In this document: positions 1 to 64,000 of the stretch, in pieces
Layout of the letters: each line of letters opens with the position of its first letter
How positions within the stretch are numbered: the first letter of the stretch is position 1
NCBI RefSeq assembly: GCF_003061515.1
Contig: NZ_CP028924.1
Span: 4,216,001 to 4,280,000 of the forward strand
DNA: 64,000 nt
Source: Colwellia sp. Arc7-D
GTDB lineage: Bacteria; Pseudomonadota; Gammaproteobacteria; Enterobacterales; Alteromonadaceae
Direction of reading: 5' to 3'
The notes under the pieces: model-generated
Seen by the model: only the letters and a program-made list of their open reading frames with translations
Database searches by the model: none
Told to the model about the DNA's origin: nothing
Translations under genes and position numbers: made by a program

Positions 1-1242
1 GAATATTTAACCCCCTATGAAGATGCATTAGATAGCTTAAGCGATCAACTTACCAATACCCGAAAACTTCGCTCCGAAGTACCAGAACAAACAGAGCGAA
101 TTGCAGCTTTACTGATACTGGTAGAGCAAAAAACAAATGAATTAAAAAAGACCGTTGAATTAGCACTCGCTGACAAAGAAAAACGCGCGTTAAAACTTGT
201 GATGACAGGTGCGGGTCGTAACTTGTATAAAGAGTTACGAGCCGAATTAGAATATATAAAAATACTCGAGATAAACCACCGAAACACCTTATTTGCCGTG
301 CTTTCAACAGTTGAGCGAGAAGCAAAAGTTACTTTCGCTATTTCGGGTATTACCAGTGCTTTATTACTTTTAGGCTTAGCCTTTTTTGCCCGATTAAATA
401 CCAAAAGTGAAGTAAAATATCGTCTTCAACTTGAACAACAAAATGAAGAATTAGCGCAAAAAGTTGCTGCTCGAACCAAAGAACTCACGCTTTATTCAGA
501 TGAGTTATCACGCAGTAACCGTGAACTAGAAGATTTTGCCTTTGTAGCTTCACATGATTTACAAGAACCGCTAAGAAAAATTCGTGCTTTTGGTGACCGG
601 TTACAAACAAACTACGCACAATCATTAGACGAAAAGGGCGCTGATTACATCAACAGAATGAAAAATGCGGCCGAGCGAATGTCAAATTTGATCAATGATT
701 TGCTCGAGTTTTCGCGTATATCCACTCGCGGAAAACCTTTTACCAATGTGCCTTTACAACATCTTATTGAAAGTACCATTGGCGACATAGAGATCAGTAT
801 AGAAGAAAGCGGTGCAAAAATTTTACTGGATGATTTACCCGAAATTAATGCTGACGCGAGCCAAATGCACCACCTTTTTATAAACTTAATTTCTAACGCG
901 ATTAAGTTTCGAAAAGAAGATGTTAAGCCAATAATTATCATACAATATTGCCAACAAGAAATTGCTCAAGAGCAATGGCATATCATCACCGTAAAAGATA
1001 ATGGCATTGGCTTTGAACAAGAGTTTGCCGATAAAATATTTGTACCTTTTCAACGGCTACATGCCAGAACTGAATATAAAGGTACGGGGATTGGTTTAGC
1101 CATAAGCAGGCGAATTGTAGAAAGGCATGGCGGTAAAATTTCAGCAACCAGTATATTGGGTGAGGGAACACAATTCAGGATTGAAATTCCTGTTAATAAC
1201 ACTTTAATTAACTTAACTGGAGAAGATACTAATGCTAAGTAG
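1..1242 (+). CDS. CHASE3-type sensor histidine kinase, 5' truncated by window edge
   Basis: The reading frame is open from base 1, so the gene begins before the window; an internal ATG at 199 is not the real start. The visible N-terminal part is a helical, charged extracytoplasmic segment consistent with a CHASE3 sensor domain. A membrane helix follows (ITSALLLLGLAFFA), then a coiled coil, a HisKA domain with H-box FVASHDLQEPLRKI, and an HATPase_c domain with N-box (NLISNAIKF), G1 (DNGIGF) and G2 (GTGIGLAISRRIVERHGG). This is the arrangement of bacteriophytochrome-like and CHASE3 kinases that phosphorylate Rcp1-type receivers. The stop overlaps the next gene, a receiver of exactly that type, by 11 bases, so the two are very probably a translationally coupled pair. 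The signal sensed cannot be read from the sequence. Confidence 0.9.
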   Translation, partial: EYLTPYEDALDSLSDQLTNTRKLRSEVPEQTERIAALLILVEQKTNELKKTVELALADKEKRALKLVMTGAGRNLYKELRAELEYIKILEINHRNTLFAVLSTVEREAKVTFAISGITSALLLLGLAFFARLNTKSEVKYRLQLEQQNEELAQKVAARTKELTLYSDELSRSNRELEDFAFVASHDLQEPLRKIRAFGDRLQTNYAQSLDEKGADYINRMKNAAERMSNLINDLLEFSRISTRGKPFTNVPLQHLIESTIGDIEISIEESGAKILLDDLPEINADASQMHHLFINLISNAIKFRKEDVKPIIIIQYCQQEIAQEQWHIITVKDNGIGFEQEFADKIFVPFQRLHARTEYKGTGIGLAISRRIVERHGGKISATSILGEGTQFRIEIPVNNTLINLTGEDTNAK

Positions 1243-1684
1243 TAAAGGTAAACCTTTCACTATTTTGATGGCCGATGACGATGAAGATGATCGTTTATTA
1301 ACACAAGACGCCTTACAAGAAAGTAGAGTTCGCAATAACTTATATTGTGTAGAAGACGGCGTGGAGCTACTCGAATACCTCAGAAGAGAAGGTAAATACG
1401 CAGATCCTGCCACCTCACCAAGACCGGGGTTAATTCTGCTTGATTTAAACATGCCAAGAAAAGATGGCAGAGAAGCACTGAAAGAAATTAAAGCAGATGC
1501 AGAATTACAAAATATACCGGTTGTTATTCTGACCACTTCAGGACAAGAAGAAGATAAAGTTAAAGGATATAACTTAGGCGCGGCATCTTATATTACTAAA
1601 CCGGTTAACTTTGAAGGTTTAGTAGAGCTAATGAAAGCGCTAGGTAAATATTGGATAGAATTTGTTGAGTTACCCAATGAATAA
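1232..1684 (+). CDS. Rcp1-like single-domain response regulator
   Basis: This 150-aa protein is a receiver domain with no output domain. The acidic pocket is ADDDEDD near residue 15, the phospho-acceptor Asp lies in LLDLNMPRKDG near residue 70, and the conserved Thr and Lys appear in ILTTSG and ITKPVN. The long insertion before the acceptor (REGKYADPATSPRP) is typical of the Rcp1 family, which pairs with phytochrome-like and CHASE3 kinases. It starts inside the end of the upstream kinase gene and is followed 14 bases later by a hybrid kinase. The likely role is phosphotransfer between the two kinases or protein-protein signalling, not direct DNA binding. Confidence 0.92.
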   Translation: MLSSKGKPFTILMADDDEDDRLLTQDALQESRVRNNLYCVEDGVELLEYLRREGKYADPATSPRPGLILLDLNMPRKDGREALKEIKADAELQNIPVVILTTSGQEEDKVKGYNLGAASYITKPVNFEGLVELMKALGKYWIEFVELPNE

Positions 1685-1698
1685 ATTATAAAAAGCCA

Positions 1699-3657
1699 AT
1701 GAATATAAAAAATATGCCCACACCCGTTGCTCGTGTACTACTTGTTGAAGATGATGAAGATGATTACATTCTCACCAGTGAATATCTGAATCAGTTAGAC
1801 TCACATACATTTGAAATAGACTGGGTAACCAATCCAACAAAAGCACTGGAGCAGCTTAACCTTGGAAAGCATGATATTTGCCTGCTTGATTATCAGCTTG
1901 GTGCATACAATGGTTTAACGGTATTAGAAAAAGCATCAAAAGCCGGCTGTTCTACACCTATAATAATGTTAACAGGCCAATCAGACGAGACGCTTGATCA
2001 GTCTGCGTTAGCTGCTGGCGCTGTTGATTATCTCGTTAAGGGTGAAATTACCACCTCAAGATTTGCTCGTGCTATTAGGTATGCCCTGGCTCGACAAGAA
2101 ATTGAAAATGAACGGGTTGAGCGTATAAACGCCGAAATGCAAAATCAATCAAAAGATAGGTTTCTCGCACACTTAAGTCATGAACTTCGAACACCATTAA
2201 CCTCAATACTCGGCTATACCGAAATATTATTAAACAGTAATAAAGCACCAAATGCTGAAACTGAACTCAATATTATATTCAATAATGGCAAACACTTATT
2301 AGGCTTGTTAAACAATGTCCTGGATTTATCAAAAATTGCCGTTGGTAAACTCGAATACAACTTTTCAACCATTAACTTAGACAGTTTCATCGCAGATATA
2401 TTTTGCTTAATGCAAGTGCATGCTACAGATCAAAACCTTAAATTAGTAATGCACGCGCGCACCCCATTACCTTTAGAAATATATTCCGATCCTGTACGCC
2501 TTCGCCAAGTAATAATTAACTTACTTCATAACGGCATTAAATTTACCGAAAAAGGTCAAGTTTCGTTAAGTGTTTGGACTGAGCTAATCAATGAAAAAGA
2601 AATGCTGAAATTTTCAGTCGTAGACACAGGCCAAGGTATTCCAGAGAATATGTTAGGCAATATATTTAAGCCCTTTGAGCAAGTTGAAGATTTTATATCA
2701 AGAAAAGAACAAGGTGCAGGTTTAGGTTTATCAATTTGTACTGAATTAATTCAGCATATGGGCGGTTCAATCAACGTTCAATCTGTTGTAAATCAAGGTA
2801 GCGAATTTACATTTTCCATCGATCCTGGCGATATTGTTAATCAAGAACGAGTGCTACTGGCTTTTGAGCAAGAACATTCAACCCATGAATTTTTAACACT
2901 CACGCCATTACAAGGGCAGGTATTAGTCGTTGATGATATGGATGATATCAGACGATTAATTGGTCATATTTGTCAATCGTTTGGCCTCAATGTTAGTTAT
3001 GCATCCAACGGCTTACAAGCAATAGAAGAATGTGAATTAGCTCGTGAAAAAGGTCATAGTTTTGATCTTGTTTTAATGGATATTCACATGCCAACATTAG
3101 ACGGCAAACGAGCGATTCAAAAATTAAGAGCGTTAGATTTTAACAACCCTATTGTTGCTGTTACTGCTGCCACCATGAAAGGTGTAAAACAAGAGTTACT
3201 AGCACTTGGCTTTAATCATATTGTTGCCAAGCCAATAGACAAACACGAGCTATACCAAAGCTTAGCTAACTATCTCATGGTAGAAAACCAACCAAACTCA
3301 AATATATTGCAAGCCAGTGCACAGCGAATTTTAGTGGTTGAAGACGATGAAGACGCCGCTGATGTAACCGTACTATTACTTGAATCTCTAGGTGTTGAAG
3401 CAGTAAAAGCACAAACAGCTCAAATATGCCAAGACCTACTGCACAACGAAAGTAACTGGACGACAGTATTACTTGATCTGCATCTACCAGATGCCAACGG
3501 TCTCGATTTAGCTCAATCAATTAAACACACTTACCCAGATATAACACTAATATTAGTGAGTGGCGCAACAGTACCTGAACAGGCATTGAAACAGGCAGGT
3601 ATTAATAAAGCGATATTAAAACCCATTAATCTTGATATTTTAAAAGCCCTGATCTAA
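1699..3657 (+). CDS. hybrid sensor kinase, REC-HisKA-HATPase-REC-REC
   Basis: This 652-aa cytoplasmic hybrid kinase has no membrane segment. Order: N-terminal receiver (LLVEDDEDD, acceptor in LLDYQLG, about 10-130), a short coiled coil, HisKA with LAHLSHELRTPLTSILGY (phospho-His near 161), HATPase_c (NLLHNGIKF, DTGQGIP, GAGLGLSI; about 270-375), a second receiver (VLVVDDMDD, acceptor in LMDIHMP; about 410-530) and a third (ILVVEDDEDAAD, acceptor in LLDLHLP; to the C-terminus). The final receiver ends almost at the stop codon, so no Hpt or DNA-binding output domain is present. With the upstream kinase and receiver it forms a three-gene phosphorelay. The N-terminal receiver probably takes input from the partner kinase; this is inference. 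Confidence 0.92.
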   Translation: MNIKNMPTPVARVLLVEDDEDDYILTSEYLNQLDSHTFEIDWVTNPTKALEQLNLGKHDICLLDYQLGAYNGLTVLEKASKAGCSTPIIMLTGQSDETLDQSALAAGAVDYLVKGEITTSRFARAIRYALARQEIENERVERINAEMQNQSKDRFLAHLSHELRTPLTSILGYTEILLNSNKAPNAETELNIIFNNGKHLLGLLNNVLDLSKIAVGKLEYNFSTINLDSFIADIFCLMQVHATDQNLKLVMHARTPLPLEIYSDPVRLRQVIINLLHNGIKFTEKGQVSLSVWTELINEKEMLKFSVVDTGQGIPENMLGNIFKPFEQVEDFISRKEQGAGLGLSICTELIQHMGGSINVQSVVNQGSEFTFSIDPGDIVNQERVLLAFEQEHSTHEFLTLTPLQGQVLVVDDMDDIRRLIGHICQSFGLNVSYASNGLQAIEECELAREKGHSFDLVLMDIHMPTLDGKRAIQKLRALDFNNPIVAVTAATMKGVKQELLALGFNHIVAKPIDKHELYQSLANYLMVENQPNSNILQASAQRILVVEDDEDAADVTVLLLESLGVEAVKAQTAQICQDLLHNESNWTTVLLDLHLPDANGLDLAQSIKHTYPDITLILVSGATVPEQALKQAGINKAILKPINLDILKALI

Positions 3658-3999
3658 AAGTCCTTAAATAGCTGCGTAATTAAGGGCTTCTAGACCTTAA
3701 CAACCCTAAAATAATTACCTACCTACGTGTAAATGTTTCTAACACGCTAAACTCAGTACAATTCACAAAACAACAAAAGTCTTATTAAACAGCACTTTAA
3801 TGTTATTAAAATATTGGTACGTATCTCGCTTATATAAAATCAATTAACTTCAGCGGGTGTAATACCCTCTTACATATCGAATTACTGTTCTCTAAAGTTG
3901 CCTAAGTAAGGCGGTTTTAAAAACCTCACTAAGTGATCTATTCATTAAGTTTGTGAGTATTAGTAATCGATTAAACGATGAATAAAACGAGGTACTTCT
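3658..3999. other. intergenic, no gene seen
   Basis: This AT-rich spacer of 342 bases separates the phosphorelay operon from the hemerythrin gene. A 7-bp inverted repeat (AAGCCCT at 3644-3650, AGGGCTT at 3683-3689) spans the end of the kinase gene, but no T-run follows, so it is only a weak terminator candidate. A GAGG ribosome-binding sequence precedes the ATG at 4000. No convincing promoter or open frame was found. Confidence 0.5.
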
Positions 4000-4428
4000 A
4001 TGGATATTTTTGCCGCACTGAGCAGTGATCATGAAAAACAAAGATTGTTAATGAAAGCGTTAGTTGACACTACCGGTGATTCAGCTAGTAGACGCGACTT
4101 TTTTGTTGATTTAAAGCATCAACTCAAACAGCACTCTATTGCCGAAGAACGTCACTTTTACATGCCATTGATGAAGCTCGATAGCACAATAGAACTCGCT
4201 CGACATGCTATTGCTGAACATCATGATATCGACGAATTTATTGCAAAGTTAGAAACAACAGATATGGATTCACCCGTTTGGTTGAAAACCATGAAAGCAT
4301 TACAACACAAAGTGCTCCATCACTTGGCTGAGGAAGAAAGAGAGTTTTTTCAACAGGCCGGTAAAAACTTAAGCGCTAGCCAAAAAACAGAGTTAGCTGT
4401 TCAATATCAAGCAGAGATGTCAAATTGA
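4000..4428 (+). CDS. hemerythrin HHE-domain protein
   Basis: This 142-aa all-helical cytoplasmic protein has the spaced His/Glu pattern of the hemerythrin cation-binding domain: SSDHEK near residue 10, HSIAEERHFY near 47, HAIAEHHD near 69 and HHLAEEEREFF near 108. Such proteins bind a di-iron centre and act in oxygen, NO or peroxide sensing, or in iron-sulfur repair. There is no fused partner domain. The stop overlaps the TTG start of the phospholipase gene, which suggests co-translation. A GAGG sequence lies about 8 bases before the ATG. The exact function in this cell is unknown. Confidence 0.88.
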   Translation: MDIFAALSSDHEKQRLLMKALVDTTGDSASRRDFFVDLKHQLKQHSIAEERHFYMPLMKLDSTIELARHAIAEHHDIDEFIAKLETTDMDSPVWLKTMKALQHKVLHHLAEEEREFFQQAGKNLSASQKTELAVQYQAEMSN

Positions 4429-5363
4429 TTAAAAAATTTACCTATAACTTCAACTCAACACTAATGCTGAGTTGGAAAAAAATATTACTAATAAGTGCGA
4501 CTTTGCTTATTAGCTTTGGTATCAGTGCTGAAACCAAAGCTAATGATTTAGAGCTTACGTCAATTTTCGACCAACGTTCCGAGGCTGTAGGTGAAGCCAT
4601 TGATAATCCATTTGCATTTTCACAACATAGGCTAAATTATATATTGCCTTTCTCTTATGTCAGTGATCCAAATACCCTCAGCGCTAGCGGTTTAAGTACT
4701 GAAAACGTTGACAACATAGAAGCAAAATATCAAATCAGCGTTAAGTTACCGTTATACCAAGTAGAAAATAGCACCTCTGGCTTATACATGGCTTTTACAG
4801 CGGTTTCATATTGGCAAGTTTACAATGGTGAAGCTTCAAAACCCTTTAGAGAAACTAATTATGAACCCGAATTATTTTATTCGTGGAGAAATGAGCTCAC
4901 TTTCGCGGGTTTTAAATTCAACCAAATTCGGTTTGGATTAAGCCATCAATCTAATGGTCAAAGTGGTTTACGATCACGAAGCTGGAATAGATTATTTGCA
5001 TCAGCAATGTTCAGTGATGCAGATTCCTTTTACCACATAAAAGCTTGGTATCGAATTAAGGAAGATGAAAAAGATGATCCCTTCGACTCAACTGGTGATG
5101 ACAACCCAGATATAACCACATTTATGGGCCATACAGAGTTCGGTTACGGCACTACGCTTGGCGACTTCAATGTCATGGCGTTAATGAGAAACAACCTAAA
5201 AACCAGTAATAATAAAGGCAGTATTGAACTTAACCTTTCTTACCCAATAAGTGAAAGGTATGAGCTTTTAATGCAATATTTTAATGGCTATGGCGATTCG
5301 TTAGTCGATTATAATCGTCATCAACAACGCATTGGCTTCGGTGTTCAACTAAAGTTTATTTAA
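4425..5363 (+). CDS. pldA: outer-membrane phospholipase A
   Basis: This is an OMPLA-type outer-membrane beta-barrel hydrolase that cleaves acyl chains of misplaced phospholipids when it dimerises. The catalytic block SHQSNGQSGLRSRSWNR (about residues 173-189) carries the His/Ser pair and the following SRSWNR seen in E. coli PldA. The long frame begins with TTG at 4425, overlapping the hemerythrin stop. An ATG at 4464 gives a cleaner signal peptide (MLSWKKILLISATLL...GISA) and may be the real start. Barrel strands continue to the C-terminal FGVQLKFI, which ends with an aromatic and a hydrophobic residue as expected for an outer-membrane barrel. The position next to a diacylglycerol-kinase-type gene suggests a lipid-homeostasis cluster. 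Confidence 0.9.
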   Translation: MIKKFTYNFNSTLMLSWKKILLISATLLISFGISAETKANDLELTSIFDQRSEAVGEAIDNPFAFSQHRLNYILPFSYVSDPNTLSASGLSTENVDNIEAKYQISVKLPLYQVENSTSGLYMAFTAVSYWQVYNGEASKPFRETNYEPELFYSWRNELTFAGFKFNQIRFGLSHQSNGQSGLRSRSWNRLFASAMFSDADSFYHIKAWYRIKEDEKDDPFDSTGDDNPDITTFMGHTEFGYGTTLGDFNVMALMRNNLKTSNNKGSIELNLSYPISERYELLMQYFNGYGDSLVDYNRHQQRIGFGVQLKFI

Positions 5364-5423
5364 GCAAAGTTAATCTAATTTATTAGCCCAACTTAACCAG
5401 CGATCGAAAATAGGAGTCATTGC

Positions 5424-7043
5424 ATGTTTATCGTGAAATATTATCTTATTGGCGCCATTTTGGCATTTTTAGCACTTTTATTAACGAGCACACTCTACTT
5501 TAAAGTTATTTTTGCTTGGGTTGGCCTGTCTTTATCGCTAGTTAGCTTAGCTTATATTTTCGATTTACCTTGGATTTTCAGAAAAAAAAGTAATGGCAGC
5601 ATACCTTTCTATATTCGTTGGATTTTTATTCCTTTTTTATTAGGCACACAACTGTATAACGCATGGGCGAGAAAATATGACAAAGTACCTGCCATTCAAG
5701 AAATTGAGAAAAACCTGTTTTTGGCATGCCGACTTTTTCCGTCAGATATTCCTTATTTAAGAAAACAAGGTGTCAGTGCAATACTGGACGTTACTGCCGA
5801 GTTCGATGGTTTAGATTGGACAGCCGAGAATGAAGAATTAGCTTATTATAATTTACCTGTATTAGATCACAAAAGTCCTAAGTCAGAAGAGTTACTTAAA
5901 GCGGTTCATTGGGTAGACAACCATATTTCAAATGCTAATGGCGTAGTTATACATTGTGCTTTGGGTCGTGGTAGATCAGTTTTGGTGATGGCAGCTTATT
6001 TATTAAGTAAAAATAAATCGCTCAACGTTGCTCAAGCATTAGAAAAAATAACAGGAATACGCTCGACTGCAGGGTTGAATAAGGCGCAGCTGCGAGCATT
6101 AGTACAGTTTAATAAAGATAACTTATTCACAAAACAAAATAATATCTGGATAATCGCCAACCCAGTATCTGGCGGTGGTAAATGGCTGGAAAATAAAGCC
6201 GAAGTGATTCAACGATTATCCCCCTATTTTGTTTGCAATATTTTAGAAACAACCAAAGAAATTTCTGCTAAAACGTTAACCCAACAAGCGATTAAAAACG
6301 GGGCCAATACTATTATTGCCAGCGGTGGTGATGGCACATTAACTGAAGTAGCAACAGAATTAGTAGAAACAGATATAACCATGGGGATTTTACCTATGGG
6401 TACAGCGAACGCACTTGCACATGTACTTTTTGGCATCAGCTCAAAATTTATTCCGCTTAGCACAGCATGCGACGTTATTATTGCGGGTCAAAAAACTAAA
6501 ATTGATAGTGCTAAATGCAACGAAAACTTAATGCTACTGCTTGCAGGTTTAGGTTTTGAAAACAAGATGATCACTGGTGCTAATCGAGAAGAGAAAAATA
6601 ACGGTGGTCAATTCGCATACCTACAAGCATTTTTCCAAGCAGTAAACAGCAATGAAGTATTAGCCCTGAAAATAAAAATAGATGATCACCCTGAACAATC
6701 TGTCGATACAACGAGTTTAGTTATCGCCAATGCCGCACCATTCACCACGATATTAGCGCAAGGCAGAGGTGCACCGAATATTAAAGATGGTTTACTCGAT
6801 GTTACTTGGATATCACCTCAACAAGACATGACTGATAATGTACTAAGTTTAGCTGAATTAGCTTGGTCTGGCCTTACCGAGCAATCACAGCCCGTTCAAA
6901 GTGAACATAACTATGCTAAGAAAATTGTTATCACTGCAGATCATGAACTTGAATATGTTATTGATGGAGAAGTATTTTCAACGAATCGTTTACATATAGA
7001 GGTTATGCCAAAATCGTTAAATATCTTAAGTAATGACGAATAA
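5424..7043 (+). CDS. membrane-anchored dual-specificity phosphatase / diacylglycerol kinase fusion
   Basis: This 539-aa protein has three parts. Residues 1-75 hold two or three hydrophobic helices. Residues about 90-235 form a tyrosine/dual-specificity phosphatase fold with the signature HCALGRGRS (HCx5R). Residues about 240-539 form a diacylglycerol kinase (YegS/LcrD-like) domain with NPVSGGGKW, the nucleotide motif SGGDGT and MGTANALAH. The protein could remove a phosphate from one lipid or phosphoinositide-like substrate and phosphorylate a diacyl or sphingoid lipid with the other domain. The substrates are not visible. The gene follows pldA by 60 bases and has the RBS AGGAG before its ATG. 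Confidence 0.85.
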   Translation: MFIVKYYLIGAILAFLALLLTSTLYFKVIFAWVGLSLSLVSLAYIFDLPWIFRKKSNGSIPFYIRWIFIPFLLGTQLYNAWARKYDKVPAIQEIEKNLFLACRLFPSDIPYLRKQGVSAILDVTAEFDGLDWTAENEELAYYNLPVLDHKSPKSEELLKAVHWVDNHISNANGVVIHCALGRGRSVLVMAAYLLSKNKSLNVAQALEKITGIRSTAGLNKAQLRALVQFNKDNLFTKQNNIWIIANPVSGGGKWLENKAEVIQRLSPYFVCNILETTKEISAKTLTQQAIKNGANTIIASGGDGTLTEVATELVETDITMGILPMGTANALAHVLFGISSKFIPLSTACDVIIAGQKTKIDSAKCNENLMLLLAGLGFENKMITGANREEKNNGGQFAYLQAFFQAVNSNEVLALKIKIDDHPEQSVDTTSLVIANAAPFTTILAQGRGAPNIKDGLLDVTWISPQQDMTDNVLSLAELAWSGLTEQSQPVQSEHNYAKKIVITADHELEYVIDGEVFSTNRLHIEVMPKSLNILSNDE

Positions 7044-7363
7044 AGTTAGCATTACTCTTAATTTAATAAGGCTATAAAGTAATTAACCACAAAATTGCAG
7101 GCTTAACAATTTACCCTGTAAAAGTTACATGGCTTCTTTACCTAATCGATCAACACAAAAAATTAACATATCAATATCAGTAGCTTATGGATTGGCATAA
7201 GTCTTGATTATCTTTAATGACATCTTAATAACCACGGCATATAAAGAGGCTAACAATGAACAGCATAATTATCCCAATTGATTCTGATGATGATGACATT
7301 CAATAAAGAGTTGAATTTACATAAAAATACTAAAAGCACACGCTAAGAAAATTAAGGAAAACA
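7044..7363. other. intergenic with a possible 16-codon ORF
   Basis: This 320-base AT-rich spacer lies between the phosphatase/kinase fusion and mscS. It contains one tiny frame at 7256-7306, MNSIIIPIDSDDDDIQ, preceded at good spacing by AGAGG. It could be a leader peptide, a gene remnant or chance. No terminator with a T-run was seen. Confidence 0.4.
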
Positions 7364-8341
7364 ATGAAATTAATTGAGTTAGATAAATTCTGGCCACTCA
7401 TCAACGAAAAGCTTCAACTATGGTTAGAGGCAGGTATTCAGCACCTGCCAAATATGGTTGTGGCAGTTTTCATCGCGATTATATTTTCCATTATCGCCAG
7501 AATTGTCGGAAATGTTACTCGAAAGGTATTAAGAAAGGCCCTCGACTCCAAACAAATAGCTGACTTGCTATCATCGATTATTAAAGTTGTTGTGCTACTT
7601 TCAGGCATATTTGTGGCATTAGATTTTCTTGGTTTACAAGGCACAGTTACCTCATTATTAGCCGGTGCGGGTATTATTGGTTTAGCCATAGGTTTTGCCT
7701 TTCAAGATATGACCGAGAACTTGATTGCTGGTATTGCTATGGGTATTAGAAAACCATTTCAAATCGGTGACATTGTAAAAACAGAAGAAATTTTTGGTAC
7801 CGTTAAAACCATCAATTTACGCAATACATTGGTTGAAACCTTTTTCGGACAGCTGGAAGTGATTCCAAACAAAATACTCTTTAGAAATGTGCTAACCAAT
7901 TACAGCATTAATGGCATAAGACGTATTGAAGTACCTGTAGGTATATCTTACGCGGATGATCCTGAAGTGGCCGCTGAGGTTATTGTAGAAGCACTCAATG
8001 AGTGTGACTTTATTATCAAACAAGATGAAACGGCAGTTTTTGCAGAAAGCTTTGCAGACAGTAGTATTAATTTATTAGTTTGGTTTTGGATAGATTATCC
8101 AGGCGAAACCGGGTTTATGAAAGCAAGACATGAAGCGATAGTAAAAATAAAATCATCGCTCGAACAAGCTGACATATTAATACCATTCCCAATAAGAACG
8201 TTAGATTTTGGTGCTAAAGGTGGTGAAAAATTAAATACCATGTTGAGCCAAAAGGCGGATAAAAATGGTGATGATAAAGCGAGTTCAAAAAAATGCTGTA
8301 ATAGCTCAACTACTAACGAAATTGACAGCAAAAATGCTTAA
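7364..8341 (+). CDS. small-conductance mechanosensitive channel, MscS family
   Basis: This 325-aa inner-membrane channel releases solutes on hypo-osmotic shock. Three transmembrane helices are visible: about 25-47, 66-85 and the pore helix with the Gly/Ala-rich run SLLAGAGIIGLAIGFAFQD near 97-115. The cytoplasmic MscS beta domain follows (RKPFQIGDIVKTEE, VIPNKIL), then the alpha/beta vestibule. After about residue 285 comes a charged tail ending in KKCCNSSTTNE, which is not part of the usual fold. RBS AAGGA lies about 6 bases upstream. It is isolated from the flanking genes by AT-rich spacers. Confidence 0.92.
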   Translation: MKLIELDKFWPLINEKLQLWLEAGIQHLPNMVVAVFIAIIFSIIARIVGNVTRKVLRKALDSKQIADLLSSIIKVVVLLSGIFVALDFLGLQGTVTSLLAGAGIIGLAIGFAFQDMTENLIAGIAMGIRKPFQIGDIVKTEEIFGTVKTINLRNTLVETFFGQLEVIPNKILFRNVLTNYSINGIRRIEVPVGISYADDPEVAAEVIVEALNECDFIIKQDETAVFAESFADSSINLLVWFWIDYPGETGFMKARHEAIVKIKSSLEQADILIPFPIRTLDFGAKGGEKLNTMLSQKADKNGDDKASSKKCCNSSTTNEIDSKNA

Positions 8342-8360
8342 TTGAGCCATACTCAATTAA
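8338..8360 (+). terminator. perfect 9-bp inverted repeat at the mscS stop
   Basis: TTAATTGAG and CTCAATTAA flank a five-base loop and include the mscS stop codon. There is no T-run after it, so it may be only a weak terminator or an mRNA-stabilising stem. Confidence 0.3.
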
Positions 8361-8425
8361 ATAACAAAAATGCACAATTTAATATTTTTAATCACAATAA
8401 GCTAACAACCTAAAAGGAAAGCAAA

Positions 8426-8575
8426 ATGAAAGCAAAAACATACTATGCACACATAAAATCTATCTTAACGGTATTGTTGCTGAGCAGCGCTTTAGGTGCT
8501 TGTGCCACAATAGAAGGTGCCGGACAAGATATAGAAAGTGCAGGTGAAGCAGTACAAGATGCTGCTGATGGTTAA
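8426..8575 (+). CDS. entericidin A/B-family small lipoprotein
   Basis: A 49-aa frame has a strong RBS (AAAAGGAAAG) and a short lipoprotein signal peptide ending in LGAC, with Cys near residue 26. The mature part carries ATIEGAGQDIESAGEAVQDAA, the amphipathic helix pattern of entericidin EcnA/EcnB. Family members are small membrane lipoproteins made in stationary phase or stress; EcnA and EcnB form an antidote/toxin pair in enterics. Only one copy is present here. It has its own terminator and sits between mscS and katG, a stress-gene setting. It is often missed by gene callers because of its size. Confidence 0.88.
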   Translation: MKAKTYYAHIKSILTVLLLSSALGACATIEGAGQDIESAGEAVQDAADG

Positions 8576-8609
8576 TACCTTATTTGCACGAAAATAATTA
8601 ACTATATTA

Positions 8610-8637
8610 AGCGTCACTTAACCACTGGCGCTTTTAA
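8610..8637 (+). terminator. intrinsic terminator after the entericidin gene
   Basis: AGCGTCA and TGGCGCT pair with one G-U wobble around a nine-base loop and are followed by TTTTAATTATTT. It lies 34 bases after the entericidin stop. Confidence 0.65.
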
Positions 8638-8771
8638 TTATTTGAGTCAACTTAAACCAATTTATCTGAAACTTTTTGATATAAATTTAGGTCTATATTA
8701 TTCGATTGTTTAACTGCTAGTTTTTCTAACCATGTGATCGCGTTAAGTAACTCTGCCGTACAATCCGATGA

Positions 8772-10982
<2,211 letters not shown>

Positions 10983-10999
10983 TATTTCTTTAGAACAGC

Positions 11000-11040
11000 C
11001 CCCTACACAAATAATGTAACCCTAAGTGTAGGGGATTAAT
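11000..11040 (+). terminator. katG terminator
   Basis: CCCCTACAC (11000-11008) and GTGTAGGGG (11026-11034) form a 9-bp stem with a 17-base loop, followed by ATTAATTTTC. It lies 17 bases after the katG stop. Confidence 0.75.
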
Positions 11041-11041
11041 T

Positions 11042-11086
11042 TTCTGCCAGACTTTATCCAAATAAGGTTTGGCAGAAACATTCCTT
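11042..11086 (+). terminator. second stem-loop after katG
   Basis: TTCTGCCA (11042-11049) and TGGCAGAA (11070-11077) form an 8-bp stem followed by ACATTCCTTTTT. It lies about 100 bases past the end of the convergent lipoprotein gene, so it may work for katG read-through or as a back-up terminator. Confidence 0.5.
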
Positions 11087-11188
11087 TTTAGCTCTTCTAT
11101 TTCTACTTCATAAACTCTACGCCGTAAATTCTGCAGACTAATTCAAACGTTATCCGATGTCATAGATATAAAAGACGAATAAACGATG

Positions 11189-11713
11189 TTATTTATCGTT
11201 TGTCTCTAACTTTTTAGATAAGTTCTCGACTACATCTGCAGCATTGTAGCCTGACTCGTTAGTCATAACGCCTTTGCCCATGCGAATCTCTAAAATACTG
11301 TGTACTTCTTTGCGGCTATTAGCACTACTAAATGACACACCTATCTCGTTAGTTGGGCGAGAGTATGTTTCACATGTTAATAAACCACAACGGCGCTCAA
11401 TGCGTTGTTGGCGTGACAAACCAATAGCTGAAGCAGGTTCAACTTTTTCAGATTCAACAAAAGTTTCTTTACTGGTTACTACAAACCAATCAAAGCCTTG
11501 TGCTTGAGTGAGTTCAGCAGATCTTAATAAAGCATAATCTGCGGCGTCGGCAACACTAGTTGAGACACTTTTAAACTGCACACGAAACCTGTCGTTAGTA
11601 ATTTTTTGCTCACTATAACCCACTGAACCTTTATTTGCAGGACGGTAATCCGGCTTTGAAGAACAAGCTGTTACCAGTAAAGTCATCAAAATAATTGTAA
11701 TAAGTGTTTTCAT
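11189..11713 (-). CDS. CC0125/CC1285-type lipoprotein
   Basis: This 174-aa protein has a lipoprotein signal peptide (MKTLITIILMTLLVTACSS, Cys at 17). The body contains GYSEQKITNDRFRVQF and DYALLRSAELTQAQGFDWF. That pattern (a GYSE start, then an 'ALLR.AELT...G' helix) is characteristic of the CC0125/CC1285 lipoprotein family, whose biochemical role is unknown. Two Cys residues (RRCGLLTCET) could form a disulfide in the periplasm. Its start overlaps the stop of the anti-sigma C-terminal fragment by four bases, so it is the last gene of the ECF sigma operon and is probably made with it. Confidence 0.8.
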   Translation of the reverse strand: MKTLITIILMTLLVTACSSKPDYRPANKGSVGYSEQKITNDRFRVQFKSVSTSVADAADYALLRSAELTQAQGFDWFVVTSKETFVESEKVEPASAIGLSRQQRIERRCGLLTCETYSRPTNEIGVSFSSANSRKEVHSILEIRMGKGVMTNESGYNAADVVENLSKKLETNDK

Positions 11714-12210
11714 TTTTCACCTCGGTTATTTTTAGTTGTTTGCCAATTATTAGTAATAGCTCGTTGTTCTTGAGCTCTATCCATAGCAGGTCCTTTGATC
11801 ATATCGTCAATAGCGCTATCAAGTTGAGCATTGTTGGACGCCGTACGATAATCTGCCAAATTTTCTGCCAGATTTACTTTTTCTGTTAGCTTAAGCTGCC
11901 ATTGCGTGTTTTCTTTACAGGCAATATTAACGCTAGTTTTTTGCTCGTTTACGTGTTGAAACTGACGACAGTAATCGCCTGCATGGTTGGTAAAACTTAA
12001 ATTTGCCGTTATTGCATCGCCTTGTGTTGTTATTGACATTTCACCACTCGGCACCTGATCTAAGGCTTGCGCTACCCCTGCGGTAATGACTGACGATTGT
12101 TGCTGTGATTGCATCAAAGTTACAGTACCAACACCAAATAGCATGGCAACGCCGGCCGCTAAAGCATAATGTTTTTGTATGCTTTTATTGATACTTTTCC
12201 AACGTGACAA
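11710..12210 (-). CDS. anti-sigma factor, C-terminal half (membrane and periplasmic part), separated by frameshift
   Basis: The frame starts formally at a TTG. It contains RWKSINKSIQKHYALAAGVAMLFGVGTV, that is, a basic linker and one membrane helix, followed by a periplasmic domain of about 130 residues without recognised motifs. Reading this frame upstream of the TTG gives GNVVSL joined to SRWK, which is a typical anti-sigma linker before the membrane helix. This indicates that the fragment and the next upstream frame (12159-12476) are one gene broken by a single-base shift at the G run 12224-12227 (C run on the plus strand). It overlaps the downstream lipoprotein gene by four bases. Whether it is translated separately is unknown. 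Confidence 0.7.
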   Translation of the reverse strand: MSRWKSINKSIQKHYALAAGVAMLFGVGTVTLMQSQQQSSVITAGVAQALDQVPSGEMSITTQGDAITANLSFTNHAGDYCRQFQHVNEQKTSVNIACKENTQWQLKLTEKVNLAENLADYRTASNNAQLDSAIDDMIKGPAMDRAQEQRAITNNWQTTKNNRGEK

Positions 12211-12476
12211 ACTAACAACATTTCCCCTGTCACTGAAGGTTTATCTTGCGCTATTTTTTTATCAATTTTTTTAGCTAGTTGCAACAAATCATCAGCAACA
12301 GGTGTTGTATCCATAATGGCCGAATTTTCTACCACCCAATGATCTACCTGTGCTAATTCAGCTAAGCGCATCACTAAATCGTCATCAGTTTCCAGCGCAC
12401 AACGTACGGCTTCCATATCTTCTTCGCTAAGTTCCGCATCTAAAAAAGCACTTAACATTTCATCACTTATTTTCAT
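12159..12476 (-). CDS. anti-sigma factor, N-terminal sigma-binding half
   Basis: This 105-aa frame begins MKISDEMLSAFLDAELSEED, the cytoplasmic sigma-binding helix bundle common to RseA-like anti-sigma factors (short acidic 'LSAFLDGEL' start). No HxxxCxxC zinc motif is present. After KKIAQDKPSVTGEM the frame leaves the expected linker and ends in an unrelated tail (LLVCHVGKVSIKAYKNIML), while the expected linker and membrane helix continue in the -1 frame. The start overlaps the sigma gene stop by four bases, the usual sigma/anti-sigma coupling. If the frame is really broken, the soluble N-terminal half alone might still hold the sigma factor but could not be released by membrane proteolysis. 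Confidence 0.78.
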   Translation of the reverse strand: MKISDEMLSAFLDAELSEEDMEAVRCALETDDDLVMRLAELAQVDHWVVENSAIMDTTPVADDLLQLAKKIDKKIAQDKPSVTGEMLLVCHVGKVSIKAYKNIML

Positions 12477-12964
12477 GCGTCTGCTCCTAATCGATAAGGT
12501 TTCATCATATCCACTAATGCGGCACGCGCTCGCGATAACCGACTCATCACAGTACCAACCGGGATTTCCATTGATGATGCCACCTCTTTATATGACATAC
12601 CTTGTACCGCGACTAAAGATAAAATAGCACGCTGTTCGTCAGGTAACGTATTCATCGCTACATTAACATGGCCTAGCATTTCTTTGCTGTCGAATACTTG
12701 CTGTTCATCCATGCTTTTTGGTTCTTGCAATTCAGGCTTAAGCACAGCATTTTGTCTAACTTTACGAGCACGGTATTCATCAATCCATACATTGCGACAA
12801 ACTTTAAATGCCCATTTAGTGACATCAACTTCAGCAGGCACGCCTTTTGTTAGTATTTTTTCCAACGTAGTTTGCACTAAGTCGTCTGCATCAGCAGCAT
12901 TCCCCGTTAATGAGTAGGCAAAGCGTCTTAGCATTGGTAGTATGTTTTCAATGGTTTTATGCAT
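12473..12964 (-). CDS. ECF-type RNA polymerase sigma factor
   Basis: This 163-aa protein has sigma region 2 (RRFAYSLTGNAADADDLVQTTLEKIL, WAFKVCRNVWIDEYRARK) and region 4 (LPDEQRAILSLVAVQGMSYKEVASSMEIPVGTVMSRLSRARAAL), with no regions 1 or 3, so it belongs to the ECF group. The RBS AGAGGAG lies just before the ATG. It heads the operon sigma / anti-sigma / lipoprotein. A candidate autoregulated promoter (GGAATAA, 14 bases, CGTC) is 25 bases before the start, and similar sites precede the divergent protease and the Asn-rich secreted protein. The inducing signal is unknown, but the target genes are all envelope or secreted proteins. Confidence 0.93.
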   Translation of the reverse strand: MHKTIENILPMLRRFAYSLTGNAADADDLVQTTLEKILTKGVPAEVDVTKWAFKVCRNVWIDEYRARKVRQNAVLKPELQEPKSMDEQQVFDSKEMLGHVNVAMNTLPDEQRAILSLVAVQGMSYKEVASSMEIPVGTVMSRLSRARAALVDMMKPYRLGADA

Positions 12965-12988
12965 GTTTTTACTCCTCTTACTTAAGAA

Positions 12989-13013
12989 GACGTGTGTAAA
13001 AGTTTTTTATTCC
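12989..13013 (-). promoter_or_regulatory. putative ECF promoter of the sigma operon
   Basis: On the minus strand GGAATAA is followed after 14 bases by CGTC. ECF promoters typically have a GGAA-type -35 and a CGT-type -10. Two other genes nearby carry the same pattern with a 15-base spacer. Confidence 0.55.
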
Positions 13014-13019
13014 ATAAAA

Positions 13020-13045
13020 GGAAATATATTTTCAGTTGAAACGTT
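13020..13045 (+). promoter_or_regulatory. putative ECF promoter of the S8 protease gene
   Basis: GGAAATA (13020-13026), a 15-base spacer and CGTT (13042-13045) lie 40 bases before the ATG at 13085. The pattern matches the sites before the sigma operon and the Asn-rich gene. Confidence 0.5.
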
Positions 13046-13084
13046 TTATTAACACCACACTTATTTTTGAGGCTCAAGATTAAC

Positions 13085-14425
13085 ATGAAAACCTTAACCA
13101 TTACCGCCATGTTTCTTACTGCTTTTAGTACATTTATTCCTGCTCAACAATTGTCTACAGGTAATGTTATTGGACAAGTTAGTGTTATAGAGCGCACAGC
13201 AAACGATATTACTCGGAGATTAGATAACCCGCCAGTGTTAGCACCTTTTGCGCTAAGTGCTTTACCCGACATTGATAAAGTCATTACAGAGCCTCTTAAT
13301 GCTTTGCCAGCCACATTAGCAATAACAACCACCGCAGGTAAAAGTCTTTGGTTTGATGTTGAAGTAGAAGATGGTTGGCGGGCTGTTCAAGGACAATGGC
13401 TACTTTTAGCTGACAATATAAGCAAAAAGCACCTAATTGAACATGGTGCACAAATTATTTCAGAATATCGATATACCGGGTTAGGCCTGGCATTGCTGCG
13501 CTTTAGCGTGCCCGCCGCCTTTGATTCTAAACAAGCGTTAAGTAATATCCTCTCAGACCAAACAGCGCTTAGTTTAGCGAGAAACCATATTTATCAAGTA
13601 CAAAATCGAGCGAGTCTACCTGAAGTAAACCTAGCCAATAAGAGCATTAAATCACTAAACAACACTATTCCAGCATGTGATTTCGACGTAAAGGTTGGCA
13701 TAGTTGATAGTGCGATTGACACAAAACATAGTGCTTTTAAAAGTGCTGATATTACTGAAAAATCCTTTTTACCTGATGACTTAAATGCATCAGTGCAACA
13801 CGGTACCGTAATCGCCAGTTTATTGGTCGGGGAAAGTAAACAATTAGTACCACTTTTGCCGAAAGGTAAAGTATATTCCGCGCAAGTATTTTATCAACAA
13901 TCAGATTACGCCCAGGGCGCGACTTTATCGGCCATCATCTCTGGTATAAATTGGCTGCTAGAGCAAAACGTGACTGTGATTAATATGAGTTTGGCTGGGC
14001 CTGATAATCAAATTTTACATAGTGTACTCAACGCCGCTATCGCAAAAGGCGCTATAGTCATTGCCGCTGCAGGCAATGAAGGCCCTGCGGCTCCGCCTAT
14101 GTACCCGGCTGCTTATCAAGATGTAATTGCGGTTAGTGCAATAGACAAAAATCAACAAGCTTATCGTTGGTCAAATCGAGGCGATTATGTCGACTACTCG
14201 GCATTAGGTGTTAATGTATTAACCGCCAAAAGCGGTCAACGTATTGGTCGGGAGTCTGGTACATCGATCGCCGCGCCACAGGTTACAGCCGCAATAGCCT
14301 GTTTAACCGCAACGTATGGTAAAGATAAGAAAAAAATATTAGATAAGCTAAATGTATCAGCCGTAGATTTGGGCCCTAAAGGCAAGGACCCTATTTACGG
14401 TATAGGCGCGATATTACGCCGCTAA
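13085..14425 (+). CDS. secreted subtilisin-like serine protease (S8)
   Basis: This protein of about 446 aa starts at ATG 13085, preceded by GAGG and giving the signal peptide MKTLTITAMFLTAFSTFIPA; a TTG 18 bases upstream is less likely. An N-terminal prodomain of about 190 residues precedes a peptidase S8 domain. The catalytic triad is visible: Asp in VGIVDSAIDTKHSAF, His in VQHGTVIASLLVG and Ser in GRESGTSIAAPQVTAAIACL; the oxyanion Asn lies in AAAGNEGP. It is divergent from the ECF sigma operon and converges with the barrel gene, overlapping it by four bases. The ECF-type promoter suggests it is induced with the sigma factor. It may process the neighbouring secreted repeat protein; that is inference. 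Confidence 0.92.
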   Translation: MKTLTITAMFLTAFSTFIPAQQLSTGNVIGQVSVIERTANDITRRLDNPPVLAPFALSALPDIDKVITEPLNALPATLAITTTAGKSLWFDVEVEDGWRAVQGQWLLLADNISKKHLIEHGAQIISEYRYTGLGLALLRFSVPAAFDSKQALSNILSDQTALSLARNHIYQVQNRASLPEVNLANKSIKSLNNTIPACDFDVKVGIVDSAIDTKHSAFKSADITEKSFLPDDLNASVQHGTVIASLLVGESKQLVPLLPKGKVYSAQVFYQQSDYAQGATLSAIISGINWLLEQNVTVINMSLAGPDNQILHSVLNAAIAKGAIVIAAAGNEGPAAPPMYPAAYQDVIAVSAIDKNQQAYRWSNRGDYVDYSALGVNVLTAKSGQRIGRESGTSIAAPQVTAAIACLTATYGKDKKKILDKLNVSAVDLGPKGKDPIYGIGAILRR

Positions 14426-15339
14426 AATTGTACTTTAATCGACAATGAAGAGGTTGTTTGACTATAGGTTTGGCTATCAAGTTGCGAGCGGTAATCACCA
14501 TATTCAAGCTTACTAACCAGCGCTAGATGTTTGTTAAGTTCTAATTGCCATTGCGCTTGAAAAATATTTCTATGTTCATCTGCTTTCGATTCAAGCTGAC
14601 TGGGCATATCATCATTGTTATATGCTTGAAAGTCTTTCGATTGAAAGCGCCAGCCTATTGCAGCTTTTTGCGCTAAGCCAAATAATTCAAATTTTTGCGA
14701 AAGCTTAATGTTCACCCCATAACCACTATAATTAAATCGCGCATCAGTAGCGGTTTCCTTGTCTGCACTAACGCCGAGCATAAACATAATGTCACCGTCG
14801 TTAATAAAGTGGAACAATTCAGCACTAGCACCATAGCCGTCGGCATTACGGTTAGACATAACCGCAAACTTTTTACTTTTAACCTTGGCGCTAGTACGCA
14901 AAAACGTTTGTGGTTGAAGAAAAGTACCTAAGTAAATGCTGGCTTGTTGAAAATTTAAAAACGTCTCTCCATCTAGTTTGGCTTTTGCGCCATCATAGCG
15001 TAAACCTAGATCTTTTTTACGCCATTGATAACTCCCATCAACACTAATTTGATGTAAGGCTAAGTCAAAAGCATCAAACTCTTGGTAATCTTGTTCATTA
15101 TAACGATATGAAGCCGCTAATTTCGCTTTATCATTGATTTTCCAAAGTCCGGTAACCGCTGCGGTTTTTTCCAAGCCGCTATCGCCTTGTGAAGAAACCT
15201 CATCAAGCTCATCAACACTCAGCGCAGAGTTACTGATAATACCTAAAGAAACCTCACCTTTAACACTTACTGGCTCTGACGTTGCCGCCGATAGTTGCAT
15301 ACTTATTGCACACGCTAAACTACTTAAAATATATTTCAT
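14422..15339 (-). CDS. outer-membrane beta-barrel protein of unknown function
   Basis: The start was placed at 15339, where GAGGTGA precedes ATG and a signal peptide follows (MKYILSSLACAISMQLSAA). The longer frame back to 15411 would put 24 non-signal residues in front. The 305-aa protein has alternating polar and hydrophobic strands throughout (for example AKLAASYRYNE, KKDLGLRYDG, HLALVSKLEYGDYRS) and ends in LSIKVQF with a terminal Phe, as outer-membrane barrels do. Roughly a dozen strands are expected. It lies 61 bases downstream of the Asn-rich secreted protein, with a terminator in between, so it is probably expressed by partial read-through from the same ECF promoter. It could be an export pore or a surface receptor. 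Confidence 0.72.
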   Translation of the reverse strand: MKYILSSLACAISMQLSAATSEPVSVKGEVSLGIISNSALSVDELDEVSSQGDSGLEKTAAVTGLWKINDKAKLAASYRYNEQDYQEFDAFDLALHQISVDGSYQWRKKDLGLRYDGAKAKLDGETFLNFQQASIYLGTFLQPQTFLRTSAKVKSKKFAVMSNRNADGYGASAELFHFINDGDIMFMLGVSADKETATDARFNYSGYGVNIKLSQKFELFGLAQKAAIGWRFQSKDFQAYNNDDMPSQLESKADEHRNIFQAQWQLELNKHLALVSKLEYGDYRSQLDSQTYSQTTSSLSIKVQF

Positions 15340-15355
15340 CTCAATCACCTCAAAT

Positions 15356-15380
15356 AAAAAAGCGCCAGGGTTGCTGGCGC
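15356..15380 (-). terminator. intrinsic terminator between the Asn-rich gene and the barrel gene
   Basis: On the minus strand GCGCCAG, a five-base loop, CTGGCGC and then TTTTTT form a textbook terminator. It sits between two same-strand genes and just before the RBS of the barrel gene, so it may set their ratio. Confidence 0.8.
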
Positions 15381-15400
15381 GCTTAAAGCATTTTTTAAAT

Positions 15401-16450
15401 TTATAATCCAATATCTAAGTTATTTACCAAGCTATTAGTGACTTCAGCTGCCGTTGCTGCAGCTAGCTCGGTGTTAATTTGCTCAGTAACAACATTGTTG
15501 ATCTGGCTATTAACGTTTTCAGTGATTGCCGTTTGAGTATTTGAAGTGATGGCATCGGCAACATTAGCGGTCACCGTTTGCTCAATGACTTGCGTAGTTT
15601 GACCTGCAGCATCTAACGATACGATATTTTGCACATTACTTGATATTTGCTGAGATACTTGCGACGTGTTAGCAAATGAATTGGCGTTATCAATAGTAGG
15701 GTTTAGGGCCACATTTTCAGGTGTTATCATCGTTTCACTAGGTACAACTTCTTCAGTTTCTTCTGCTGTGCCATTTTCTGGTAAGGCTAACAAATTTGCA
15801 CTTGTTGTTTGGCTAAGTGACTGACTCAAGCTTGATGCTGTATCTACTAAGGTATTGTTTACGACATTGCCTGAAAGTTGAGTGGCTACTGCTGAGCTGT
15901 TAACAAAAGAAGTAGCGCTATCAATATTTGGATTTAATGCGGCAAGTTCAGGTGTTGCTAACGCTTCGTTTGATGTGATTGCGTCAGACTCTTCTGGTAC
16001 TTCACTTTCGGGTAACGTTGGAAATGCTATGCTTGTTACTTGATTAAGTGACTGAGCTAACGTTGCTGTCGCACCAGAGATAACACTGATATTTTCGCCA
16101 ACATTATTTGATAGGCTATTGTTCAACTCACTATTGTTATCTAAAACGCCTGCAGTACTGATATTCGTTGCGTTACTCGAAGGCTGATCTTCATTTTCGT
16201 TCGGCGCAGACTCTGAAGCATTCGCTTCCTCACTGTTAGCCTTAGCTTGCGTATCGCTTTCAACTGAAGTATCAGATTGTGTCGACATTTGAGCTGAGTT
16301 ATCAGAACTATCTACTTGCTGAGAAACTTTAGTTTCTTGGTTAACTTGGGTGTTTTGGCTAATTTCAATATCAGCGGCTTGCGCGATACTTACCCAACAA
16401 CTCATACCACTTAATACCAATACTTGTGCAATTTTATTTAATTTAGTCAT
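15401..16450 (-). CDS. secreted Asn/Ser/Thr-rich repeat protein
   Basis: This 349-aa protein has a clear signal peptide (MTKLNKIAQVLVLSGMSCWV...AQA). A low-complexity acidic region follows, rich in Ser, Gln, Asn and Glu (about 25-115). Two imperfect repeats of about 75 residues come next, each with a Leu/Ser/Gln stretch (LAQSLNQVTS and LSQSLSQTTS), an acidic Pro spacer (LPESEVPEE and LPENGTAEE) and an Asn-Pro turn (AALNPNIDSA and VALNPTIDNA). The C-terminal region is rich in Val, Thr and Asn (QTAITENVNSQINNVV). No family was recognised. The composition recalls surface or fibre-forming proteins. It has an ECF-type promoter and a terminator and is followed by the barrel gene. Confidence 0.7.
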   Translation of the reverse strand: MTKLNKIAQVLVLSGMSCWVSIAQAADIEISQNTQVNQETKVSQQVDSSDNSAQMSTQSDTSVESDTQAKANSEEANASESAPNENEDQPSSNATNISTAGVLDNNSELNNSLSNNVGENISVISGATATLAQSLNQVTSIAFPTLPESEVPEESDAITSNEALATPELAALNPNIDSATSFVNSSAVATQLSGNVVNNTLVDTASSLSQSLSQTTSANLLALPENGTAEETEEVVPSETMITPENVALNPTIDNANSFANTSQVSQQISSNVQNIVSLDAAGQTTQVIEQTVTANVADAITSNTQTAITENVNSQINNVVTEQINTELAAATAAEVTNSLVNNLDIGL

Positions 16451-16493
16451 GTTTGCTTCCTCTAATGTCTGTTTATGTTAATGACACTGAGAT

Positions 16494-16519
16494 AACGGCT
16501 AACGTGTGATATTTATTCC
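16494..16519 (-). promoter_or_regulatory. putative ECF promoter of the Asn-rich protein gene
   Basis: On the minus strand GGAATAA, 15 bases, then CGTT lie 44 bases before the ATG at 16450. It is the third site of this type within 3.6 kb. Confidence 0.55.
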
Positions 16520-16871
16520 AAATTAATTTAAAAAATAGTTAAAACTAATTTTTTATTCATATATTTCAATAATTAAAAGTAAAAAATAAACCAATAAGAT
16601 TTAAGAACTCAGTACCAGAAAGTATTCAACATTGAACCAGCCTTTTTAAGCTTTGATTGCTAGTTAGAAAACTTAACCAAACAAGGGGTGATGTGGTCGT
16701 TTTCATCGATGAAAACAGCAATTGTCACTCTTTTAGCTGACATTGAGGGTTTGTTGATATCAGAAGCTATATTCTTAAATGAATAACAATCTTCAAAGTA
16801 ACGCAGGAGTAGTTATCAAAATGGTTAGGAACGACCAGTTAACCGAGTAAAATTTATTTTATTATTGAACG
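16520..16871. other. intergenic with an 18-bp perfect palindrome
   Basis: This AT-rich region has no credible open frame. GTTTTCATCGATGAAAAC at 16699-16716 is a perfect palindrome of the size of a regulator operator or of a small dyad. No gene start is close to it. Confidence 0.4.
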
Positions 16872-16898
16872 AAAAAAAGGCCTATATAGGCCTTTTTT
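16872..16898 (-). terminator. bidirectional-type terminator after lipoprotein copy 1
   Basis: An A-run, the 14-bp palindrome GGCCTATATAGGCC and a T-run form a hairpin that reads the same on both strands. The same hairpin occurs after lipoprotein copy 2 at 17749-17772, so it belongs to the duplicated unit. Confidence 0.8.
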
Positions 16899-16942
16899 AA
16901 TTCAATTACTGTCAACCCATACTAGGACGGGTCAAACTATAA

Positions 16943-17365
16943 TTAACAATCGTCATCTTCAGCGTCTACGCCTTCTTTAACTTCTTCACAAGCATCTTCA
17001 ATGGCGTTACTTGCGTCTTTTTTCATTCCACCAAATTTATCGCTAACACTGGTTTTCATTTCATCTAACTTATGACCCGCATCGCTTGCCATTTCACTTA
17101 CTTTTTCGCCAGCACCTTCAATCGCTTCACCAGCATCTTCTTTCATTTCACTTGCTTTTTCGCCCGCGGAATCAAGTGCGTTACCGGCATCTTTTTTCAT
17201 TTCATTTAGTTTATCACCAGCATCTTTAGCCATATTGCCAGCACCTTTAACGGCTTCTTCAACTTTGTCACCTGCTTTTTCTGCATCTTTTTCACTACAA
17301 GCTGTTAAGCCAAACATTGCGACAAAGAAAATAAGTGTGGTTGATAATTTTTTAATAAAAGTCAT
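16943..17365 (-). CDS. LEA-like repeat lipoprotein, copy 1
   Basis: Starting at the ATG at 17365 gives a 140-aa lipoprotein with signal [14 protein letters not shown]...GLTAC (Cys near 23). The mature part consists of 11-residue-like amphipathic repeats rich in Ala, Gly, Asp, Glu and Lys ([33 protein letters not shown]), a pattern seen in LEA-like and YtfJ/CsbD-like stress proteins. It ends in [18 protein letters not shown]. Copy 2 (17795-18043) is 82 aa, so copy 1 has gained repeat units. The frame is open upstream through the damaged DUF1328 gene, so a fused product is formally possible. It probably acts at the envelope in stress; this is inference. Confidence 0.8.
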
Positions 17366-17556
17366 GTGTTTTTCCCTAAATTTTTGGTGGTTTGTTTTAC
17401 CACGAATTGTATTGATAATTAATGAGATAACCAACAATACAACGAAAATAAAAAATATAATTTTAGCAATACCCGCTGCTGCGCCAACGATACCACCAAA
17501 ATCGAATATTACTGCAATAATAGCAACAACTAAAAAGTGAATGCCCAACTTAACAT
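17366..17556 (-). pseudogene. DUF1328 membrane peptide gene, copy 1, frameshifted and without its stop
   Basis: From ATG 17556 the frame reads MLSWAFTF and stops. One missing T in a T run would continue it as [15 protein letters not shown], matching intact copy 2 ([15 protein letters not shown]). At the other end the copy-2 stop (after RGKSPKI) is lost: a few extra bases put the frame into [10 protein letters not shown] and directly into the lipoprotein's MTFIKK. So the gene has one frameshift near the start and a stop-codon loss at the end. A TTG at 17548 would allow a 201-aa fused protein. Either the copy is decaying or homopolymer sequencing error is involved. Confidence 0.72.
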
Positions 17557-17748
17557 AATATATTTCTCAAATTAATAAGTTACAAACTACACATACATAA
17601 GCGTTTTTTGTACCAATATATGCTTTATTTATAACCTACTGAAAAATATTAACTAACGAGAGCTTCTCAATTTCATTATAGAACAGTAACTATATAAACA
17701 AGTGAAATATTTACCTACATAACTTGAATAAATGTTCAGATAGGCAAT

Positions 17749-17772
17749 AAAAAAGGCCTATATAGGCCTTTT
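17749..17772 (-). terminator. terminator after lipoprotein copy 2
   Basis: GGCCTATATAGGCC at 17755-17768 is flanked by A and T runs and is identical in its stem to the hairpin at 16879-16892. Confidence 0.78.
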
Positions 17773-17794
17773 GATGTAATTATCGAATTAACGC

Positions 17795-18043
17795 TTAACA
17801 GTCTGTATCTTTAGCGTTTACACCTTCTTTTGCTTCTTCACAGGCATCTTCAATAGCATTGCCTGCATCAGTGGCCATATCGCCCATTTTATCACCTGCA
17901 TCTTTCATAGCATTTCCAGCGTCATGTGCCATTTCATCTACTTTTTCACCCGCTGTTTCCGCTTTGTCGCCAGTACATGCGGCTAAACCTAATACCGCTA
18001 CAAGTGTGATCATTGTTGTTGATAATTTTTTTATAAAAGTCAT
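17795..18043 (-). CDS. LEA-like repeat lipoprotein, copy 2
   Basis: This 82-aa lipoprotein has signal [23 protein letters not shown] (Cys at 23). Short Ala/Asp/Gly/Lys repeats (HDAGNAMKDAGDKMGDMATDAGN) follow, ending in [20 protein letters not shown]. The start at 18043 was chosen because AAGGAAAAAATT precedes it and a lipoprotein signal begins there; the longer frame from 18085 would overlap the DUF1328 gene. It follows the intact DUF1328 gene by 10 bases, forming a two-gene unit with its own terminator. The C-terminal 20 residues are nearly identical to copy 1, which shows recent common origin. Confidence 0.85.
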   Translation of the reverse strand: MTFIKKLSTTMITLVAVLGLAACTGDKAETAGEKVDEMAHDAGNAMKDAGDKMGDMATDAGNAIEDACEEAKEGVNAKDTDC

Positions 18044-18053
18044 AATTTTTTCC

Positions 18054-18230
18054 TTAAATTTTTGGTGATTTACCACGGATGGCATTAGCGATTAATGAGA
18101 TAACCAATAGTACAACGAAGATGAAGAATATAATTTTAGCAATACCTGCTGCTGTTCCTGCGATACCACCAAAACCAAATATTGCAGCAACGATCGCAAC
18201 AACTAAAAATGTAAGTGCCCAGTTCAACAT
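18054..18230 (-). CDS. DUF1328 (YtjA-like) small membrane protein, intact copy
   Basis: This 58-aa protein, too short for many gene callers, starts at ATG 18230 after the RBS AAGGGGAA. It has two hydrophobic helices: [16 protein letters not shown], then [19 protein letters not shown] and LLVISLI, ending in RGKSPKI. This is the DUF1328/YtjA family of stress-associated inner-membrane peptides with no known activity. It is the first gene of a unit with the LEA-like lipoprotein. The same unit lies downstream in a damaged form. Confidence 0.92.
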
Positions 18231-18644
18231 AGTATTCCCCTTGAATTAATTTAGTTTCAAACTACGTAGTACTTAATGCTTTATTCGTGCCAAACCTAAC
18301 AAATAACTTAAGTCACTGTTAATAATCATTATTAATATAATTTAAAATTATTAGCTTTATAACTTTATATTATTCTATTGAAATTTTTACAGACAAGTTT
18401 GTATAACTTGCAGAGGTAGGAATCTCATCATGGTTGTTTTAATTAAAGTGGATCAGGGCTGTTGATGTGTTTTTACAACAAGATGATTATGCTGGTAGAT
18501 AATGACTTTTTTATTTATTTGTATTGGTATAGTTAATATGGCATTAACAAACTAAATAGATAAAACCTTTATATAATCTATAAGTATCATCGCGACTTTA
18601 CACTGATATTATAAAATTTTATTATCAATTCAGTGAATAAACCT
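18231..18644. other. intergenic, no gene seen
   Basis: Very AT-rich spacer between the duplicated stress unit and the TonB receptor gene. It contains the promoter region of the DUF1328 unit, but no convincing -35/-10 pair or open frame was identified. Confidence 0.4.
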
Positions 18645-18671
18645 AAAAAAAAGCCCATATAAAATGGGCTT
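18645..18671 (-). terminator. terminator of the TonB receptor gene
   Basis: AAGCCCAT and ATGGGCTT form an 8-bp stem. On the minus strand it is followed by a run of T. It lies 39 bases after the receptor stop codon. Confidence 0.8.
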
Positions 18672-18709
18672 GTTCTTACTGCATTGTGTCTTTCGTTGTT
18701 AATGACAAA

Positions 18710-21130
18710 TTAAAAGTCGTATTTAAGCGTAATACTACTTGTTCTGCCATTAATCGTTCTTGCTCTGATAATATCATTCGCAGGAATGTTACCTTCTTCA
18801 GCTTCTGTTATACCTGTAGTGTCAAACAGATTATTAACATTTAAAGCAATGCTAAACGTGTCTGAAAGGTAATATTGAGCGAAGGCATTTACTTGCGTGT
18901 AGCCATCAAATTTAAGGATATCGTCTGCACTTTGATCACCACCATCTTGCGCATAAGCTTCTGAAGTACCTATTAAACTAAGACCCGCAGAGCCTTGCTC
19001 AAAGTTATAGCGAGTAGTAAGTGAATAAACAAAGTCAGCTTGTCTTCTTGGAGTATTTCCCACTGAAGCTGAGTTAACACCGTCTTTGGTGATTTCTGCA
19101 TCAGTCCAAGTAACATTACCGCGAATGTCAAAATCACCAATGTAGTAAGCACTTTCTAACTCAAGACCATATGATTCATATACACGGTCAAAGAATTTTT
19201 GGCTTGTTGCTTCAAAATTTTGCTCTTGTGTTTCAGCAAAGAAAGCCGTCGCAAATACCGATAGTTTATCTTGGCGAAACTTAATGCCGGCTTCGAATTG
19301 GTCAACTTCATCAACAGCATCTTCATCGGCTACTGAGCCATCAGCTGCAATTTTACCGAAAGCTAAACGGTCAGCATTAGCGGTACCGCCATGGCTTAGT
19401 CGGCCAAAAACAGCTAAATCGTCATTTACAATGTAGTTAGCACCAATTGAGTAAGATGTGTAACTCCAATCATAATTAACAATAGAAGGCGCACTATTAT
19501 TTACTGAAGATACGCTCATTTCAGGCACTGATATCTCGCCGTCTCTGTTCATGTCTATTTCAGATTGCACTGCACCAGCATATGTACCTGTGGCTTCACC
19601 ACTGTCATGACGAACACTTGCATCGATAGTAAAATCGCCAAAAACTGAGTTAATGGCAATATAAGGTGCTGTTACATCATATTGAAGGTCGTAGTTACGT
19701 GTACAACAGTTGCCCCACGCTGGAACACCATAAGCAATTAAACCACTATCAGAAAAGCTTGTACCGTCAGCCGCTGCAACATTAACAAGTGCTGCGTTGT
19801 CGCCTTTCACTTCTGATAAATAAGAATTCCAAAGCCATGATTGCTCGATATTTTGTAATGACTTGTAATAACCAAAAGTGATGTTGGTATCACCAATAGT
19901 TTTTAAGATTTTTAAGTCATTAACCATAAAATCTAAGTTGCTCATTTCAACATCAAAGGTATGAATACGCATTAAGTTAGCGCCAGTATAAGCACTACCT
20001 TGTTGAGGCCCATTAGCATAAGTCAATTGCGCGCCTGTACCCGCTAAGCTATCAGCAAGTGTTTGGCTATCTTGAATGCTTTCAGGAAATGGCGAGGTAA
20101 AACTACCTTTCGTACTTGACGTTCTAAATCTGTTTTCAATCGACCAGTCATTACCTAAGTCAAATACAGCTTCTAAACCAACAGAGTCAACCGTTGGATT
20201 CATACCATCACGCATGTCTGCACGGCGAAGGTTGCCATTACCGTCAGTGCTCAATATTGAGGTGAAATATGCCGAATGAGGCGTATCAGATGAAGGGTCG
20301 AAACTACCCACTGACTTGCCATTTGAACTGGCTGGCATGGGTAAGTAAGCAATGGTTTTATCATCCAAATACTTGTAATAAAGTCTCACGTAACCTTTAT
20401 CAAATTCTTTAGTAATGTTGGCTTTAATTTGTCCGCCTTTATTACCGGTATAACCCGCTTCTCTTGGTCCTTCACCTTGACGATAGAAACCACCAAGATG
20501 GAAATACATGCTGTCGTTTAGCTCGCCGCCAAACTCAAAATCGGTACGGGTATGATCATAATCTAAACCAATGGTTGTCGCTACGCTGCCAGAATCAGAC
20601 TCACCTGTTTTACTGATGATATTAATGATGCCGCCTGGAGCATTTGTGGCGAGAGTAGAGGCTGAGCCACCACGAATTGATTCGATTGACGACATTGTAC
20701 TATCAAGTCTAAGAAAAATATCGGCATTACCAAAAGCTATATCACCAAATTGTAAAATGGGTAATCCATCTTCTTGTAATTGTAGAAATTTTGCGCCACC
20801 AGCAGCTACAGGAAGACCACGTACAGCAATATTTGCGTTACCTTCACCACCAGACGATTCAGAACGAATACCAGGGATTGATCTAAAGGCTTCGGCTGAA
20901 CTTCTCGGCGTTGTTACTTCTATTTGGTCAGCAGATAAGCTACTTACTGAGACACTTGATGCCATAACTGTAGAGCCTTTACCTGCAGCACCCGTAACAA
21001 CTATTCGTTCAAAATCTAAGCCTTTTTTTTCTACTGCGGCTTCATCGGTTATTTCTGCGGCACTTAAGCTTGAGCATATAGCTAAAGTTAATGTGCTCAA
21101 TAGTAATTTTTTATATGTGAACTGTTGCAT
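18710..21130 (-). CDS. TonB-dependent outer-membrane receptor (probable sucrose receptor)
   Basis: This 806-aa protein has a signal peptide (MQQFTYKKLLLSTLTL...LSA), then a short TonB-box-like region (FERIVVTG), a plug domain (about 45-165: RSIPGIRS, IAVRGLP, ESIRGGSASTLATNAPGGIINIISK) and a 22-strand barrel ending in ITLKYDF with the terminal Phe. RBS GGGGTGA precedes the ATG. Its promoter is overlapped by a 24-bp perfect palindrome whose core also precedes the sucrose phosphorylase gene, so it belongs to the LacI-regulated sugar locus. Energy-dependent uptake of sucrose or a related glucoside across the outer membrane is inferred from this context; the receptor sequence alone does not give the substrate. 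Confidence 0.92.
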   Translation of the reverse strand: MQQFTYKKLLLSTLTLAICSSLSAAEITDEAAVEKKGLDFERIVVTGAAGKGSTVMASSVSVSSLSADQIEVTTPRSSAEAFRSIPGIRSESSGGEGNANIAVRGLPVAAGGAKFLQLQEDGLPILQFGDIAFGNADIFLRLDSTMSSIESIRGGSASTLATNAPGGIINIISKTGESDSGSVATTIGLDYDHTRTDFEFGGELNDSMYFHLGGFYRQGEGPREAGYTGNKGGQIKANITKEFDKGYVRLYYKYLDDKTIAYLPMPASSNGKSVGSFDPSSDTPHSAYFTSILSTDGNGNLRRADMRDGMNPTVDSVGLEAVFDLGNDWSIENRFRTSSTKGSFTSPFPESIQDSQTLADSLAGTGAQLTYANGPQQGSAYTGANLMRIHTFDVEMSNLDFMVNDLKILKTIGDTNITFGYYKSLQNIEQSWLWNSYLSEVKGDNAALVNVAAADGTSFSDSGLIAYGVPAWGNCCTRNYDLQYDVTAPYIAINSVFGDFTIDASVRHDSGEATGTYAGAVQSEIDMNRDGEISVPEMSVSSVNNSAPSIVNYDWSYTSYSIGANYIVNDDLAVFGRLSHGGTANADRLAFGKIAADGSVADEDAVDEVDQFEAGIKFRQDKLSVFATAFFAETQEQNFEATSQKFFDRVYESYGLELESAYYIGDFDIRGNVTWTDAEITKDGVNSASVGNTPRRQADFVYSLTTRYNFEQGSAGLSLIGTSEAYAQDGGDQSADDILKFDGYTQVNAFAQYYLSDTFSIALNVNNLFDTTGITEAEEGNIPANDIIRARTINGRTSSITLKYDF

Positions 21131-21196
21131 TTGGTCACCCCATGTTGCTTTTATAGTATGTTTTTAATTATTAAAATAGTTATGTTTGATACTGCA

Positions 21197-21220
21197 ATTA
21201 ACTTAATCGATTAAGTTAAT
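21197..21220 (-). promoter_or_regulatory. LacI-type operator before the TonB receptor gene
   Basis: A 24-bp perfect palindrome is centred on CTTAATCGATTAAG, with flanks ATTAA and TTAAT. The 14-bp core recurs at 23227-23240 before the sucrose phosphorylase gene. LacI-family operators have this form (central CG, A/T-rich arms). It immediately follows the -10 element, so binding would block transcription. Confidence 0.8.
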
Positions 21221-21248
21221 TATTATTTAAAATGTGATTACTTTGCAA
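21220..21248 (-). promoter_or_regulatory. promoter of the TonB receptor gene
   Basis: On the minus strand TTGCAA (-35), a 17-base spacer and TAATAA (-10) end at the operator palindrome. Spacing and position fit a repressed sigma-70 promoter. Confidence 0.65.
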
Positions 21249-21459
21249 GCACTTTTTAAATTTAATTTTTGTATTGTTATTATTTATTGATAACTAAGAT
21301 GATTTTTAGATAGAACAACTAGCAGCTTTTGTTGGTTTATGAATTGTAGATCAATTTTGAATAGCTATACGTCTTAACTCAGTATTTGCCTGGGGCAGTT
21401 TATTCAAATACAGTTCTTTTACTATACAAGCTTATTGATTACTTAAGCTGTTAACGAAT
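21249..21459. other. intergenic, no gene seen
   Basis: AT-rich spacer between the TonB receptor promoter and the symporter terminator. No open frame or further regulatory motif was recognised. Confidence 0.4.
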
Positions 21460-21497
21460 AAAGGGCATAAGTAAATTTTCACTTATGCCCTTTATAT
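21460..21497 (-). terminator. terminator of the GPH symporter gene
   Basis: AAAGGGCATAAGT and ACTTATGCCCTTT form a 13-bp stem with an eight-base loop. It lies just after the symporter stop codon. Confidence 0.8.
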
Positions 21498-21514
21498 TAT
21501 ATAACCTTGCTAGC

Positions 21515-22888
21515 TTAGCTGCGACGCTCAGCTAAATCACATTCAATTTGTGTTAATTGAGCACGGTCAATTTTATAGAAAAGTATCAACACGGCTCCCA
21601 ACAAAAAGAATACGGCGGGCAATATATTAAACATGTAACGAATACCTTCAATTGATTCAGATGTTTGGGTTTGATTAGCAACAAAACCAAATGCAGCAAG
21701 AATAAAACCCGGTAATGCACCACCTACAGCAGAGCCAAACTTCAATGAGAACATAGAAGCTGACACCGTTAAACCTGCACTATTGTTACCTGTATTCCAC
21801 TCTCCGTACTCTACACAATCGGTATACATGGTGAATAACAAGGTGATTGCAATACCAAAGGTAATAATCCCTAGGGTGTGAACTATAGTTGTAAGTGCGA
21901 CATTATCTGGGGAGATAGTAAAGCCAAAAAACAATAATATTGCATGGGAAAAATTAGTAACAAACATTAATTTATGTTTCTCAAAGCGTGCGACCAGCAT
22001 AGGGGTAATCAGCGCACCAAATAGCTGCCCTAGTAAACCACATGAAATAATAAATGTGGTTTGATCCATCCACAAAAACACATTACTTCCGTCGTCATTC
22101 ATATAGTATTTGGTGTAATAAGCGATTGACGCAAAACGTGCAACCAAGCCAACAACAACAAAAACCCCAGTACCAACCAGTATCAACCAAGACTTGTTCT
22201 TTAATAAAGTTGATATATCATCTTTGATACTAGCCTCATGCTTTTTAGGCATTACTCTTTCTCTGGTAACTGCAAAGGTATACCAAAAAACGGCGACGGA
22301 AAGCACTGCAAATAAAATGATAGTTAAGCGAAAACCAAGTAGCTCATCGCCACCACCTAAAAACTCAACTAAAGGCTTAGCGGAAGCCCCAACCACTAGC
22401 GAGCCTATTGAGGCAAAAATAAATCTAAATTGTGCCGCTTTAGTCCGTTCGCCTGATTCAGGATGAATAACCGCCATGAGCCCTGAATAAGGAACATTAA
22501 TCGCGGTATAGGCCAACATCACCAATGAATAAGATACGTAAGCAAAAATTAATTTACCGGTGTCACCAAATTCAGGCCCTAAGAATAAAAGGTAACCAAG
22601 CAATGCATAAGGAATTGCCATCCAAAGCAAGTAAGGGCGGTACTTACCCCACTTAGTGGTTGTGCGATCAGCAAGTAAGCCCATTGCAGGATCACTAATG
22701 GCATCAATTACTTTTGTCACTAATAACATGGTTGCTGCCGCAGCAGCAGAAATACCGTACACATCCGTGTAATAATAAAGCAGGAACAGCGCAAAGAACC
22801 CCATATAGAAGTTTGAAGCCATATCTCCCATGCCATAACCTACCTTTTCTTTAAAAGATAATGGCTCCGTATTAAATTTTGTTGTCAT
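21515..22888 (-). CDS. GPH-family sugar:cation symporter (MelB/SucP-like MFS)
   Basis: This 457-aa polytopic inner-membrane protein has about twelve helices. It begins with the GPH-family signature region KVGYGMGDMASNFYMGFFALFLLYYYTDVYG and has DAISDPAMGLLADRTTTKWGKYRPYLLW between helices 2 and 3, the family's conserved cytoplasmic loop. GPH transporters move glycosides and oligosaccharides with sodium or protons. Its place beside sucrose phosphorylase, a LacI regulator and a TonB receptor points to import of sucrose or a close relative. RBS GGGGGATT precedes the start. A 45-base interrupted inverted repeat lies 33 bases before the start codon. Confidence 0.9.
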   Translation of the reverse strand: MTTKFNTEPLSFKEKVGYGMGDMASNFYMGFFALFLLYYYTDVYGISAAAAATMLLVTKVIDAISDPAMGLLADRTTTKWGKYRPYLLWMAIPYALLGYLLFLGPEFGDTGKLIFAYVSYSLVMLAYTAINVPYSGLMAVIHPESGERTKAAQFRFIFASIGSLVVGASAKPLVEFLGGGDELLGFRLTIILFAVLSVAVFWYTFAVTRERVMPKKHEASIKDDISTLLKNKSWLILVGTGVFVVVGLVARFASIAYYTKYYMNDDGSNVFLWMDQTTFIISCGLLGQLFGALITPMLVARFEKHKLMFVTNFSHAILLFFGFTISPDNVALTTIVHTLGIITFGIAITLLFTMYTDCVEYGEWNTGNNSAGLTVSASMFSLKFGSAVGGALPGFILAAFGFVANQTQTSESIEGIRYMFNILPAVFFLLGAVLILFYKIDRAQLTQIECDLAERRS

Positions 22889-22920
22889 AATTATAATCCC
22901 CCAAACTACACTCTTAACAC

Positions 22921-22965
22921 CACACTAAGCAAAGGTTAACAGCACAGTTAACGCTTTGTAGTGTG
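22921..22965 (-). repeat. interrupted inverted repeat in the symporter leader
   Basis: Arms of about 20 bp, CACACTA...CAAAG...GTTAAC and its complement, face each other around AGCACA. Two GTTAAC hexamers lie at the centre. It could be an operator pair or an mRNA stem-loop 33 bases before the symporter ATG. It does not resemble the CTTAATCGATTAAG operator. Confidence 0.55.
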
Positions 22966-23226
22966 TATATTTGACCATGCAATACAATTGATTTTTATTG
23001 TTGATAGTTTTTAAGCTAACTGAGCCAAAATTATAAAACGCTTTATCAAATAAAGAAGCAAATGCATATAGACTCGCTATATCCTATTGATTTAATAAAG
23101 GGCTTTTAGCAAAATAATAGCTAAAAATTAACACCTTACTCAATGCGTATTCTATTCTTATCATCTTAACAACTTAAAAAATAAAAATTATTCTTGATTA
23201 AAGTTGCATAGTATATAAACATAAGC
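22966..23226. other. divergent intergenic region, no gene seen
   Basis: AT-rich spacer between the divergent symporter and sucrose phosphorylase genes. A weak -10 candidate (TATAAA, 23214-23219) precedes the operator; a matching -35 is poor. Confidence 0.4.
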
Positions 23227-23240
23227 CTTAATCGATTAAG
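23227..23240 (+). promoter_or_regulatory. LacI-type operator before the sucrose phosphorylase gene
   Basis: CTTAATCGATTAAG is a perfect 14-bp palindrome, identical to the core of the operator before the TonB receptor. It lies 7 bases after a TATAAA -10 candidate and 28 bases before the start codon. Confidence 0.78.
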
Positions 23241-23268
23241 ATGCAACTTGAAATTAAATGGTAAAGTT

Positions 23269-24744
23269 ATGAAAAATAATGTTCAGCTAATCACCTACAT
23301 TGATAGGTTAACCGGTTCAGACACTAAAACATTAAACAACATTTTAAATGATCAGCTAGCAGATTTATTCTCTGGTATTCATTTATTGCCATTTTATTTC
23401 CCTATTGACGGAAGTGATGCAGGTTTCGACCCGATAGATCACACCCAAGTTGACAGCCGATTAGGTAATTGGAACGATATAAAAGCATTAGGTGAAGGAC
23501 ATGAATTAATGGCCGACCTTATTGTTAATCACATGTCGGCTAAGTCTAAAGAATTTAAAAGTGTATTACAGCATGGTCAAAAATCTCCGTATTGGGATCT
23601 GTTTTTAACAAAAGATAAAGTGTTCCCTGACGGCTTAAGTAAAAGTGAAGCAGACAAAATATACCGCCCTAGGCCTGGCAGTTGCTTTACTAACTTTGCG
23701 CTACCTAATAATGAAAGTGCCGATTTTTGGACAACGTTTACTGATAATCAAATAGATATAGACATTACATCAGAGAAAGGTAAAGAATATTTAATTCGTA
23801 TTTTAAAAACATTTTCTGAAAATAATATTAAAATGATCCGCTTAGATGCGGCAGGTTATGCGCTGAAAAAAGCAGGCACCAGTTGCTTTATGCTAGATGA
23901 AACCTTTGAGTTCATTGATGAGCTAAGTAAAGCAGCAAATGATTTAGGTATTGAAACTCTAGTAGAAATTCATTCTTATTATCAAACTCAAATTGAAATT
24001 GCACAGCGAGTTGACCGAGTATATGACTTTGCTTTACCGCCTTTAGTGTTACACAGCATTTTTACTAAAGACTTTACTGCACTAGCAAAATGGTTAAATG
24101 TTTCACCCAAAAATTGTATTACCGTTTTAGATACACACGATGGCATCGGTATCATTGATGTGGGACCTATGAATGGTAAACCAGGCTTACTCAGTAATCA
24201 TGAAATTGATAATCTCGTGGAAACTATTCACCTAAACAGCGCTGGTGAGAGCCAAAAAGCAACAGGAGCCGCCGCGAGTAATGTCGATTTATATCAAGTA
24301 AATTGTACTTATTACGATGCACTTGGCCAAAGTGATTTTGACTATTTAGTTGCCAGAGCTATTCAGTTTTTTGCACCTGGAACACCGCAGGTATATTACG
24401 CAGGTTTGTTGGCTGAGAAAAATGCCATGGACTTATTATCTAATTCGAATGTTGGTAGGGATATTAATCGTCCGTACCTTGATATTACCGATATTGAAGA
24501 AGCGCTAAAGAAACCGTTTACCATAGCGATGATCGAACTTATTCAATTACGTAATAATTGTGCAGCTTTTAATGGTGAGTTTTCGATTGTCAGTGAAAAA
24601 TCCACATTGAAAATGTCGTGGAAATACGAGCAGCAGAACATCACGCTAATGGTTGATTTAGTAGAAAATAACGCACATATTGAAATAAATGAAGATAATA
24701 GCTCTCGTACTATCAGCTTAAATAACCTATTGAACTTGTCTTAA
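23269..24744 (+). CDS. sucrose phosphorylase (GH13_18)
   Basis: This 491-aa cytoplasmic enzyme splits sucrose with phosphate into glucose 1-phosphate and fructose. ATG 23269 was chosen because the family begins MKNNVQLITYIDRL; a TTG 21 bases upstream extends the frame without homology. Family blocks are present: ILLPFYFPIDGSDAGFDPIDH-type start, RPRPG, IRLDAAGY with nucleophile Asp193, VEIHSYY with acid/base Glu233 and LDTHDGIG with stabiliser Asp291. ESQKATGAAASN and GRDINRPY match the sucrose-binding loops of the Bifidobacterium enzyme. These loops favour true sucrose phosphorylase over sucrose-6-phosphate or glucosylglycerate phosphorylases. The operator upstream and the LacI gene downstream support sugar-responsive control. 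No fructokinase is in the window. Confidence 0.9.
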   Translation: MKNNVQLITYIDRLTGSDTKTLNNILNDQLADLFSGIHLLPFYFPIDGSDAGFDPIDHTQVDSRLGNWNDIKALGEGHELMADLIVNHMSAKSKEFKSVLQHGQKSPYWDLFLTKDKVFPDGLSKSEADKIYRPRPGSCFTNFALPNNESADFWTTFTDNQIDIDITSEKGKEYLIRILKTFSENNIKMIRLDAAGYALKKAGTSCFMLDETFEFIDELSKAANDLGIETLVEIHSYYQTQIEIAQRVDRVYDFALPPLVLHSIFTKDFTALAKWLNVSPKNCITVLDTHDGIGIIDVGPMNGKPGLLSNHEIDNLVETIHLNSAGESQKATGAAASNVDLYQVNCTYYDALGQSDFDYLVARAIQFFAPGTPQVYYAGLLAEKNAMDLLSNSNVGRDINRPYLDITDIEEALKKPFTIAMIELIQLRNNCAAFNGEFSIVSEKSTLKMSWKYEQQNITLMVDLVENNAHIEINEDNSSRTISLNNLLNLS

Positions 24745-24874
24745 GTAATGATGTATTACATATAATGCTAAATAGATATTAATACAGCGTTTTTTATATT
24801 TTAAAATCAGTAGTATACTAATCAGTAACTCTATAGTTGCTGATTTTTTATTAAAATAACGGTAAAAGGTAAAC

Positions 24875-25909
24875 ATGATTGACAAGAAAGTTTGGACGCT
24901 TAAAAGTGTTGCTAAAGAACTGGGTGTATCAAATGCCACCGTTTCAAATGCGTTCAATAGACCTGACCAACTATCCAAAAACAAACGCATTGATATTCTG
25001 GAGTCGTGCAAAAAATTAGGATATTCAGGTCCAAATAAAGCAGCCCAATCGTTAAGAAAAGGTCAGTCTAATATTGTGGCTTTAGTGCTGCCTGATAGCC
25101 TTGAATATATGGTAACAGACCCTGTAGCAAGTGACTTTGTTAAGGGTGTGTCGTCGGTTTTAGAAAAGAATAAAGTTAACTTACTTTTGTTTTCAGGTAT
25201 ATCAGATAACATTAATTCTGTTGCTGATTTTGTTGATGGCTTTATTTGTTATGGCTCACCTAGAAATCCTGAATTAATAGAACAGCTAAGAGTAACCTCG
25301 AAAAAAGTCGTCACTGCCGACTTTGATATAGACCGAAATGCTTCTGTTGGAATAGACAATGAAAAAGCGGCTTATGAGATTGCAAAACTGGCTATTAAAT
25401 CAACCGATGATGAAGTTGCTATATTAGGCTTAAGGCTACTAGAGTCAGATCTAACTTGTCGTGTATATGAATTACCCACATCTAGTAATGCTATGTGTTC
25501 TATCTCTCATCAGCGTTTAAATGGCTACAGACAAGCACTTAAAGATTCGAATGTTAATTTAAGATCAGATCGTGTTTGGAATCTTCCTAAAAGTAATCAT
25601 CATTTTGCATTAATTGCGGCTAAAGAAGCACTAACATCAATCCCTCGTCCTGATGTTTTACTTTGCATGAGTGATATTATTGCCTTGGCGGCAGTTAAAG
25701 AAATTCACGCAATGGGTCTTAAGGTTCCTGAAGATATTAGAGTGGTTGGCTTTGACGGAATTGATGAAGCTTTACGCTCGACACCACCAATAACTACTGT
25801 GCATCAAAATAGTGAAGAAAAAGGCATTAAAGCTGCTGAGCTCTTCATTAATAGAGCGACTAACTCAGTTGTGATTTCTTATCATATAGAACATGGAAAG
25901 AGTTGCTAA
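24875..25909 (+). CDS. LacI-family transcriptional repressor of the sucrose locus
   Basis: This 344-aa regulator has an N-terminal HTH (TLKSVAKELGVSNATVSNAFNRPDQLS, residues about 6-32) with the hinge helix region NKAAQSLRKGQSN. The periplasmic-binding-protein-like sugar domain follows (VALVLPDSL, VVGFDGIDEALRSTPPITTVHQ). It is transcribed 130 bases after sucrose phosphorylase with its own RBS (AAAGG). The shared CTTAATCGATTAAG operators before the receptor and phosphorylase genes are the natural binding sites. The C-terminus is HIEHGKSC; its last codons overlap a kinase-gene remnant in another frame. Confidence 0.9.
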   Translation: MIDKKVWTLKSVAKELGVSNATVSNAFNRPDQLSKNKRIDILESCKKLGYSGPNKAAQSLRKGQSNIVALVLPDSLEYMVTDPVASDFVKGVSSVLEKNKVNLLLFSGISDNINSVADFVDGFICYGSPRNPELIEQLRVTSKKVVTADFDIDRNASVGIDNEKAAYEIAKLAIKSTDDEVAILGLRLLESDLTCRVYELPTSSNAMCSISHQRLNGYRQALKDSNVNLRSDRVWNLPKSNHHFALIAAKEALTSIPRPDVLLCMSDIIALAAVKEIHAMGLKVPEDIRVVGFDGIDEALRSTPPITTVHQNSEEKGIKAAELFINRATNSVVISYHIEHGKSC

Positions 25910-26124
25910 CCGGCTATCAAAAACATATCACATTAGCAAACAGCGAAGTGAAAGCACTTCAAGCATTTACCGCTTATGGTGCCACTGCTTTTTGGCGTCA
26001 TCAAAATTTCAATTATGTAAATGTAGATGAAACAATGAAAGATCACTATCAGGCCATGCAAAACATAGCGATTGATGTGTTAAAAATACCAAGTGACGAA
26101 TTTAAGAAAGAATTGGCTATTTAA
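25903..26124 (+). pseudogene. C-terminal remnant of a phosphotransferase-type kinase gene
   Basis: A 73-codon frame begins inside the LacI stop region with no RBS. It reads LLTGYQKHITLANSEVKAL, FTAYGATAFWRHQNF and DHYQAMQNIA, which resembles the C-terminal helices of homoserine-kinase-type (aminoglycoside phosphotransferase fold) enzymes. The similar frame continues a few codons upstream (YRTWKE) into the LacI gene and then meets a stop. The ATP-binding and catalytic parts are absent, so it is a leftover of a gene deleted when the sugar locus was inserted. The family assignment is from memory of sequence style and is uncertain. Confidence 0.4.
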
Positions 26125-26392
26125 TTGAAATAGTTTTAGGTGTAGCAAATAAGTTGACTAAAAGACTATTGCTCGCCTAAATTTAAATTTTCTATATTGA
26201 TGCTTTAACTCACATTCATAACTTAAATCGAAAAACCATTAACAAATCAATGGCTATAGTTATAACGTTTAATTTTCGTAATGTCGGTGAAAATAACTAT
26301 TTAGGCAAGTAATAAATGTAGTCGTTTGAGCCTGAAGTCGAATACGTTCTATAGGCTAAATGACTTATTCGCACTAAAAAAGAAAGATACTT

Positions 26393-27106
26393 TTAGAGGT
26401 TTGATGCGCTTTTTATTTTATTCAGCTCTTTATTTACTTTATTAATATTTATCGTTCCCTTTCTAAATGCTAAATACACAGGGAGTTCATAACTCTTAAT
26501 ATGATGAACATCTACCCTAAAATTAGGGTGTTGAGTTTGTAATAAGTATTCAGCTACAGTTTGACTCATAACAATTGCATCGACTCTTTCTTCCACTAGC
26601 ATTTCAAATAAAATGTCATTTGTCGGGAATTTATGAATAGTTGCCTTATCTAGTTTATGCAAGCTTGGGATATCCAAATGAAAATTTATACCTCGATGTA
26701 CACCAACTATTTTGTTAGATAAATCTAAATTCATATCTTTATCGCCCTTAGGGGCAAATATTGCAATTTTTGTCACATGTGTAGGTATGCTTGTGTAGTC
26801 TAAATATTCCTCCCTATGAGGAAATTTTCCTAATGAAAAAAAACAATCATAATTATTCTGTGGTATTTCTGTTTTTAACCTAGCCCAAGGTAAATTAACA
26901 ATTTCAATGTCGATTTTAAGACTCTTGGATAGCGACTGAATTATATTTATATCGGAGCCAGTAAATACTTTTTTTGAATTATCGAAAGTAGAATAAGGAG
27001 GGTAATGGGTTGTAGCACATATATATTTTTCAGTGCCATTAGCATCAGTCGCTGCTATTAAAAGGTATAGCAAAATCACAGGTAATATAGGATTATTTTT
27101 TAACAT
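26393..27106 (-). CDS. orphan solute-binding protein, family 3
   Basis: This 237-aa secreted periplasmic protein has signal MLKNNPILPVILLYLLIAA. The fold is that of extracellular solute-binding family 3: ATTHYPPYSTF near the start, GSDINIIQSLSKSLKI, LPWARLKTE, DYTSIPTHVTKIAIF and VGVHRGINFHLD. No ABC permease or ATPase gene is nearby, as is common for such short 'YPPY' proteins in Alteromonadales, which often act as sensors or have unknown roles. It is shorter than classical amino-acid-binding proteins. It is transcribed alone. Confidence 0.82.
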   Translation of the reverse strand: MLKNNPILPVILLYLLIAATDANGTEKYICATTHYPPYSTFDNSKKVFTGSDINIIQSLSKSLKIDIEIVNLPWARLKTEIPQNNYDCFFSLGKFPHREEYLDYTSIPTHVTKIAIFAPKGDKDMNLDLSNKIVGVHRGINFHLDIPSLHKLDKATIHKFPTNDILFEMLVEERVDAIVMSQTVAEYLLQTQHPNFRVDVHHIKSYELPVYLAFRKGTININKVNKELNKIKSASNL

Positions 27107-27517
27107 AGGCTAATAGTGCCAAAAAACTTAATTAATTATATCTTTATTATATAACCAAAATTTGGATTAATACTGGAATTTCTAAAATTTATTAATCTAA
27201 ATTATAAATAATCGTAACTTTCACTTACTAAACGGCAACCACTATCTTTTAAAGCCCAGATTGCCTATTTATGTCATTTTTCGCTTTCTCGGTTCTTTTG
27301 CCGTACCCCTTTGACTTATTTACGACAAGACTTAGCCTATGCTGACTAAGTTCACGGGTACAGTTCCTCTATTTCTTAGCTAAAGGACTAGCAACCAATA
27401 AAGCTTAAGCTATTGAAATATAGTACCTTACCTATTTTATATTTGTTTGAACGTTATTGATATCAGACTTTCAATAACGTTTAGCAACTTCAAATCCCTT
27501 ATTATCTAAACAAAATA
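27107..27517. other. intergenic, no gene seen
   Basis: AT-rich spacer between the divergent solute-binding protein and TetR genes. No open frame with an RBS was found; the TetR promoter and operators are at its right end. Confidence 0.4.
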
Positions 27518-27568
27518 TTGACAGGGTAGAACGTTTACTCTACCTTTAATGTAGAATAAACATTCTAC
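27518..27568 (+). promoter_or_regulatory. TetR promoter with two operators
   Basis: TTGACA (27518-27523) and TACCTT (27541-27546) are 17 bases apart. Two 18-bp palindromes overlap or follow the promoter: GTAGAACGTTTACTCTAC (27526-27543) and GTAGAATAAACATTCTAC (27551-27568), with centres 25 bases apart. They are the likely autoregulatory sites of the TetR protein whose gene starts 14 bases later. Confidence 0.7.
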
Positions 27569-27581
27569 CTATAGAGTCCTA

Positions 27582-28100
27582 ATGCTTAGAGAACAAATTA
27601 CTGTCAGTCTTGAAAACTCGTTTAGCCAATATGGTTTTGCTGAACCAAGCGTTGCTCAACTGAAAAATGCATGCAAGGTCAGCTTACGAACGCTATACAA
27701 GCACTACCCATCTAAAGAAGCGATGATCGTAGGTGCGTTAGAATATCGTCATCAAAGGTACCTTACTTTTCTACTTAACGACTCACCTGCTCGTGGTATT
27801 GAGTCAGTTTTACATATTTTTAATAAGCTTGAACTATGGATGAATGAATTTGCACCACATGGTTGCTTGTCAATGAATGCTATTGCTGCCTTTCCAGATA
27901 ACGATCTTATAAATAAAGCAGTTAAAAAGCACAAAGAAGATGTTCTTCAGTTTCTAGGCCAACAAAGTAAAAGAAACGATCTTGCGATGGTTATTTTTTT
28001 ACTTCATGAAGGGGTATCAAGCGCATGGCCAGTGCTAGGACGAAAAGCTGTTACATCTGCACAAAACACGCTATTACAACTTTTAAAGGAGGATAAATAA
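27582..28100 (+). CDS. TetR/AcrR-family regulator
   Basis: This 172-aa protein has an N-terminal HTH (PSVAQLKNACKVSLRTLYKHYPSKEAMIVGAL, about residues 21-53) with the family 'LYxHFxSKEAL' motif. The ligand-binding domain is short and contains one conserved-looking Cys (PHGCLSMNA). Two palindromes of the form GTAGA-N8-TCTAC lie over its promoter. The stop overlaps the start of an oxidoreductase gene by one base, so regulator and enzyme form an operon that is probably derepressed by an electrophile or quinone-like ligand; the ligand is inference. Confidence 0.88.
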   Translation: MLREQITVSLENSFSQYGFAEPSVAQLKNACKVSLRTLYKHYPSKEAMIVGALEYRHQRYLTFLLNDSPARGIESVLHIFNKLELWMNEFAPHGCLSMNAIAAFPDNDLINKAVKKHKEDVLQFLGQQSKRNDLAMVIFLLHEGVSSAWPVLGRKAVTSAQNTLLQLLKEDK

Positions 28101-29152
28101 TGACTATAATTCCTAAGAGAATGAAAGGAATCCAACTTATTGGCCATGGAGGAGCCGAAAATCTCCGATATTGTAGTGATATTCCAGTACCAACACCTAC
28201 TTCAAATGATGTACTGATCCAGGTTTCTGCCGCTGGAGTAAATAATACTGATATCAATACTCGTACAGCTTGGTATTCAAAAAGTGATAGCAATAGCGCT
28301 GATGCTGGCTGGTCTGGTACGGCGTTAGCATTGCCTCGAATTCAAGGAGCTGACGTCTGTGGTATTATCGTTGCCGTAGGTGATAATGTCTGTGCAAGTC
28401 GAATAGGTGACCGCGTTCTAATCGAGCCTTGCCTTAACGAAGCCAACAGCCAAGCTCTTAATTCGCCTTGGTACTTTGGCTCTGAATGTGATGGCGGTTT
28501 TGCAGAATATACAGTAGTCGCAGCCAAACATGCCTATAAAGTTAATAGCCGACTCTCCGATGTCGAATTAGCGTCATTCCCTTGTTCTTATTCAACAGCA
28601 GAAAATATGCTTAGCAGAGCTAACGTATCTTCTCAGGATACCGTGTTAATATCTGGTGCTTCTGGTGGTGTTGGTTCGGCTGCAATTCAGCTTGCCAAAG
28701 CTCGTGGAGCGTATGTCATTGCTATCACCAGTCCAAGTAAAAATAAACAATTATTAGCGCTAGGTGCAGATCGAGTAATATCACGAGATGCTGACTTAAT
28801 TGCAGCTTTTGGTGAAAATAGTATTGATGTTGTTATTGATCTAGTCGCTGGAAAACAGTGGCCTCAATTTTTACAATTGCTAAAACCAGGCAGTAGATAC
28901 GCTGTATCTGGTGCAATTGGCGGAGCCTTAGTCGATTTGGATATCAGAACACTTTATTTAAAAGATTTAAGTTTTTTCGGCTGTACAGTACTGAACCCTG
29001 ACATATTCCAAAAATTAATTACCTATATTGAGAAAGGTCAAATTCTTCCAATTGTTGCGGATACTTTCCCATTAGAAGAAATAAATGCAGCTCAAGAAGT
29101 TTTCTTACAAAAGAAACACACAGGTAAAATTGTTCTCAAAGTATCTCAATAA
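28100..29152 (+). CDS. zinc-independent medium-chain alcohol dehydrogenase / quinone oxidoreductase-like
   Basis: This 350-aa enzyme of the MDR superfamily has a GroES-like N-terminal domain (VPTPTSNDVLIQVSAAGVNNTDIN, GADVCGIIVAVGDNV) and a Rossmann domain with the NADPH motif ISGASGGVGSAAIQLAKARGA. The structural-zinc cysteine set and catalytic-zinc residues are not evident, so it resembles quinone/enone reductases. The gene is co-transcribed with the TetR regulator (one-base overlap). The substrate is unknown. Confidence 0.85.
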   Translation: MTIIPKRMKGIQLIGHGGAENLRYCSDIPVPTPTSNDVLIQVSAAGVNNTDINTRTAWYSKSDSNSADAGWSGTALALPRIQGADVCGIIVAVGDNVCASRIGDRVLIEPCLNEANSQALNSPWYFGSECDGGFAEYTVVAAKHAYKVNSRLSDVELASFPCSYSTAENMLSRANVSSQDTVLISGASGGVGSAAIQLAKARGAYVIAITSPSKNKQLLALGADRVISRDADLIAAFGENSIDVVIDLVAGKQWPQFLQLLKPGSRYAVSGAIGGALVDLDIRTLYLKDLSFFGCTVLNPDIFQKLITYIEKGQILPIVADTFPLEEINAAQEVFLQKKHTGKIVLKVSQ

Positions 29153-29469
29153 TAACGATATTTTTAAGGATGGTTTTTCTAGTAACGGCGTCTGTATCGC
29201 AATAAATAATGATAGTCTCTGTGATTTGATATAAACAGATATTATCTGCAGTTTTAACGTTAACGAAATAGTTATAAATGTCAGTCAATAGCGAGCAAAA
29301 GTTATATGACAATTATTGATGCCTATGGCTGCTTTATCACAGGGCGGACTTGTTACTTGAAGGTAACAGTACCCCCTTTGTTGGCAAAGTTATCGGTCAG
29401 GACAAATAAAGTCATGCTACCTAAAAGCAGAGTGCAGAGAACTTTATATAAAAATAAATTATTTCACAA
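29153..29469. other. intergenic, no gene seen
   Basis: AT-rich spacer between the oxidoreductase gene and the end of the SdrD_B protein gene. A 13-bp dyad (CAGATATTATCTG) lies near 29236. A 60-codon frame at 29306-29488 has no RBS and unlikely composition. Confidence 0.4.
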
Positions 29470-29497
29470 AAAAAAAGCGCTCATGTGAGCACTTTTT
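29470..29497 (-). terminator. terminator of the SdrD_B protein gene
   Basis: GCTCA-TG-TGAGC forms the core stem, extended by G-C and A-T pairs. On the minus strand it is followed by a run of eight or more T. It lies 28 bases after the giant gene's stop. Confidence 0.8.
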
Positions 29498-29524
29498 AAT
29501 CATCAAAAATTTAATTATTCATTT

Positions 29525-32500
29525 TTACATAAGGGTAATTACTTCACCAGTACTTAGCTCAATCTCTACTGAGTACTTATTCATGTTTTTATCTACCTTA
29601 TCGTCAAACTTTATCTTGATCTCTTTTTTATCATCGGCCTTAATTTTTCTTTTATCTTGTGACTTTTCCCATCTAGTCACAGTGACCGGTGAAGCCTGTG
29701 TTTCAGTATCGTAGATTTTATCTCCACCATTCTTGATTTCGACTAAATCACCGTTTACAGAAGTAGGCCAGTCAACAGAGATGCTTTCTATGAAAACATC
29801 TTTATTACTATCGTTATGAATATAGAACTTATATTCTTTCTTTTTTAAGTCCTTAAACTCTGCTCTAACTGCACCAACTGAACCACTGCTTGGCGCACCT
29901 AAAACAGCTTCAACAACACCTGTATTGTTTAAGTCACAGCTAAATGAGCCAGTTTCACCTGTCATGCCATTTAATGCAAAGCTGTTTACTAGGCTGTTAT
30001 CATCGTTTTTATTGTTACCTTGTGCAGAACCACAGTCATCAGAGCCATCCATAAAGTCATCAGAACATGACAAATGGAATGCCGATTCACCACTAGTAGC
30101 GCCACTTAGCGTAACAGCAAAATCATTACCATAAGCATCTCTATCAACGATGAAGTTAATCAAATTACCTTCCTGTAGATTTTCAAACACTTGGCCTGCA
30201 GCTGTTGTAACTGTTGTACCATTTGCGCCATTCCAAATCATTGATAATTCAGTTAATGGTTTAATGTCACTACAAGTCAGCACTTGCTCTGGTGTTGGCG
30301 GTTTTTCAGGTACTACAACCGTTAGAGGAACAGTATCTTGAGCACTACAAGCTATACCAGAAGGTCTAAGGTTACCCGTTACTGTTAGCGTGTTGTTAAA
30401 GACATTATCAACACCAGGTAAAACAAACTGAGTACGAGTCAATTCAGCACTGCCACCTTGAGCTGCTAGATCAAGAGATCCAAGCGGTCCAAAACTATCA
30501 GAAGCTTCATCAACAAAACGTTCAGTACTGTTGTTTACAATGGTGTAGTTATAAAGCATTTCAACACCCGCAGATATTGATTGACCACTTTTGGTATCCA
30601 TAGCAACTAAATCAACTGCACCATATTGGTCACCTAAACTTAAAGGTAATGAACATGATGTATGCATAGCTACTTTTTGTACCAAGTTACCTGTAGCGCT
30701 AAAGATTTCAATTATAGTATTTGAATCAAAATCGTTTTCATTAGCTGCTGCAGAGGTTGCAGTAACAACATCACCAATAGTTACATTGGCCTGAACGGTA
30801 TCAAGAAATACTTTAGCCTTGTTACCTGTTTTGCCATTGCTCACTTTGATACGAACATTGTCACCAGCTGTACCACCAACGATACATTCTGCTTTACCAC
30901 CTTGAGTGTTGCTAATAACACAATCGCCACCAAGATAACGTAAACTTACATTAACAGGCTTGCTATCACACGAAGCATTAGTAGGCATTTCATAAGTACA
31001 AGTTTCCGCAGTAGCAATTGGATCAGTTGGTGAGTTACATACTAACGCAACACCATTTTCACCCGCTAAACCGTCTAGTAACCAGCTATTTAATAAGCCT
31101 GCTTCATTGTTTTTACTATTACCTTGCGGAGCACCACAATCTTCAGGGCCATTCATACCAGAGTCAGAACATGACATATGGAAACGAGATGTACCTAAGC
31201 TATCACCATTAGCGTTGAATACTTCCCAATCAATGTCATTACCTGCACCAGCAAAACCGCTGATAGTAACCACATCGCCATTGTTAACATTACTACGAGT
31301 CGTTAACTCTGTATTATCAGTTTTACCGTAATAAGCAACAATGTTTACATTATCTTGACCATCCCAAATCATTGATAATGTATCTAGTGGCTTAGCATCA
31401 CTACAAACAAAGTTAACTGGTTGCAGTGAAGGTATAATTGCACAAGTAGCATTAATATCTAAAGCACATTGGGCTATTGGAGCAACAAAACCTGCATCTA
31501 CATCTACATTTTGCTCACCAGAACCTAGCGTAATACAACTGGTTGTACCCATATCGCCGTCAAAGTTCTCTACATCACTATCTATAGTCTCATCAATACC
31601 AACATTAGCATTAGTAAAACTTAAACCTGATGGAGCCGTAAATTTAACTCTATAGTCACCTGGGACCAAATCAGTGAAATTGTACATACCTGATGAATTA
31701 GTAAACACAGACGTTACTTCATTACCAAAGATATCAATAACAGTGCTGTTGCTACAGTCGAATAACTCAACCATTACGCCATCTAAACCATTTTCATTGT
31801 TTAGCACGCCATTGTTATCGCTATCAAGCCATACTTGGTCGCCCAAACTAGCCGGTAAATAAGCGCCTGCATCCAATGTCAGGTTTTGGTCTCTAACGCC
31901 TAATTCTATACATTCACTCGCGCCAGAATTTGGATTAGCATCACTATCTACGTCGGTACTCATACCAGTAAAGCGTGGACTAACTATGTATCCTGCTTGA
32001 GTCAAATAAGCTAAATCAAACTGTACTGCATAACTACCAGCAGAAAGGCCTTCAAAGAAGTACAAGCCACTCGCGTTGGTATTAGTCGTTATACCCGTAG
32101 AAATTAAGAAGTTATCAGCACCACAAATCATCAATTCAACAGGTACACCTTCTATACCATTGCTTAACTCATTAAGGTCTTGAATACCATTAGCATTGGT
32201 GTCATTCCATACGAAGTCGCCAATACGTGATTCATTAATTGTACGTATACCAGCATCAATATCCGTGTTGCTTTCACCTGAGGCTAAAGTAATACAACGT
32301 GTTGTACCCATAGTGCCATCTTGGTTGAAGTTTTCTGCGTCGCTATCCATTACATCAGGACCAACAACAGCAGTAGTAAACTCAAGACCAGCACTGGTAG
32401 TAAACTTAACCGTATATCCACCCGGTTTTAAGTTACCGAAGTTGTATAAGCCATTACTGTCAGTAACTGTTGGAAGCACAGGGTTGCCATAAATGTCGGT

Positions 32501-34594
32501 TACCTGAGTATTACTACAATTAAACAATTCTACGCTTATGCCAGCAACACCAAATTCATCAACAAACAAACCATTACGGTCAAGGTCATTCCAAACTGTA
32601 TCACCTATAGACGCTGGAGCAATAACGCCGGCATCAACAGATAAGTTAGTTTGATTAGTCAAAATATCTACGTTAGCTGTACGGCCTGTTACCGCATCTG
32701 CATCACTATCAAAGTTTGTATCACCTTGATTTTGCAACGTATATACATAACCGTTAGGTAGCGTATATTCTACACAGTAGTTACCCGCTATAAGATCTGA
32801 GAAAAGGTAAAAGCCATTTGCATCAGTAGTGGTATTTGCAATTACATCTTCATCACCTGAAGTACAACTTGCATCACCATCAAGGTTTTCTAGTAATGAA
32901 ACACCAACACTTGCAATACCAGCGCCACACTCAGTACCCATATCACCGGTATCACCTACAATGCCATTACCGTTCGTATCAGCACATTCTTGAATACCAT
33001 TGCCGTTAAGGTCTTGCCATACACGGTCACCTAATGCTGCAGTTGAACTTACAAGTCCTGCATCAATAGTAATGTTATTGCTACCGGCTATCACTTCAAT
33101 TGAGTTTTGGTTTGCAAAAACCGTCTGACAGGTACCATCGCCTTGAGCAACCACATCGCTATCGGCAACATCGTCATTGCCCATATTGTCTACAGTACAT
33201 TCATAGCCTGCAGGTTTAACTACAGCGATACAATAATTGCCAGGAGCAATATCATCAAACAAGTAAAAACCATTGCTGTCTGTAATTTGTGACGTAACAA
33301 TCATTTCATCAGTTGTACCACATACGCCATCAGAGCCAGTTGACAATAAGTTAACGGTTACATCAGCAATACCTGAATTACATTCTGTACCAGAATCGCC
33401 TAAATTACCTAGAATACCATCTGCAGGGAAGCTAGAATTGTTAGCACCACCATCGATACAATTTTGAATACCATCTAAATTAAGGTCATTCCATACACGG
33501 TCGCCAAGTGAAGCACTTGAACCCACTAAGCCCGCATCAAAAGAAAGGTCTTTATCACCGGCTACAACTACAATAGGGTTTTGGTTGTTATCAACGGTTT
33601 GACAAGTGCCATCCCCTTGGTCAACAAAATCGCTATCCACTAAATTGTCACCACCGACATTCTCGGTAGTACATTCAGTGCCAGCCGGTTTAACTATTGA
33701 TACACAATAAGAACCAGGCTGAACACTATTAAATAAGTAAAAACCATTAGCATCGGTAGCTTGAGTAGCAACAAACGCTTCGTCGCCTGAACCACAATAG
33801 CCATCTGAACCAGCTGTTAATAAATTAACAGTAACATTAGCAACACCCGCATCACATTCTGCGCCAGCATCGCCAGCATTACCGATTATGCCATCAGCTG
33901 GGAAGTTGTTATCGTTTGCGCCACCATCGGTACAGTTTTGAATACCATCGGCATTAAGGTCAGACCATACACGGTCACCAATAATAGCGGTTTTTGCAGG
34001 AATACCACCTAAGTTACCTTTAGATTCACCTTCAAAATCAACAGTAAAATCACCGTTAAAGGTTGAGGTTTCCATTATTTGAGAGACAGAAACTACGCCT
34101 GTAGGAAATAAATTTTGCAGTAATCCTCCAGTGATCGTAAAGTTAAAATCTACTATATCGTTATTCGATGATGCATTGAAATAGCCAAAAGCACTGACCT
34201 CACCGGTAAGTAATTCACCCGATACTGTACCTACATTGGGTACATCAACTTCACCATAAACAAATAAATCATGGCCTGGGTTGCCACCAATTAAGGCACC
34301 GGTTTCATCAACGCTAATATTAATAATAAAGTGTTCTTCGCCACCAGAAACAGGATTGATATATATTGGGCGAAGGTTTGGTAATGTAAGTGATACCGGT
34401 AATGAATTAACAACCAACGTATTGTCAACAGCGTGGTAATTTGTTGTAGTAGGATCCTGCAAATTATAGCTTATCTGTGTCAGTTCTAATGTGTCGTTCA
34501 GCAACGCAGCTGTTGATAACTTTGGTACAGCTAACGCCATTAACACTGCACTAGTGGTTATCCAAAGGCGATGATTTTTGTGTAAATTTATCAT
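29525..34594 (-). CDS. giant SdrD B-repeat surface protein (1689 aa)
   Basis: The start at 34594 is preceded by GGAG and gives the signal peptide MINLHKNHRLWITTSAVLMALAV; 19 extra codons upstream lack an RBS. Residues about 30-200 form a beta domain homologous to the neighbouring PEP-CTERM protein. Six SdrD_B (Cna-B-like) domains follow, each starting near GDRVWNDLNxDGIQN (about 203, 363, 521, 663, 791, 918). A C-terminal region has two copies of a Cys-containing module (HLSCSD, EDCGAPQGNSKN and DDCGSAQGNNKN; about 1060-1200 and 1450-1560). The DxNxDGxxD motifs suggest calcium binding. There is no C-terminal anchor such as PEP-CTERM or LPXTG, so export and attachment are unclear. It is probably an extended adhesin or matrix protein. 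Confidence 0.85.
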   Translation of the reverse strand: MINLHKNHRLWITTSAVLMALAVPKLSTAALLNDTLELTQISYNLQDPTTTNYHAVDNTLVVNSLPVSLTLPNLRPIYINPVSGGEEHFIINISVDETGALIGGNPGHDLFVYGEVDVPNVGTVSGELLTGEVSAFGYFNASSNNDIVDFNFTITGGLLQNLFPTGVVSVSQIMETSTFNGDFTVDFEGESKGNLGGIPAKTAIIGDRVWSDLNADGIQNCTDGGANDNNFPADGIIGNAGDAGAECDAGVANVTVNLLTAGSDGYCGSGDEAFVATQATDANGFYLFNSVQPGSYCVSIVKPAGTECTTENVGGDNLVDSDFVDQGDGTCQTVDNNQNPIVVVAGDKDLSFDAGLVGSSASLGDRVWNDLNLDGIQNCIDGGANNSSFPADGILGNLGDSGTECNSGIADVTVNLLSTGSDGVCGTTDEMIVTSQITDSNGFYLFDDIAPGNYCIAVVKPAGYECTVDNMGNDDVADSDVVAQGDGTCQTVFANQNSIEVIAGSNNITIDAGLVSSTAALGDRVWQDLNGNGIQECADTNGNGIVGDTGDMGTECGAGIASVGVSLLENLDGDASCTSGDEDVIANTTTDANGFYLFSDLIAGNYCVEYTLPNGYVYTLQNQGDTNFDSDADAVTGRTANVDILTNQTNLSVDAGVIAPASIGDTVWNDLDRNGLFVDEFGVAGISVELFNCSNTQVTDIYGNPVLPTVTDSNGLYNFGNLKPGGYTVKFTTSAGLEFTTAVVGPDVMDSDAENFNQDGTMGTTRCITLASGESNTDIDAGIRTINESRIGDFVWNDTNANGIQDLNELSNGIEGVPVELMICGADNFLISTGITTNTNASGLYFFEGLSAGSYAVQFDLAYLTQAGYIVSPRFTGMSTDVDSDANPNSGASECIELGVRDQNLTLDAGAYLPASLGDQVWLDSDNNGVLNNENGLDGVMVELFDCSNSTVIDIFGNEVTSVFTNSSGMYNFTDLVPGDYRVKFTAPSGLSFTNANVGIDETIDSDVENFDGDMGTTSCITLGSGEQNVDVDAGFVAPIAQCALDINATCAIIPSLQPVNFVCSDAKPLDTLSMIWDGQDNVNIVAYYGKTDNTELTTRSNVNNGDVVTISGFAGAGNDIDWEVFNANGDSLGTSRFHMSCSDSGMNGPEDCGAPQGNSKNNEAGLLNSWLLDGLAGENGVALVCNSPTDPIATAETCTYEMPTNASCDSKPVNVSLRYLGGDCVISNTQGGKAECIVGGTAGDNVRIKVSNGKTGNKAKVFLDTVQANVTIGDVVTATSAAANENDFDSNTIIEIFSATGNLVQKVAMHTSCSLPLSLGDQYGAVDLVAMDTKSGQSISAGVEMLYNYTIVNNSTERFVDEASDSFGPLGSLDLAAQGGSAELTRTQFVLPGVDNVFNNTLTVTGNLRPSGIACSAQDTVPLTVVVPEKPPTPEQVLTCSDIKPLTELSMIWNGANGTTVTTAAGQVFENLQEGNLINFIVDRDAYGNDFAVTLSGATSGESAFHLSCSDDFMDGSDDCGSAQGNNKNDDNSLVNSFALNGMTGETGSFSCDLNNTGVVEAVLGAPSSGSVGAVRAEFKDLKKKEYKFYIHNDSNKDVFIESISVDWPTSVNGDLVEIKNGGDKIYDTETQASPVTVTRWEKSQDKRKIKADDKKEIKIKFDDKVDKNMNKYSVEIELSTGEVITLM

Positions 34595-34759
34595 GTAGGG
34601 CTCCAAAATTTGGCTCAAAAAATATTTCATATTTTCAATAACATTAGTCACAGTTCACCCTTAATACTTAGTGAAAAGGAAGAGCAATATTTTAAATTGA
34701 GAAAGGTGTTGGTGGAATACAGTGCAAATAAACCCAAGACTGCATTCCACTATTATAAT

Positions 34760-35458
34760 TTACTTAGTTTTTTTGCGGCGAGAAAAACCCGCTAGGCCAA
34801 GAATGCCCGAGCCAAGTAACCACATGCTTGTTGGTTCAGGAACTGCTACACGAAGTCCGTTATCAGATAGTGCGCTGGTACTTGAAAAATTACTCATCCA
34901 GTCCCCAGAAAAACCTGATTTTGCAAGGATAATAGCACCAATGCTATTAATGCCACCAAAGAAGTCTGCAGCGTCACCGCCTGTTATTTCAAATAGGAAG
35001 TATAATGTTCCTGAGTTTTCAAAGCCGAATTGAGAAAGAACGCCAGTTAATAAGGTAGTATTAGTAGGTGAACGCATGTAGCCATCTGGTAAGGCTATAC
35101 CTTTGCCTGAGCCGTCTTTGCCGGTAAGCCAACCACCTATTGATATACTGCCACTTTCAAAGTCACCATTATTATCAATTTTAGCCTCTAGTACGTAATC
35201 TTTACCATCGCCGTCAAGTTGGTACGTAAGGCCATTATAATGAAGTTCACTTGCATAACCTTTGGCAGTAAATTCATCAGTTTCTTCAAAGTATGTGGTT
35301 TCAAGCGATAAAGCTGATATATCTGGGCTATCTTGTAAATCAAAACCAGCCAAGCTAGCTTGGCTCGACATACTCATACCTATAAGCATTGCACCTAAAA
35401 CGACACGGCTCCATATACTGCTTTTTACTTTTTGAACAATGTTTTTATTGTTATACAT
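34760..35458 (-). CDS. PEP-CTERM sorting-domain protein
   Basis: This 232-aa exported protein has an N-terminal signal (SRVVLGAMLIGMSMSSQA). A beta-rich central domain follows. The C-terminal PEP-CTERM signal consists of VPEPTSMWLLG, a hydrophobic helix and the basic tail SRRKKTK. Such tails are recognised by exosortase in species with extracellular polysaccharide systems; no exosortase gene is in the window. The central domain (LLTGVLSQFGF, FEITGGDAADFF, SGFSGDW) matches the N-terminal domain of the adjacent giant protein (LLTGEVSAFGY, FTITGGLLQNLF, STFNGDF). The gene lies 165 bases upstream of that gene on the same strand. Confidence 0.88.
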   Translation of the reverse strand: MYNNKNIVQKVKSSIWSRVVLGAMLIGMSMSSQASLAGFDLQDSPDISALSLETTYFEETDEFTAKGYASELHYNGLTYQLDGDGKDYVLEAKIDNNGDFESGSISIGGWLTGKDGSGKGIALPDGYMRSPTNTTLLTGVLSQFGFENSGTLYFLFEITGGDAADFFGGINSIGAIILAKSGFSGDWMSNFSSTSALSDNGLRVAVPEPTSMWLLGSGILGLAGFSRRKKTK

Positions 35459-36450
35459 TATCAGTTACCTTATTTAAAAAATTTAACAAATATCGAAATC
35501 TAAAAATCATTAATTACTCAAGTTATCCTTAAGTATTAACTAATTAATTCCTCAAAAAGCTTTTAATTCACTAAAGTCTGATAATGCACAAAGCATACCA
35601 ATTGTATTATTTAAATTTAAACGTTTAATATCAACAAATTAACTTTATGTGTAATTTTTTTTATACATATATCACTTAAATGTGTAAAATTTTTCGACAG
35701 TCTCCCTTGAAAATTAATAGTACTTTATAACCATGACATTAGAGCTGACAATTTATATTAAAACCTTTTTTTTCATTCAGTTAAGTTATGTTTTGGACAG
35801 CTATAACTGATATTAAGATCAGTAATAGTGATAACTTTTGATAACGTATCCTTACATTAAGATTTTAGTGTAATTGATCCGCTATATTCTTTGATGAAAT
35901 ATCAATTCTAAGTGTGTTGTGTCATATTTTTTTACAACTTATTTTATGCTTCTATAATATTTAAACGAAGTTTATGAAAAGTAAATACAGTAACAAAAAA
36001 GCAGTCCTATATTGGCTGCTTCTATATGTTTATTTTAGTAGAAATTATGGCGCCATTAAACACCAAAAATTTCAACTAAGAATCTATTAAAGTTTCTGTT
36101 GTGGTATATAAATAATATTGGAAATGTAAAGCAACTACTTTCAGCCATTTTTTACAAATAAAGTTAGATAAAAGCTAATATGATAACGCGGGAAAATGAT
36201 AACAAAAAATAGCTTTAATTTGCGGAGCTTTTGGTAATACCAACCCTCACTATTATTGAATAAAAGGGTGAATTATAAAAAGTATATGTTGTTAAACGAA
36301 GTTAACTGTAGGTTTTACTGCTTTTTTGAAAGCTTTTTGTTTTGCTATGCACTATTCAAACAAGCTTGAGCGTTATCGATGCCATGTGATATTTTAAATA
36401 CCACTTATTATATAAATCAACATAAAATATTAATCATCGAGCGCTTTGAC
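35459..36450. other. long AT-rich intergenic region, no gene seen
   Basis: About 1 kb very rich in A and T without a credible frame on either strand. It contains an imperfect terminator-like stem (AGCAG-TCC...GGCTGCT, about 35998-36021) with no gene that clearly uses it. A small RNA or a long leader for the PEP-CTERM gene is possible but unproven. Confidence 0.4.
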
Positions 36451-36488
36451 GCGAATATATAATTTGCATAACGCTAACATATATTCGC
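36451..36488 (-). repeat. 10-bp inverted repeat downstream of the giant DUF11 gene
   Basis: GCGAATATAT and ATATATTCGC flank an 18-base spacer, 67 bases after the stop of the 2346-aa gene. There is no T-run, so it is not a standard intrinsic terminator, but it could form an mRNA 3' stem. Confidence 0.35.
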
Positions 36489-36554
36489 CGAAGGCTTCCT
36501 CCTCAATCAATAAACCGTCAAAAATTTTTCGCTATCGCTTGTTTTTCCATATGA

Positions 36555-39500
36555 TTAATTGTCTACCCCTACCTTATAGACCACTGTTCCTTCAGTATCT
36601 GGGTCGAGTTTTCCTGTCATTGTCCACGCTACTGAGCCAGAGCCATTGACAGCTGGCGCTTTTGTAACTGCACAATTACTAATAGATGTAGGTAGCGGAG
36701 TAATACAAGACGCGGACAAAAAGTGTGTAAACACGGGTGTTGAATCATAGACCACTATATTATCAAGCGGCTCCCGACTGGTATTGCGATAAATAATTGT
36801 ATATACCAAGGTTTCGCCAGGTAAAGCACTCGTCTTATCAACCGACTTAACAATAATTAAACCCGCCTCTGACGCTAAACCTACCGTGGTTAGATCTGAG
36901 CGCACACTGGTATTATTAGCGATATCTGCACCAGTAAATGCCATGTCAGATTTAACTTCAATAAGATATTGCGCATTAGGGTCTGCCATAGCGGGTATTA
37001 ATACTTTAGCGATGGTGCAAATTTGTTTATTTGTATCAGGATCAACTTGAATACTGCCATTAATCACCGGATCAGATGCTGCCAACTGACCATCACAGTC
37101 TTCATCTAAATATAGAATCGCCGACCAACCACTCATATCAGGTGTAGCTACCGGATTTATAATACTAAAACTAACATCACCAGGAGCCTCACTGGTAAAA
37201 GTATGAGGAAAAACAACAAAGCTTCCGGCAATGCCACTACGCTTATGATCTGGCGCAAAGGCTGGAGTTGCTATATCGCCAAAGGCAAGGTCGGTATAGG
37301 TCGTGCCTGCTAGTGCAGTGAAGCTAATTACATCGCGATCAGTATCAACTGTTGCGCCACTGTTTCCAACGGATTCTGTAACCGATATATAGCCACTGGG
37401 TGTCTGTGCCTGAATACTGATATTACTGTAGGTCGATGGCACCCATAACTCAAATCCTCCACTCGCATCGGTCAGTACGCTTTCCAATACGGTAGTACCG
37501 TCGAGAAGCTCAATGGGCACACTAGCACTTGCCTGCTCATCACCATCCAAAATACCGTTATATGCAGTACCTGCGCCCGCCCCGTTATCGACAAAAACAT
37601 TACCTCGCACAATACTTCCATTGTAGTCACCAAAATTTTGATTTGGAATGGTAACACCGGCAACGGTAACCTCACGTGTATTAGTGGTAGTTGAAACAGT
37701 ACCGCTAGGGTCTGACTCAGCAACCGGGCAGGTGGCTGGTGTCGGTACAGCCTCGCCATCAGCAGATATGATTTGGTAATCGCCATTTGCCACCGATGTA
37801 AATTCATAATAGCCTTCATTATTCGTCATGACCGAAATACAGGTATTATCGACTAAGTTGAACAACACAAGGGTACTATCTGCAGTTCCAATCTCGTCAG
37901 TGTTGAACTGACCATTATGATTTGCATCGCTATACAAGTAACCACTGACTATCACGCCTATAGTAGCAGGAACGAAGGTAACGCCATTGTTATTAAGTCC
38001 GGCGGAAGAAGTTCTACCAGCAGCAGCATCATCATCGCCGATTATAGTGGGTAAAAAAGCTGAACAGCGGCCACTGGCATCATCACTGGTGGTCATTTCC
38101 CAACAAGCACTGGTATTGCCATCAAGAGAATCACGGGTCAAGCTTAAAGACTGTCCCTTGCCTACGCCATCCAATTCTGCTTGAGTAACTGTGTTCCACG
38201 CGTTTAACGAAGCCGGTGGAGGGGTATTTAAATCATTTCCGGCTCCCCAGGCAATATAATCAATTAGGCCTAATGAAGAGTTAATTAACCACAACTCATC
38301 ACCATCACGGTTTAAGTTATCATTAACATCCATCCAATCTTGAAACCCAGCTGCGGGTGCCTGAGTATCACCTGAATTAGGCCCTAACCAAATAACCGCA
38401 TACTCACCATTAGCCAATGACGCGCCGCTTGGAAATATATAACTGGGATTATTTGCATCTCCGGTTAAAGAGTCGCCTCCATCGATATCATCAACATAAA
38501 TGTTGCCGTCTACCAATTGCCAACCCGCCAATGAAATAGGGCCGCCGGATACATTGCTGATTTCAATAAACTGATCGTTACCATTTTTTGTGCGGGTTAA
38601 CACCTCATTGATGATCACCTGACCTGCCAGAACGCCATATTGAATATCTGGCAATAATCCAAAATCAATATTGCTGATATCAGCTCCCGTTACAGTAATA
38701 GTGTTAAGGCCATTGGATGGCGTTCGAAATGCCCAAGCATTTGGAGCATTGGCAGTGACATCAGAAGAAAAATTATTGTCATCTACTACCAGTTGATAGC
38801 TACCATCAGGCACTCCATCGAAGCTATAAGCGCCGGTACTTGGGTCTACACTGGCTATTTCAACTGCATAATATGGGTCGAGATCAGAAACCAGTTTGAC
38901 ATAGGTGTTCTGATTGACCGCCCCCTCAGCATCGTGACTGCCGTTGTCGTTAGCATCGTAGTATACAAAGCCGCTGAGCTGGTTTAGTGTTCCCGCTGGG
39001 AATACTTCATACAACGATTTGGCAATATCACTGGTGGCATCAGGATCACCCTGATCAGAACCCAAAATCAAACCCACATTACTATATTGCCCTGATGCAT
39101 CTACCTGAGCGGTTATCACTAGAGTGGCTGTTTCACCGTTAAGTAATGAGAAGCTATCCCAAATTCCGGTGGTGGAATTGAATAAACCCGATGATGGCGT
39201 ACCACTGATGTTTGACAAATCGCTCGGCATGATATCTTGCACCACAATGTTTGTCGCCGAATCAGGGCCATTATTAACTATTTCCAAGGTGAAGGTGACC
39301 GTATCACCGATGGTGACTGAGGGATCATCAATTTGCTTGGTTAAAAACAAGTCGGCATTACCGCCACTCAGCACAGTTACAGCGTCATAGTTATTATTGG
39401 GGTTGGCATCAGATTGATCGCTAGCACTAATTTCAGCGTTATTACGCAAGGTACCTGTTTGACTAACATTTGCCTTAACTGTCATGGTTTGCGTAACACC

Positions 39501-42500
39501 TATTGCGACGGTACCAACTGTCCAGTCAATGGTGCCTGCACTGGCATTGTAAATGAAGCTACCACTAGTAACGCTAATATCAGTAGCCGGCACAGTCACT
39601 GATAACCCTGGTGTCATAGTATCTAGCAATTGTACACCTGTGGCTGTATCAGGACCGTTGTTTGTCACTTCAATGGTAAACTCCGCGGTATCACCCGGAT
39701 AGACCACACGATCATTGACAAAAGTCTTTGTCACGTTCAAATCAGCTTCGATAACATCCACCGTAGCCGAATCACTATTATTAGCTGTTATCGCATCGTG
39801 CAGATCTGAAGCGGTAACCGAGGCGTTATTAACCAACGTTGCATTACTATCAACGCGGGCTACAATCACCACCTCTTGTTTATTACCTGCACCAACCGCT
39901 ATAGCAGGGATATTCCAAGTAATAACACTACCACTAGCATCTAATGTTGCTGTGCCAACGGAAGTGGTGATATCTGTACCTGCATCGACAATAGTCAAAC
40001 CATTAGGCAACACATCTGTCACTACCACATTGGTTGCGACCTGCGAACCAAGGCCGTCAACCGAACCGTTGTTTTCCAGTGTTATAGTAAACTCTACTGA
40101 TTGACCGACTGTCAGAGGCGCACTGTTTGGAGCAACTGGAGCGGCACTCACAACTTTAGTCAATTGTAAATCCGCGTCAGGTACATCAATCACTGCCGAT
40201 TTTGGACTTTCAGGCGTGGGGTCTACTTCATTAAATGCAGTAATCTCAGCCGTATTAGTAATTTGCTCTGGATTGTCCACCTTTGCAGTAATTATTAAGT
40301 TTGCAGAACTGCCAAACGGTAAATCACCAATAGCCCAAACGCCACCGTTATAACTTCCCACACTGGCAGTCGCCGTTAACTGCGTAACACCGACGGGTAA
40401 TGTATCGCTGATCTGTAAGCCAGTAGCATCATCTGGCCCAGTCGTATTGTCGACAGTGATAGTGTAGGTCACCGTTTCACCGATGGCCGGAGTGGCGTTA
40501 TCAACCACCTTACTTAAAGCAAGATCCACCTGTGGAGCCGTTACTGGCGTTACCAAGGTAAAGCTGTCATTCACAGAGTTATTATCTACTCTTTCATTCA
40601 CTTCTGAATTGGTATATTTCACTGCCACCTGATTTGTCAGATCTCCAGTATCGGCAGGGGCAATAGCATTGATCACAATAGGCGGTAAGCTACTACCGTT
40701 TGCGAAAGTTTCGTCAGCTGAAGGTCGGTAATCACATGTAACCGTAACAGGTACTCCTGCGGTGAGACAGCTCCAAGCTGCATCGGTATTGGTCAAATCG
40801 ACAAATGTTACTTCTTCGGGCAAGGTATCAACGACTTGTAAATCAGTTTGCAATGTACCTGCCAATCGAATCGACAAGTCAGAAGAGCCGTTATTAACTA
40901 CGTCAATGACGTAAGAAAAACTGTCATTTCTGTCCAATTCTGAGACCGAAATTGGTGATGGCACTGTGGCATCTTTTGTGGCTATTTTGCTAACCCCAAC
41001 ATCAGCTTCAGGGCTACCTACCGAAGCGGTATCAAGGTTGTCAAACAGGTCAGGATCCACGACTTGAGGTACACCATAGCTACCGAACTCAAAAATGGTG
41101 GCGACATTCTCAACAAGACCGTCGTCTACTGTACCACCGAGTAGAAATGTAGCACGTTGATAAGTGGCATCAATAGTAAGCGCTACCGTTTCACCCACAT
41201 CTAACTGGGTAATATCCCACTGCAATACATTATTAGTTTGGGTTAATGCGACACTACCACCATTAGGCGTTGTGATGCCATTATCGGGACTGCTGACACC
41301 ATCAAATCCACTTTGTACTGAGGCTACATAAAGTGGAACCGGATCGGTTACACGTATGTCAGTTGCTGTGCTTGGACCATTATTGGTCAAGAGCAATGTA
41401 AACACGATGGCTTCATTATCAACCGGATTAGCATTATTAATTAACTTATTGATTTCCAATGCAGTAACTGCAGCTACTGTGCGGGTTGCTGAATCACTAT
41501 TGTTGGTGGAGTTAGTATCAAACGACTCTGGAGCATCCACTGAAGCAGTGTTGACGTAATCTCCACCCTCTGTACTCGTGACGACCAATTCAATGATATC
41601 TGCCGTTCCACCTGGGGCTAGCCCACCAGGTAGAGTACAAATAACGGTTCGAGTCGATATATCATAGCCACAAGACCAACCTATACCACTAGCACTGACA
41701 TATTCAGCCCCAACGGGAAGCACATCAGTCATAATTATTTCTGTCGAAGCTTCAGCGCCATTGACGTTATCTACATTCATAAAATAACTATAATCTTCAC
41801 CAGCGAGCACTTCCGGTTTTGGACCGATAAACTTATTGATGGCTAAATCAACTCTGGCTTTTACGCCGGTACTTTCAGTCGCACTATTATTGGCAGGGTC
41901 TACTTCGGTGGCGTCAGAACTGACTGAGGCCGTATTATTTACTGTGGTTGCAAACACCGGAGCGGTAACCGCTAAATTAATTGTCGACGTACCAACTGGC
42001 AATGAGGTTACGGTACAACTGACCACCCCTGAATTATTATTGCAACTCCAGCCGCTGCCGCTAGCTGAAACAAAGGTTGTATTGGTGGCAGTAAGATCAT
42101 CGATAACCACAACATTTGGGGCTGTGTCCGGACCAGCATTAACAACAGTTAGGGTATAATTGATCGTTTCACCCGTGCCAACAGGGTCAGCATTATCTGT
42201 TTTAGTAATCTGTAGGTCAGATAAAAAAACCGGATGAATTATTGCGCCTTTCGCATAGTAACTTGTGCGACCACACACATCAGAAACGACACCGCGAATC
42301 GTACATGGCATGTCAACATTCGTTTCAGGTGCAGTAAACGTAGTAGTGGCACCGTTAGGATTAGAAAAAGTGCCTCCACAAGTACTTTTCCATTGGTAAG
42401 TGTAAAGGCCACTTCCTTCAGTGACCGTAACTCCAAGCGATATAGCGTCACCTTCATCTATGTCGCTTGGCAGTTCAGCAGTAATCATTTCGATATTAGG

Positions 42501-43595
42501 TCGTTTCTCAACACCTGCATGCAACAATGAGCTGAAGTACACTCTTTGCGCGTTGACATCATCCGCTGTCCCTTTGGCATGACTGTGGCCGCCTTCATAC
42601 ATCACCATACCTGCATTGGAATCACCAAATGCTCTTCCCCAAGCAAGCTTTACTGCTTTGCCTGGGCTATTAGCGGGCACATCGGGGTGATCGGGGTCCC
42701 AAACCCCAATATTGGTTGTACTACGCCAGCCGCTTCCAGGCACTGGTAGGTAAATTTGTTCAGAGCCGTTTTCCGTAGCCAGATCTATTTTCCCCATATA
42801 TTGAGCCATTGGGCTATTCGGTATGGCTTGGCTATAAGGGAGTGTTCCTGCTTCGTGATCGCCAAAAATAATCAAGCCATCATTACTCAAAAAATGAAAG
42901 TTCTCGGTTGGATCAACTGGATTTTCTAGACTCTCAAGAACACTTACAGCATGACAAGCTGCCCACAGATGGCCGCCATTTTCGATAAACGGCAGCAAGT
43001 TTTGATGCGTCGCCCAGGCAGGATCAGCATGAGGCATGGCATAGAAATCATCACAGCTATTTAAATCAGAAGGTAAGCCCATGCGATAAGAGCTAGATGG
43101 AATTTCAGCGCTCTCATAATAAGGTACTACCAGTGATCCCCTGTCTAAATCGAGTACTGCATTGGGAAAAGATGTAATGCTGGATATAATAGGCGCTGTA
43201 AAACTGCTACTAGTCGGTGAACTAATCACCACACCTTTAGCCTGCCAGGTTGATAATATGGCGCTAGCCTCAGCAACAAAGTCCGCAGCTATGATAAATG
43301 AGCCACCCCGATAGTTGACACCATCAACGGTAAAATCAATGCCATCTTGAGCTTTAGTAGGGCTAATAGACCAATCGACCGGAATTTGCTGATTTACCGC
43401 TAACTCATAAATCAATCCATAGGGTTTCAAACCATTAGCTGCAGTTTGAGGAAGCACTCCCATGTTAATAATCACTGAGCCCGGAGGAAAAACTTTATCG
43501 GCTGCCAATACTTTAGGCAAGTATACTGAAAGTAAGACAAATAACGAAAAAGTCAGTAGCCTAATCAAATTAAGTGGGTTTGTTACGCCATTCAT
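36555..43595 (-). CDS. giant DUF11 / lamin-tail / SdrD_B surface protein (2346 aa)
   Basis: A signal peptide (LIRLLTFSLFVLLSVYLPKVLA) is followed by an unrecognised domain of about 400 residues containing GGHLWAACHAVSVLE and an Asp/Gly-rich stretch. From about residue 458 come roughly nine DUF11 repeats (pattern DLxITKTxxxxPVxxGExxxYTLTVxNxGPxxAxxVxVxD, variously spaced). Then come an SdrD_B-like domain (about 1537), a lamin-tail domain (VIINEVLTRTKNGNDQFIEI, about 1650-1790), further SdrD_B domains (about 1883, 1995), a calcium-type module (ILYLDEDCDGQL) and a last DUF11. No C-terminal anchor is seen. It is the last gene of the five-gene surface operon, 8 bases after the OmpA-type gene. The local base composition is richer in G+C than the flanks. 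Confidence 0.85.
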   Translation of the reverse strand: MNGVTNPLNLIRLLTFSLFVLLSVYLPKVLAADKVFPPGSVIINMGVLPQTAANGLKPYGLIYELAVNQQIPVDWSISPTKAQDGIDFTVDGVNYRGGSFIIAADFVAEASAILSTWQAKGVVISSPTSSSFTAPIISSITSFPNAVLDLDRGSLVVPYYESAEIPSSSYRMGLPSDLNSCDDFYAMPHADPAWATHQNLLPFIENGGHLWAACHAVSVLESLENPVDPTENFHFLSNDGLIIFGDHEAGTLPYSQAIPNSPMAQYMGKIDLATENGSEQIYLPVPGSGWRSTTNIGVWDPDHPDVPANSPGKAVKLAWGRAFGDSNAGMVMYEGGHSHAKGTADDVNAQRVYFSSLLHAGVEKRPNIEMITAELPSDIDEGDAISLGVTVTEGSGLYTYQWKSTCGGTFSNPNGATTTFTAPETNVDMPCTIRGVVSDVCGRTSYYAKGAIIHPVFLSDLQITKTDNADPVGTGETINYTLTVVNAGPDTAPNVVVIDDLTATNTTFVSASGSGWSCNNNSGVVSCTVTSLPVGTSTINLAVTAPVFATTVNNTASVSSDATEVDPANNSATESTGVKARVDLAINKFIGPKPEVLAGEDYSYFMNVDNVNGAEASTEIIMTDVLPVGAEYVSASGIGWSCGYDISTRTVICTLPGGLAPGGTADIIELVVTSTEGGDYVNTASVDAPESFDTNSTNNSDSATRTVAAVTALEINKLINNANPVDNEAIVFTLLLTNNGPSTATDIRVTDPVPLYVASVQSGFDGVSSPDNGITTPNGGSVALTQTNNVLQWDITQLDVGETVALTIDATYQRATFLLGGTVDDGLVENVATIFEFGSYGVPQVVDPDLFDNLDTASVGSPEADVGVSKIATKDATVPSPISVSELDRNDSFSYVIDVVNNGSSDLSIRLAGTLQTDLQVVDTLPEEVTFVDLTNTDAAWSCLTAGVPVTVTCDYRPSADETFANGSSLPPIVINAIAPADTGDLTNQVAVKYTNSEVNERVDNNSVNDSFTLVTPVTAPQVDLALSKVVDNATPAIGETVTYTITVDNTTGPDDATGLQISDTLPVGVTQLTATASVGSYNGGVWAIGDLPFGSSANLIITAKVDNPEQITNTAEITAFNEVDPTPESPKSAVIDVPDADLQLTKVVSAAPVAPNSAPLTVGQSVEFTITLENNGSVDGLGSQVATNVVVTDVLPNGLTIVDAGTDITTSVGTATLDASGSVITWNIPAIAVGAGNKQEVVIVARVDSNATLVNNASVTASDLHDAITANNSDSATVDVIEADLNVTKTFVNDRVVYPGDTAEFTIEVTNNGPDTATGVQLLDTMTPGLSVTVPATDISVTSGSFIYNASAGTIDWTVGTVAIGVTQTMTVKANVSQTGTLRNNAEISASDQSDANPNNNYDAVTVLSGGNADLFLTKQIDDPSVTIGDTVTFTLEIVNNGPDSATNIVVQDIMPSDLSNISGTPSSGLFNSTTGIWDSFSLLNGETATLVITAQVDASGQYSNVGLILGSDQGDPDATSDIAKSLYEVFPAGTLNQLSGFVYYDANDNGSHDAEGAVNQNTYVKLVSDLDPYYAVEIASVDPSTGAYSFDGVPDGSYQLVVDDNNFSSDVTANAPNAWAFRTPSNGLNTITVTGADISNIDFGLLPDIQYGVLAGQVIINEVLTRTKNGNDQFIEISNVSGGPISLAGWQLVDGNIYVDDIDGGDSLTGDANNPSYIFPSGASLANGEYAVIWLGPNSGDTQAPAAGFQDWMDVNDNLNRDGDELWLINSSLGLIDYIAWGAGNDLNTPPPASLNAWNTVTQAELDGVGKGQSLSLTRDSLDGNTSACWEMTTSDDASGRCSAFLPTIIGDDDAAAGRTSSAGLNNNGVTFVPATIGVIVSGYLYSDANHNGQFNTDEIGTADSTLVLFNLVDNTCISVMTNNEGYYEFTSVANGDYQIISADGEAVPTPATCPVAESDPSGTVSTTTNTREVTVAGVTIPNQNFGDYNGSIVRGNVFVDNGAGAGTAYNGILDGDEQASASVPIELLDGTTVLESVLTDASGGFELWVPSTYSNISIQAQTPSGYISVTESVGNSGATVDTDRDVISFTALAGTTYTDLAFGDIATPAFAPDHKRSGIAGSFVVFPHTFTSEAPGDVSFSIINPVATPDMSGWSAILYLDEDCDGQLAASDPVINGSIQVDPDTNKQICTIAKVLIPAMADPNAQYLIEVKSDMAFTGADIANNTSVRSDLTTVGLASEAGLIIVKSVDKTSALPGETLVYTIIYRNTSREPLDNIVVYDSTPVFTHFLSASCITPLPTSISNCAVTKAPAVNGSGSVAWTMTGKLDPDTEGTVVYKVGVDN

Positions 43596-43603
43596 AGTGC
43601 ATC

Positions 43604-44671
43604 CTACTCGTTGTTTTTTAACTTGGTTGACGGCTCTACTTTCAAATCAACCGATGAGATTTCGCTACGCTTTGATTGTTTTGGTAAAAGTATCAACTCC
43701 ACTCTACGGTTACGTGCTAAGTCTTCAAGGCTGTTTCCTTTTTGAACAGGGAACAAACTACCTACGGCTTTGATATTAATTCGCTGCCTTTCGACACCAA
43801 ATTCGGTTAACACCTTGGCGACACTTTCTGCTCGACGCTGAGAAAGCCGAAGATTATGACGATCTGCCCCTCTAAAATCGGCATGACCTATTAAAAGAAT
43901 ATTGTGGTTTGGATATAGAAGCAAGCTTTCTGCCATTCTTCTAACAATGCTTTTAGAAACATCATCAATACGGTGTTCATCAAGCGAAAAATGAACAAAC
44001 TTAGGCATGTTAGGTGTTGCAATAATATCGGCTTGAACACATTGAGATTGGCTATCAAGTAACGTGCGAGCATATCGTTCGGCTTGTTGTTCCGCAGCTA
44101 AAGCGTGTCGCCAGCCCTGTTCGAAATATTCATGTCCGACCCAAACCAATTGGACCTCTAAACGCGCTAAATCGCAAGAGACACATTGATTGTCTTTTCG
44201 GTCTTGCCATTGATCCACTAACTGCCAAAGATCTTTCCTTACCTTTTGGCTAGCATTTAAAATAGGTGTTTCGTAATGACGATTTTTTGTACCTTGCTCA
44301 AGCCCTTGGATAATTTTCTCAGCTTCCTGTCTTGCTTCGATTGCGACGCCCGTCCTGTCATTATCAGTATATTCAGTGTAGGCCATATCAAGCCAAGCAT
44401 TGGCTTTACAAAGTTGATAGTTATTGATTGTGGTACTTCCAATCCTTAGTCTGTGCAAACGCTCTTGTAAAGCGTGCAAGTTTTCTAGACTGTTCTGATA
44501 GGCACTGTCAGTAATCGTTACGCCTTTTTCAAATGCGATGCTTGCTGATTCATCAACCAATCTAGTAGTGTTAGAGCAACTGCTAAGCATAGACACAGCT
44601 ACTGTGGCTATAAGTATCAATGCCCGTTGCTGCTGAGTTTTCTGCCAAATAAGGTAAAGTCTAGTCATCAT
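43604..44671 (-). CDS. OmpA-family peptidoglycan-binding lipoprotein
   Basis: Start 44671 was chosen because AAGGAGA precedes it at ideal distance; an ATG at 44689 lies before that RBS. The 355-aa protein has a lipoprotein signal (MMTRLYLIWQ...SMLSSC). A helical middle part follows (LENLHALQERLHRL, MAYTEYTDNDRTGVAIEARQ). The C-terminal OmpA domain (about 240-345) contains NILLIGHADFRGADRHNLRLSQRRAESV and LARNRRVELILLP, with the peptidoglycan-binding Asp and Arg. It lies 20 bases after the barrel gene and 8 before the giant DUF11 gene, so it is inside the operon and probably links the surface assembly to the cell wall. Confidence 0.88.
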   Translation of the reverse strand: MMTRLYLIWQKTQQQRALILIATVAVSMLSSCSNTTRLVDESASIAFEKGVTITDSAYQNSLENLHALQERLHRLRIGSTTINNYQLCKANAWLDMAYTEYTDNDRTGVAIEARQEAEKIIQGLEQGTKNRHYETPILNASQKVRKDLWQLVDQWQDRKDNQCVSCDLARLEVQLVWVGHEYFEQGWRHALAAEQQAERYARTLLDSQSQCVQADIIATPNMPKFVHFSLDEHRIDDVSKSIVRRMAESLLLYPNHNILLIGHADFRGADRHNLRLSQRRAESVAKVLTEFGVERQRINIKAVGSLFPVQKGNSLEDLARNRRVELILLPKQSKRSEISSVDLKVEPSTKLKNNE

Positions 44672-44691
44672 ATATTTCTCCTTGCCCATGT

Positions 44692-47600
44692 TTATTTAAG
44701 CCAATCAAAGGCATCTTCATCAAATTTAAATCGTAAGCGAACATAAGCTCCTGAACTGCTGTAATCACTATCGGGTAGCTCTTTGTCTTGCACTGCAAAA
44801 AAGTTATAACCTGCCGACAACCAAAGGTTAGTGGTTAATAAGTAACCCACTTCGATACCAGCCATTTTGTTTTGGTTTTTAAAACCGTCAGAAGTGATCA
44901 CTCCTCCCATCACCGATACATCTACACGTTCAGTAACATCGTAAATAGCACGTAAACTCATTAAATGTGCTGTGTGATCACTGCGATAATCGATGCCTTG
45001 TTCTGTTACATATTTGCCCGCATAGCGACCACTTAAGGTCAGTGAACGACTAGGGTGCCAGTTAGCATGGGTAGTCCATATGTGTGCTTTGCGCATGGTG
45101 TTTTGGGTTTCATCATCTCTAATTTTGTATTCATAACGCCCCATACCAGATAACTCATTGGTATCTGTACTTCGATAAGCAATACCGGTACGTAAACGGT
45201 CTTCAGTCAGCTTGTCACTGGTATTTAAGTTGCGACGAATCGACAGAGTATTCTGTAATAAAGCTGACCAGCTATGATCCAATTTCATTGCCACGCCGAA
45301 GGTGTTTAATAAGCTCTCAGAAGTTTCACTGCGTCTCACCTCCATACGACCAGTACCTTTCCAGCGCTCAGAACCAGAATAATCAAGCCCCATTGTAATG
45401 GCTAAACTCTCACCTTCTTCACTTTCCTCAAGCGAACGAACCTGCTCAGAACTCAAATTTAAACTAAGACCCTCGGTTAGCTTCCATGTATTACTAATGC
45501 CTATAGCCGCCTCTGCTTCACCTCCACTAATAACATCTCGCACCCGATATTCGCTAAACACATGGCCATTATCTAGATAATCAAAATCGAGTCCAATCTG
45601 GGTGCTATTATTTCGAGCAGAAGCATCCAACCCATATTCACCACTGCTGCTTGAAATCAATTCGTGACGTGCATAAACTCGTCCTCGATTACTGACCTGA
45701 TATTCACCACCCAGTTGCGCTCGATTGCTATCAGAGTCAGCCAGATCCTGCTCGTACTCTGTAAACATACTCGCCTCAGGCATAGACTCTGGTTGCCAGG
45801 TTATTTTTGCCAAGCCGCTGGTCAATGCTCTACTACTCGATTTTTCATTATCGCTCTTTGCTACCGTCGAAGATTCGACATAGCGCATACCTAATTCTAG
45901 GCTTACCGAATCTATCAATTGGCTTTGCAAAGACAGTTTGCCGCCCTGACGTTTATCCTCTGTAATTACATCTTCGGTAAAACGCAGTTCACTCTCTAAG
46001 CGATTCTTTTTATTGATTCTATAACTAAGTTGGGCACCGGCTTCATCATGACCAGAGCGAACAGATGCATTAGGATTAATAAAATCTTCTTCACTTCTTA
46101 CTGCATAAATACGTGAATCTAACTTTTTACTCCTATGTTTCCATTCCAACCTAGCTGCATAACCTTCGCCTTCTATATCGGTTTTAGAATGTGCATACTC
46201 TACAATTAAGGTATCGTTATCGGTTACTTTTAGCGTTGTATTTGCACCACTTAGTTGATAGTTATTTTCAGGATTTTCATCGGTAATATGAGAAATCCCA
46301 ACCTCAACTTGGTCTGTTACTTGGAATTGACCATCTGCACCATAAACCCAATGTGTTTTTTGATCGCTATCTACTTCAAAACTAACGCGGATATAGACTG
46401 GATTAAAATCCGCGTCGATACTTGCAATTGGCTGACGGAAAACTAGATCACCGCTAAAGAAATCCAAACTGTAGTCTACAAATCGGGTCAAGGTTTTAGT
46501 CGATAAAACTAACGATGGCTGCTCACGGTCACGAACCAGTATTTCCACAATTTCACTCTGACGAACCATATTACGATTATCCAGAGGGTAGGGACCGGAA
46601 ATTCCCTTACCTTGGAATTCGCGAACAACCTGGCTAGTGTAGTCATACGAAGCAAATACATTAACTTCAACTTTAGAGGTTTGAAGGTGTCCCTGAAGGC
46701 CATTAAAAGTACGGTTGAAATTTGATAACCTTCTGGCTTCATTATTGGTGTTGGTACTGAAATCACCATACTGGAGGTATGAACGACCTTTATCAACGCG
46801 AACAAATAGCTTACTGGTTGACTGGGCTTCAAAGCCTTTAATTGAAGAGTCACCATACACAGGATAGAACTCATCAGGACGAATATCTCGGAAAAGTCGA
46901 GTATTCTCGTCACGATCTGAATCATAAGATAAGGTAAGTAAATGCTCACCCAGAATTTTTCCTTTCAAAAATAATGCTGCGCGCGCTCCTTTTTCGAGTT
47001 TATCTCCGCCGGAAAAGTTAAAGCTACCAATAGTTTCTTCGAAACCATCATTTTTAGAAGCAGGAGTAACTTCATCGCTACCTAATGTTCTCATTCCTAC
47101 AGCACCTTCAAGGATGCCCGATACCATTAATGGGCGTAGGTCAGGTAAAAAATCCAGTTCAAATGTGGACTCCGTGATACCACTACTAACCCGTATCAGG
47201 CTTTCTCCAGGCATATCTGGCGGTAACAATTCAAACTGTGCTGTACCACCTTCAATGAAGGTCTGAATGCCAGATTCTTTAGGGTCAAGGTCTTCTACAT
47301 CCCAAACTCCCAATGTACTTTCTAGTGTAACTGCCGTTCTTGCCGATACGGGTAAGTCTTTGTCATCTTTTAAAGACACGGCTAAAACAACGGGAGTATG
47401 CCCATCAGCTGGAGAACCATCAATTTCACTAGAAATAACCAGTCGGCCAAGTGAACCAGGAGCGGAAACCTGAATAATTTTTTCGCCACGTTGATTATCA
47501 AACTGATCAAGTTGAGCCAATTTCAGCTCATTTTTACCGGGCTGTAAGCGCACTGCGATATATTCCCAAGCTTCGACACCGGTACTGCTCATCACCACTT

Positions 47601-50577
47601 TCTGGCCAATACGGTTCGCGTCTTGAACTTCGCCGTTAACACTTAATTGTAGTGCGGCTCCAGCAACACCTTTCACTCGAATACTAAGCTGGCTGCTCGC
47701 CAAAGTATCATTGTCTTTCAAATCTATAAAACCGAGCGTTGCATCAAGTCCCTTAATTAACTCTCCAAGGTCAACCGAGTCGCCTTTTGCCGGTGCACTT
47801 GAAGGAATAAGTGACTTAGTTGGTAGTGTTGCTTTTTTGTTTAGCGACTTAAATCCTGTCATCTGACTTTCACCACTGACAATACCACTACTGGGTAAAC
47901 TACGACGGTCGCTAATGGTAGTTTCTGGATCTGTCTTTAGGTTTATTTTCAGTCTTTCTTCAACTTCAGCAACACGAACAGCGCCCTGTGCTCTACGTTC
48001 TTTAACTTCGCCAAGCATAGTTTTAGTACAAGAACCTTCTGCAAAATCCGCGCGGAAGAGTTCACCTCTTTTGACGTCAACAAAATTGCTGTAAGCATCA
48101 CCAGCGTTGCGGCTAGACAGATTTACCATTTCCGCATTATTTGGCAAAGTGGTTTTATCAATACTTAGCACATGAGTTTTAGCCTGTAAGCCAGCAAAGC
48201 TGTATTTTCCCTCGACGTCCGAGACAACATAACTACCATCTTGCAGATATAACCGAACGCCGGGGATGCCAAGCTCCTCGATTCCCTGCATACGGTCACG
48301 ATTACAATCCATATACACTTTACCAATAATAAAGGCTTCATCACTAAACACATCATCTTCGACTTTGACTTGGGCAACGCCTACATTGGATTCAGCGTTG
48401 TCATTAATGGCGCGAACTCGATTGATGCCGTCACCTCGTAGCGCACTATTTCTTATCTGAGTGCGATAAGTGAATGTGATTGAAGTATCACGCACAAACC
48501 AACTCACATTGTATTGCATATGTGAACCATCGGTAATCGTTGGGTCTGCAATCAACTCGCCGTTTTGCAAACTCGTACCGGGCATATAAATAAACCCATC
48601 AGGGAGAAAGTCATCAATATTTACATCAAATAAATCATAGATCGTGTTATTGGTTACTTTTACGGTATAAAGCACAGTTTCGCCGACAGCCGCAACATTA
48701 CGTGAAACAGATTTTTCAACGAACAATCCTGTCAATCCAGCCGGATCTAGAGGAATATCGTAATAGATAGGACCGGCTACTCCATTCATTGTAAACATAC
48801 CGAAATAAGATGCATAGTCATCTATTCTGCGTTCAGGAGAAAGATCTTCAGGCATAAACGTAGACGTAAATTGATGTCCGTCAGGTGAAATAACTAATAA
48901 GCGATATTCACCTTCAGGGACTACCGGAAATTCATAATAACCATTAGCATCGGTCATAGAATAGTTGTTTATTAAATTCATTTCGCTATCAAATACTTCA
49001 GGTACATAAACGGAGCCATCAGGATTTATTCCTTGCAAAACTACCTGAGCGTTAGCCACTGGCTGATTGTTACGAGAATCAAATACGATGCCAGCTGGGT
49101 CAACTAACAATCGGGTCTCCAATAGCACACCAGGACAGGTATCCCAACGAGCGGTTAAAAAGTCATTACGAGTTACTTCAACATTAAAGTTGTTGTCTAC
49201 TTGCTCATTTTCAGGCCAGGCTAATGTAGGTATTTCTTTAACCACGAAAGTACCTGTGTTTGGTCCAGTTTCGGTAATATAAAAGCCTCTTTCCAAGTCG
49301 CCTGACAGCTGGCTGCGCAAATCTATGGGGTAACTCTCAGCGACACTGGCATCAAGGTTACATGCCGCTGCTTCTACTTTTAAATACAACATATCACCAG
49401 CGTTTATAATTTCTTGTGTTCCGGTAAATGCAGAGTTCATGAAATCAATTTCAGCAGGCGCTGGTGGCTGCTCAACAACAACTTTATTACTGTCTACAAC
49501 AAACGTTTCATCCAAAGTATTAAAGTAAGAAGTAGCAATATTATTGATATCATTACCACCATTTTCATTCACTTTTACGCTAAATTTGACATCAAAACTG
49601 TAGCCAGCAGGGATTTGTTGGTAAGCAAAAACAACAGCATCAATCATGCCTTTATTACTAGGTTGTTTAGTTTGATATACGTGTTCACCTGTACCAGCTA
49701 GGTGATAAAGAACTTGAGATGTGCCAGCTTCTAGAATACTTTCAAACTGGGTACTAAGTGGGATATTATCGCGAATTAATACGCGACGATCAGAACTGTC
49801 ATCAATAATCACCTCAAAAGGGTCCATGCTCGCATTACCCACATTAGTACCGATTAATTGATATTCGATTATCTCGCCAGGTTTTCTTTCCTCTTGGTTA
49901 CTTTTTTTAAAAAAACGTAACACAGCACCATTTTCCACCCAAACAGTATCCATTATACTCGACATCAGCTCAGTTTCTGGAATAAATGCCGCCAGATAAG
50001 CTTCTGCATACATACCTTTTGTGCTGGTTGTTGGCACTTGACCAGTCAATAATAAATCAAGACTTGCATTAGGCGACAACATGTACTGTTCGCCCACTTC
50101 ATATTTAATATCTGCGCCATCAATGACGCCATTACTATTAGTGTCGATATAAATGACTAAACCTAACAAATTGTATTCATCGTTATCGCCATTTTCACAA
50201 TACATCTCAAATAGAGATTCTATATTGCCGGTATTGGTCAGGCGATGACTCATTACTACCCAATTGCCTTGAGTACTATGTTGTTGTCGATCGTTTTCTA
50301 ATTTGAATCCTCTTACAGGCATTACATTAACTGTCGTTGTGTTAGATGAAATTGATTCAACTCCACCCAATCTGGTGTGGTAATACCATGCTGTTGCTTG
50401 GTTAACTATAGTGCTTCCTGCCATTGGCATGTTAGACATTTTTCCAGAAGATGCCGACACTAAAGCAGAGGGAAGCAATGTTACCAAAACAATAAAAACA
50501 AATGAGCATACTAAAGCCGACAGAATTTTCTGTCTGCAAGCTTTAGTATGGTCATCTTTTACGTTGTAGTGATTCAT
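44692..50577 (-). CDS. very large DUF11/SdrD_B protein with C-terminal outer-membrane barrel (1961 aa)
   Basis: Start 50577 was chosen: AAGGAAAG precedes it and a signal helix follows (ILSALVCSFVFIVLVTLLPSA). Order: N-terminal module NQATAWYY...HRLTNTGN with a calcium-type site (YIDTNSNGVIDG), a DUF11-like domain, a region with carboxypeptidase-like beta domains (NAQVVLQGINPDG near 495; YYEFPVVPEGEYRL), a further DUF11 (about 600-720) and an SdrD_B domain (KVYMDCNRDRMQGIEELG near 755). A Ser/Lys linker and Ig-like domains follow (about 920-1180). The last ~770 residues are outer-membrane strands ending in AYVRLRFKFDEDAFDWLK. The barrel is far larger than a simple porin. It could export or hold the DUF11 partners; this is inference. 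Confidence 0.82.
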   Translation of the reverse strand: MNHYNVKDDHTKACRQKILSALVCSFVFIVLVTLLPSALVSASSGKMSNMPMAGSTIVNQATAWYYHTRLGGVESISSNTTTVNVMPVRGFKLENDRQQHSTQGNWVVMSHRLTNTGNIESLFEMYCENGDNDEYNLLGLVIYIDTNSNGVIDGADIKYEVGEQYMLSPNASLDLLLTGQVPTTSTKGMYAEAYLAAFIPETELMSSIMDTVWVENGAVLRFFKKSNQEERKPGEIIEYQLIGTNVGNASMDPFEVIIDDSSDRRVLIRDNIPLSTQFESILEAGTSQVLYHLAGTGEHVYQTKQPSNKGMIDAVVFAYQQIPAGYSFDVKFSVKVNENGGNDINNIATSYFNTLDETFVVDSNKVVVEQPPAPAEIDFMNSAFTGTQEIINAGDMLYLKVEAAACNLDASVAESYPIDLRSQLSGDLERGFYITETGPNTGTFVVKEIPTLAWPENEQVDNNFNVEVTRNDFLTARWDTCPGVLLETRLLVDPAGIVFDSRNNQPVANAQVVLQGINPDGSVYVPEVFDSEMNLINNYSMTDANGYYEFPVVPEGEYRLLVISPDGHQFTSTFMPEDLSPERRIDDYASYFGMFTMNGVAGPIYYDIPLDPAGLTGLFVEKSVSRNVAAVGETVLYTVKVTNNTIYDLFDVNIDDFLPDGFIYMPGTSLQNGELIADPTITDGSHMQYNVSWFVRDTSITFTYRTQIRNSALRGDGINRVRAINDNAESNVGVAQVKVEDDVFSDEAFIIGKVYMDCNRDRMQGIEELGIPGVRLYLQDGSYVVSDVEGKYSFAGLQAKTHVLSIDKTTLPNNAEMVNLSSRNAGDAYSNFVDVKRGELFRADFAEGSCTKTMLGEVKERRAQGAVRVAEVEERLKINLKTDPETTISDRRSLPSSGIVSGESQMTGFKSLNKKATLPTKSLIPSSAPAKGDSVDLGELIKGLDATLGFIDLKDNDTLASSQLSIRVKGVAGAALQLSVNGEVQDANRIGQKVVMSSTGVEAWEYIAVRLQPGKNELKLAQLDQFDNQRGEKIIQVSAPGSLGRLVISSEIDGSPADGHTPVVLAVSLKDDKDLPVSARTAVTLESTLGVWDVEDLDPKESGIQTFIEGGTAQFELLPPDMPGESLIRVSSGITESTFELDFLPDLRPLMVSGILEGAVGMRTLGSDEVTPASKNDGFEETIGSFNFSGGDKLEKGARAALFLKGKILGEHLLTLSYDSDRDENTRLFRDIRPDEFYPVYGDSSIKGFEAQSTSKLFVRVDKGRSYLQYGDFSTNTNNEARRLSNFNRTFNGLQGHLQTSKVEVNVFASYDYTSQVVREFQGKGISGPYPLDNRNMVRQSEIVEILVRDREQPSLVLSTKTLTRFVDYSLDFFSGDLVFRQPIASIDADFNPVYIRVSFEVDSDQKTHWVYGADGQFQVTDQVEVGISHITDENPENNYQLSGANTTLKVTDNDTLIVEYAHSKTDIEGEGYAARLEWKHRSKKLDSRIYAVRSEEDFINPNASVRSGHDEAGAQLSYRINKKNRLESELRFTEDVITEDKRQGGKLSLQSQLIDSVSLELGMRYVESSTVAKSDNEKSSSRALTSGLAKITWQPESMPEASMFTEYEQDLADSDSNRAQLGGEYQVSNRGRVYARHELISSSSGEYGLDASARNNSTQIGLDFDYLDNGHVFSEYRVRDVISGGEAEAAIGISNTWKLTEGLSLNLSSEQVRSLEESEEGESLAITMGLDYSGSERWKGTGRMEVRRSETSESLLNTFGVAMKLDHSWSALLQNTLSIRRNLNTSDKLTEDRLRTGIAYRSTDTNELSGMGRYEYKIRDDETQNTMRKAHIWTTHANWHPSRSLTLSGRYAGKYVTEQGIDYRSDHTAHLMSLRAIYDVTERVDVSVMGGVITSDGFKNQNKMAGIEVGYLLTTNLWLSAGYNFFAVQDKELPDSDYSSSGAYVRLRFKFDEDAFDWLK

Positions 50578-50712
50578 CTTACTTTCCTTCGAATGTTTTT
50601 TGTGAGTGAGAATGCTCGCTTGCAGCTTGTTAACTGCCAAGCGAGGCTTATTCATTGTTGTTCGCAGTGGGGCGAAATCCGCCCCCAATTTACCTAGGAG
50701 TAAACTTGCTCC

Positions 50713-53430
50713 TTAAGGGTTATCATTTACCTGAACGGTAAACGTCAGCGAAGCATTTTCAGTAGGATTTAGCGTTGAAATAGTAGCGACTACCGTTCCA
50801 GCTGAACCATTGGTTGGCGCAGTTACATTCAATGCTCCAGTACCTGAAGAAGATACTGATGCAGGACAAGAACCAGCAGCGTCAGAACAATCTTCATAAC
50901 TCGTAAAGTTAGGTGTGGAATCATTGATGTTTAAGTTTGTTACTGACTCAGAACCGCTGTTTGAAGCGATAATCTGATATGCAATACACTCACCTGGAGA
51001 TGCAGCCAAGACGTTAGGGCCAAAAGAGCCTTCAACAATACCGTCACAGTTTGCGTCTAATGCTTGCTGCTTGTTCAGTACAACGTCACCCGTAATGACA
51101 GTGGTAATATCCTCTGCACTATCGGTTGGGCCACCTGAAAAAGTTGCAGTCAAAGTAGAAACATTAGTTTCACCAGGATCAGCGCCTGCTGGAGATATGA
51201 CTTTAATTAATAGAGGAACACTTCCACCAGCAGCAATACCACCGAAGTCGTTAATATCATCTACAACTGTGTCAACACCTGCATCAATGACGCCATTGTT
51301 GTTCGAATCGTAGTAGATTATCGATGCCCAACCGCTGTTTGAATCAGTGTTAGTTGCCACTAAAGAACCATCAGTTTCTGCAACGTTTCCGTTGTTAACT
51401 AGTGTGTGTGGATAAACTTGAGAACCACCAGGGAAAACCTGACCAGCACCATTTATATTCAACTCAACAGAACGTAAAGTATTGGTAGTTACGGCGTCAT
51501 GTTTTATGTCAAATGCACCAGATGTTGAAGACTGAGCACGAAAGTAAATATCAACTGTGCCCGGAGCCTGACCATCAGGTGTAGAAACAGTTGCTGTTAT
51601 TTCAAGGTTTTCACCGGCTCTGATTACACCAGTGTTGGTGATCACATTCCCGCTAGTGTCAGTAAAAACAATTGACCAACCTTCTGGCAGTGTAGGAGTT
51701 GTAAAATCATTTGCTTCGTCAAAAGCTAGGTTATAGCTATCTGCTACAGCACTGGTATTTGCAACAAACAAAGTAAAGCTTGTTTGCTCACCTGGCTCAA
51801 TAGTATTAGTGCTAACAGCAGCCGTTTCAGGGCCTACACCTTCACCTAATGCACCCGCATCACCAAATGCCGCATCATTCGTTAAATCGACTGAGCTAGC
51901 AGTAATTTCATTTAAATGATCAGTGACAAAATCAGACTGAGTTGGATCTACAGCTGAAGTAGCCGTTAGCTCAACATCATAACCAAGACCATTGTTGTTA
52001 CCTGAAGCTCCAATCGGCAATGTAGCGACTAAAACTACTTCAAGTTCGTCGTCAGTGGAGACATTAGTTACATCTGAATCCAATGGACCAGTATCAGGAA
52101 CACCGTCACCATTTGTATCAGTCAATGGCGTTAAGCCATCTGCTTGATAAAGCTGAAAGCTAGTTCCAACCGGAAAGGTGCTGTTTCCAACGGCCAATTC
52201 AAAGGTATCTATCCCATTACCATTGTTCATAATGATATTGGAAAATTTAATGGTGCCACCTTGATTTGCCGCATCGATTTCAGTAACTACATCGTTAGCT
52301 GAACCATCATCGTCAGAATTTGAAGCACTGTTTGTACCTTCTGAGTCAGTTGCTACAACAGCTGCTGACTGAAGTACGGTATAAGTAGCTGTATTGGTAT
52401 TTACTGGAGCAAGTACCGCAGCACCATCGTAATACTCATAAGATGCTAAGTTATTGATATCGCCTGGAGACAAGTCACTATCTATGCTCACTCTGAAAGT
52501 AACTGTACCACTGCTGCCTGGTGCAACCGATGCAATAACTACTTGAATGTCTTCCCCTGCAATTGGATTAGCAACACTTTCGTACGAATAGTCGATTCCT
52601 AAAGGATCATCATTTGCACCATCAGTATCAGTTAGAACACCATTGGTAGCGCCACTCCAACTACCACTATTGTTGGCGTACATCATTCCTTCTGGCAGAA
52701 TATCTTTTAACGTCACATTGGTTGCTGTTGCATTACCACTGTTGGTATACGTCAACACCACATCAAATGCAGCTAAACTTGGCGATGGACCTGATGACAC
52801 GCTCATTGATTTAGTGACTTCAATAACCGCATTGTCGGAAACACTGATCGTATCTGTATTGAAATCAAGAATGGTTGGTTCAAACTGACTTTTTGCTTCA
52901 ATTGTGAGTGTTTCAACATCGGCTGAAGTTACTGTTGAAGGAACCTGAGCAGCAACTACAATCCCATATTTTTCACCGGCCAGCATTGCTGGGGTGACGC
53001 TTATAGGATTAAAGTCATCTGGAATACCATCTAAATCAGCATCCGCATAAACTTCAAGACTGTTGAAGGTGATAGTACCGGTATTAGCATCCAGATCTGT
53101 TAGGTCATAAATGTCATTACCATTACCGGTGTTGGTTATTGTATGAGGGAAGTATACCGTGCCCCCAACAGCAACCAATTTGCTAGTGTCAGCTTCAATA
53201 TCAACACCGGCAACTTGCTTAACGATTGTTTCAACCAGGTTAGATGTCGCTGTGCGTGTCTCGTTAGTGCCATCAGTATAGGTAGCTGTTGCTTGGTTAC
53301 CGACCACAGCGCCAGCTGCAGGTGCAGCCGCCATAGCAGTAGTGGACATGCAAAGCGATGCCCCTGCAGCGAGAATACCTGTTGTCAGGGCACTCCGCTT
53401 GAATGTATTGTGATAATTATATTTTCTCAT
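50713..53430 (-). CDS. DUF11-repeat secreted protein (905 aa)
   Basis: RBS AGAGGTAAC precedes the ATG. A signal peptide (SALTTGILAAGASLCMSTTAMA) leads into a module GNQATATYTDGTNE...FPHTITNTGNGND that matches the N-terminus of the large barrel protein. Calcium-type sites YADADLDGIPDD, DTNGDGVPDT and YDSNNNGVIDAG recur at about 125, 455 and 720. DUF11 domains lie between them (VTKSMSVSSGPSPSLAAFDV, LNKQQALDANCDG). The protein ends with a DUF11 domain (LTFTVQVNDNP) and no anchor. It is the second gene of the five-gene operon and is probably a structural subunit of a surface fibre or layer. Confidence 0.85.
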   Translation of the reverse strand: MRKYNYHNTFKRSALTTGILAAGASLCMSTTAMAAAPAAGAVVGNQATATYTDGTNETRTATSNLVETIVKQVAGVDIEADTSKLVAVGGTVYFPHTITNTGNGNDIYDLTDLDANTGTITFNSLEVYADADLDGIPDDFNPISVTPAMLAGEKYGIVVAAQVPSTVTSADVETLTIEAKSQFEPTILDFNTDTISVSDNAVIEVTKSMSVSSGPSPSLAAFDVVLTYTNSGNATATNVTLKDILPEGMMYANNSGSWSGATNGVLTDTDGANDDPLGIDYSYESVANPIAGEDIQVVIASVAPGSSGTVTFRVSIDSDLSPGDINNLASYEYYDGAAVLAPVNTNTATYTVLQSAAVVATDSEGTNSASNSDDDGSANDVVTEIDAANQGGTIKFSNIIMNNGNGIDTFELAVGNSTFPVGTSFQLYQADGLTPLTDTNGDGVPDTGPLDSDVTNVSTDDELEVVLVATLPIGASGNNNGLGYDVELTATSAVDPTQSDFVTDHLNEITASSVDLTNDAAFGDAGALGEGVGPETAAVSTNTIEPGEQTSFTLFVANTSAVADSYNLAFDEANDFTTPTLPEGWSIVFTDTSGNVITNTGVIRAGENLEITATVSTPDGQAPGTVDIYFRAQSSTSGAFDIKHDAVTTNTLRSVELNINGAGQVFPGGSQVYPHTLVNNGNVAETDGSLVATNTDSNSGWASIIYYDSNNNGVIDAGVDTVVDDINDFGGIAAGGSVPLLIKVISPAGADPGETNVSTLTATFSGGPTDSAEDITTVITGDVVLNKQQALDANCDGIVEGSFGPNVLAASPGECIAYQIIASNSGSESVTNLNINDSTPNFTSYEDCSDAAGSCPASVSSSGTGALNVTAPTNGSAGTVVATISTLNPTENASLTFTVQVNDNP

Positions 53431-53508
53431 TTTGTTACCTCTTTCTGTTTTTAACAGTTCGTTTATTGGCTAGGTTTTGTACTTACTAAATTATTTATTC
53501 CATGACAC

Positions 53509-54060
53509 TTAAAGATCTAAATTGCCCTTTACGCGCACTCGGTATGTGTATTGAAAAGAGTCATCGGGTTTTAATTCGTCAAAAGAACTCCAACGAATTT
53601 GGTGATACTGAGAAGGAGGAACAACTTCCTGAACCTCTTTACCATTTGCATCTAATGCGGTGCGATACAAAGGTTCAGAACTCCAAGTGATCCCCATATC
53701 AATTGAGGCTTCGAGTTCTGCATTTGATGCTGAAGAAGCACTCATAGCTACATACTCAACCTCTTCAGGTATAGGTCCCAAAACTTTCAGGTTATTGATT
53801 ACTTCATCACCTTCATTTGAATAGAGCAGTCGATATTCAATAACTTGTCCTGGGAGAACTGCCTCGGCAGCACGAAAAGATTCCTTTCCGTTTTCATCTG
53901 CAACCACTAGAAGGGCTTCGAGGTTTCCCTGAAGTTTAGGTGCCGCTACAACGTTACCGACCCAAGCCATTAACACCACGGTTAATAAAGCGTTTGCCCA
54001 CTTTCCTGAAGTGGCATATTTGATTTTTCTTACAAATTGCTGATTGTCATTTATATTCAC
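53509..54060 (-). CDS. small DUF11-like exported protein, first gene of the surface operon
   Basis: This 183-aa protein uses a GTG start, supported by AGGAG nine bases upstream. A signal helix (ALLTVVLMAWVGNVVAAP) is followed by one DUF11-like domain (VLPGQVIEYRLLYSNEGDEVIN, LGPIPEEVEYVAMS) ending FQYTYRVRVKGNLDL. The domain resembles the C-terminal domains of the 905-aa and 2346-aa proteins of the same operon, so it could cap, initiate or chaperone their assembly. It lies 78 bases before the 905-aa gene. The long AT-rich region upstream must hold the operon promoter. Confidence 0.82.
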   Translation of the reverse strand: MNINDNQQFVRKIKYATSGKWANALLTVVLMAWVGNVVAAPKLQGNLEALLVVADENGKESFRAAEAVLPGQVIEYRLLYSNEGDEVINNLKVLGPIPEEVEYVAMSASSASNAELEASIDMGITWSSEPLYRTALDANGKEVQEVVPPSQYHQIRWSSFDELKPDDSFQYTYRVRVKGNLDL

Positions 54061-54747
54061 AATAAGACTCCTAAATTTTGTTTTGATCTGATGTTGTGTA
54101 TTTCGATTTATGCTTAGTAACTTTTTTGCATCTACACCTACTACTACCCAACTACCGTGCCAGTTAACAAAAATGGTTAATCAGAGCTTTTTTTATCAGG
54201 CTTATCTATATGAATAGAAAGGATTTAAATTATTTTTATGAGGGATCGAAAAAATAGCAGCCAACTTGAACAGGAGCTTGATTGAAGATTATGATTCGCA
54301 TTTTGCGATTCAAAATGGAAAGCGAATTTGAAAAATTAATTTCGGATGCATAATGAGAATGAATGATTTTTAGACGTTACGAGTATTATTAAATGCAGAT
54401 ATATTTGCTGAGGATAAGATAGGAGACTTAAGTACACTTTAGATAAGTTGATGGCGACAGTAGTCGACACATTAAGTTGGCTGACATCAGATCTAATACA
54501 TCAGCTACTTTTTTATTTTGGGGTGCCCGGCGGCTTAGTGATTCTTTCTTTTGACTCGATTAGGTTGCTAAACTATGTAGATCTTCATCTGAAGCTCTTA
54601 ATCAAAAATATTTAGCTATACGAACTAACTCAGCATACTAAAGTGCGTTAATCGTTTGTCTTTACATAGATCTAATTGTTTAGCACGTAGTGTTCCAAAC
54701 CATAACGTCCAGTGCTTAACGGTGACAGGGTTTTACATTCTGATAAT
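54061..54747. other. leader and promoter region of the surface operon, no gene seen
   Basis: AT-rich and without a credible frame. It must contain the promoter of the five-gene surface operon, but no clear -35/-10 pair or operator could be fixed. A short GC-rich block (GGGGTGCCCGGCGGC near 54527) is conspicuous; no riboswitch consensus was recognised. Confidence 0.4.
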
Positions 54748-54787
54748 TAAAAAAAAAGCGACCACTCAAAAAGAGTAGGTCGCTTTC
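54748..54787 (-). terminator. glmS terminator
   Basis: GCGACC-ACTC, a five-A loop and GAGT-A-GGTCGC form a long stem. On the minus strand it is followed by a run of T. It lies about 85 bases after the glmS stop codon. Confidence 0.85.
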
Positions 54788-54870
54788 ATTATCAATTAGG
54801 AATTTCTACTTTATTTAAGAAGTTCCAATATTATTTAGAAACCACAACTTTATGTGATTAATGTATCAAG

Positions 54871-56703
54871 TTACTCAACCGTGACACTTTTCGCTAAGTT
54901 ACGTGGTTGGTCAACATCGGTACCTTTAATTATGGCAACGTAGTAAGACAATAACTGTAACGGTAATGTATATACGATAGGAGCAATTAAATCATCACAT
55001 ACGGGGACGTTAATAACCTTCATGGTGTCATCGCTACTAAAGTTAGCACTGGCATCAGCAAACACATACATTAAACCACCGCGAGCACGTACTTCTTCAA
55101 CATTAGATTTTAATTTTTCAATTAAATCGTTTTTAGGTGCCACAACTATAACCGGCATTTCTGCGTCAATTAACGCTAATGGTCCATGTTTAAGTTCGCC
55201 TGCTGCGTAAGCTTCAGCATGAATATATGAAATTTCTTTTAACTTCAGTGCACCTTCCATCGCGATTGGGTATTGGTCGCCACGACCTAAAAATAATGCA
55301 TGATGCTTATCAGCAAAATCTTCAGCTAAGTCTTCAATTGAACCCGCTAGTGCTAATACTTCTTCAAGCTTATTCGGTAATGTCATTAATGATTGAGCAA
55401 TTTCATTTTGCTTCTCTTGTGACATGCCGTGGTGCTGACCAATAGCGAGGGTCATCATTAATAAACCCACAAGTTGGGTAGTGAAAGCTTTGGTAGAAGC
55501 TACACCTATTTCAGCACCTGCTTTAGTCATAAAGGCTAAATCAGATTCACGCACTAATGAAGAACCAGCAACATTACATATAGTTAAACTAGCGCGATAA
55601 CCTATTTGTTTGGCTAAACGAAGAGCCGCTAAGGTGTCCGCTGTTTCGCCCGACTGTGAAATAGTTACTAATAATGCATTTTTCGGTACATGTGATTGGC
55701 GATATCTAAATTCGCTGGCAATTTCGATATTACATGAAACACCGGCTAAGGCTTCTAGCCAGTAGCGCGCCACCATACCTGAATGATAACTGGTACCACA
55801 GGCAATAATTTGTACGTGCTCAATTTCTTGAAAAATAGCATCAGCACCCTCACCAAAGGTTTGGATATCTAGCACATTGCCCATTAAGCGACCTTCTAAA
55901 GTATTGCGAATCGCTGTTGGTTGCTCGTAGGTTTCTTTAAGCATGTAGTGACGGTATTCGCCTTTATCGCCAGAATCGTGACTGACTTCAGACTCTTTCG
56001 CTTCACGTTCAACTGGCTTGCCGTCAGTATCAAAAATATTAACTTCAAAACGTGTAACTTCGGCAACGTCACCTTCTTCTAGAAACGAAAATTTACGAGT
56101 AACGGGTAATAATGCCAACATATCTGAGGCGATAAAGTTTTCACCGACACCGTAACCAATAACTAATGGGCTACCTGAACGCGCCACTACAACACGGTCT
56201 TTATCGCGCGTGTCTACAACAACAGTGCCGTATGCACCTTCTAATTGTTTTACCGTAACTTGCACTGCACTTAACAAACTATCAGCAGTTTTTAATTCAT
56301 GGTGAACTAAATGTGCAATAACTTCAGTGTCGGTTTCTGAAGTAAAAACATAACCTAAACCTTGTAAGCGCGTGCGTAAACTATCATGATTTTCGATAAT
56401 GCCATTGTGCACAACAGCAATAGTTTCAGACGAAACATGTGGATGAGCATTAATTTCACTTGGGGCACCATGAGTTGCCCAACGTGTATGCGCAATACCT
56501 GTACCGCCAGCAATTGGATTAGCATGTAATGCATCGGCAAGCTCTTGCACTTTACCTAAACGACGAGCGCGCATAAGGTTGTTATTGTTATCAATTATGG
56601 CAACACCTGCAGAATCGTATCCGCGATATTCTAATCGCTTTAAGCCTTCTACTAAAATGTCTGCTACATCACGCTGTGCGACAGCACCTACAATTCCACA
56701 CAT
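54871..56703 (-). CDS. glmS: glucosamine-fructose-6-phosphate aminotransferase (isomerising)
   Basis: This 610-aa enzyme makes glucosamine 6-phosphate from fructose 6-phosphate and glutamine, the first step to UDP-GlcNAc for peptidoglycan and LPS. The N-terminal glutaminase has Cys2 ([13 protein letters not shown]), TRWATHG and the AHPH motif. Two SIS domains carry [20 protein letters not shown] and [21 protein letters not shown]. The C-terminus [13 protein letters not shown] is the conserved glmS end that Tn7 elements recognise. It is the last gene of the glmU / solute-binding protein / DeoR regulator / glmS block, 13 bases after the regulator. Confidence 0.97.
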
Positions 56704-56716
56704 ATTCTTTGTCCTT

Positions 56717-57478
56717 TTAACTGGCGATAACGAGGTTAACGCCTTGTTTAATTATTTCACTTCTCACGTCTTCAGGCATATCTGCATCTGTAATCAACGT
56801 GTGAATCTTTTCCCAAGGTAATTCTAAATTGGGAATTTTTCGATTAAGTTTTTCTGAATCTAACATAACAATAACTTCACGAGATACTTCCGCCATCACG
56901 CGACTTAAGCCTAAAAGCTCATTGAATGTTGTTGTGCCACGGGCTAAATCGATACCATCAGCACCAATAAATAACTGATCAAAATCATAAGAGCGCAATA
57001 CACTTTCGGCCACTTGACCTTGGAATGATTCAGAATGCGGGTCCCAAGTTCCACCGGTCATCAATAATGTTGGTTCATTTTCAAGCGCATGTAAATCAGA
57101 CGCAATAGCCAATGAGTTAGTCATAACCACTAAACCTTGTTTAGCACTTAACTCACGCACAAGCGCTGATGTTGTACTACCGCTATCTAAAATAATGCGG
57201 TTATGATCACGAATAAGCGATGCCGCTGTTTTTGCTATTATTATCTTTCGTTTCGAAAGCTTTTCAGTTTTAGGTTCGGTAATTTCATGCGGTAAAGGCA
57301 CAGCTCCGCCGTATCGGCGTAGTAGCAAACCGCTATTTTCTAAAACAGCTAAGTCTTTACGAATAGTAACTTCTGAGGTATCAAACATTTTTGCAAGGCT
57401 ATCAACACTTACTTCACCTAAATTGCTTAACTCTGCAATTATGGTATGACGACGCTGTTGGGTATTTCGTTTTGACAT
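56717..57478 (-). CDS. DeoR-family regulator next to glmS
   Basis: This 253-aa regulator has a DeoR HTH ([38 protein letters not shown], about residues 19-56). The C-terminal sugar-phosphate-binding domain follows ([43 protein letters not shown]). DeoR regulators between glmU and glmS are common in Vibrionales and Alteromonadales and probably respond to an amino-sugar phosphate. It ends 13 bases before glmS, so it is likely co-transcribed and may regulate glmS. Confidence 0.9.
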
Positions 57479-57565
57479 TGCTTTCGTTTACACTCTTAAA
57501 AGTTTCGATTTAAAACTTAGCTATTAGAACAAAAGCTGAAAATAAAAACAATATTTATCTAAGAT

Positions 57566-58336
57566 CTAATCCTCTATCAAAGCTTTATAAGCCAAATAAT
57601 ATTGATAACCGGGATCTGTAAGTAACTTACCAGCAGCCAATTTAAGTTTTTCTAACATGCCACTTTCTGTATTTATATTCGCAGCAATATAACTCTCTCG
57701 ACGTGTTTCTGGTAAAACGTGAACAGAAATTAACGCTTCAGCGTTTTGTTGTTGCTCGGCAAAAAAATCGATTAAAACATTAGGGTCGGTAAAAATTAAA
57801 TCGACTTTACCTGATAAGAATAGTGCGATCCCATGCTTTAAAGATGACACAACATAAAGATTAGTTTTTTCGCTAAAGCCTAAGTTCACTAATGAGTGAT
57901 AACCATAACTGTCTCGTATAACAATGATGGTTTTGGATCTTGCTTCACTCAAGGTTTCAATTCGGTTTTCAGGTCTACTTTTCAATGAGACAAAGCCACG
58001 CTCAAGTTCGCTAACTTTAATCAGCCAATGAAACTTATCTTCTCGCGCTTGTGTTCGTACCATACTAACAACTAAAGTATTTTCCCGATTTAATACCGTT
58101 TGATATGCTCTAGACCAAGGCAATAGTTCAAGCGGGGCTTGCAGTTGACTATGTTGTAATAGTAATTTGAGGATTTCTGCGCTTGGACCTTTTACTTCAT
58201 TATTTTCGTGATATTGCAGCATAGGATGTTCGGCTGCAACAGCCATTAAAGCTGAATCAGCTCGAACACAATTCATAAACAAAAGATTTATGAAAACCAA
58301 CTTTAACAAAAATAGAGTTATAAAAGATCCTTTCAT
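57566..58336 (-). CDS. periplasmic solute-binding protein, family 3, inserted in the glm block
   Basis: This 256-aa exported protein has signal SFITLFLLKLVFINLLFMNCVRA. The solute-binding family 3 fold shows in HPMLQYHENNEVKGPSAEIL, LPWSRAYQTVLN, WLIKVSELERGFVSLK and LFLSGKVDLIFTDPN. The gene starts 8 bases after the glmU stop, so it rides on the glmU transcript. No permease or ATPase is present. Its ligand is not evident; the link with amino-sugar metabolism is positional only. Confidence 0.8.
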   Translation of the reverse strand: MKGSFITLFLLKLVFINLLFMNCVRADSALMAVAAEHPMLQYHENNEVKGPSAEILKLLLQHSQLQAPLELLPWSRAYQTVLNRENTLVVSMVRTQAREDKFHWLIKVSELERGFVSLKSRPENRIETLSEARSKTIIVIRDSYGYHSLVNLGFSEKTNLYVVSSLKHGIALFLSGKVDLIFTDPNVLIDFFAEQQQNAEALISVHVLPETRRESYIAANINTESGMLEKLKLAAGKLLTDPGYQYYLAYKALIED

Positions 58337-58344
58337 GCTTTGTT

Positions 58345-59706
58345 TTATTTCTTAGTAGGTCGCTTCCAACCGGCAATATTACGCTGCTTGCCACGGGCTA
58401 CACTTAATTCGTTATCATCAACATTTTTAACAATAACCGAACCTGCCGCTGTTGTTGCCATTTTACCAATAGTAACAGGGGCTACTAACGAAGCATTTGA
58501 GCCGATAAATGCACCAGCACCAATAATAGTTTTAGCTTTATTTACACCATCGTAATTACAGGTAATAGTACCAGCACCAATATTAGCCTGAGCGCCAATT
58601 TCAGCATCACCTAAATAGCTTAAATGACCGGCTTTTGCTCCTTCGCCTAAGCGAGTTTTTTTCATCTCAACAAAGTTACCAATGTGAGAGTCACGCATTA
58701 ATTCAGAGCCTGGACGTATACGAGCAAATGGACCTACTGAAGCTAGATCACCAATTATAGCTCCATCAACCATTGAATTAGGTTTAATTTCAGCACCTTG
58801 TCCGATACTGCAATCTTTCAATATACAATTTGCGCCAATAATCGCATTATCAGCAATATCAACATTACCTTCGAAAATACAGTTAACGTCAATCACCACT
58901 TCTTGACCAACGGTAACATTGCCTCGAATATCAATGCGATTAGGATCACGTAAACTTGCGCCGGCAATCATTAACTCTTCAGCTTTTCTGAGTTGATAAG
59001 CTCTTTCTAAACCCGCTAATTGCACACGATTATTTGCGCCTTCTACTTCAATTTCGCTATCAGGATGAGCCGTAGCAATAAGCTTACCTTCTTGATGACA
59101 AGCGGCAATAATGTCAGTTAAGTAATATTCACCTTGTGCATTGTCGCTTGATAAATTCGCTAACCAGCGTTTTAAATCGCCACCATTAGCCAGTAATATT
59201 CCAGTATTCGCTTCATTGACTAATAGTTGCTCAGCGCTTGCATCTTTTTGTTCAACAATACCCACTACAGTGCCTGAACTATCGCGCATAATTCGACCGT
59301 AGCCAGTTGGGTTTGCTAAATGCACGGTCAATAGCGCCATACCCTGATCAGGTTTAGCAGCGATTAAACGTTGCAGCGTACTAACTTTGGTTAAAGGTAC
59401 GTCTCCGTAGAGTACCAGCACATTTTCATCGTCAGATAAAAATGGTGATGCCATATCAACAGCATGACCTGTACCTAATTGCTCTTTTTGTTCAACAAAG
59501 GTTAAATCATCACCCGTGACTTTCGCTTTAAGCACATCGCCACCAAAGCCATAAACTAAATAGATATTTTCACTATCTACTTGGCGCGCTGCGTCAATTA
59601 CATGAGACACCATAGGCTTTTCAGCTACGGGATGAAGAACTTTAGGTAAGGCAGAACGCATGCGAGTGCCTTTACCTGCCGCTAAGATAACAACAGAGAG
59701 AGCCAT
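58345..59706 (-). CDS. glmU: bifunctional UDP-N-acetylglucosamine pyrophosphorylase / glucosamine-1-phosphate acetyltransferase
   Basis: This 453-aa enzyme acetylates glucosamine 1-phosphate and joins the product with UTP to give UDP-GlcNAc. The start at 59706 was chosen because [18 protein letters not shown] begins the uridylyltransferase domain; 64 extra codons upstream are non-homologous. Also present: [29 protein letters not shown], then the left-handed beta-helix acetyltransferase ([32 protein letters not shown]) ending [14 protein letters not shown]. It heads a four-gene block ending with glmS. The ATP-synthase genes usually found upstream are absent; tex lies divergently instead. Confidence 0.97.
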
Positions 59707-59916
59707 AATTAATCCGATTAAATTTATAAAGTTACTTATATCAAGTTGATGAGTAAGCATAAACTCATCAGTTTTTGATAATGTATAGCAACATTGTAAC
59801 GTTAAATTACCTGCTTCTCTATTAAAAATAATATTAACAACTTGTTGGGAGTTATGACTTTTTATCCTCCTGAAAAAACCTCTTAAGGTGTATCGCACCT
59901 CACAAGTAATTGAGTG

Positions 59917-59922
59917 TATAAT
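59917..59922 (+). promoter_or_regulatory. -10 element candidate for tex
   Basis: TATAAT preceded by GTG lies 47 bases before the tex ATG. The -35 region is weak, so the element is a candidate only. Confidence 0.4.
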
Positions 59923-59968
59923 GAAGCCAACAAAACTAAGACCTTTATAGATTTAGGATCCCATATAA

Positions 59969-62308
59969 ATGATGCCCATTGCTGAGCAAATTGCCACAGA
60001 ACTTGATGTAAAAACCAGCCAAATAAATGCTGCTATAAACTTATTAGATGAAGGCGCGACAGTGCCTTTTATTGCTCGTTATAGAAAAGAAGTTACCCAA
60101 GGACTTGATGACAATCATTTGCGCCATCTTGCGCAACGCTTAGTTTATTTACGTGATTTGGCTGATCGCAGAAAAGTTATTATCAATAACATTGAGCAGC
60201 AAGGTAAGTTAACCCCAGCATTAGCCAATGAGCTTAATAATGCTGACAACAAAACACGTTTAGAAGACCTTTATTTACCTTATAAGCCTAAAAGAAAAAC
60301 TAAAGGGCAAATTGCCATAAACGCAGGCTTAGAGCCTTTAGCCAATAAGATTTATAACAACTGGCAACTAGACCCAACACAAGAAGCAAAGGCTTTCATT
60401 AATAAAGAGCAAGGCTTTAATGATGAAGTTTCTGTACTTGAAGGGGCTCATTTCATCTTGGTTGAGCGTTTTGCTGAAGATGCCAATTTAATCCAAAAAT
60501 TACGCCGTCACTTACTTAAGCAAGCTCACTTGTGTAGTAAATTGATAAAGGGCAAAGAAAAAGAAGCAGCAAAGTATCGCGATTATTTTGAACATTCAGA
60601 ATTATTAAAATCGGTACCGTCACACCGCATGTTAGCCATGTTACGTGGTCGTAATGAAAAACTTTTATCATTAAATATTGATACAGACCCAGGGCAAGAA
60701 GGGGCATTTTCAAGCGCACAACAAATAATTACTGAACATTTCAATCTACGCTTAACGGGCCAAGCTGCAGCAGAGTTTTTAACAAAAGTGGTACAAACTA
60801 CGTGGAAAGTAAAACTTAGCCAAAGTTTAGAAACAGAATTATTAGGACAATTACGAGAACAAGCTGAAGTAGAAGCGATTAAGGTTTTTTCACGTAACTT
60901 AAACGACTTAATGATGGCAGCACCCGCAGGTGCGAAAGTAACTTTAGGCTTAGATCCTGGGCTTCGAACTGGCTGTAAATTAGCTATCGTCGATGCTACC
61001 GGTAAATTATTGCAAACCGCCACCATATTCCCACATGCCCCGCAAAATCATTGGGATAAGTCAGTTCGTACTTTAGTTAACTTATGTCAGCAACATAAAG
61101 TAGAATTAGTTGCCATAGGTAACGGTACTGCTTCACGCGAAAGTGACAAACTGATTGCTGATGTTATAACTAAACTAGAAAACAACAAACCAACCAAAGT
61201 AATTGTCAGTGAAGCTGGCGCTTCGGTTTATTCAGCATCTGAATTTGCCGCCAAAGAATTTCCAGATTTAGATGTGTCTATTCGTGGTGCTGTTTCTATT
61301 GCTCGACGCTTGCAAGACCCTCTAGCAGAGTTAGTTAAAATAGATCCCAAAGCGATTGGTGTAGGACAATATCAACATGATGTTAGTCAAAGCCAGCTCA
61401 GCCAAACCTTAGACAACGTTATTGAAGACTGTGTTAACGCGGTGGGTGTTGACCTAAACAGCGCTTCTGCAGCGTTATTAATGCGTGTGTCCGGTTTAAA
61501 CAAAACCATGGCAAATAACGTAGTAAGTTTTCGCGATGAGCACGGTCGATTCAACAACCGTAATGAATTAAAAAAAGTCGCACGTTTAGGGCCGAAAGCT
61601 TTCGAACAAGCTGCAGGGTTTTTACGCATAAATAATGGTAATAATCCGTTAGATTTCTCAGGTGTTCACCCTGAAACCTATAGTTTAGTTGAGCAACTAT
61701 TAAAACAACTTAACACCGACATCAATAATGTTATAGGCAATAAAGCAACGTTAGAAAAAATTAATGTTGAAAGCTTAGTAAGTGATGCTTTTGGTGAAGT
61801 TACGGTTAAAGACATTATTAGTGAGTTAGAAAAACCGGGGCGTGATCCGCGACCAGAGTTTAAAACGGCAACGTTTCAAGAAGGTGTTAATACCATTAAC
61901 GACTTGAAGGTTGGCATGATACTCGAAGGCATTATTTCAAATGTGGCTAATTTTGGTGCTTTTGTCGATATTGGTGTCCATCAAGACGGCTTAGTACATA
62001 TTTCATCGCTGACCGATAAATTTGTTAGTGATCCGCATGAAATTGTCAAAGCGGGTGAAGTGGTTAAAGTTAAAGTCATGGAAGTTGATCCACAACGTAA
62101 GCGCATTAGTTTAACCATGCGTTTAGATGAAGCGACACCTCAAGTGAAAAGTCAGCCGACTGAGAAGTCGCAAAAAGCGCCTCATAATGACAAAAATACT
62201 AAGCCAAATCATCACAAAAATAAAGTCAGAACACAGCAGCCAAAAGTAGATAATAATGCTGCCATGGGTAATGCTTTTGCCGACGCTTTTGCTAAGTTGA
62301 AGAAATAG
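59969..62308 (+). CDS. tex: Tex-family RNA-binding transcription accessory protein
   Basis: This 779-aa cytoplasmic protein related to eukaryotic Spt6 binds RNA and affects transcript elongation. Order: N-terminal helical domain with the hallmark [21 protein letters not shown] (about 32-52), a YqgF/RNase H-like domain ([17 protein letters not shown], near 325-345), the helix-hairpin-helix region ([37 protein letters not shown]) and a C-terminal S1 domain ([31 protein letters not shown], near 648-678). The tail is basic and low-complexity. There are two adjacent ATG codons; the first is used here. Transcribed divergently from glmU. Confidence 0.96.
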
Positions 62309-62390
62309 CTTTGAGATTTAAGTTACAGCATTATTAGCTTTTACCTAACAATGCTGTAGCCATTATCAAGATGGCTTAGAGCGGCCTGAG

Positions 62391-62492
62391 CATCGTCACT
62401 TTTTCATATCCATGTGACTATGACATACCGTTCATCCTGAACATCGTCACTCTTTCACATCCGTGTGATCGTGACATACCGTTCATCCTGAA
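62391..62492 (+). repeat. two tandem 51-bp structured repeats
   Basis: Two nearly identical 51-base units start CATCGTCAC at 62391 and 62442. Each carries a nested stem (GTCAC...TCACATCC-GTGTGA...GTGAC in unit 2) and a second small stem GTTCATCCTGAAC. They lie between convergent genes (tex and a porin) and look like REP-type intergenic repeats. Confidence 0.75.
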
Positions 62493-62523
62493 CATAAAAA
62501 AGGGGAAGCAAAAGCTTCCCCAT
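62493..62523 (-). terminator. porin terminator
   Basis: GGGGAAGC, a four-base loop and GCTTCCCC form an 8-bp GC-rich stem. On the minus strand it is followed by TTTTTT. It lies 45 bases after the porin stop. Confidence 0.85.
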
Positions 62524-62565
62524 AAATAACCTCGGTTGGGAGGTTAACTAACGCAAGATAGTAAA

Positions 62566-63600
62566 CTAAAGCACGTACTTAGCTGAAAATTGTACATAGT
62601 CAGAATCGGCATTTTGATCTGCTGATTCAAAATTACCTACTTCAAAACCAAATGATAATTCTTTAGTATAGTTTTTAAAGATATTCACACCCCAATGTCT
62701 TCTGTCGGCATCTGAAACTTCTGTTGTCGTTTTACCGAAGAATGCTGTACTGCGAATGTCGTCACTCCAGAAATGGCGGTAAGCGACCATAAATGAGGTT
62801 GTTTCTTCGACTTCTTCACCAACTAAATCACGAGCAGCTACCACGCCTACATAACGTCCGGTTTCACCGCCATGTAATTGGAAACGTATATCATCTTTAC
62901 CAAAGGTTTTTACATTACCCGCAATACCGTAACCAAATGCTGACTCAGAATTACCACCGAGCGTATTTAATTGTCGAGCTAAACCCGCAACAGAAACGTT
63001 ACCCCAATCACCTTTAAAGGTATATTTAGCAATAACATCTGGCAATTTATCTTGGGTTGGATCACCTTTATCTGACTCAGGGTTTTCTATCGAAACTTGG
63101 AAATTTCCTTGGGTATAGCGAACTTGGCCTTGACGAATAAACGCGGCGGCATTTAGTGGACCAGCAAAATCAGCTGCTTCTGCTAAAGCACTTGTATTGA
63201 CAAAAGTTGACCACGTTTGACCAACTAAAATGTTTTTATATTTAATAAATGCATGACGTAATCTTGGACTAGCCGAGTTCGATACAATTTCGTTACCACC
63301 GCCGCCATGAAAATCAAGTTCAATAAAACCAGTGATATCACCATGAACATATTTAGTGTTAAAACGAGACTCGGTTGCACGAAAGCTAGTGCGAGAAATA
63401 TCACCTACATTACCAGCACCAACCCAATAATCGTTAGTAATACTGTTAATGTTACCGTCAACATAACGCGTATCTAATTTTATATAGCCACCAAAGGTAA
63501 TGGTGTCATTATCAGATAACTTAATTTCATAACCAGCGCTTGCGCTGCCAGCCATAGCTAAAAGACCTGTTGCTAATAAAAGCTTTTTCTTATTAAACAT
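62566..63600 (-). CDS. DcaP-like outer-membrane porin
   Basis: This 344-aa protein has signal MFNKKKLLLATGLLAMAGSASA and starts its barrel with TITFGGYIKLDTRYVDG, the opening seen in DcaP-family trimeric porins. Other family-like parts are TESRFNTKY, FIELDFHGGGGNE, LRHAFIKYKNILVGQTWSTF and LPDVIAKYTF. The C-terminus is VQFSAKYVL. The protein is expected to let small dicarboxylates, peptides or similar solutes cross the outer membrane. It is transcribed alone, with a terminator after it and a partial acyl-CoA synthetase-type gene upstream on the same strand. Confidence 0.88.
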   Translation of the reverse strand: MFNKKKLLLATGLLAMAGSASAGYEIKLSDNDTITFGGYIKLDTRYVDGNINSITNDYWVGAGNVGDISRTSFRATESRFNTKYVHGDITGFIELDFHGGGGNEIVSNSASPRLRHAFIKYKNILVGQTWSTFVNTSALAEAADFAGPLNAAAFIRQGQVRYTQGNFQVSIENPESDKGDPTQDKLPDVIAKYTFKGDWGNVSVAGLARQLNTLGGNSESAFGYGIAGNVKTFGKDDIRFQLHGGETGRYVGVVAARDLVGEEVEETTSFMVAYRHFWSDDIRSTAFFGKTTTEVSDADRRHWGVNIFKNYTKELSFGFEVGNFESADQNADSDYVQFSAKYVL

Positions 63601-63736
63601 TTTTACTTTCCCCGTGTGTTATTAACCTTAGAGCAACAACAGCTAAGCTCTGGCGGTGTTTTTATCGATTAAGTTTTCAATAACGTATTTATTATCTGTA
63701 GTTTTAATAAACCGTTATCATTATTTTTATATTTTT

Positions 63737-64000
63737 TTATGCTGCATATTTCACTGTAATACACTGTGATTTAAGTGTTTTTCTAGAAATTCTTTTATTT
63801 TGATCAACAGGAAGCTTTTCTACGAATGTTATAACATCAGCACGTGCAAATTCACCTACACCACCAGCAAGCTTGGCATTAATAGCATTCGATAAAGTCG
63901 TTTTTTCAATACCCGAATGAGTCAATTCAATATAGACATGAAGCGCATTTCCTTTGTGCTCATGAGGCACACCAAAAACAATCGCTTGTTCAACGCCAGC
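63737..64000 (-). CDS. AMP-forming acyl-CoA synthetase type enzyme, C-terminal end only
   Basis: The frame is open to the window's right edge and reads AGVEQAIVFGVPHEHKGNALHVYIEL, then ARADVITFVEKLPVDQNKRISRKTLKSQ before the stop. This is the C-terminal lid domain of the ANL (acyl-CoA synthetase/AMP-ligase) superfamily: 'VVGVPDxxKG' and the Lys of the 'PRTxxGKIxRRxLR' motif, here PVDQNKRISRKTLK. About 88 codons are visible; the catalytic AMP-binding domain is outside. The exact substrate is not decidable. Confidence 0.7.
   Translation of the reverse strand, partial: AGVEQAIVFGVPHEHKGNALHVYIELTHSGIEKTTLSNAINAKLAGGVGEFARADVITFVEKLPVDQNKRISRKTLKSQCITVKYAA

Follow-up and report, generated by a model that had tools for sequence, protein, structure and literature searches.

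The closest described counterparts of the locus reported here are the type IX secretion system and the fibrillar adhesins. Type IX is described as having cargo with a conserved C-terminal domain and a peptidoglycan-binding outer-membrane lipoprotein, and SprA as a barrel of 36 strands with a pore of ~7 nm that accepts folded cargo (PMC7463736). Stalks of the DUF11 type have been described in cell-surface adhesins; B9T28_05395 of Acinetobacter silvestris is a fibrillar adhesin with a DUF11 (CLIPPER) stalk and an OmpA-like terminal anchor, and no barrel partner is described for it in the available text of the source (PMC12617251). A published survey includes adhesins whose stalk runs to the C-terminus, with no known anchor, and considers that these may interact with other surface proteins (PMC9210967). 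A paper on type 11 secretion, in its available text, mentions DUF11 once, in passing, and deals with a different system (PMC12282271). A search of an open-access PMC library found no description of the five-gene unit analyzed here.

The window is a stretch of 64,000 nucleotides of Colwellia sp. Arc7-D, positions 4216001-4280000 of a single-contig 4.3 Mb genome. As originally predicted, it contains five tightly packed genes on one strand (g1 to g5). This is the minus strand; the ORFs occupy positions 54060 to 36555, and the intergenic gaps g1-g2-g3-g4-g5 are 78, 24, 2, and 8 bases. The G+C content in 2-kb steps is 0.41-0.46 in this cassette versus 0.32-0.41 in the rest of the window. The features are as follows, in window coordinates.

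54871..56703, minus strand: glmS (SIS and glutamine amidotransferase domains; Pfam), flank of the insertion site
53509..54060, minus strand: g1, 183 aa, predicted to be secreted, single DUF11-like domain (ORF; DUF11 below cut-off)
50713..53430, minus strand: g2, 905 aa, N-terminal domain resembling that of g3 and C-terminal domain (CTD) resembling that of g5 (ORF, Pfam, profiles)
50716..51174, minus strand: CTD of g2 (134 bits in the own genome, its own sequence being part of the model)
44692..50688, minus strand: g3, 1998 aa from a TTG start, SdrD_B, CarboxypepD_reg, DUF11 and Ig-like domains and a C-terminal barrel (Pfam, AlphaFold2)
49822..50604, minus strand: N-terminal domain of g3, common to g2 (g2 N-terminal profile, 113.5 bits, residues 29-289)
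44695..47136, minus strand: g3 residues 1185-1998, predicted giant outer-membrane barrel (AlphaFold2, structure comparison)
43604..44689, minus strand: g4, 361 aa, lipoprotein-like, N-terminal domain at residues 68-208 and OmpA domain at 228-333 (ORF, Pfam)
36555..43595, minus strand: g5, 2346 aa, head, DUF11 stalk, lamin tail domain, SdrD_B and CTD (ORF, Pfam)
42216..43499, minus strand: head of g5, residues 33-460 (no match in the ORFs of the barrel loci examined; common elsewhere)
36846..38018, minus strand: constant cargo tail of g5, about residues 1860-2250 (comparison of cargo proteins)
36558..36848, minus strand: CTD of g5, residues 2250-2346 (g2 CTD profile)
34760..35458, minus strand: PEP-CTERM protein gene, opposite flank of the insertion site (Pfam, congener comparison)

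Pfam searches detected DUF11 in nine stretches of g5 (503 bits in all) and, at 30.0 bits each, in g2 and g3, in agreement with the domains first proposed for these proteins; the proposed DUF11 domain of g1 scored 16.5 bits, under the curated cut-off of 24.6. SdrD_B was found in g3 and g5, a lamin tail domain in g5 (55.6 bits), and an OmpA domain in g4 (57.5 bits). While the TTG start of g3 yields 1998 aa, the likely start is an ATG at residue 38, yielding about 1961 aa. Signal-peptide-like starts in g1, g2, g3, and g5 and a lipobox-like stretch in g4 were read by eye.

In outline the cassette resembles type IX (SprA, CTD cargo, PorE), with which it has in common a very large barrel, a cargo CTD, and a wall-binding lipoprotein; by the sequence searches made, it does not appear to be a member. 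A search of the own genome for the SprA family (TIGR04189) was negative at E up to 10, g2 and g5 showed no type IX sorting domain (Pfam and NCBIfam, E up to 0.1), and neither a motor nor a sortase gene was present among the scanned neighbours. Nor is the cassette, by domain content, a type V, type I, or chaperone-usher system. RTX repeats and ABC exporters were absent from g1-g5 and the scanned neighbours, usher domains and chaperones from g1-g5 (Pfam, E up to 0.1) and 14 scanned neighbours, and autotransporter or usher domains from g3 (Pfam, E up to 0.1). The claim that no type I, II, or V secretion genes lie nearby was thus upheld among the 14 Pfam-scanned neighbours, which are a subset of the ORFs in the window; one neighbour, 57566-58336, had no Pfam match. 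Within the cassette no energy source or chaperone gene was seen, and clustering of recurrent neighbours, a coarse method swamped by antisense ORFs, yielded no additional conserved neighbour gene.

The C-terminal region of g3 was modelled twice with AlphaFold2. The first model (residues 1000-1998, 40 sequences) reached a pLDDT of 77.6 and a pTM of 0.60, and the second (residues 1185-1998, 86 sequences including 24 proteins of the type-2 family described below) a pLDDT of 83.3 and a pTM of 0.77. In the 814 residues of the second model there are 44 strands, of which 39 are at least 8 residues long. From its residue 246 onward, 32 strands form a regular hairpin series; the eight longer and four short strands ahead of this point are less certain and may partly represent plug or loop. 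Hydrophobic in/out alternation in the predicted strands was 0.43, compared to at most 0.36 in 1000 shuffles. Structure comparison yielded, among the matches listed, nearly all membrane barrels, including OccK3, AlgE, SlpA, FimD, PapC, maltoporin, porins, mitochondrial VDAC, and TOM40. The aligned range spanned the first to the last strand, as expected for a closed barrel, in eight of the 50 listed rows, and no template covered the whole barrel. Foldseek with the first model also returned many barrels, including LptD, MtrB, and SprA chains (the last at TM-scores of 0.13-0.15), none above 0.22 by query length; the first 185 residues of this model are Ig-like, and this part matched glycoside hydrolases at low TM-scores. 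VIA-align gave arc-level matches, and sequence searches of solved structures with g3 or the barrel profile returned nothing significant. Due to the low TM-scores and arc-level matches no barrel family is claimed here, and the barrel may belong to a family missing from the lists. We take the C-terminus of g3 to be one barrel, larger than the matched barrels, of approximate predicted strand number; its modelled size is compatible with the ~36-strand type, within that approximation. Both models and the structure comparison support the original prediction of an outer-membrane barrel as opposed to a soluble domain.

Several known barrels invite closer comparison. SlpA / SDBC of Deinococcus is also a large outer-membrane barrel, and 367-446 model residues could be aligned with it; the alignment is partial, structural, and only 10-11% identical. 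Inverse and classical autotransporters and chaperone-usher pili also have a barrel beside Ig-like surface domains, and the ushers FimD and PapC were among the structure matches. PF02369 and PF09134, which we take to be Big_1 and invasin D3, are listed for some g3 homologues. Autotransporter barrels have 12 strands and usher barrels 24; the predicted strand number of g3 exceeds both. With a passenger-like N-terminal half and a C-terminal barrel, g3 could be read as autotransporter-like, the barrel exporting its own DUF11/SdrD_B half while g1, g2, and g5 are secreted separately and assemble on it. This is improbable in our judgement, given that g3 has no autotransporter domain (Pfam, E up to 0.1) and that the DUF11 part is a separate gene ahead of the barrel gene in one related locus (L100) and in the type-2 loci.

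A protein search with the g3 barrel returned 920 proteins at E <= 0.001; among the 120 listed, nearly all besides the query's own entry were 40-49% identical across almost the whole barrel region. Their names are generic (DUF11, SdrD B-like, carboxypeptidase regulatory-like, TIGR01451 repeat, large repetitive protein, hypothetical). When species genomes were scanned, 516 loci emerged, of which the best 80 were retained; these were selected on barrel similarity, so the counts below describe barrel-bearing loci, not bacteria at large. ORFs of the loci were called mechanically, with overlong starts in L085, L095, and L096 and a wrong following ORF in L049.

Gene order was counted in the 59 of 80 loci where the start of the barrel gene is complete and no less than 4.5 kb of sequence precedes it. 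Genes g1-g2-g3 occurred together in 56 of these, in tight order in 55; g2 is split in L072, and the exceptions to the set are L092 (g1 and a short g2-like ORF), L100, and L113. Taken singly, the g1 family was found in 57 and g2 in 56 of these 59 loci. All five genes in the order of the window, with a true OmpA domain, were present in six loci from different lineages: a Nevskia MAG (L051), a gammaproteobacterial MAG (L056), a Desulfuromonadales MAG (L059), a Geobacteraceae MAG (L063), Perlucidibaca aquatica (L077), and Rivibacter subsaxonicus (L085). Two further loci, in a proteobacterial MAG (L054) and an Opitutae MAG (L089), have the five genes with a g4 that lacks OmpA, so that the set, with or without OmpA, is present in 8 of the 46 loci with sufficient DNA on both sides. 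Genes g1-g3 also occur in Acinetobacter, Polaromonas, Gallionella, and other records. The five genes form a real unit.

This unit is not an Alteromonadales trait. Barrel gene g3 was found in none of 16 congeners, and the more distant type-2 barrel in the own genome and two others among 17 genomes of the genus. Across the order, 24 of 295 genomes (the own included) match g3 somewhere, and only the own genome has a full-length match. In a sample of the phylum the barrel model matched 58 of 398 genomes at E <= 1e-10, type-2 barrels included. The expectation that the genes are conserved together is therefore confirmed for g1-g3 in 56 of the 59 loci, but in distant lineages and not, as had been proposed, in other Alteromonadales.

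In the congener G301 (L139), the end of glmS is followed ~0.6 kb on by the sequence that precedes the PEP-CTERM gene, where the window has ~19 kb; this congener thus represents an empty site beside glmS. The same glmS-side site is occupied by two different giant surface-type genes in G296 (L140), and shows a third arrangement in G307 (L141). The most parsimonious reading is acquisition of the cassette at a variable site next to glmS. An island of the attTn7 type was considered, glmS having the cassette on its 3' side, and was rejected; neither a tRNA nor an Rfam match was seen, nor a transposition gene among the neighbours scanned.

A new finding is that the ends of g2 and g5 share a domain. 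A profile built from the C-terminal 150 residues of 61 g2 proteins (that of the window among them) matched 35 of 58 proteins encoded after the barrel, with the best stretch at the extreme C-terminus in 33 of the 35. In g5 of the window the profile scored 40.9 bits at the C-terminus and no more than 10.9 bits elsewhere; g2 and g5 thus end in the same CTD, and the internal DUF11 repeats score below it. A joint model built from 26 ends of g2 and g5 proteins, the two of the window among them, scored 134 bits at the end of g2 and 127 bits at the end of g5, and at most 28.4 bits on everything else in the own genome. Searches of Pfam and NCBIfam (E up to 0.1) bear out the original statement that the secreted proteins lack a known sorting signal, but it must be amended for the undescribed CTD common to g2 and g5, a candidate sorting or docking domain.

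At E <= 1e-10 the CTD was detected in 34 of the 398 genomes, 29 of which also have the barrel. The CTD exceeds 80 bits in six genomes, each of which has a barrel scoring over 1200 bits, and the five CTD genomes without a barrel stay at 43-47 bits; three genomes with strong barrels of 980-1018 bits (G629, G395, G566) had no CTD match at E 1e-10. As a control, DUF11 was present in 58 genomes, 40 of them with the barrel. Among these DUF11 genomes the CTD was found in 25 of the 40 that have a barrel and in 5 of the 18 that lack one, so at this loose cut-off it adds modest extra specificity over DUF11. Of the 52 loci with at least 8 kb downstream, 37 contain a CTD-bearing cargo gene (24 downstream, 11 upstream, and two as ORF calls overlapping the barrel gene); none was found in the other 15, in part on account of giant ORFs running off the sequence.

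At 2346 aa with nine DUF11 stretches, g5 is a long protein with repeated stalk domains, a trait of fibrillar adhesins. Judged by its domains, the cargo appears to belong to this known kind. Like B9T28_05395, g5 is a long protein with a signal peptide (as predicted), a head, and a repeated DUF11 stalk. It differs in ending with the CTD instead of an anchor of its own, the anchor and barrel being separate conserved genes.

Comparison of 33 complete cargo proteins (851-2488 aa), with that of the window among them, revealed a constant tail and a variable head. The last 480 residues aligned in all 528 pairs, while residues 21-420 aligned in 87 of 528, in a loose pair search (E 1e-3, without composition correction). 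The window's g5 was matched to 32 of 32 partners by its tail and to none by its head. Single linkage of the heads gave groups of 24, 5, 2, 1, and 1, this merging being due to the first 420 residues often extending into DUF11. At E 1e-5 the window head had no ORF match in the other loci; it matches 334 proteins of the large database that bear other stalks. Several of the matches listed carry PF18962, presumably the type IX sorting domain, and one is named 'Secretion system C-terminal sorting domain'. Head exchange on a constant tail is typical of adhesin or effector display systems, and the CshA_NR2 adhesin domain was detected in one of ten other heads scanned.

The assembly could instead be an envelope scaffold, S-layer-like or connecting outer membrane to wall as in Deinococcus SlpA, rather than an adhesin fibre. 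Against this stand cargo of such uneven length with differing heads, the CshA_NR2 adhesin domain in one of them, and the cassette's absence from 16 of 16 congeners, hardly expected of a structural layer. We consider a scaffold very unlikely.

The g2 N-terminal profile matches g3 in 63 of 87 barrel loci. A g4-family gene lies within 3 kb downstream of the barrel in 26 of the 69 loci with at least 1.5 kb of downstream DNA, and an OmpA domain is present in g4 of 22 of these 69 loci and absent in 47. The g4 N-terminal domain (residues 68-208 in the window) is found in all 27 g4-family genes among the 80 loci, of which four (L054, L089, L100, L113) lack OmpA. These patterns suggest that the N-terminal domain makes the contact with the system and that wall binding is optional. 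The predicted role of the OmpA protein in tying the assembly to the wall would therefore be an optional one.

Domain sharing of this kind would also suit a barrel that serves only as an anchor. In that case g5 and g2 are exported in some other way and are moored through domain contacts to the barrel, whose DUF11/SdrD_B arm lies outside and which g4 fixes to the wall; the N-terminal domain common to g2 and g3 could provide such a contact, and barrels can anchor without transport. Stalks that reach the C-terminus have in fact been suggested to interact with surface proteins (PMC9210967). Against this, a coarse test turned up no alternative exporter gene that recurs across the cassette loci, the predicted barrel is far bigger than anchoring requires, and type-2 barrel proteins have no DUF11 arm. 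We regard an anchor-only role as unlikely, though less so than either alternative above.

The type-2 barrels extend the comparison. At a second locus of the own genome, a 4798-aa DUF11 protein that ends in an OmpA domain, as does B9T28_05395 in its OmpA-like end, is followed by a 1259-aa barrel protein without a DUF11 arm. This giant stays at or below 28.4 bits in the joint CTD model. The type-2 family comprises 1520 proteins at E 0.001 (120 listed), and a type-2 query of ten named-carrier genomes found g3-type barrels only, as judged by place and frame length. In L041, L044, L046, and L047 a DUF11 giant that has no barrel itself and may end in OmpA directly precedes the barrel gene; the OmpA-ended form is present in L044, L046, and L047. 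Locus L045 has a giant and a barrel together with a separate OmpA gene that lacks the g4 N-terminal domain, L043 a giant and a barrel alone, and L100 a giant, a barrel, and the OmpA-less g4. With OmpA-ended giants and a separate barrel elsewhere, and a DUF11-barrel fusion and separate OmpA in the window, the varying fusions of DUF11 protein, barrel, and OmpA point to one common task. A surface-type stalk whose end binds the wall has to pass through the outer membrane, which makes the adjoining barrel a recurrent candidate pore.

The gene set, barrel fold, shared domains, constant tail with variable head, and fusions in relatives, all obtained by computation, fit the single surface assembly of the original prediction. 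The explanation we favour, with about even confidence, is an outer-membrane translocon and mooring for tail-tagged giant fibrillar adhesins, working as one display system. The cassette proteins would be exported by Sec, to judge from the signal-like starts read by eye. The single, unusually large barrel of g3 would then act as conduit and mooring. As the cargo, g5 would carry an exchangeable head, which may be adhesive, on a DUF11/SdrD_B stalk and be recognised or held through its constant tail and CTD, the latter possibly a signal. With its g3-like N-terminal domain and cargo-like CTD, g2 could link barrel and cargo; g5 would be captured by its tail, aided by g2, and then pass or insert through g3. 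A small accessory subunit would be the role of g1, and g4 would contact the assembly by its N-terminal domain and, where OmpA is present, tie it to peptidoglycan. The 47 of 69 loci without OmpA, the 15 of 52 without CTD cargo, the three strong-barrel genomes in which the CTD was not matched, the missing energy source and chaperone, and the fact that DUF11 alone is also barrel-linked, with modest specificity added by the CTD, count against the translocon explanation.

There is a real chance that the cassette is a separate secretion system. Somewhat short of even confidence, we would go further and see in it a widespread, hitherto undescribed outer-membrane secretion/display system whose translocon, among the largest predicted single-chain barrels (32-40 strands), has a pore wide enough for folded Ig-type domains and exports CTD-tagged adhesins. 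Under this same joint reading it would occur in Pseudomonadota and in MAGs that are verrucomicrobial, desulfuromonadal, and nitrospiral according to their record titles; a very large type-2 branch (Kangiella, Lysobacter, Stenotrophomonas, and others) would serve DUF11 giants, some of which plug into the wall via a C-terminal OmpA. For anchorless giant adhesins the cassette provides a concrete set of partners, namely a giant barrel with a linker, a shared tail, and a tie to the wall. Should the barrel prove to be a translocon, the problem solved by SprA would have a second solution, unrelated to SprA by the sequence tests made, and a protein family with only generic names in more than 900 records would gain a role.

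Finally, there are weak signs that the repeats of g5 may be covalently stiffened. The NCBIfam isopeptide-forming fimbrial domain TIGR04226 matches g5 at 62.6 bits, and a loose Lys-Asp-Asn spacing pattern devised for this analysis fits seven stretches of the protein.

The 3' side of glmS (window 34760-54870) is a variable site within the genus, as observed from the window together with L139, L140 and L141, the glmS-side loci of three congeners. The five-gene cassette occupies this side in the window, while L140 carries a gene pair on the opposite strand, encoding proteins of 2241 aa (OMP_b-brl) and 904 aa (GEVED). Neither the cassette nor the OMP_b-brl/GEVED pair was present on the 3' side of glmS in L139, and L141 displayed yet another arrangement. 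Two genes adjoin the cassette, and both proteins are also encoded in L139 and L140:

window 29525-34651, protein of 1708 aa in which SdrD_B matches nine stretches and DUF7467 also occurs
window 34760-35458, PEP-CTERM protein

The head of the giant DUF11 protein g5 had no match in the Pfam scan. This domain is widespread, occurring in 334 proteins on unrelated stalks:

window 42216-43499, g5 head (g5 residues 33-460)

In the family of the lipoprotein-like g4, the genes of four loci from other genomes (L054, L089, L100, and L113) retain the N-terminal domain and lack the OmpA domain. An OmpA domain was found at the C-terminus of a 4798-aa DUF11 protein at a second locus of the window's own genome (L041, L042), which also encodes a type-2 barrel protein of 1259 aa, i.e. 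a more distant relative of the g3 barrel. Among the matches listed, type-2 barrels elsewhere were annotated as hypothetical proteins or TonB-dependent receptors.

G000:C1:520839-539000, second locus, DUF11 giant and type-2 barrel

Upstream of the Acinetobacter nectaris cassette, in opposite orientation, are two ORFs resembling g2, the 905-aa cassette protein (L105 1-3060, minus strand; 886 and 126 aa), the 126-aa ORF being partial and ending at the locus boundary.
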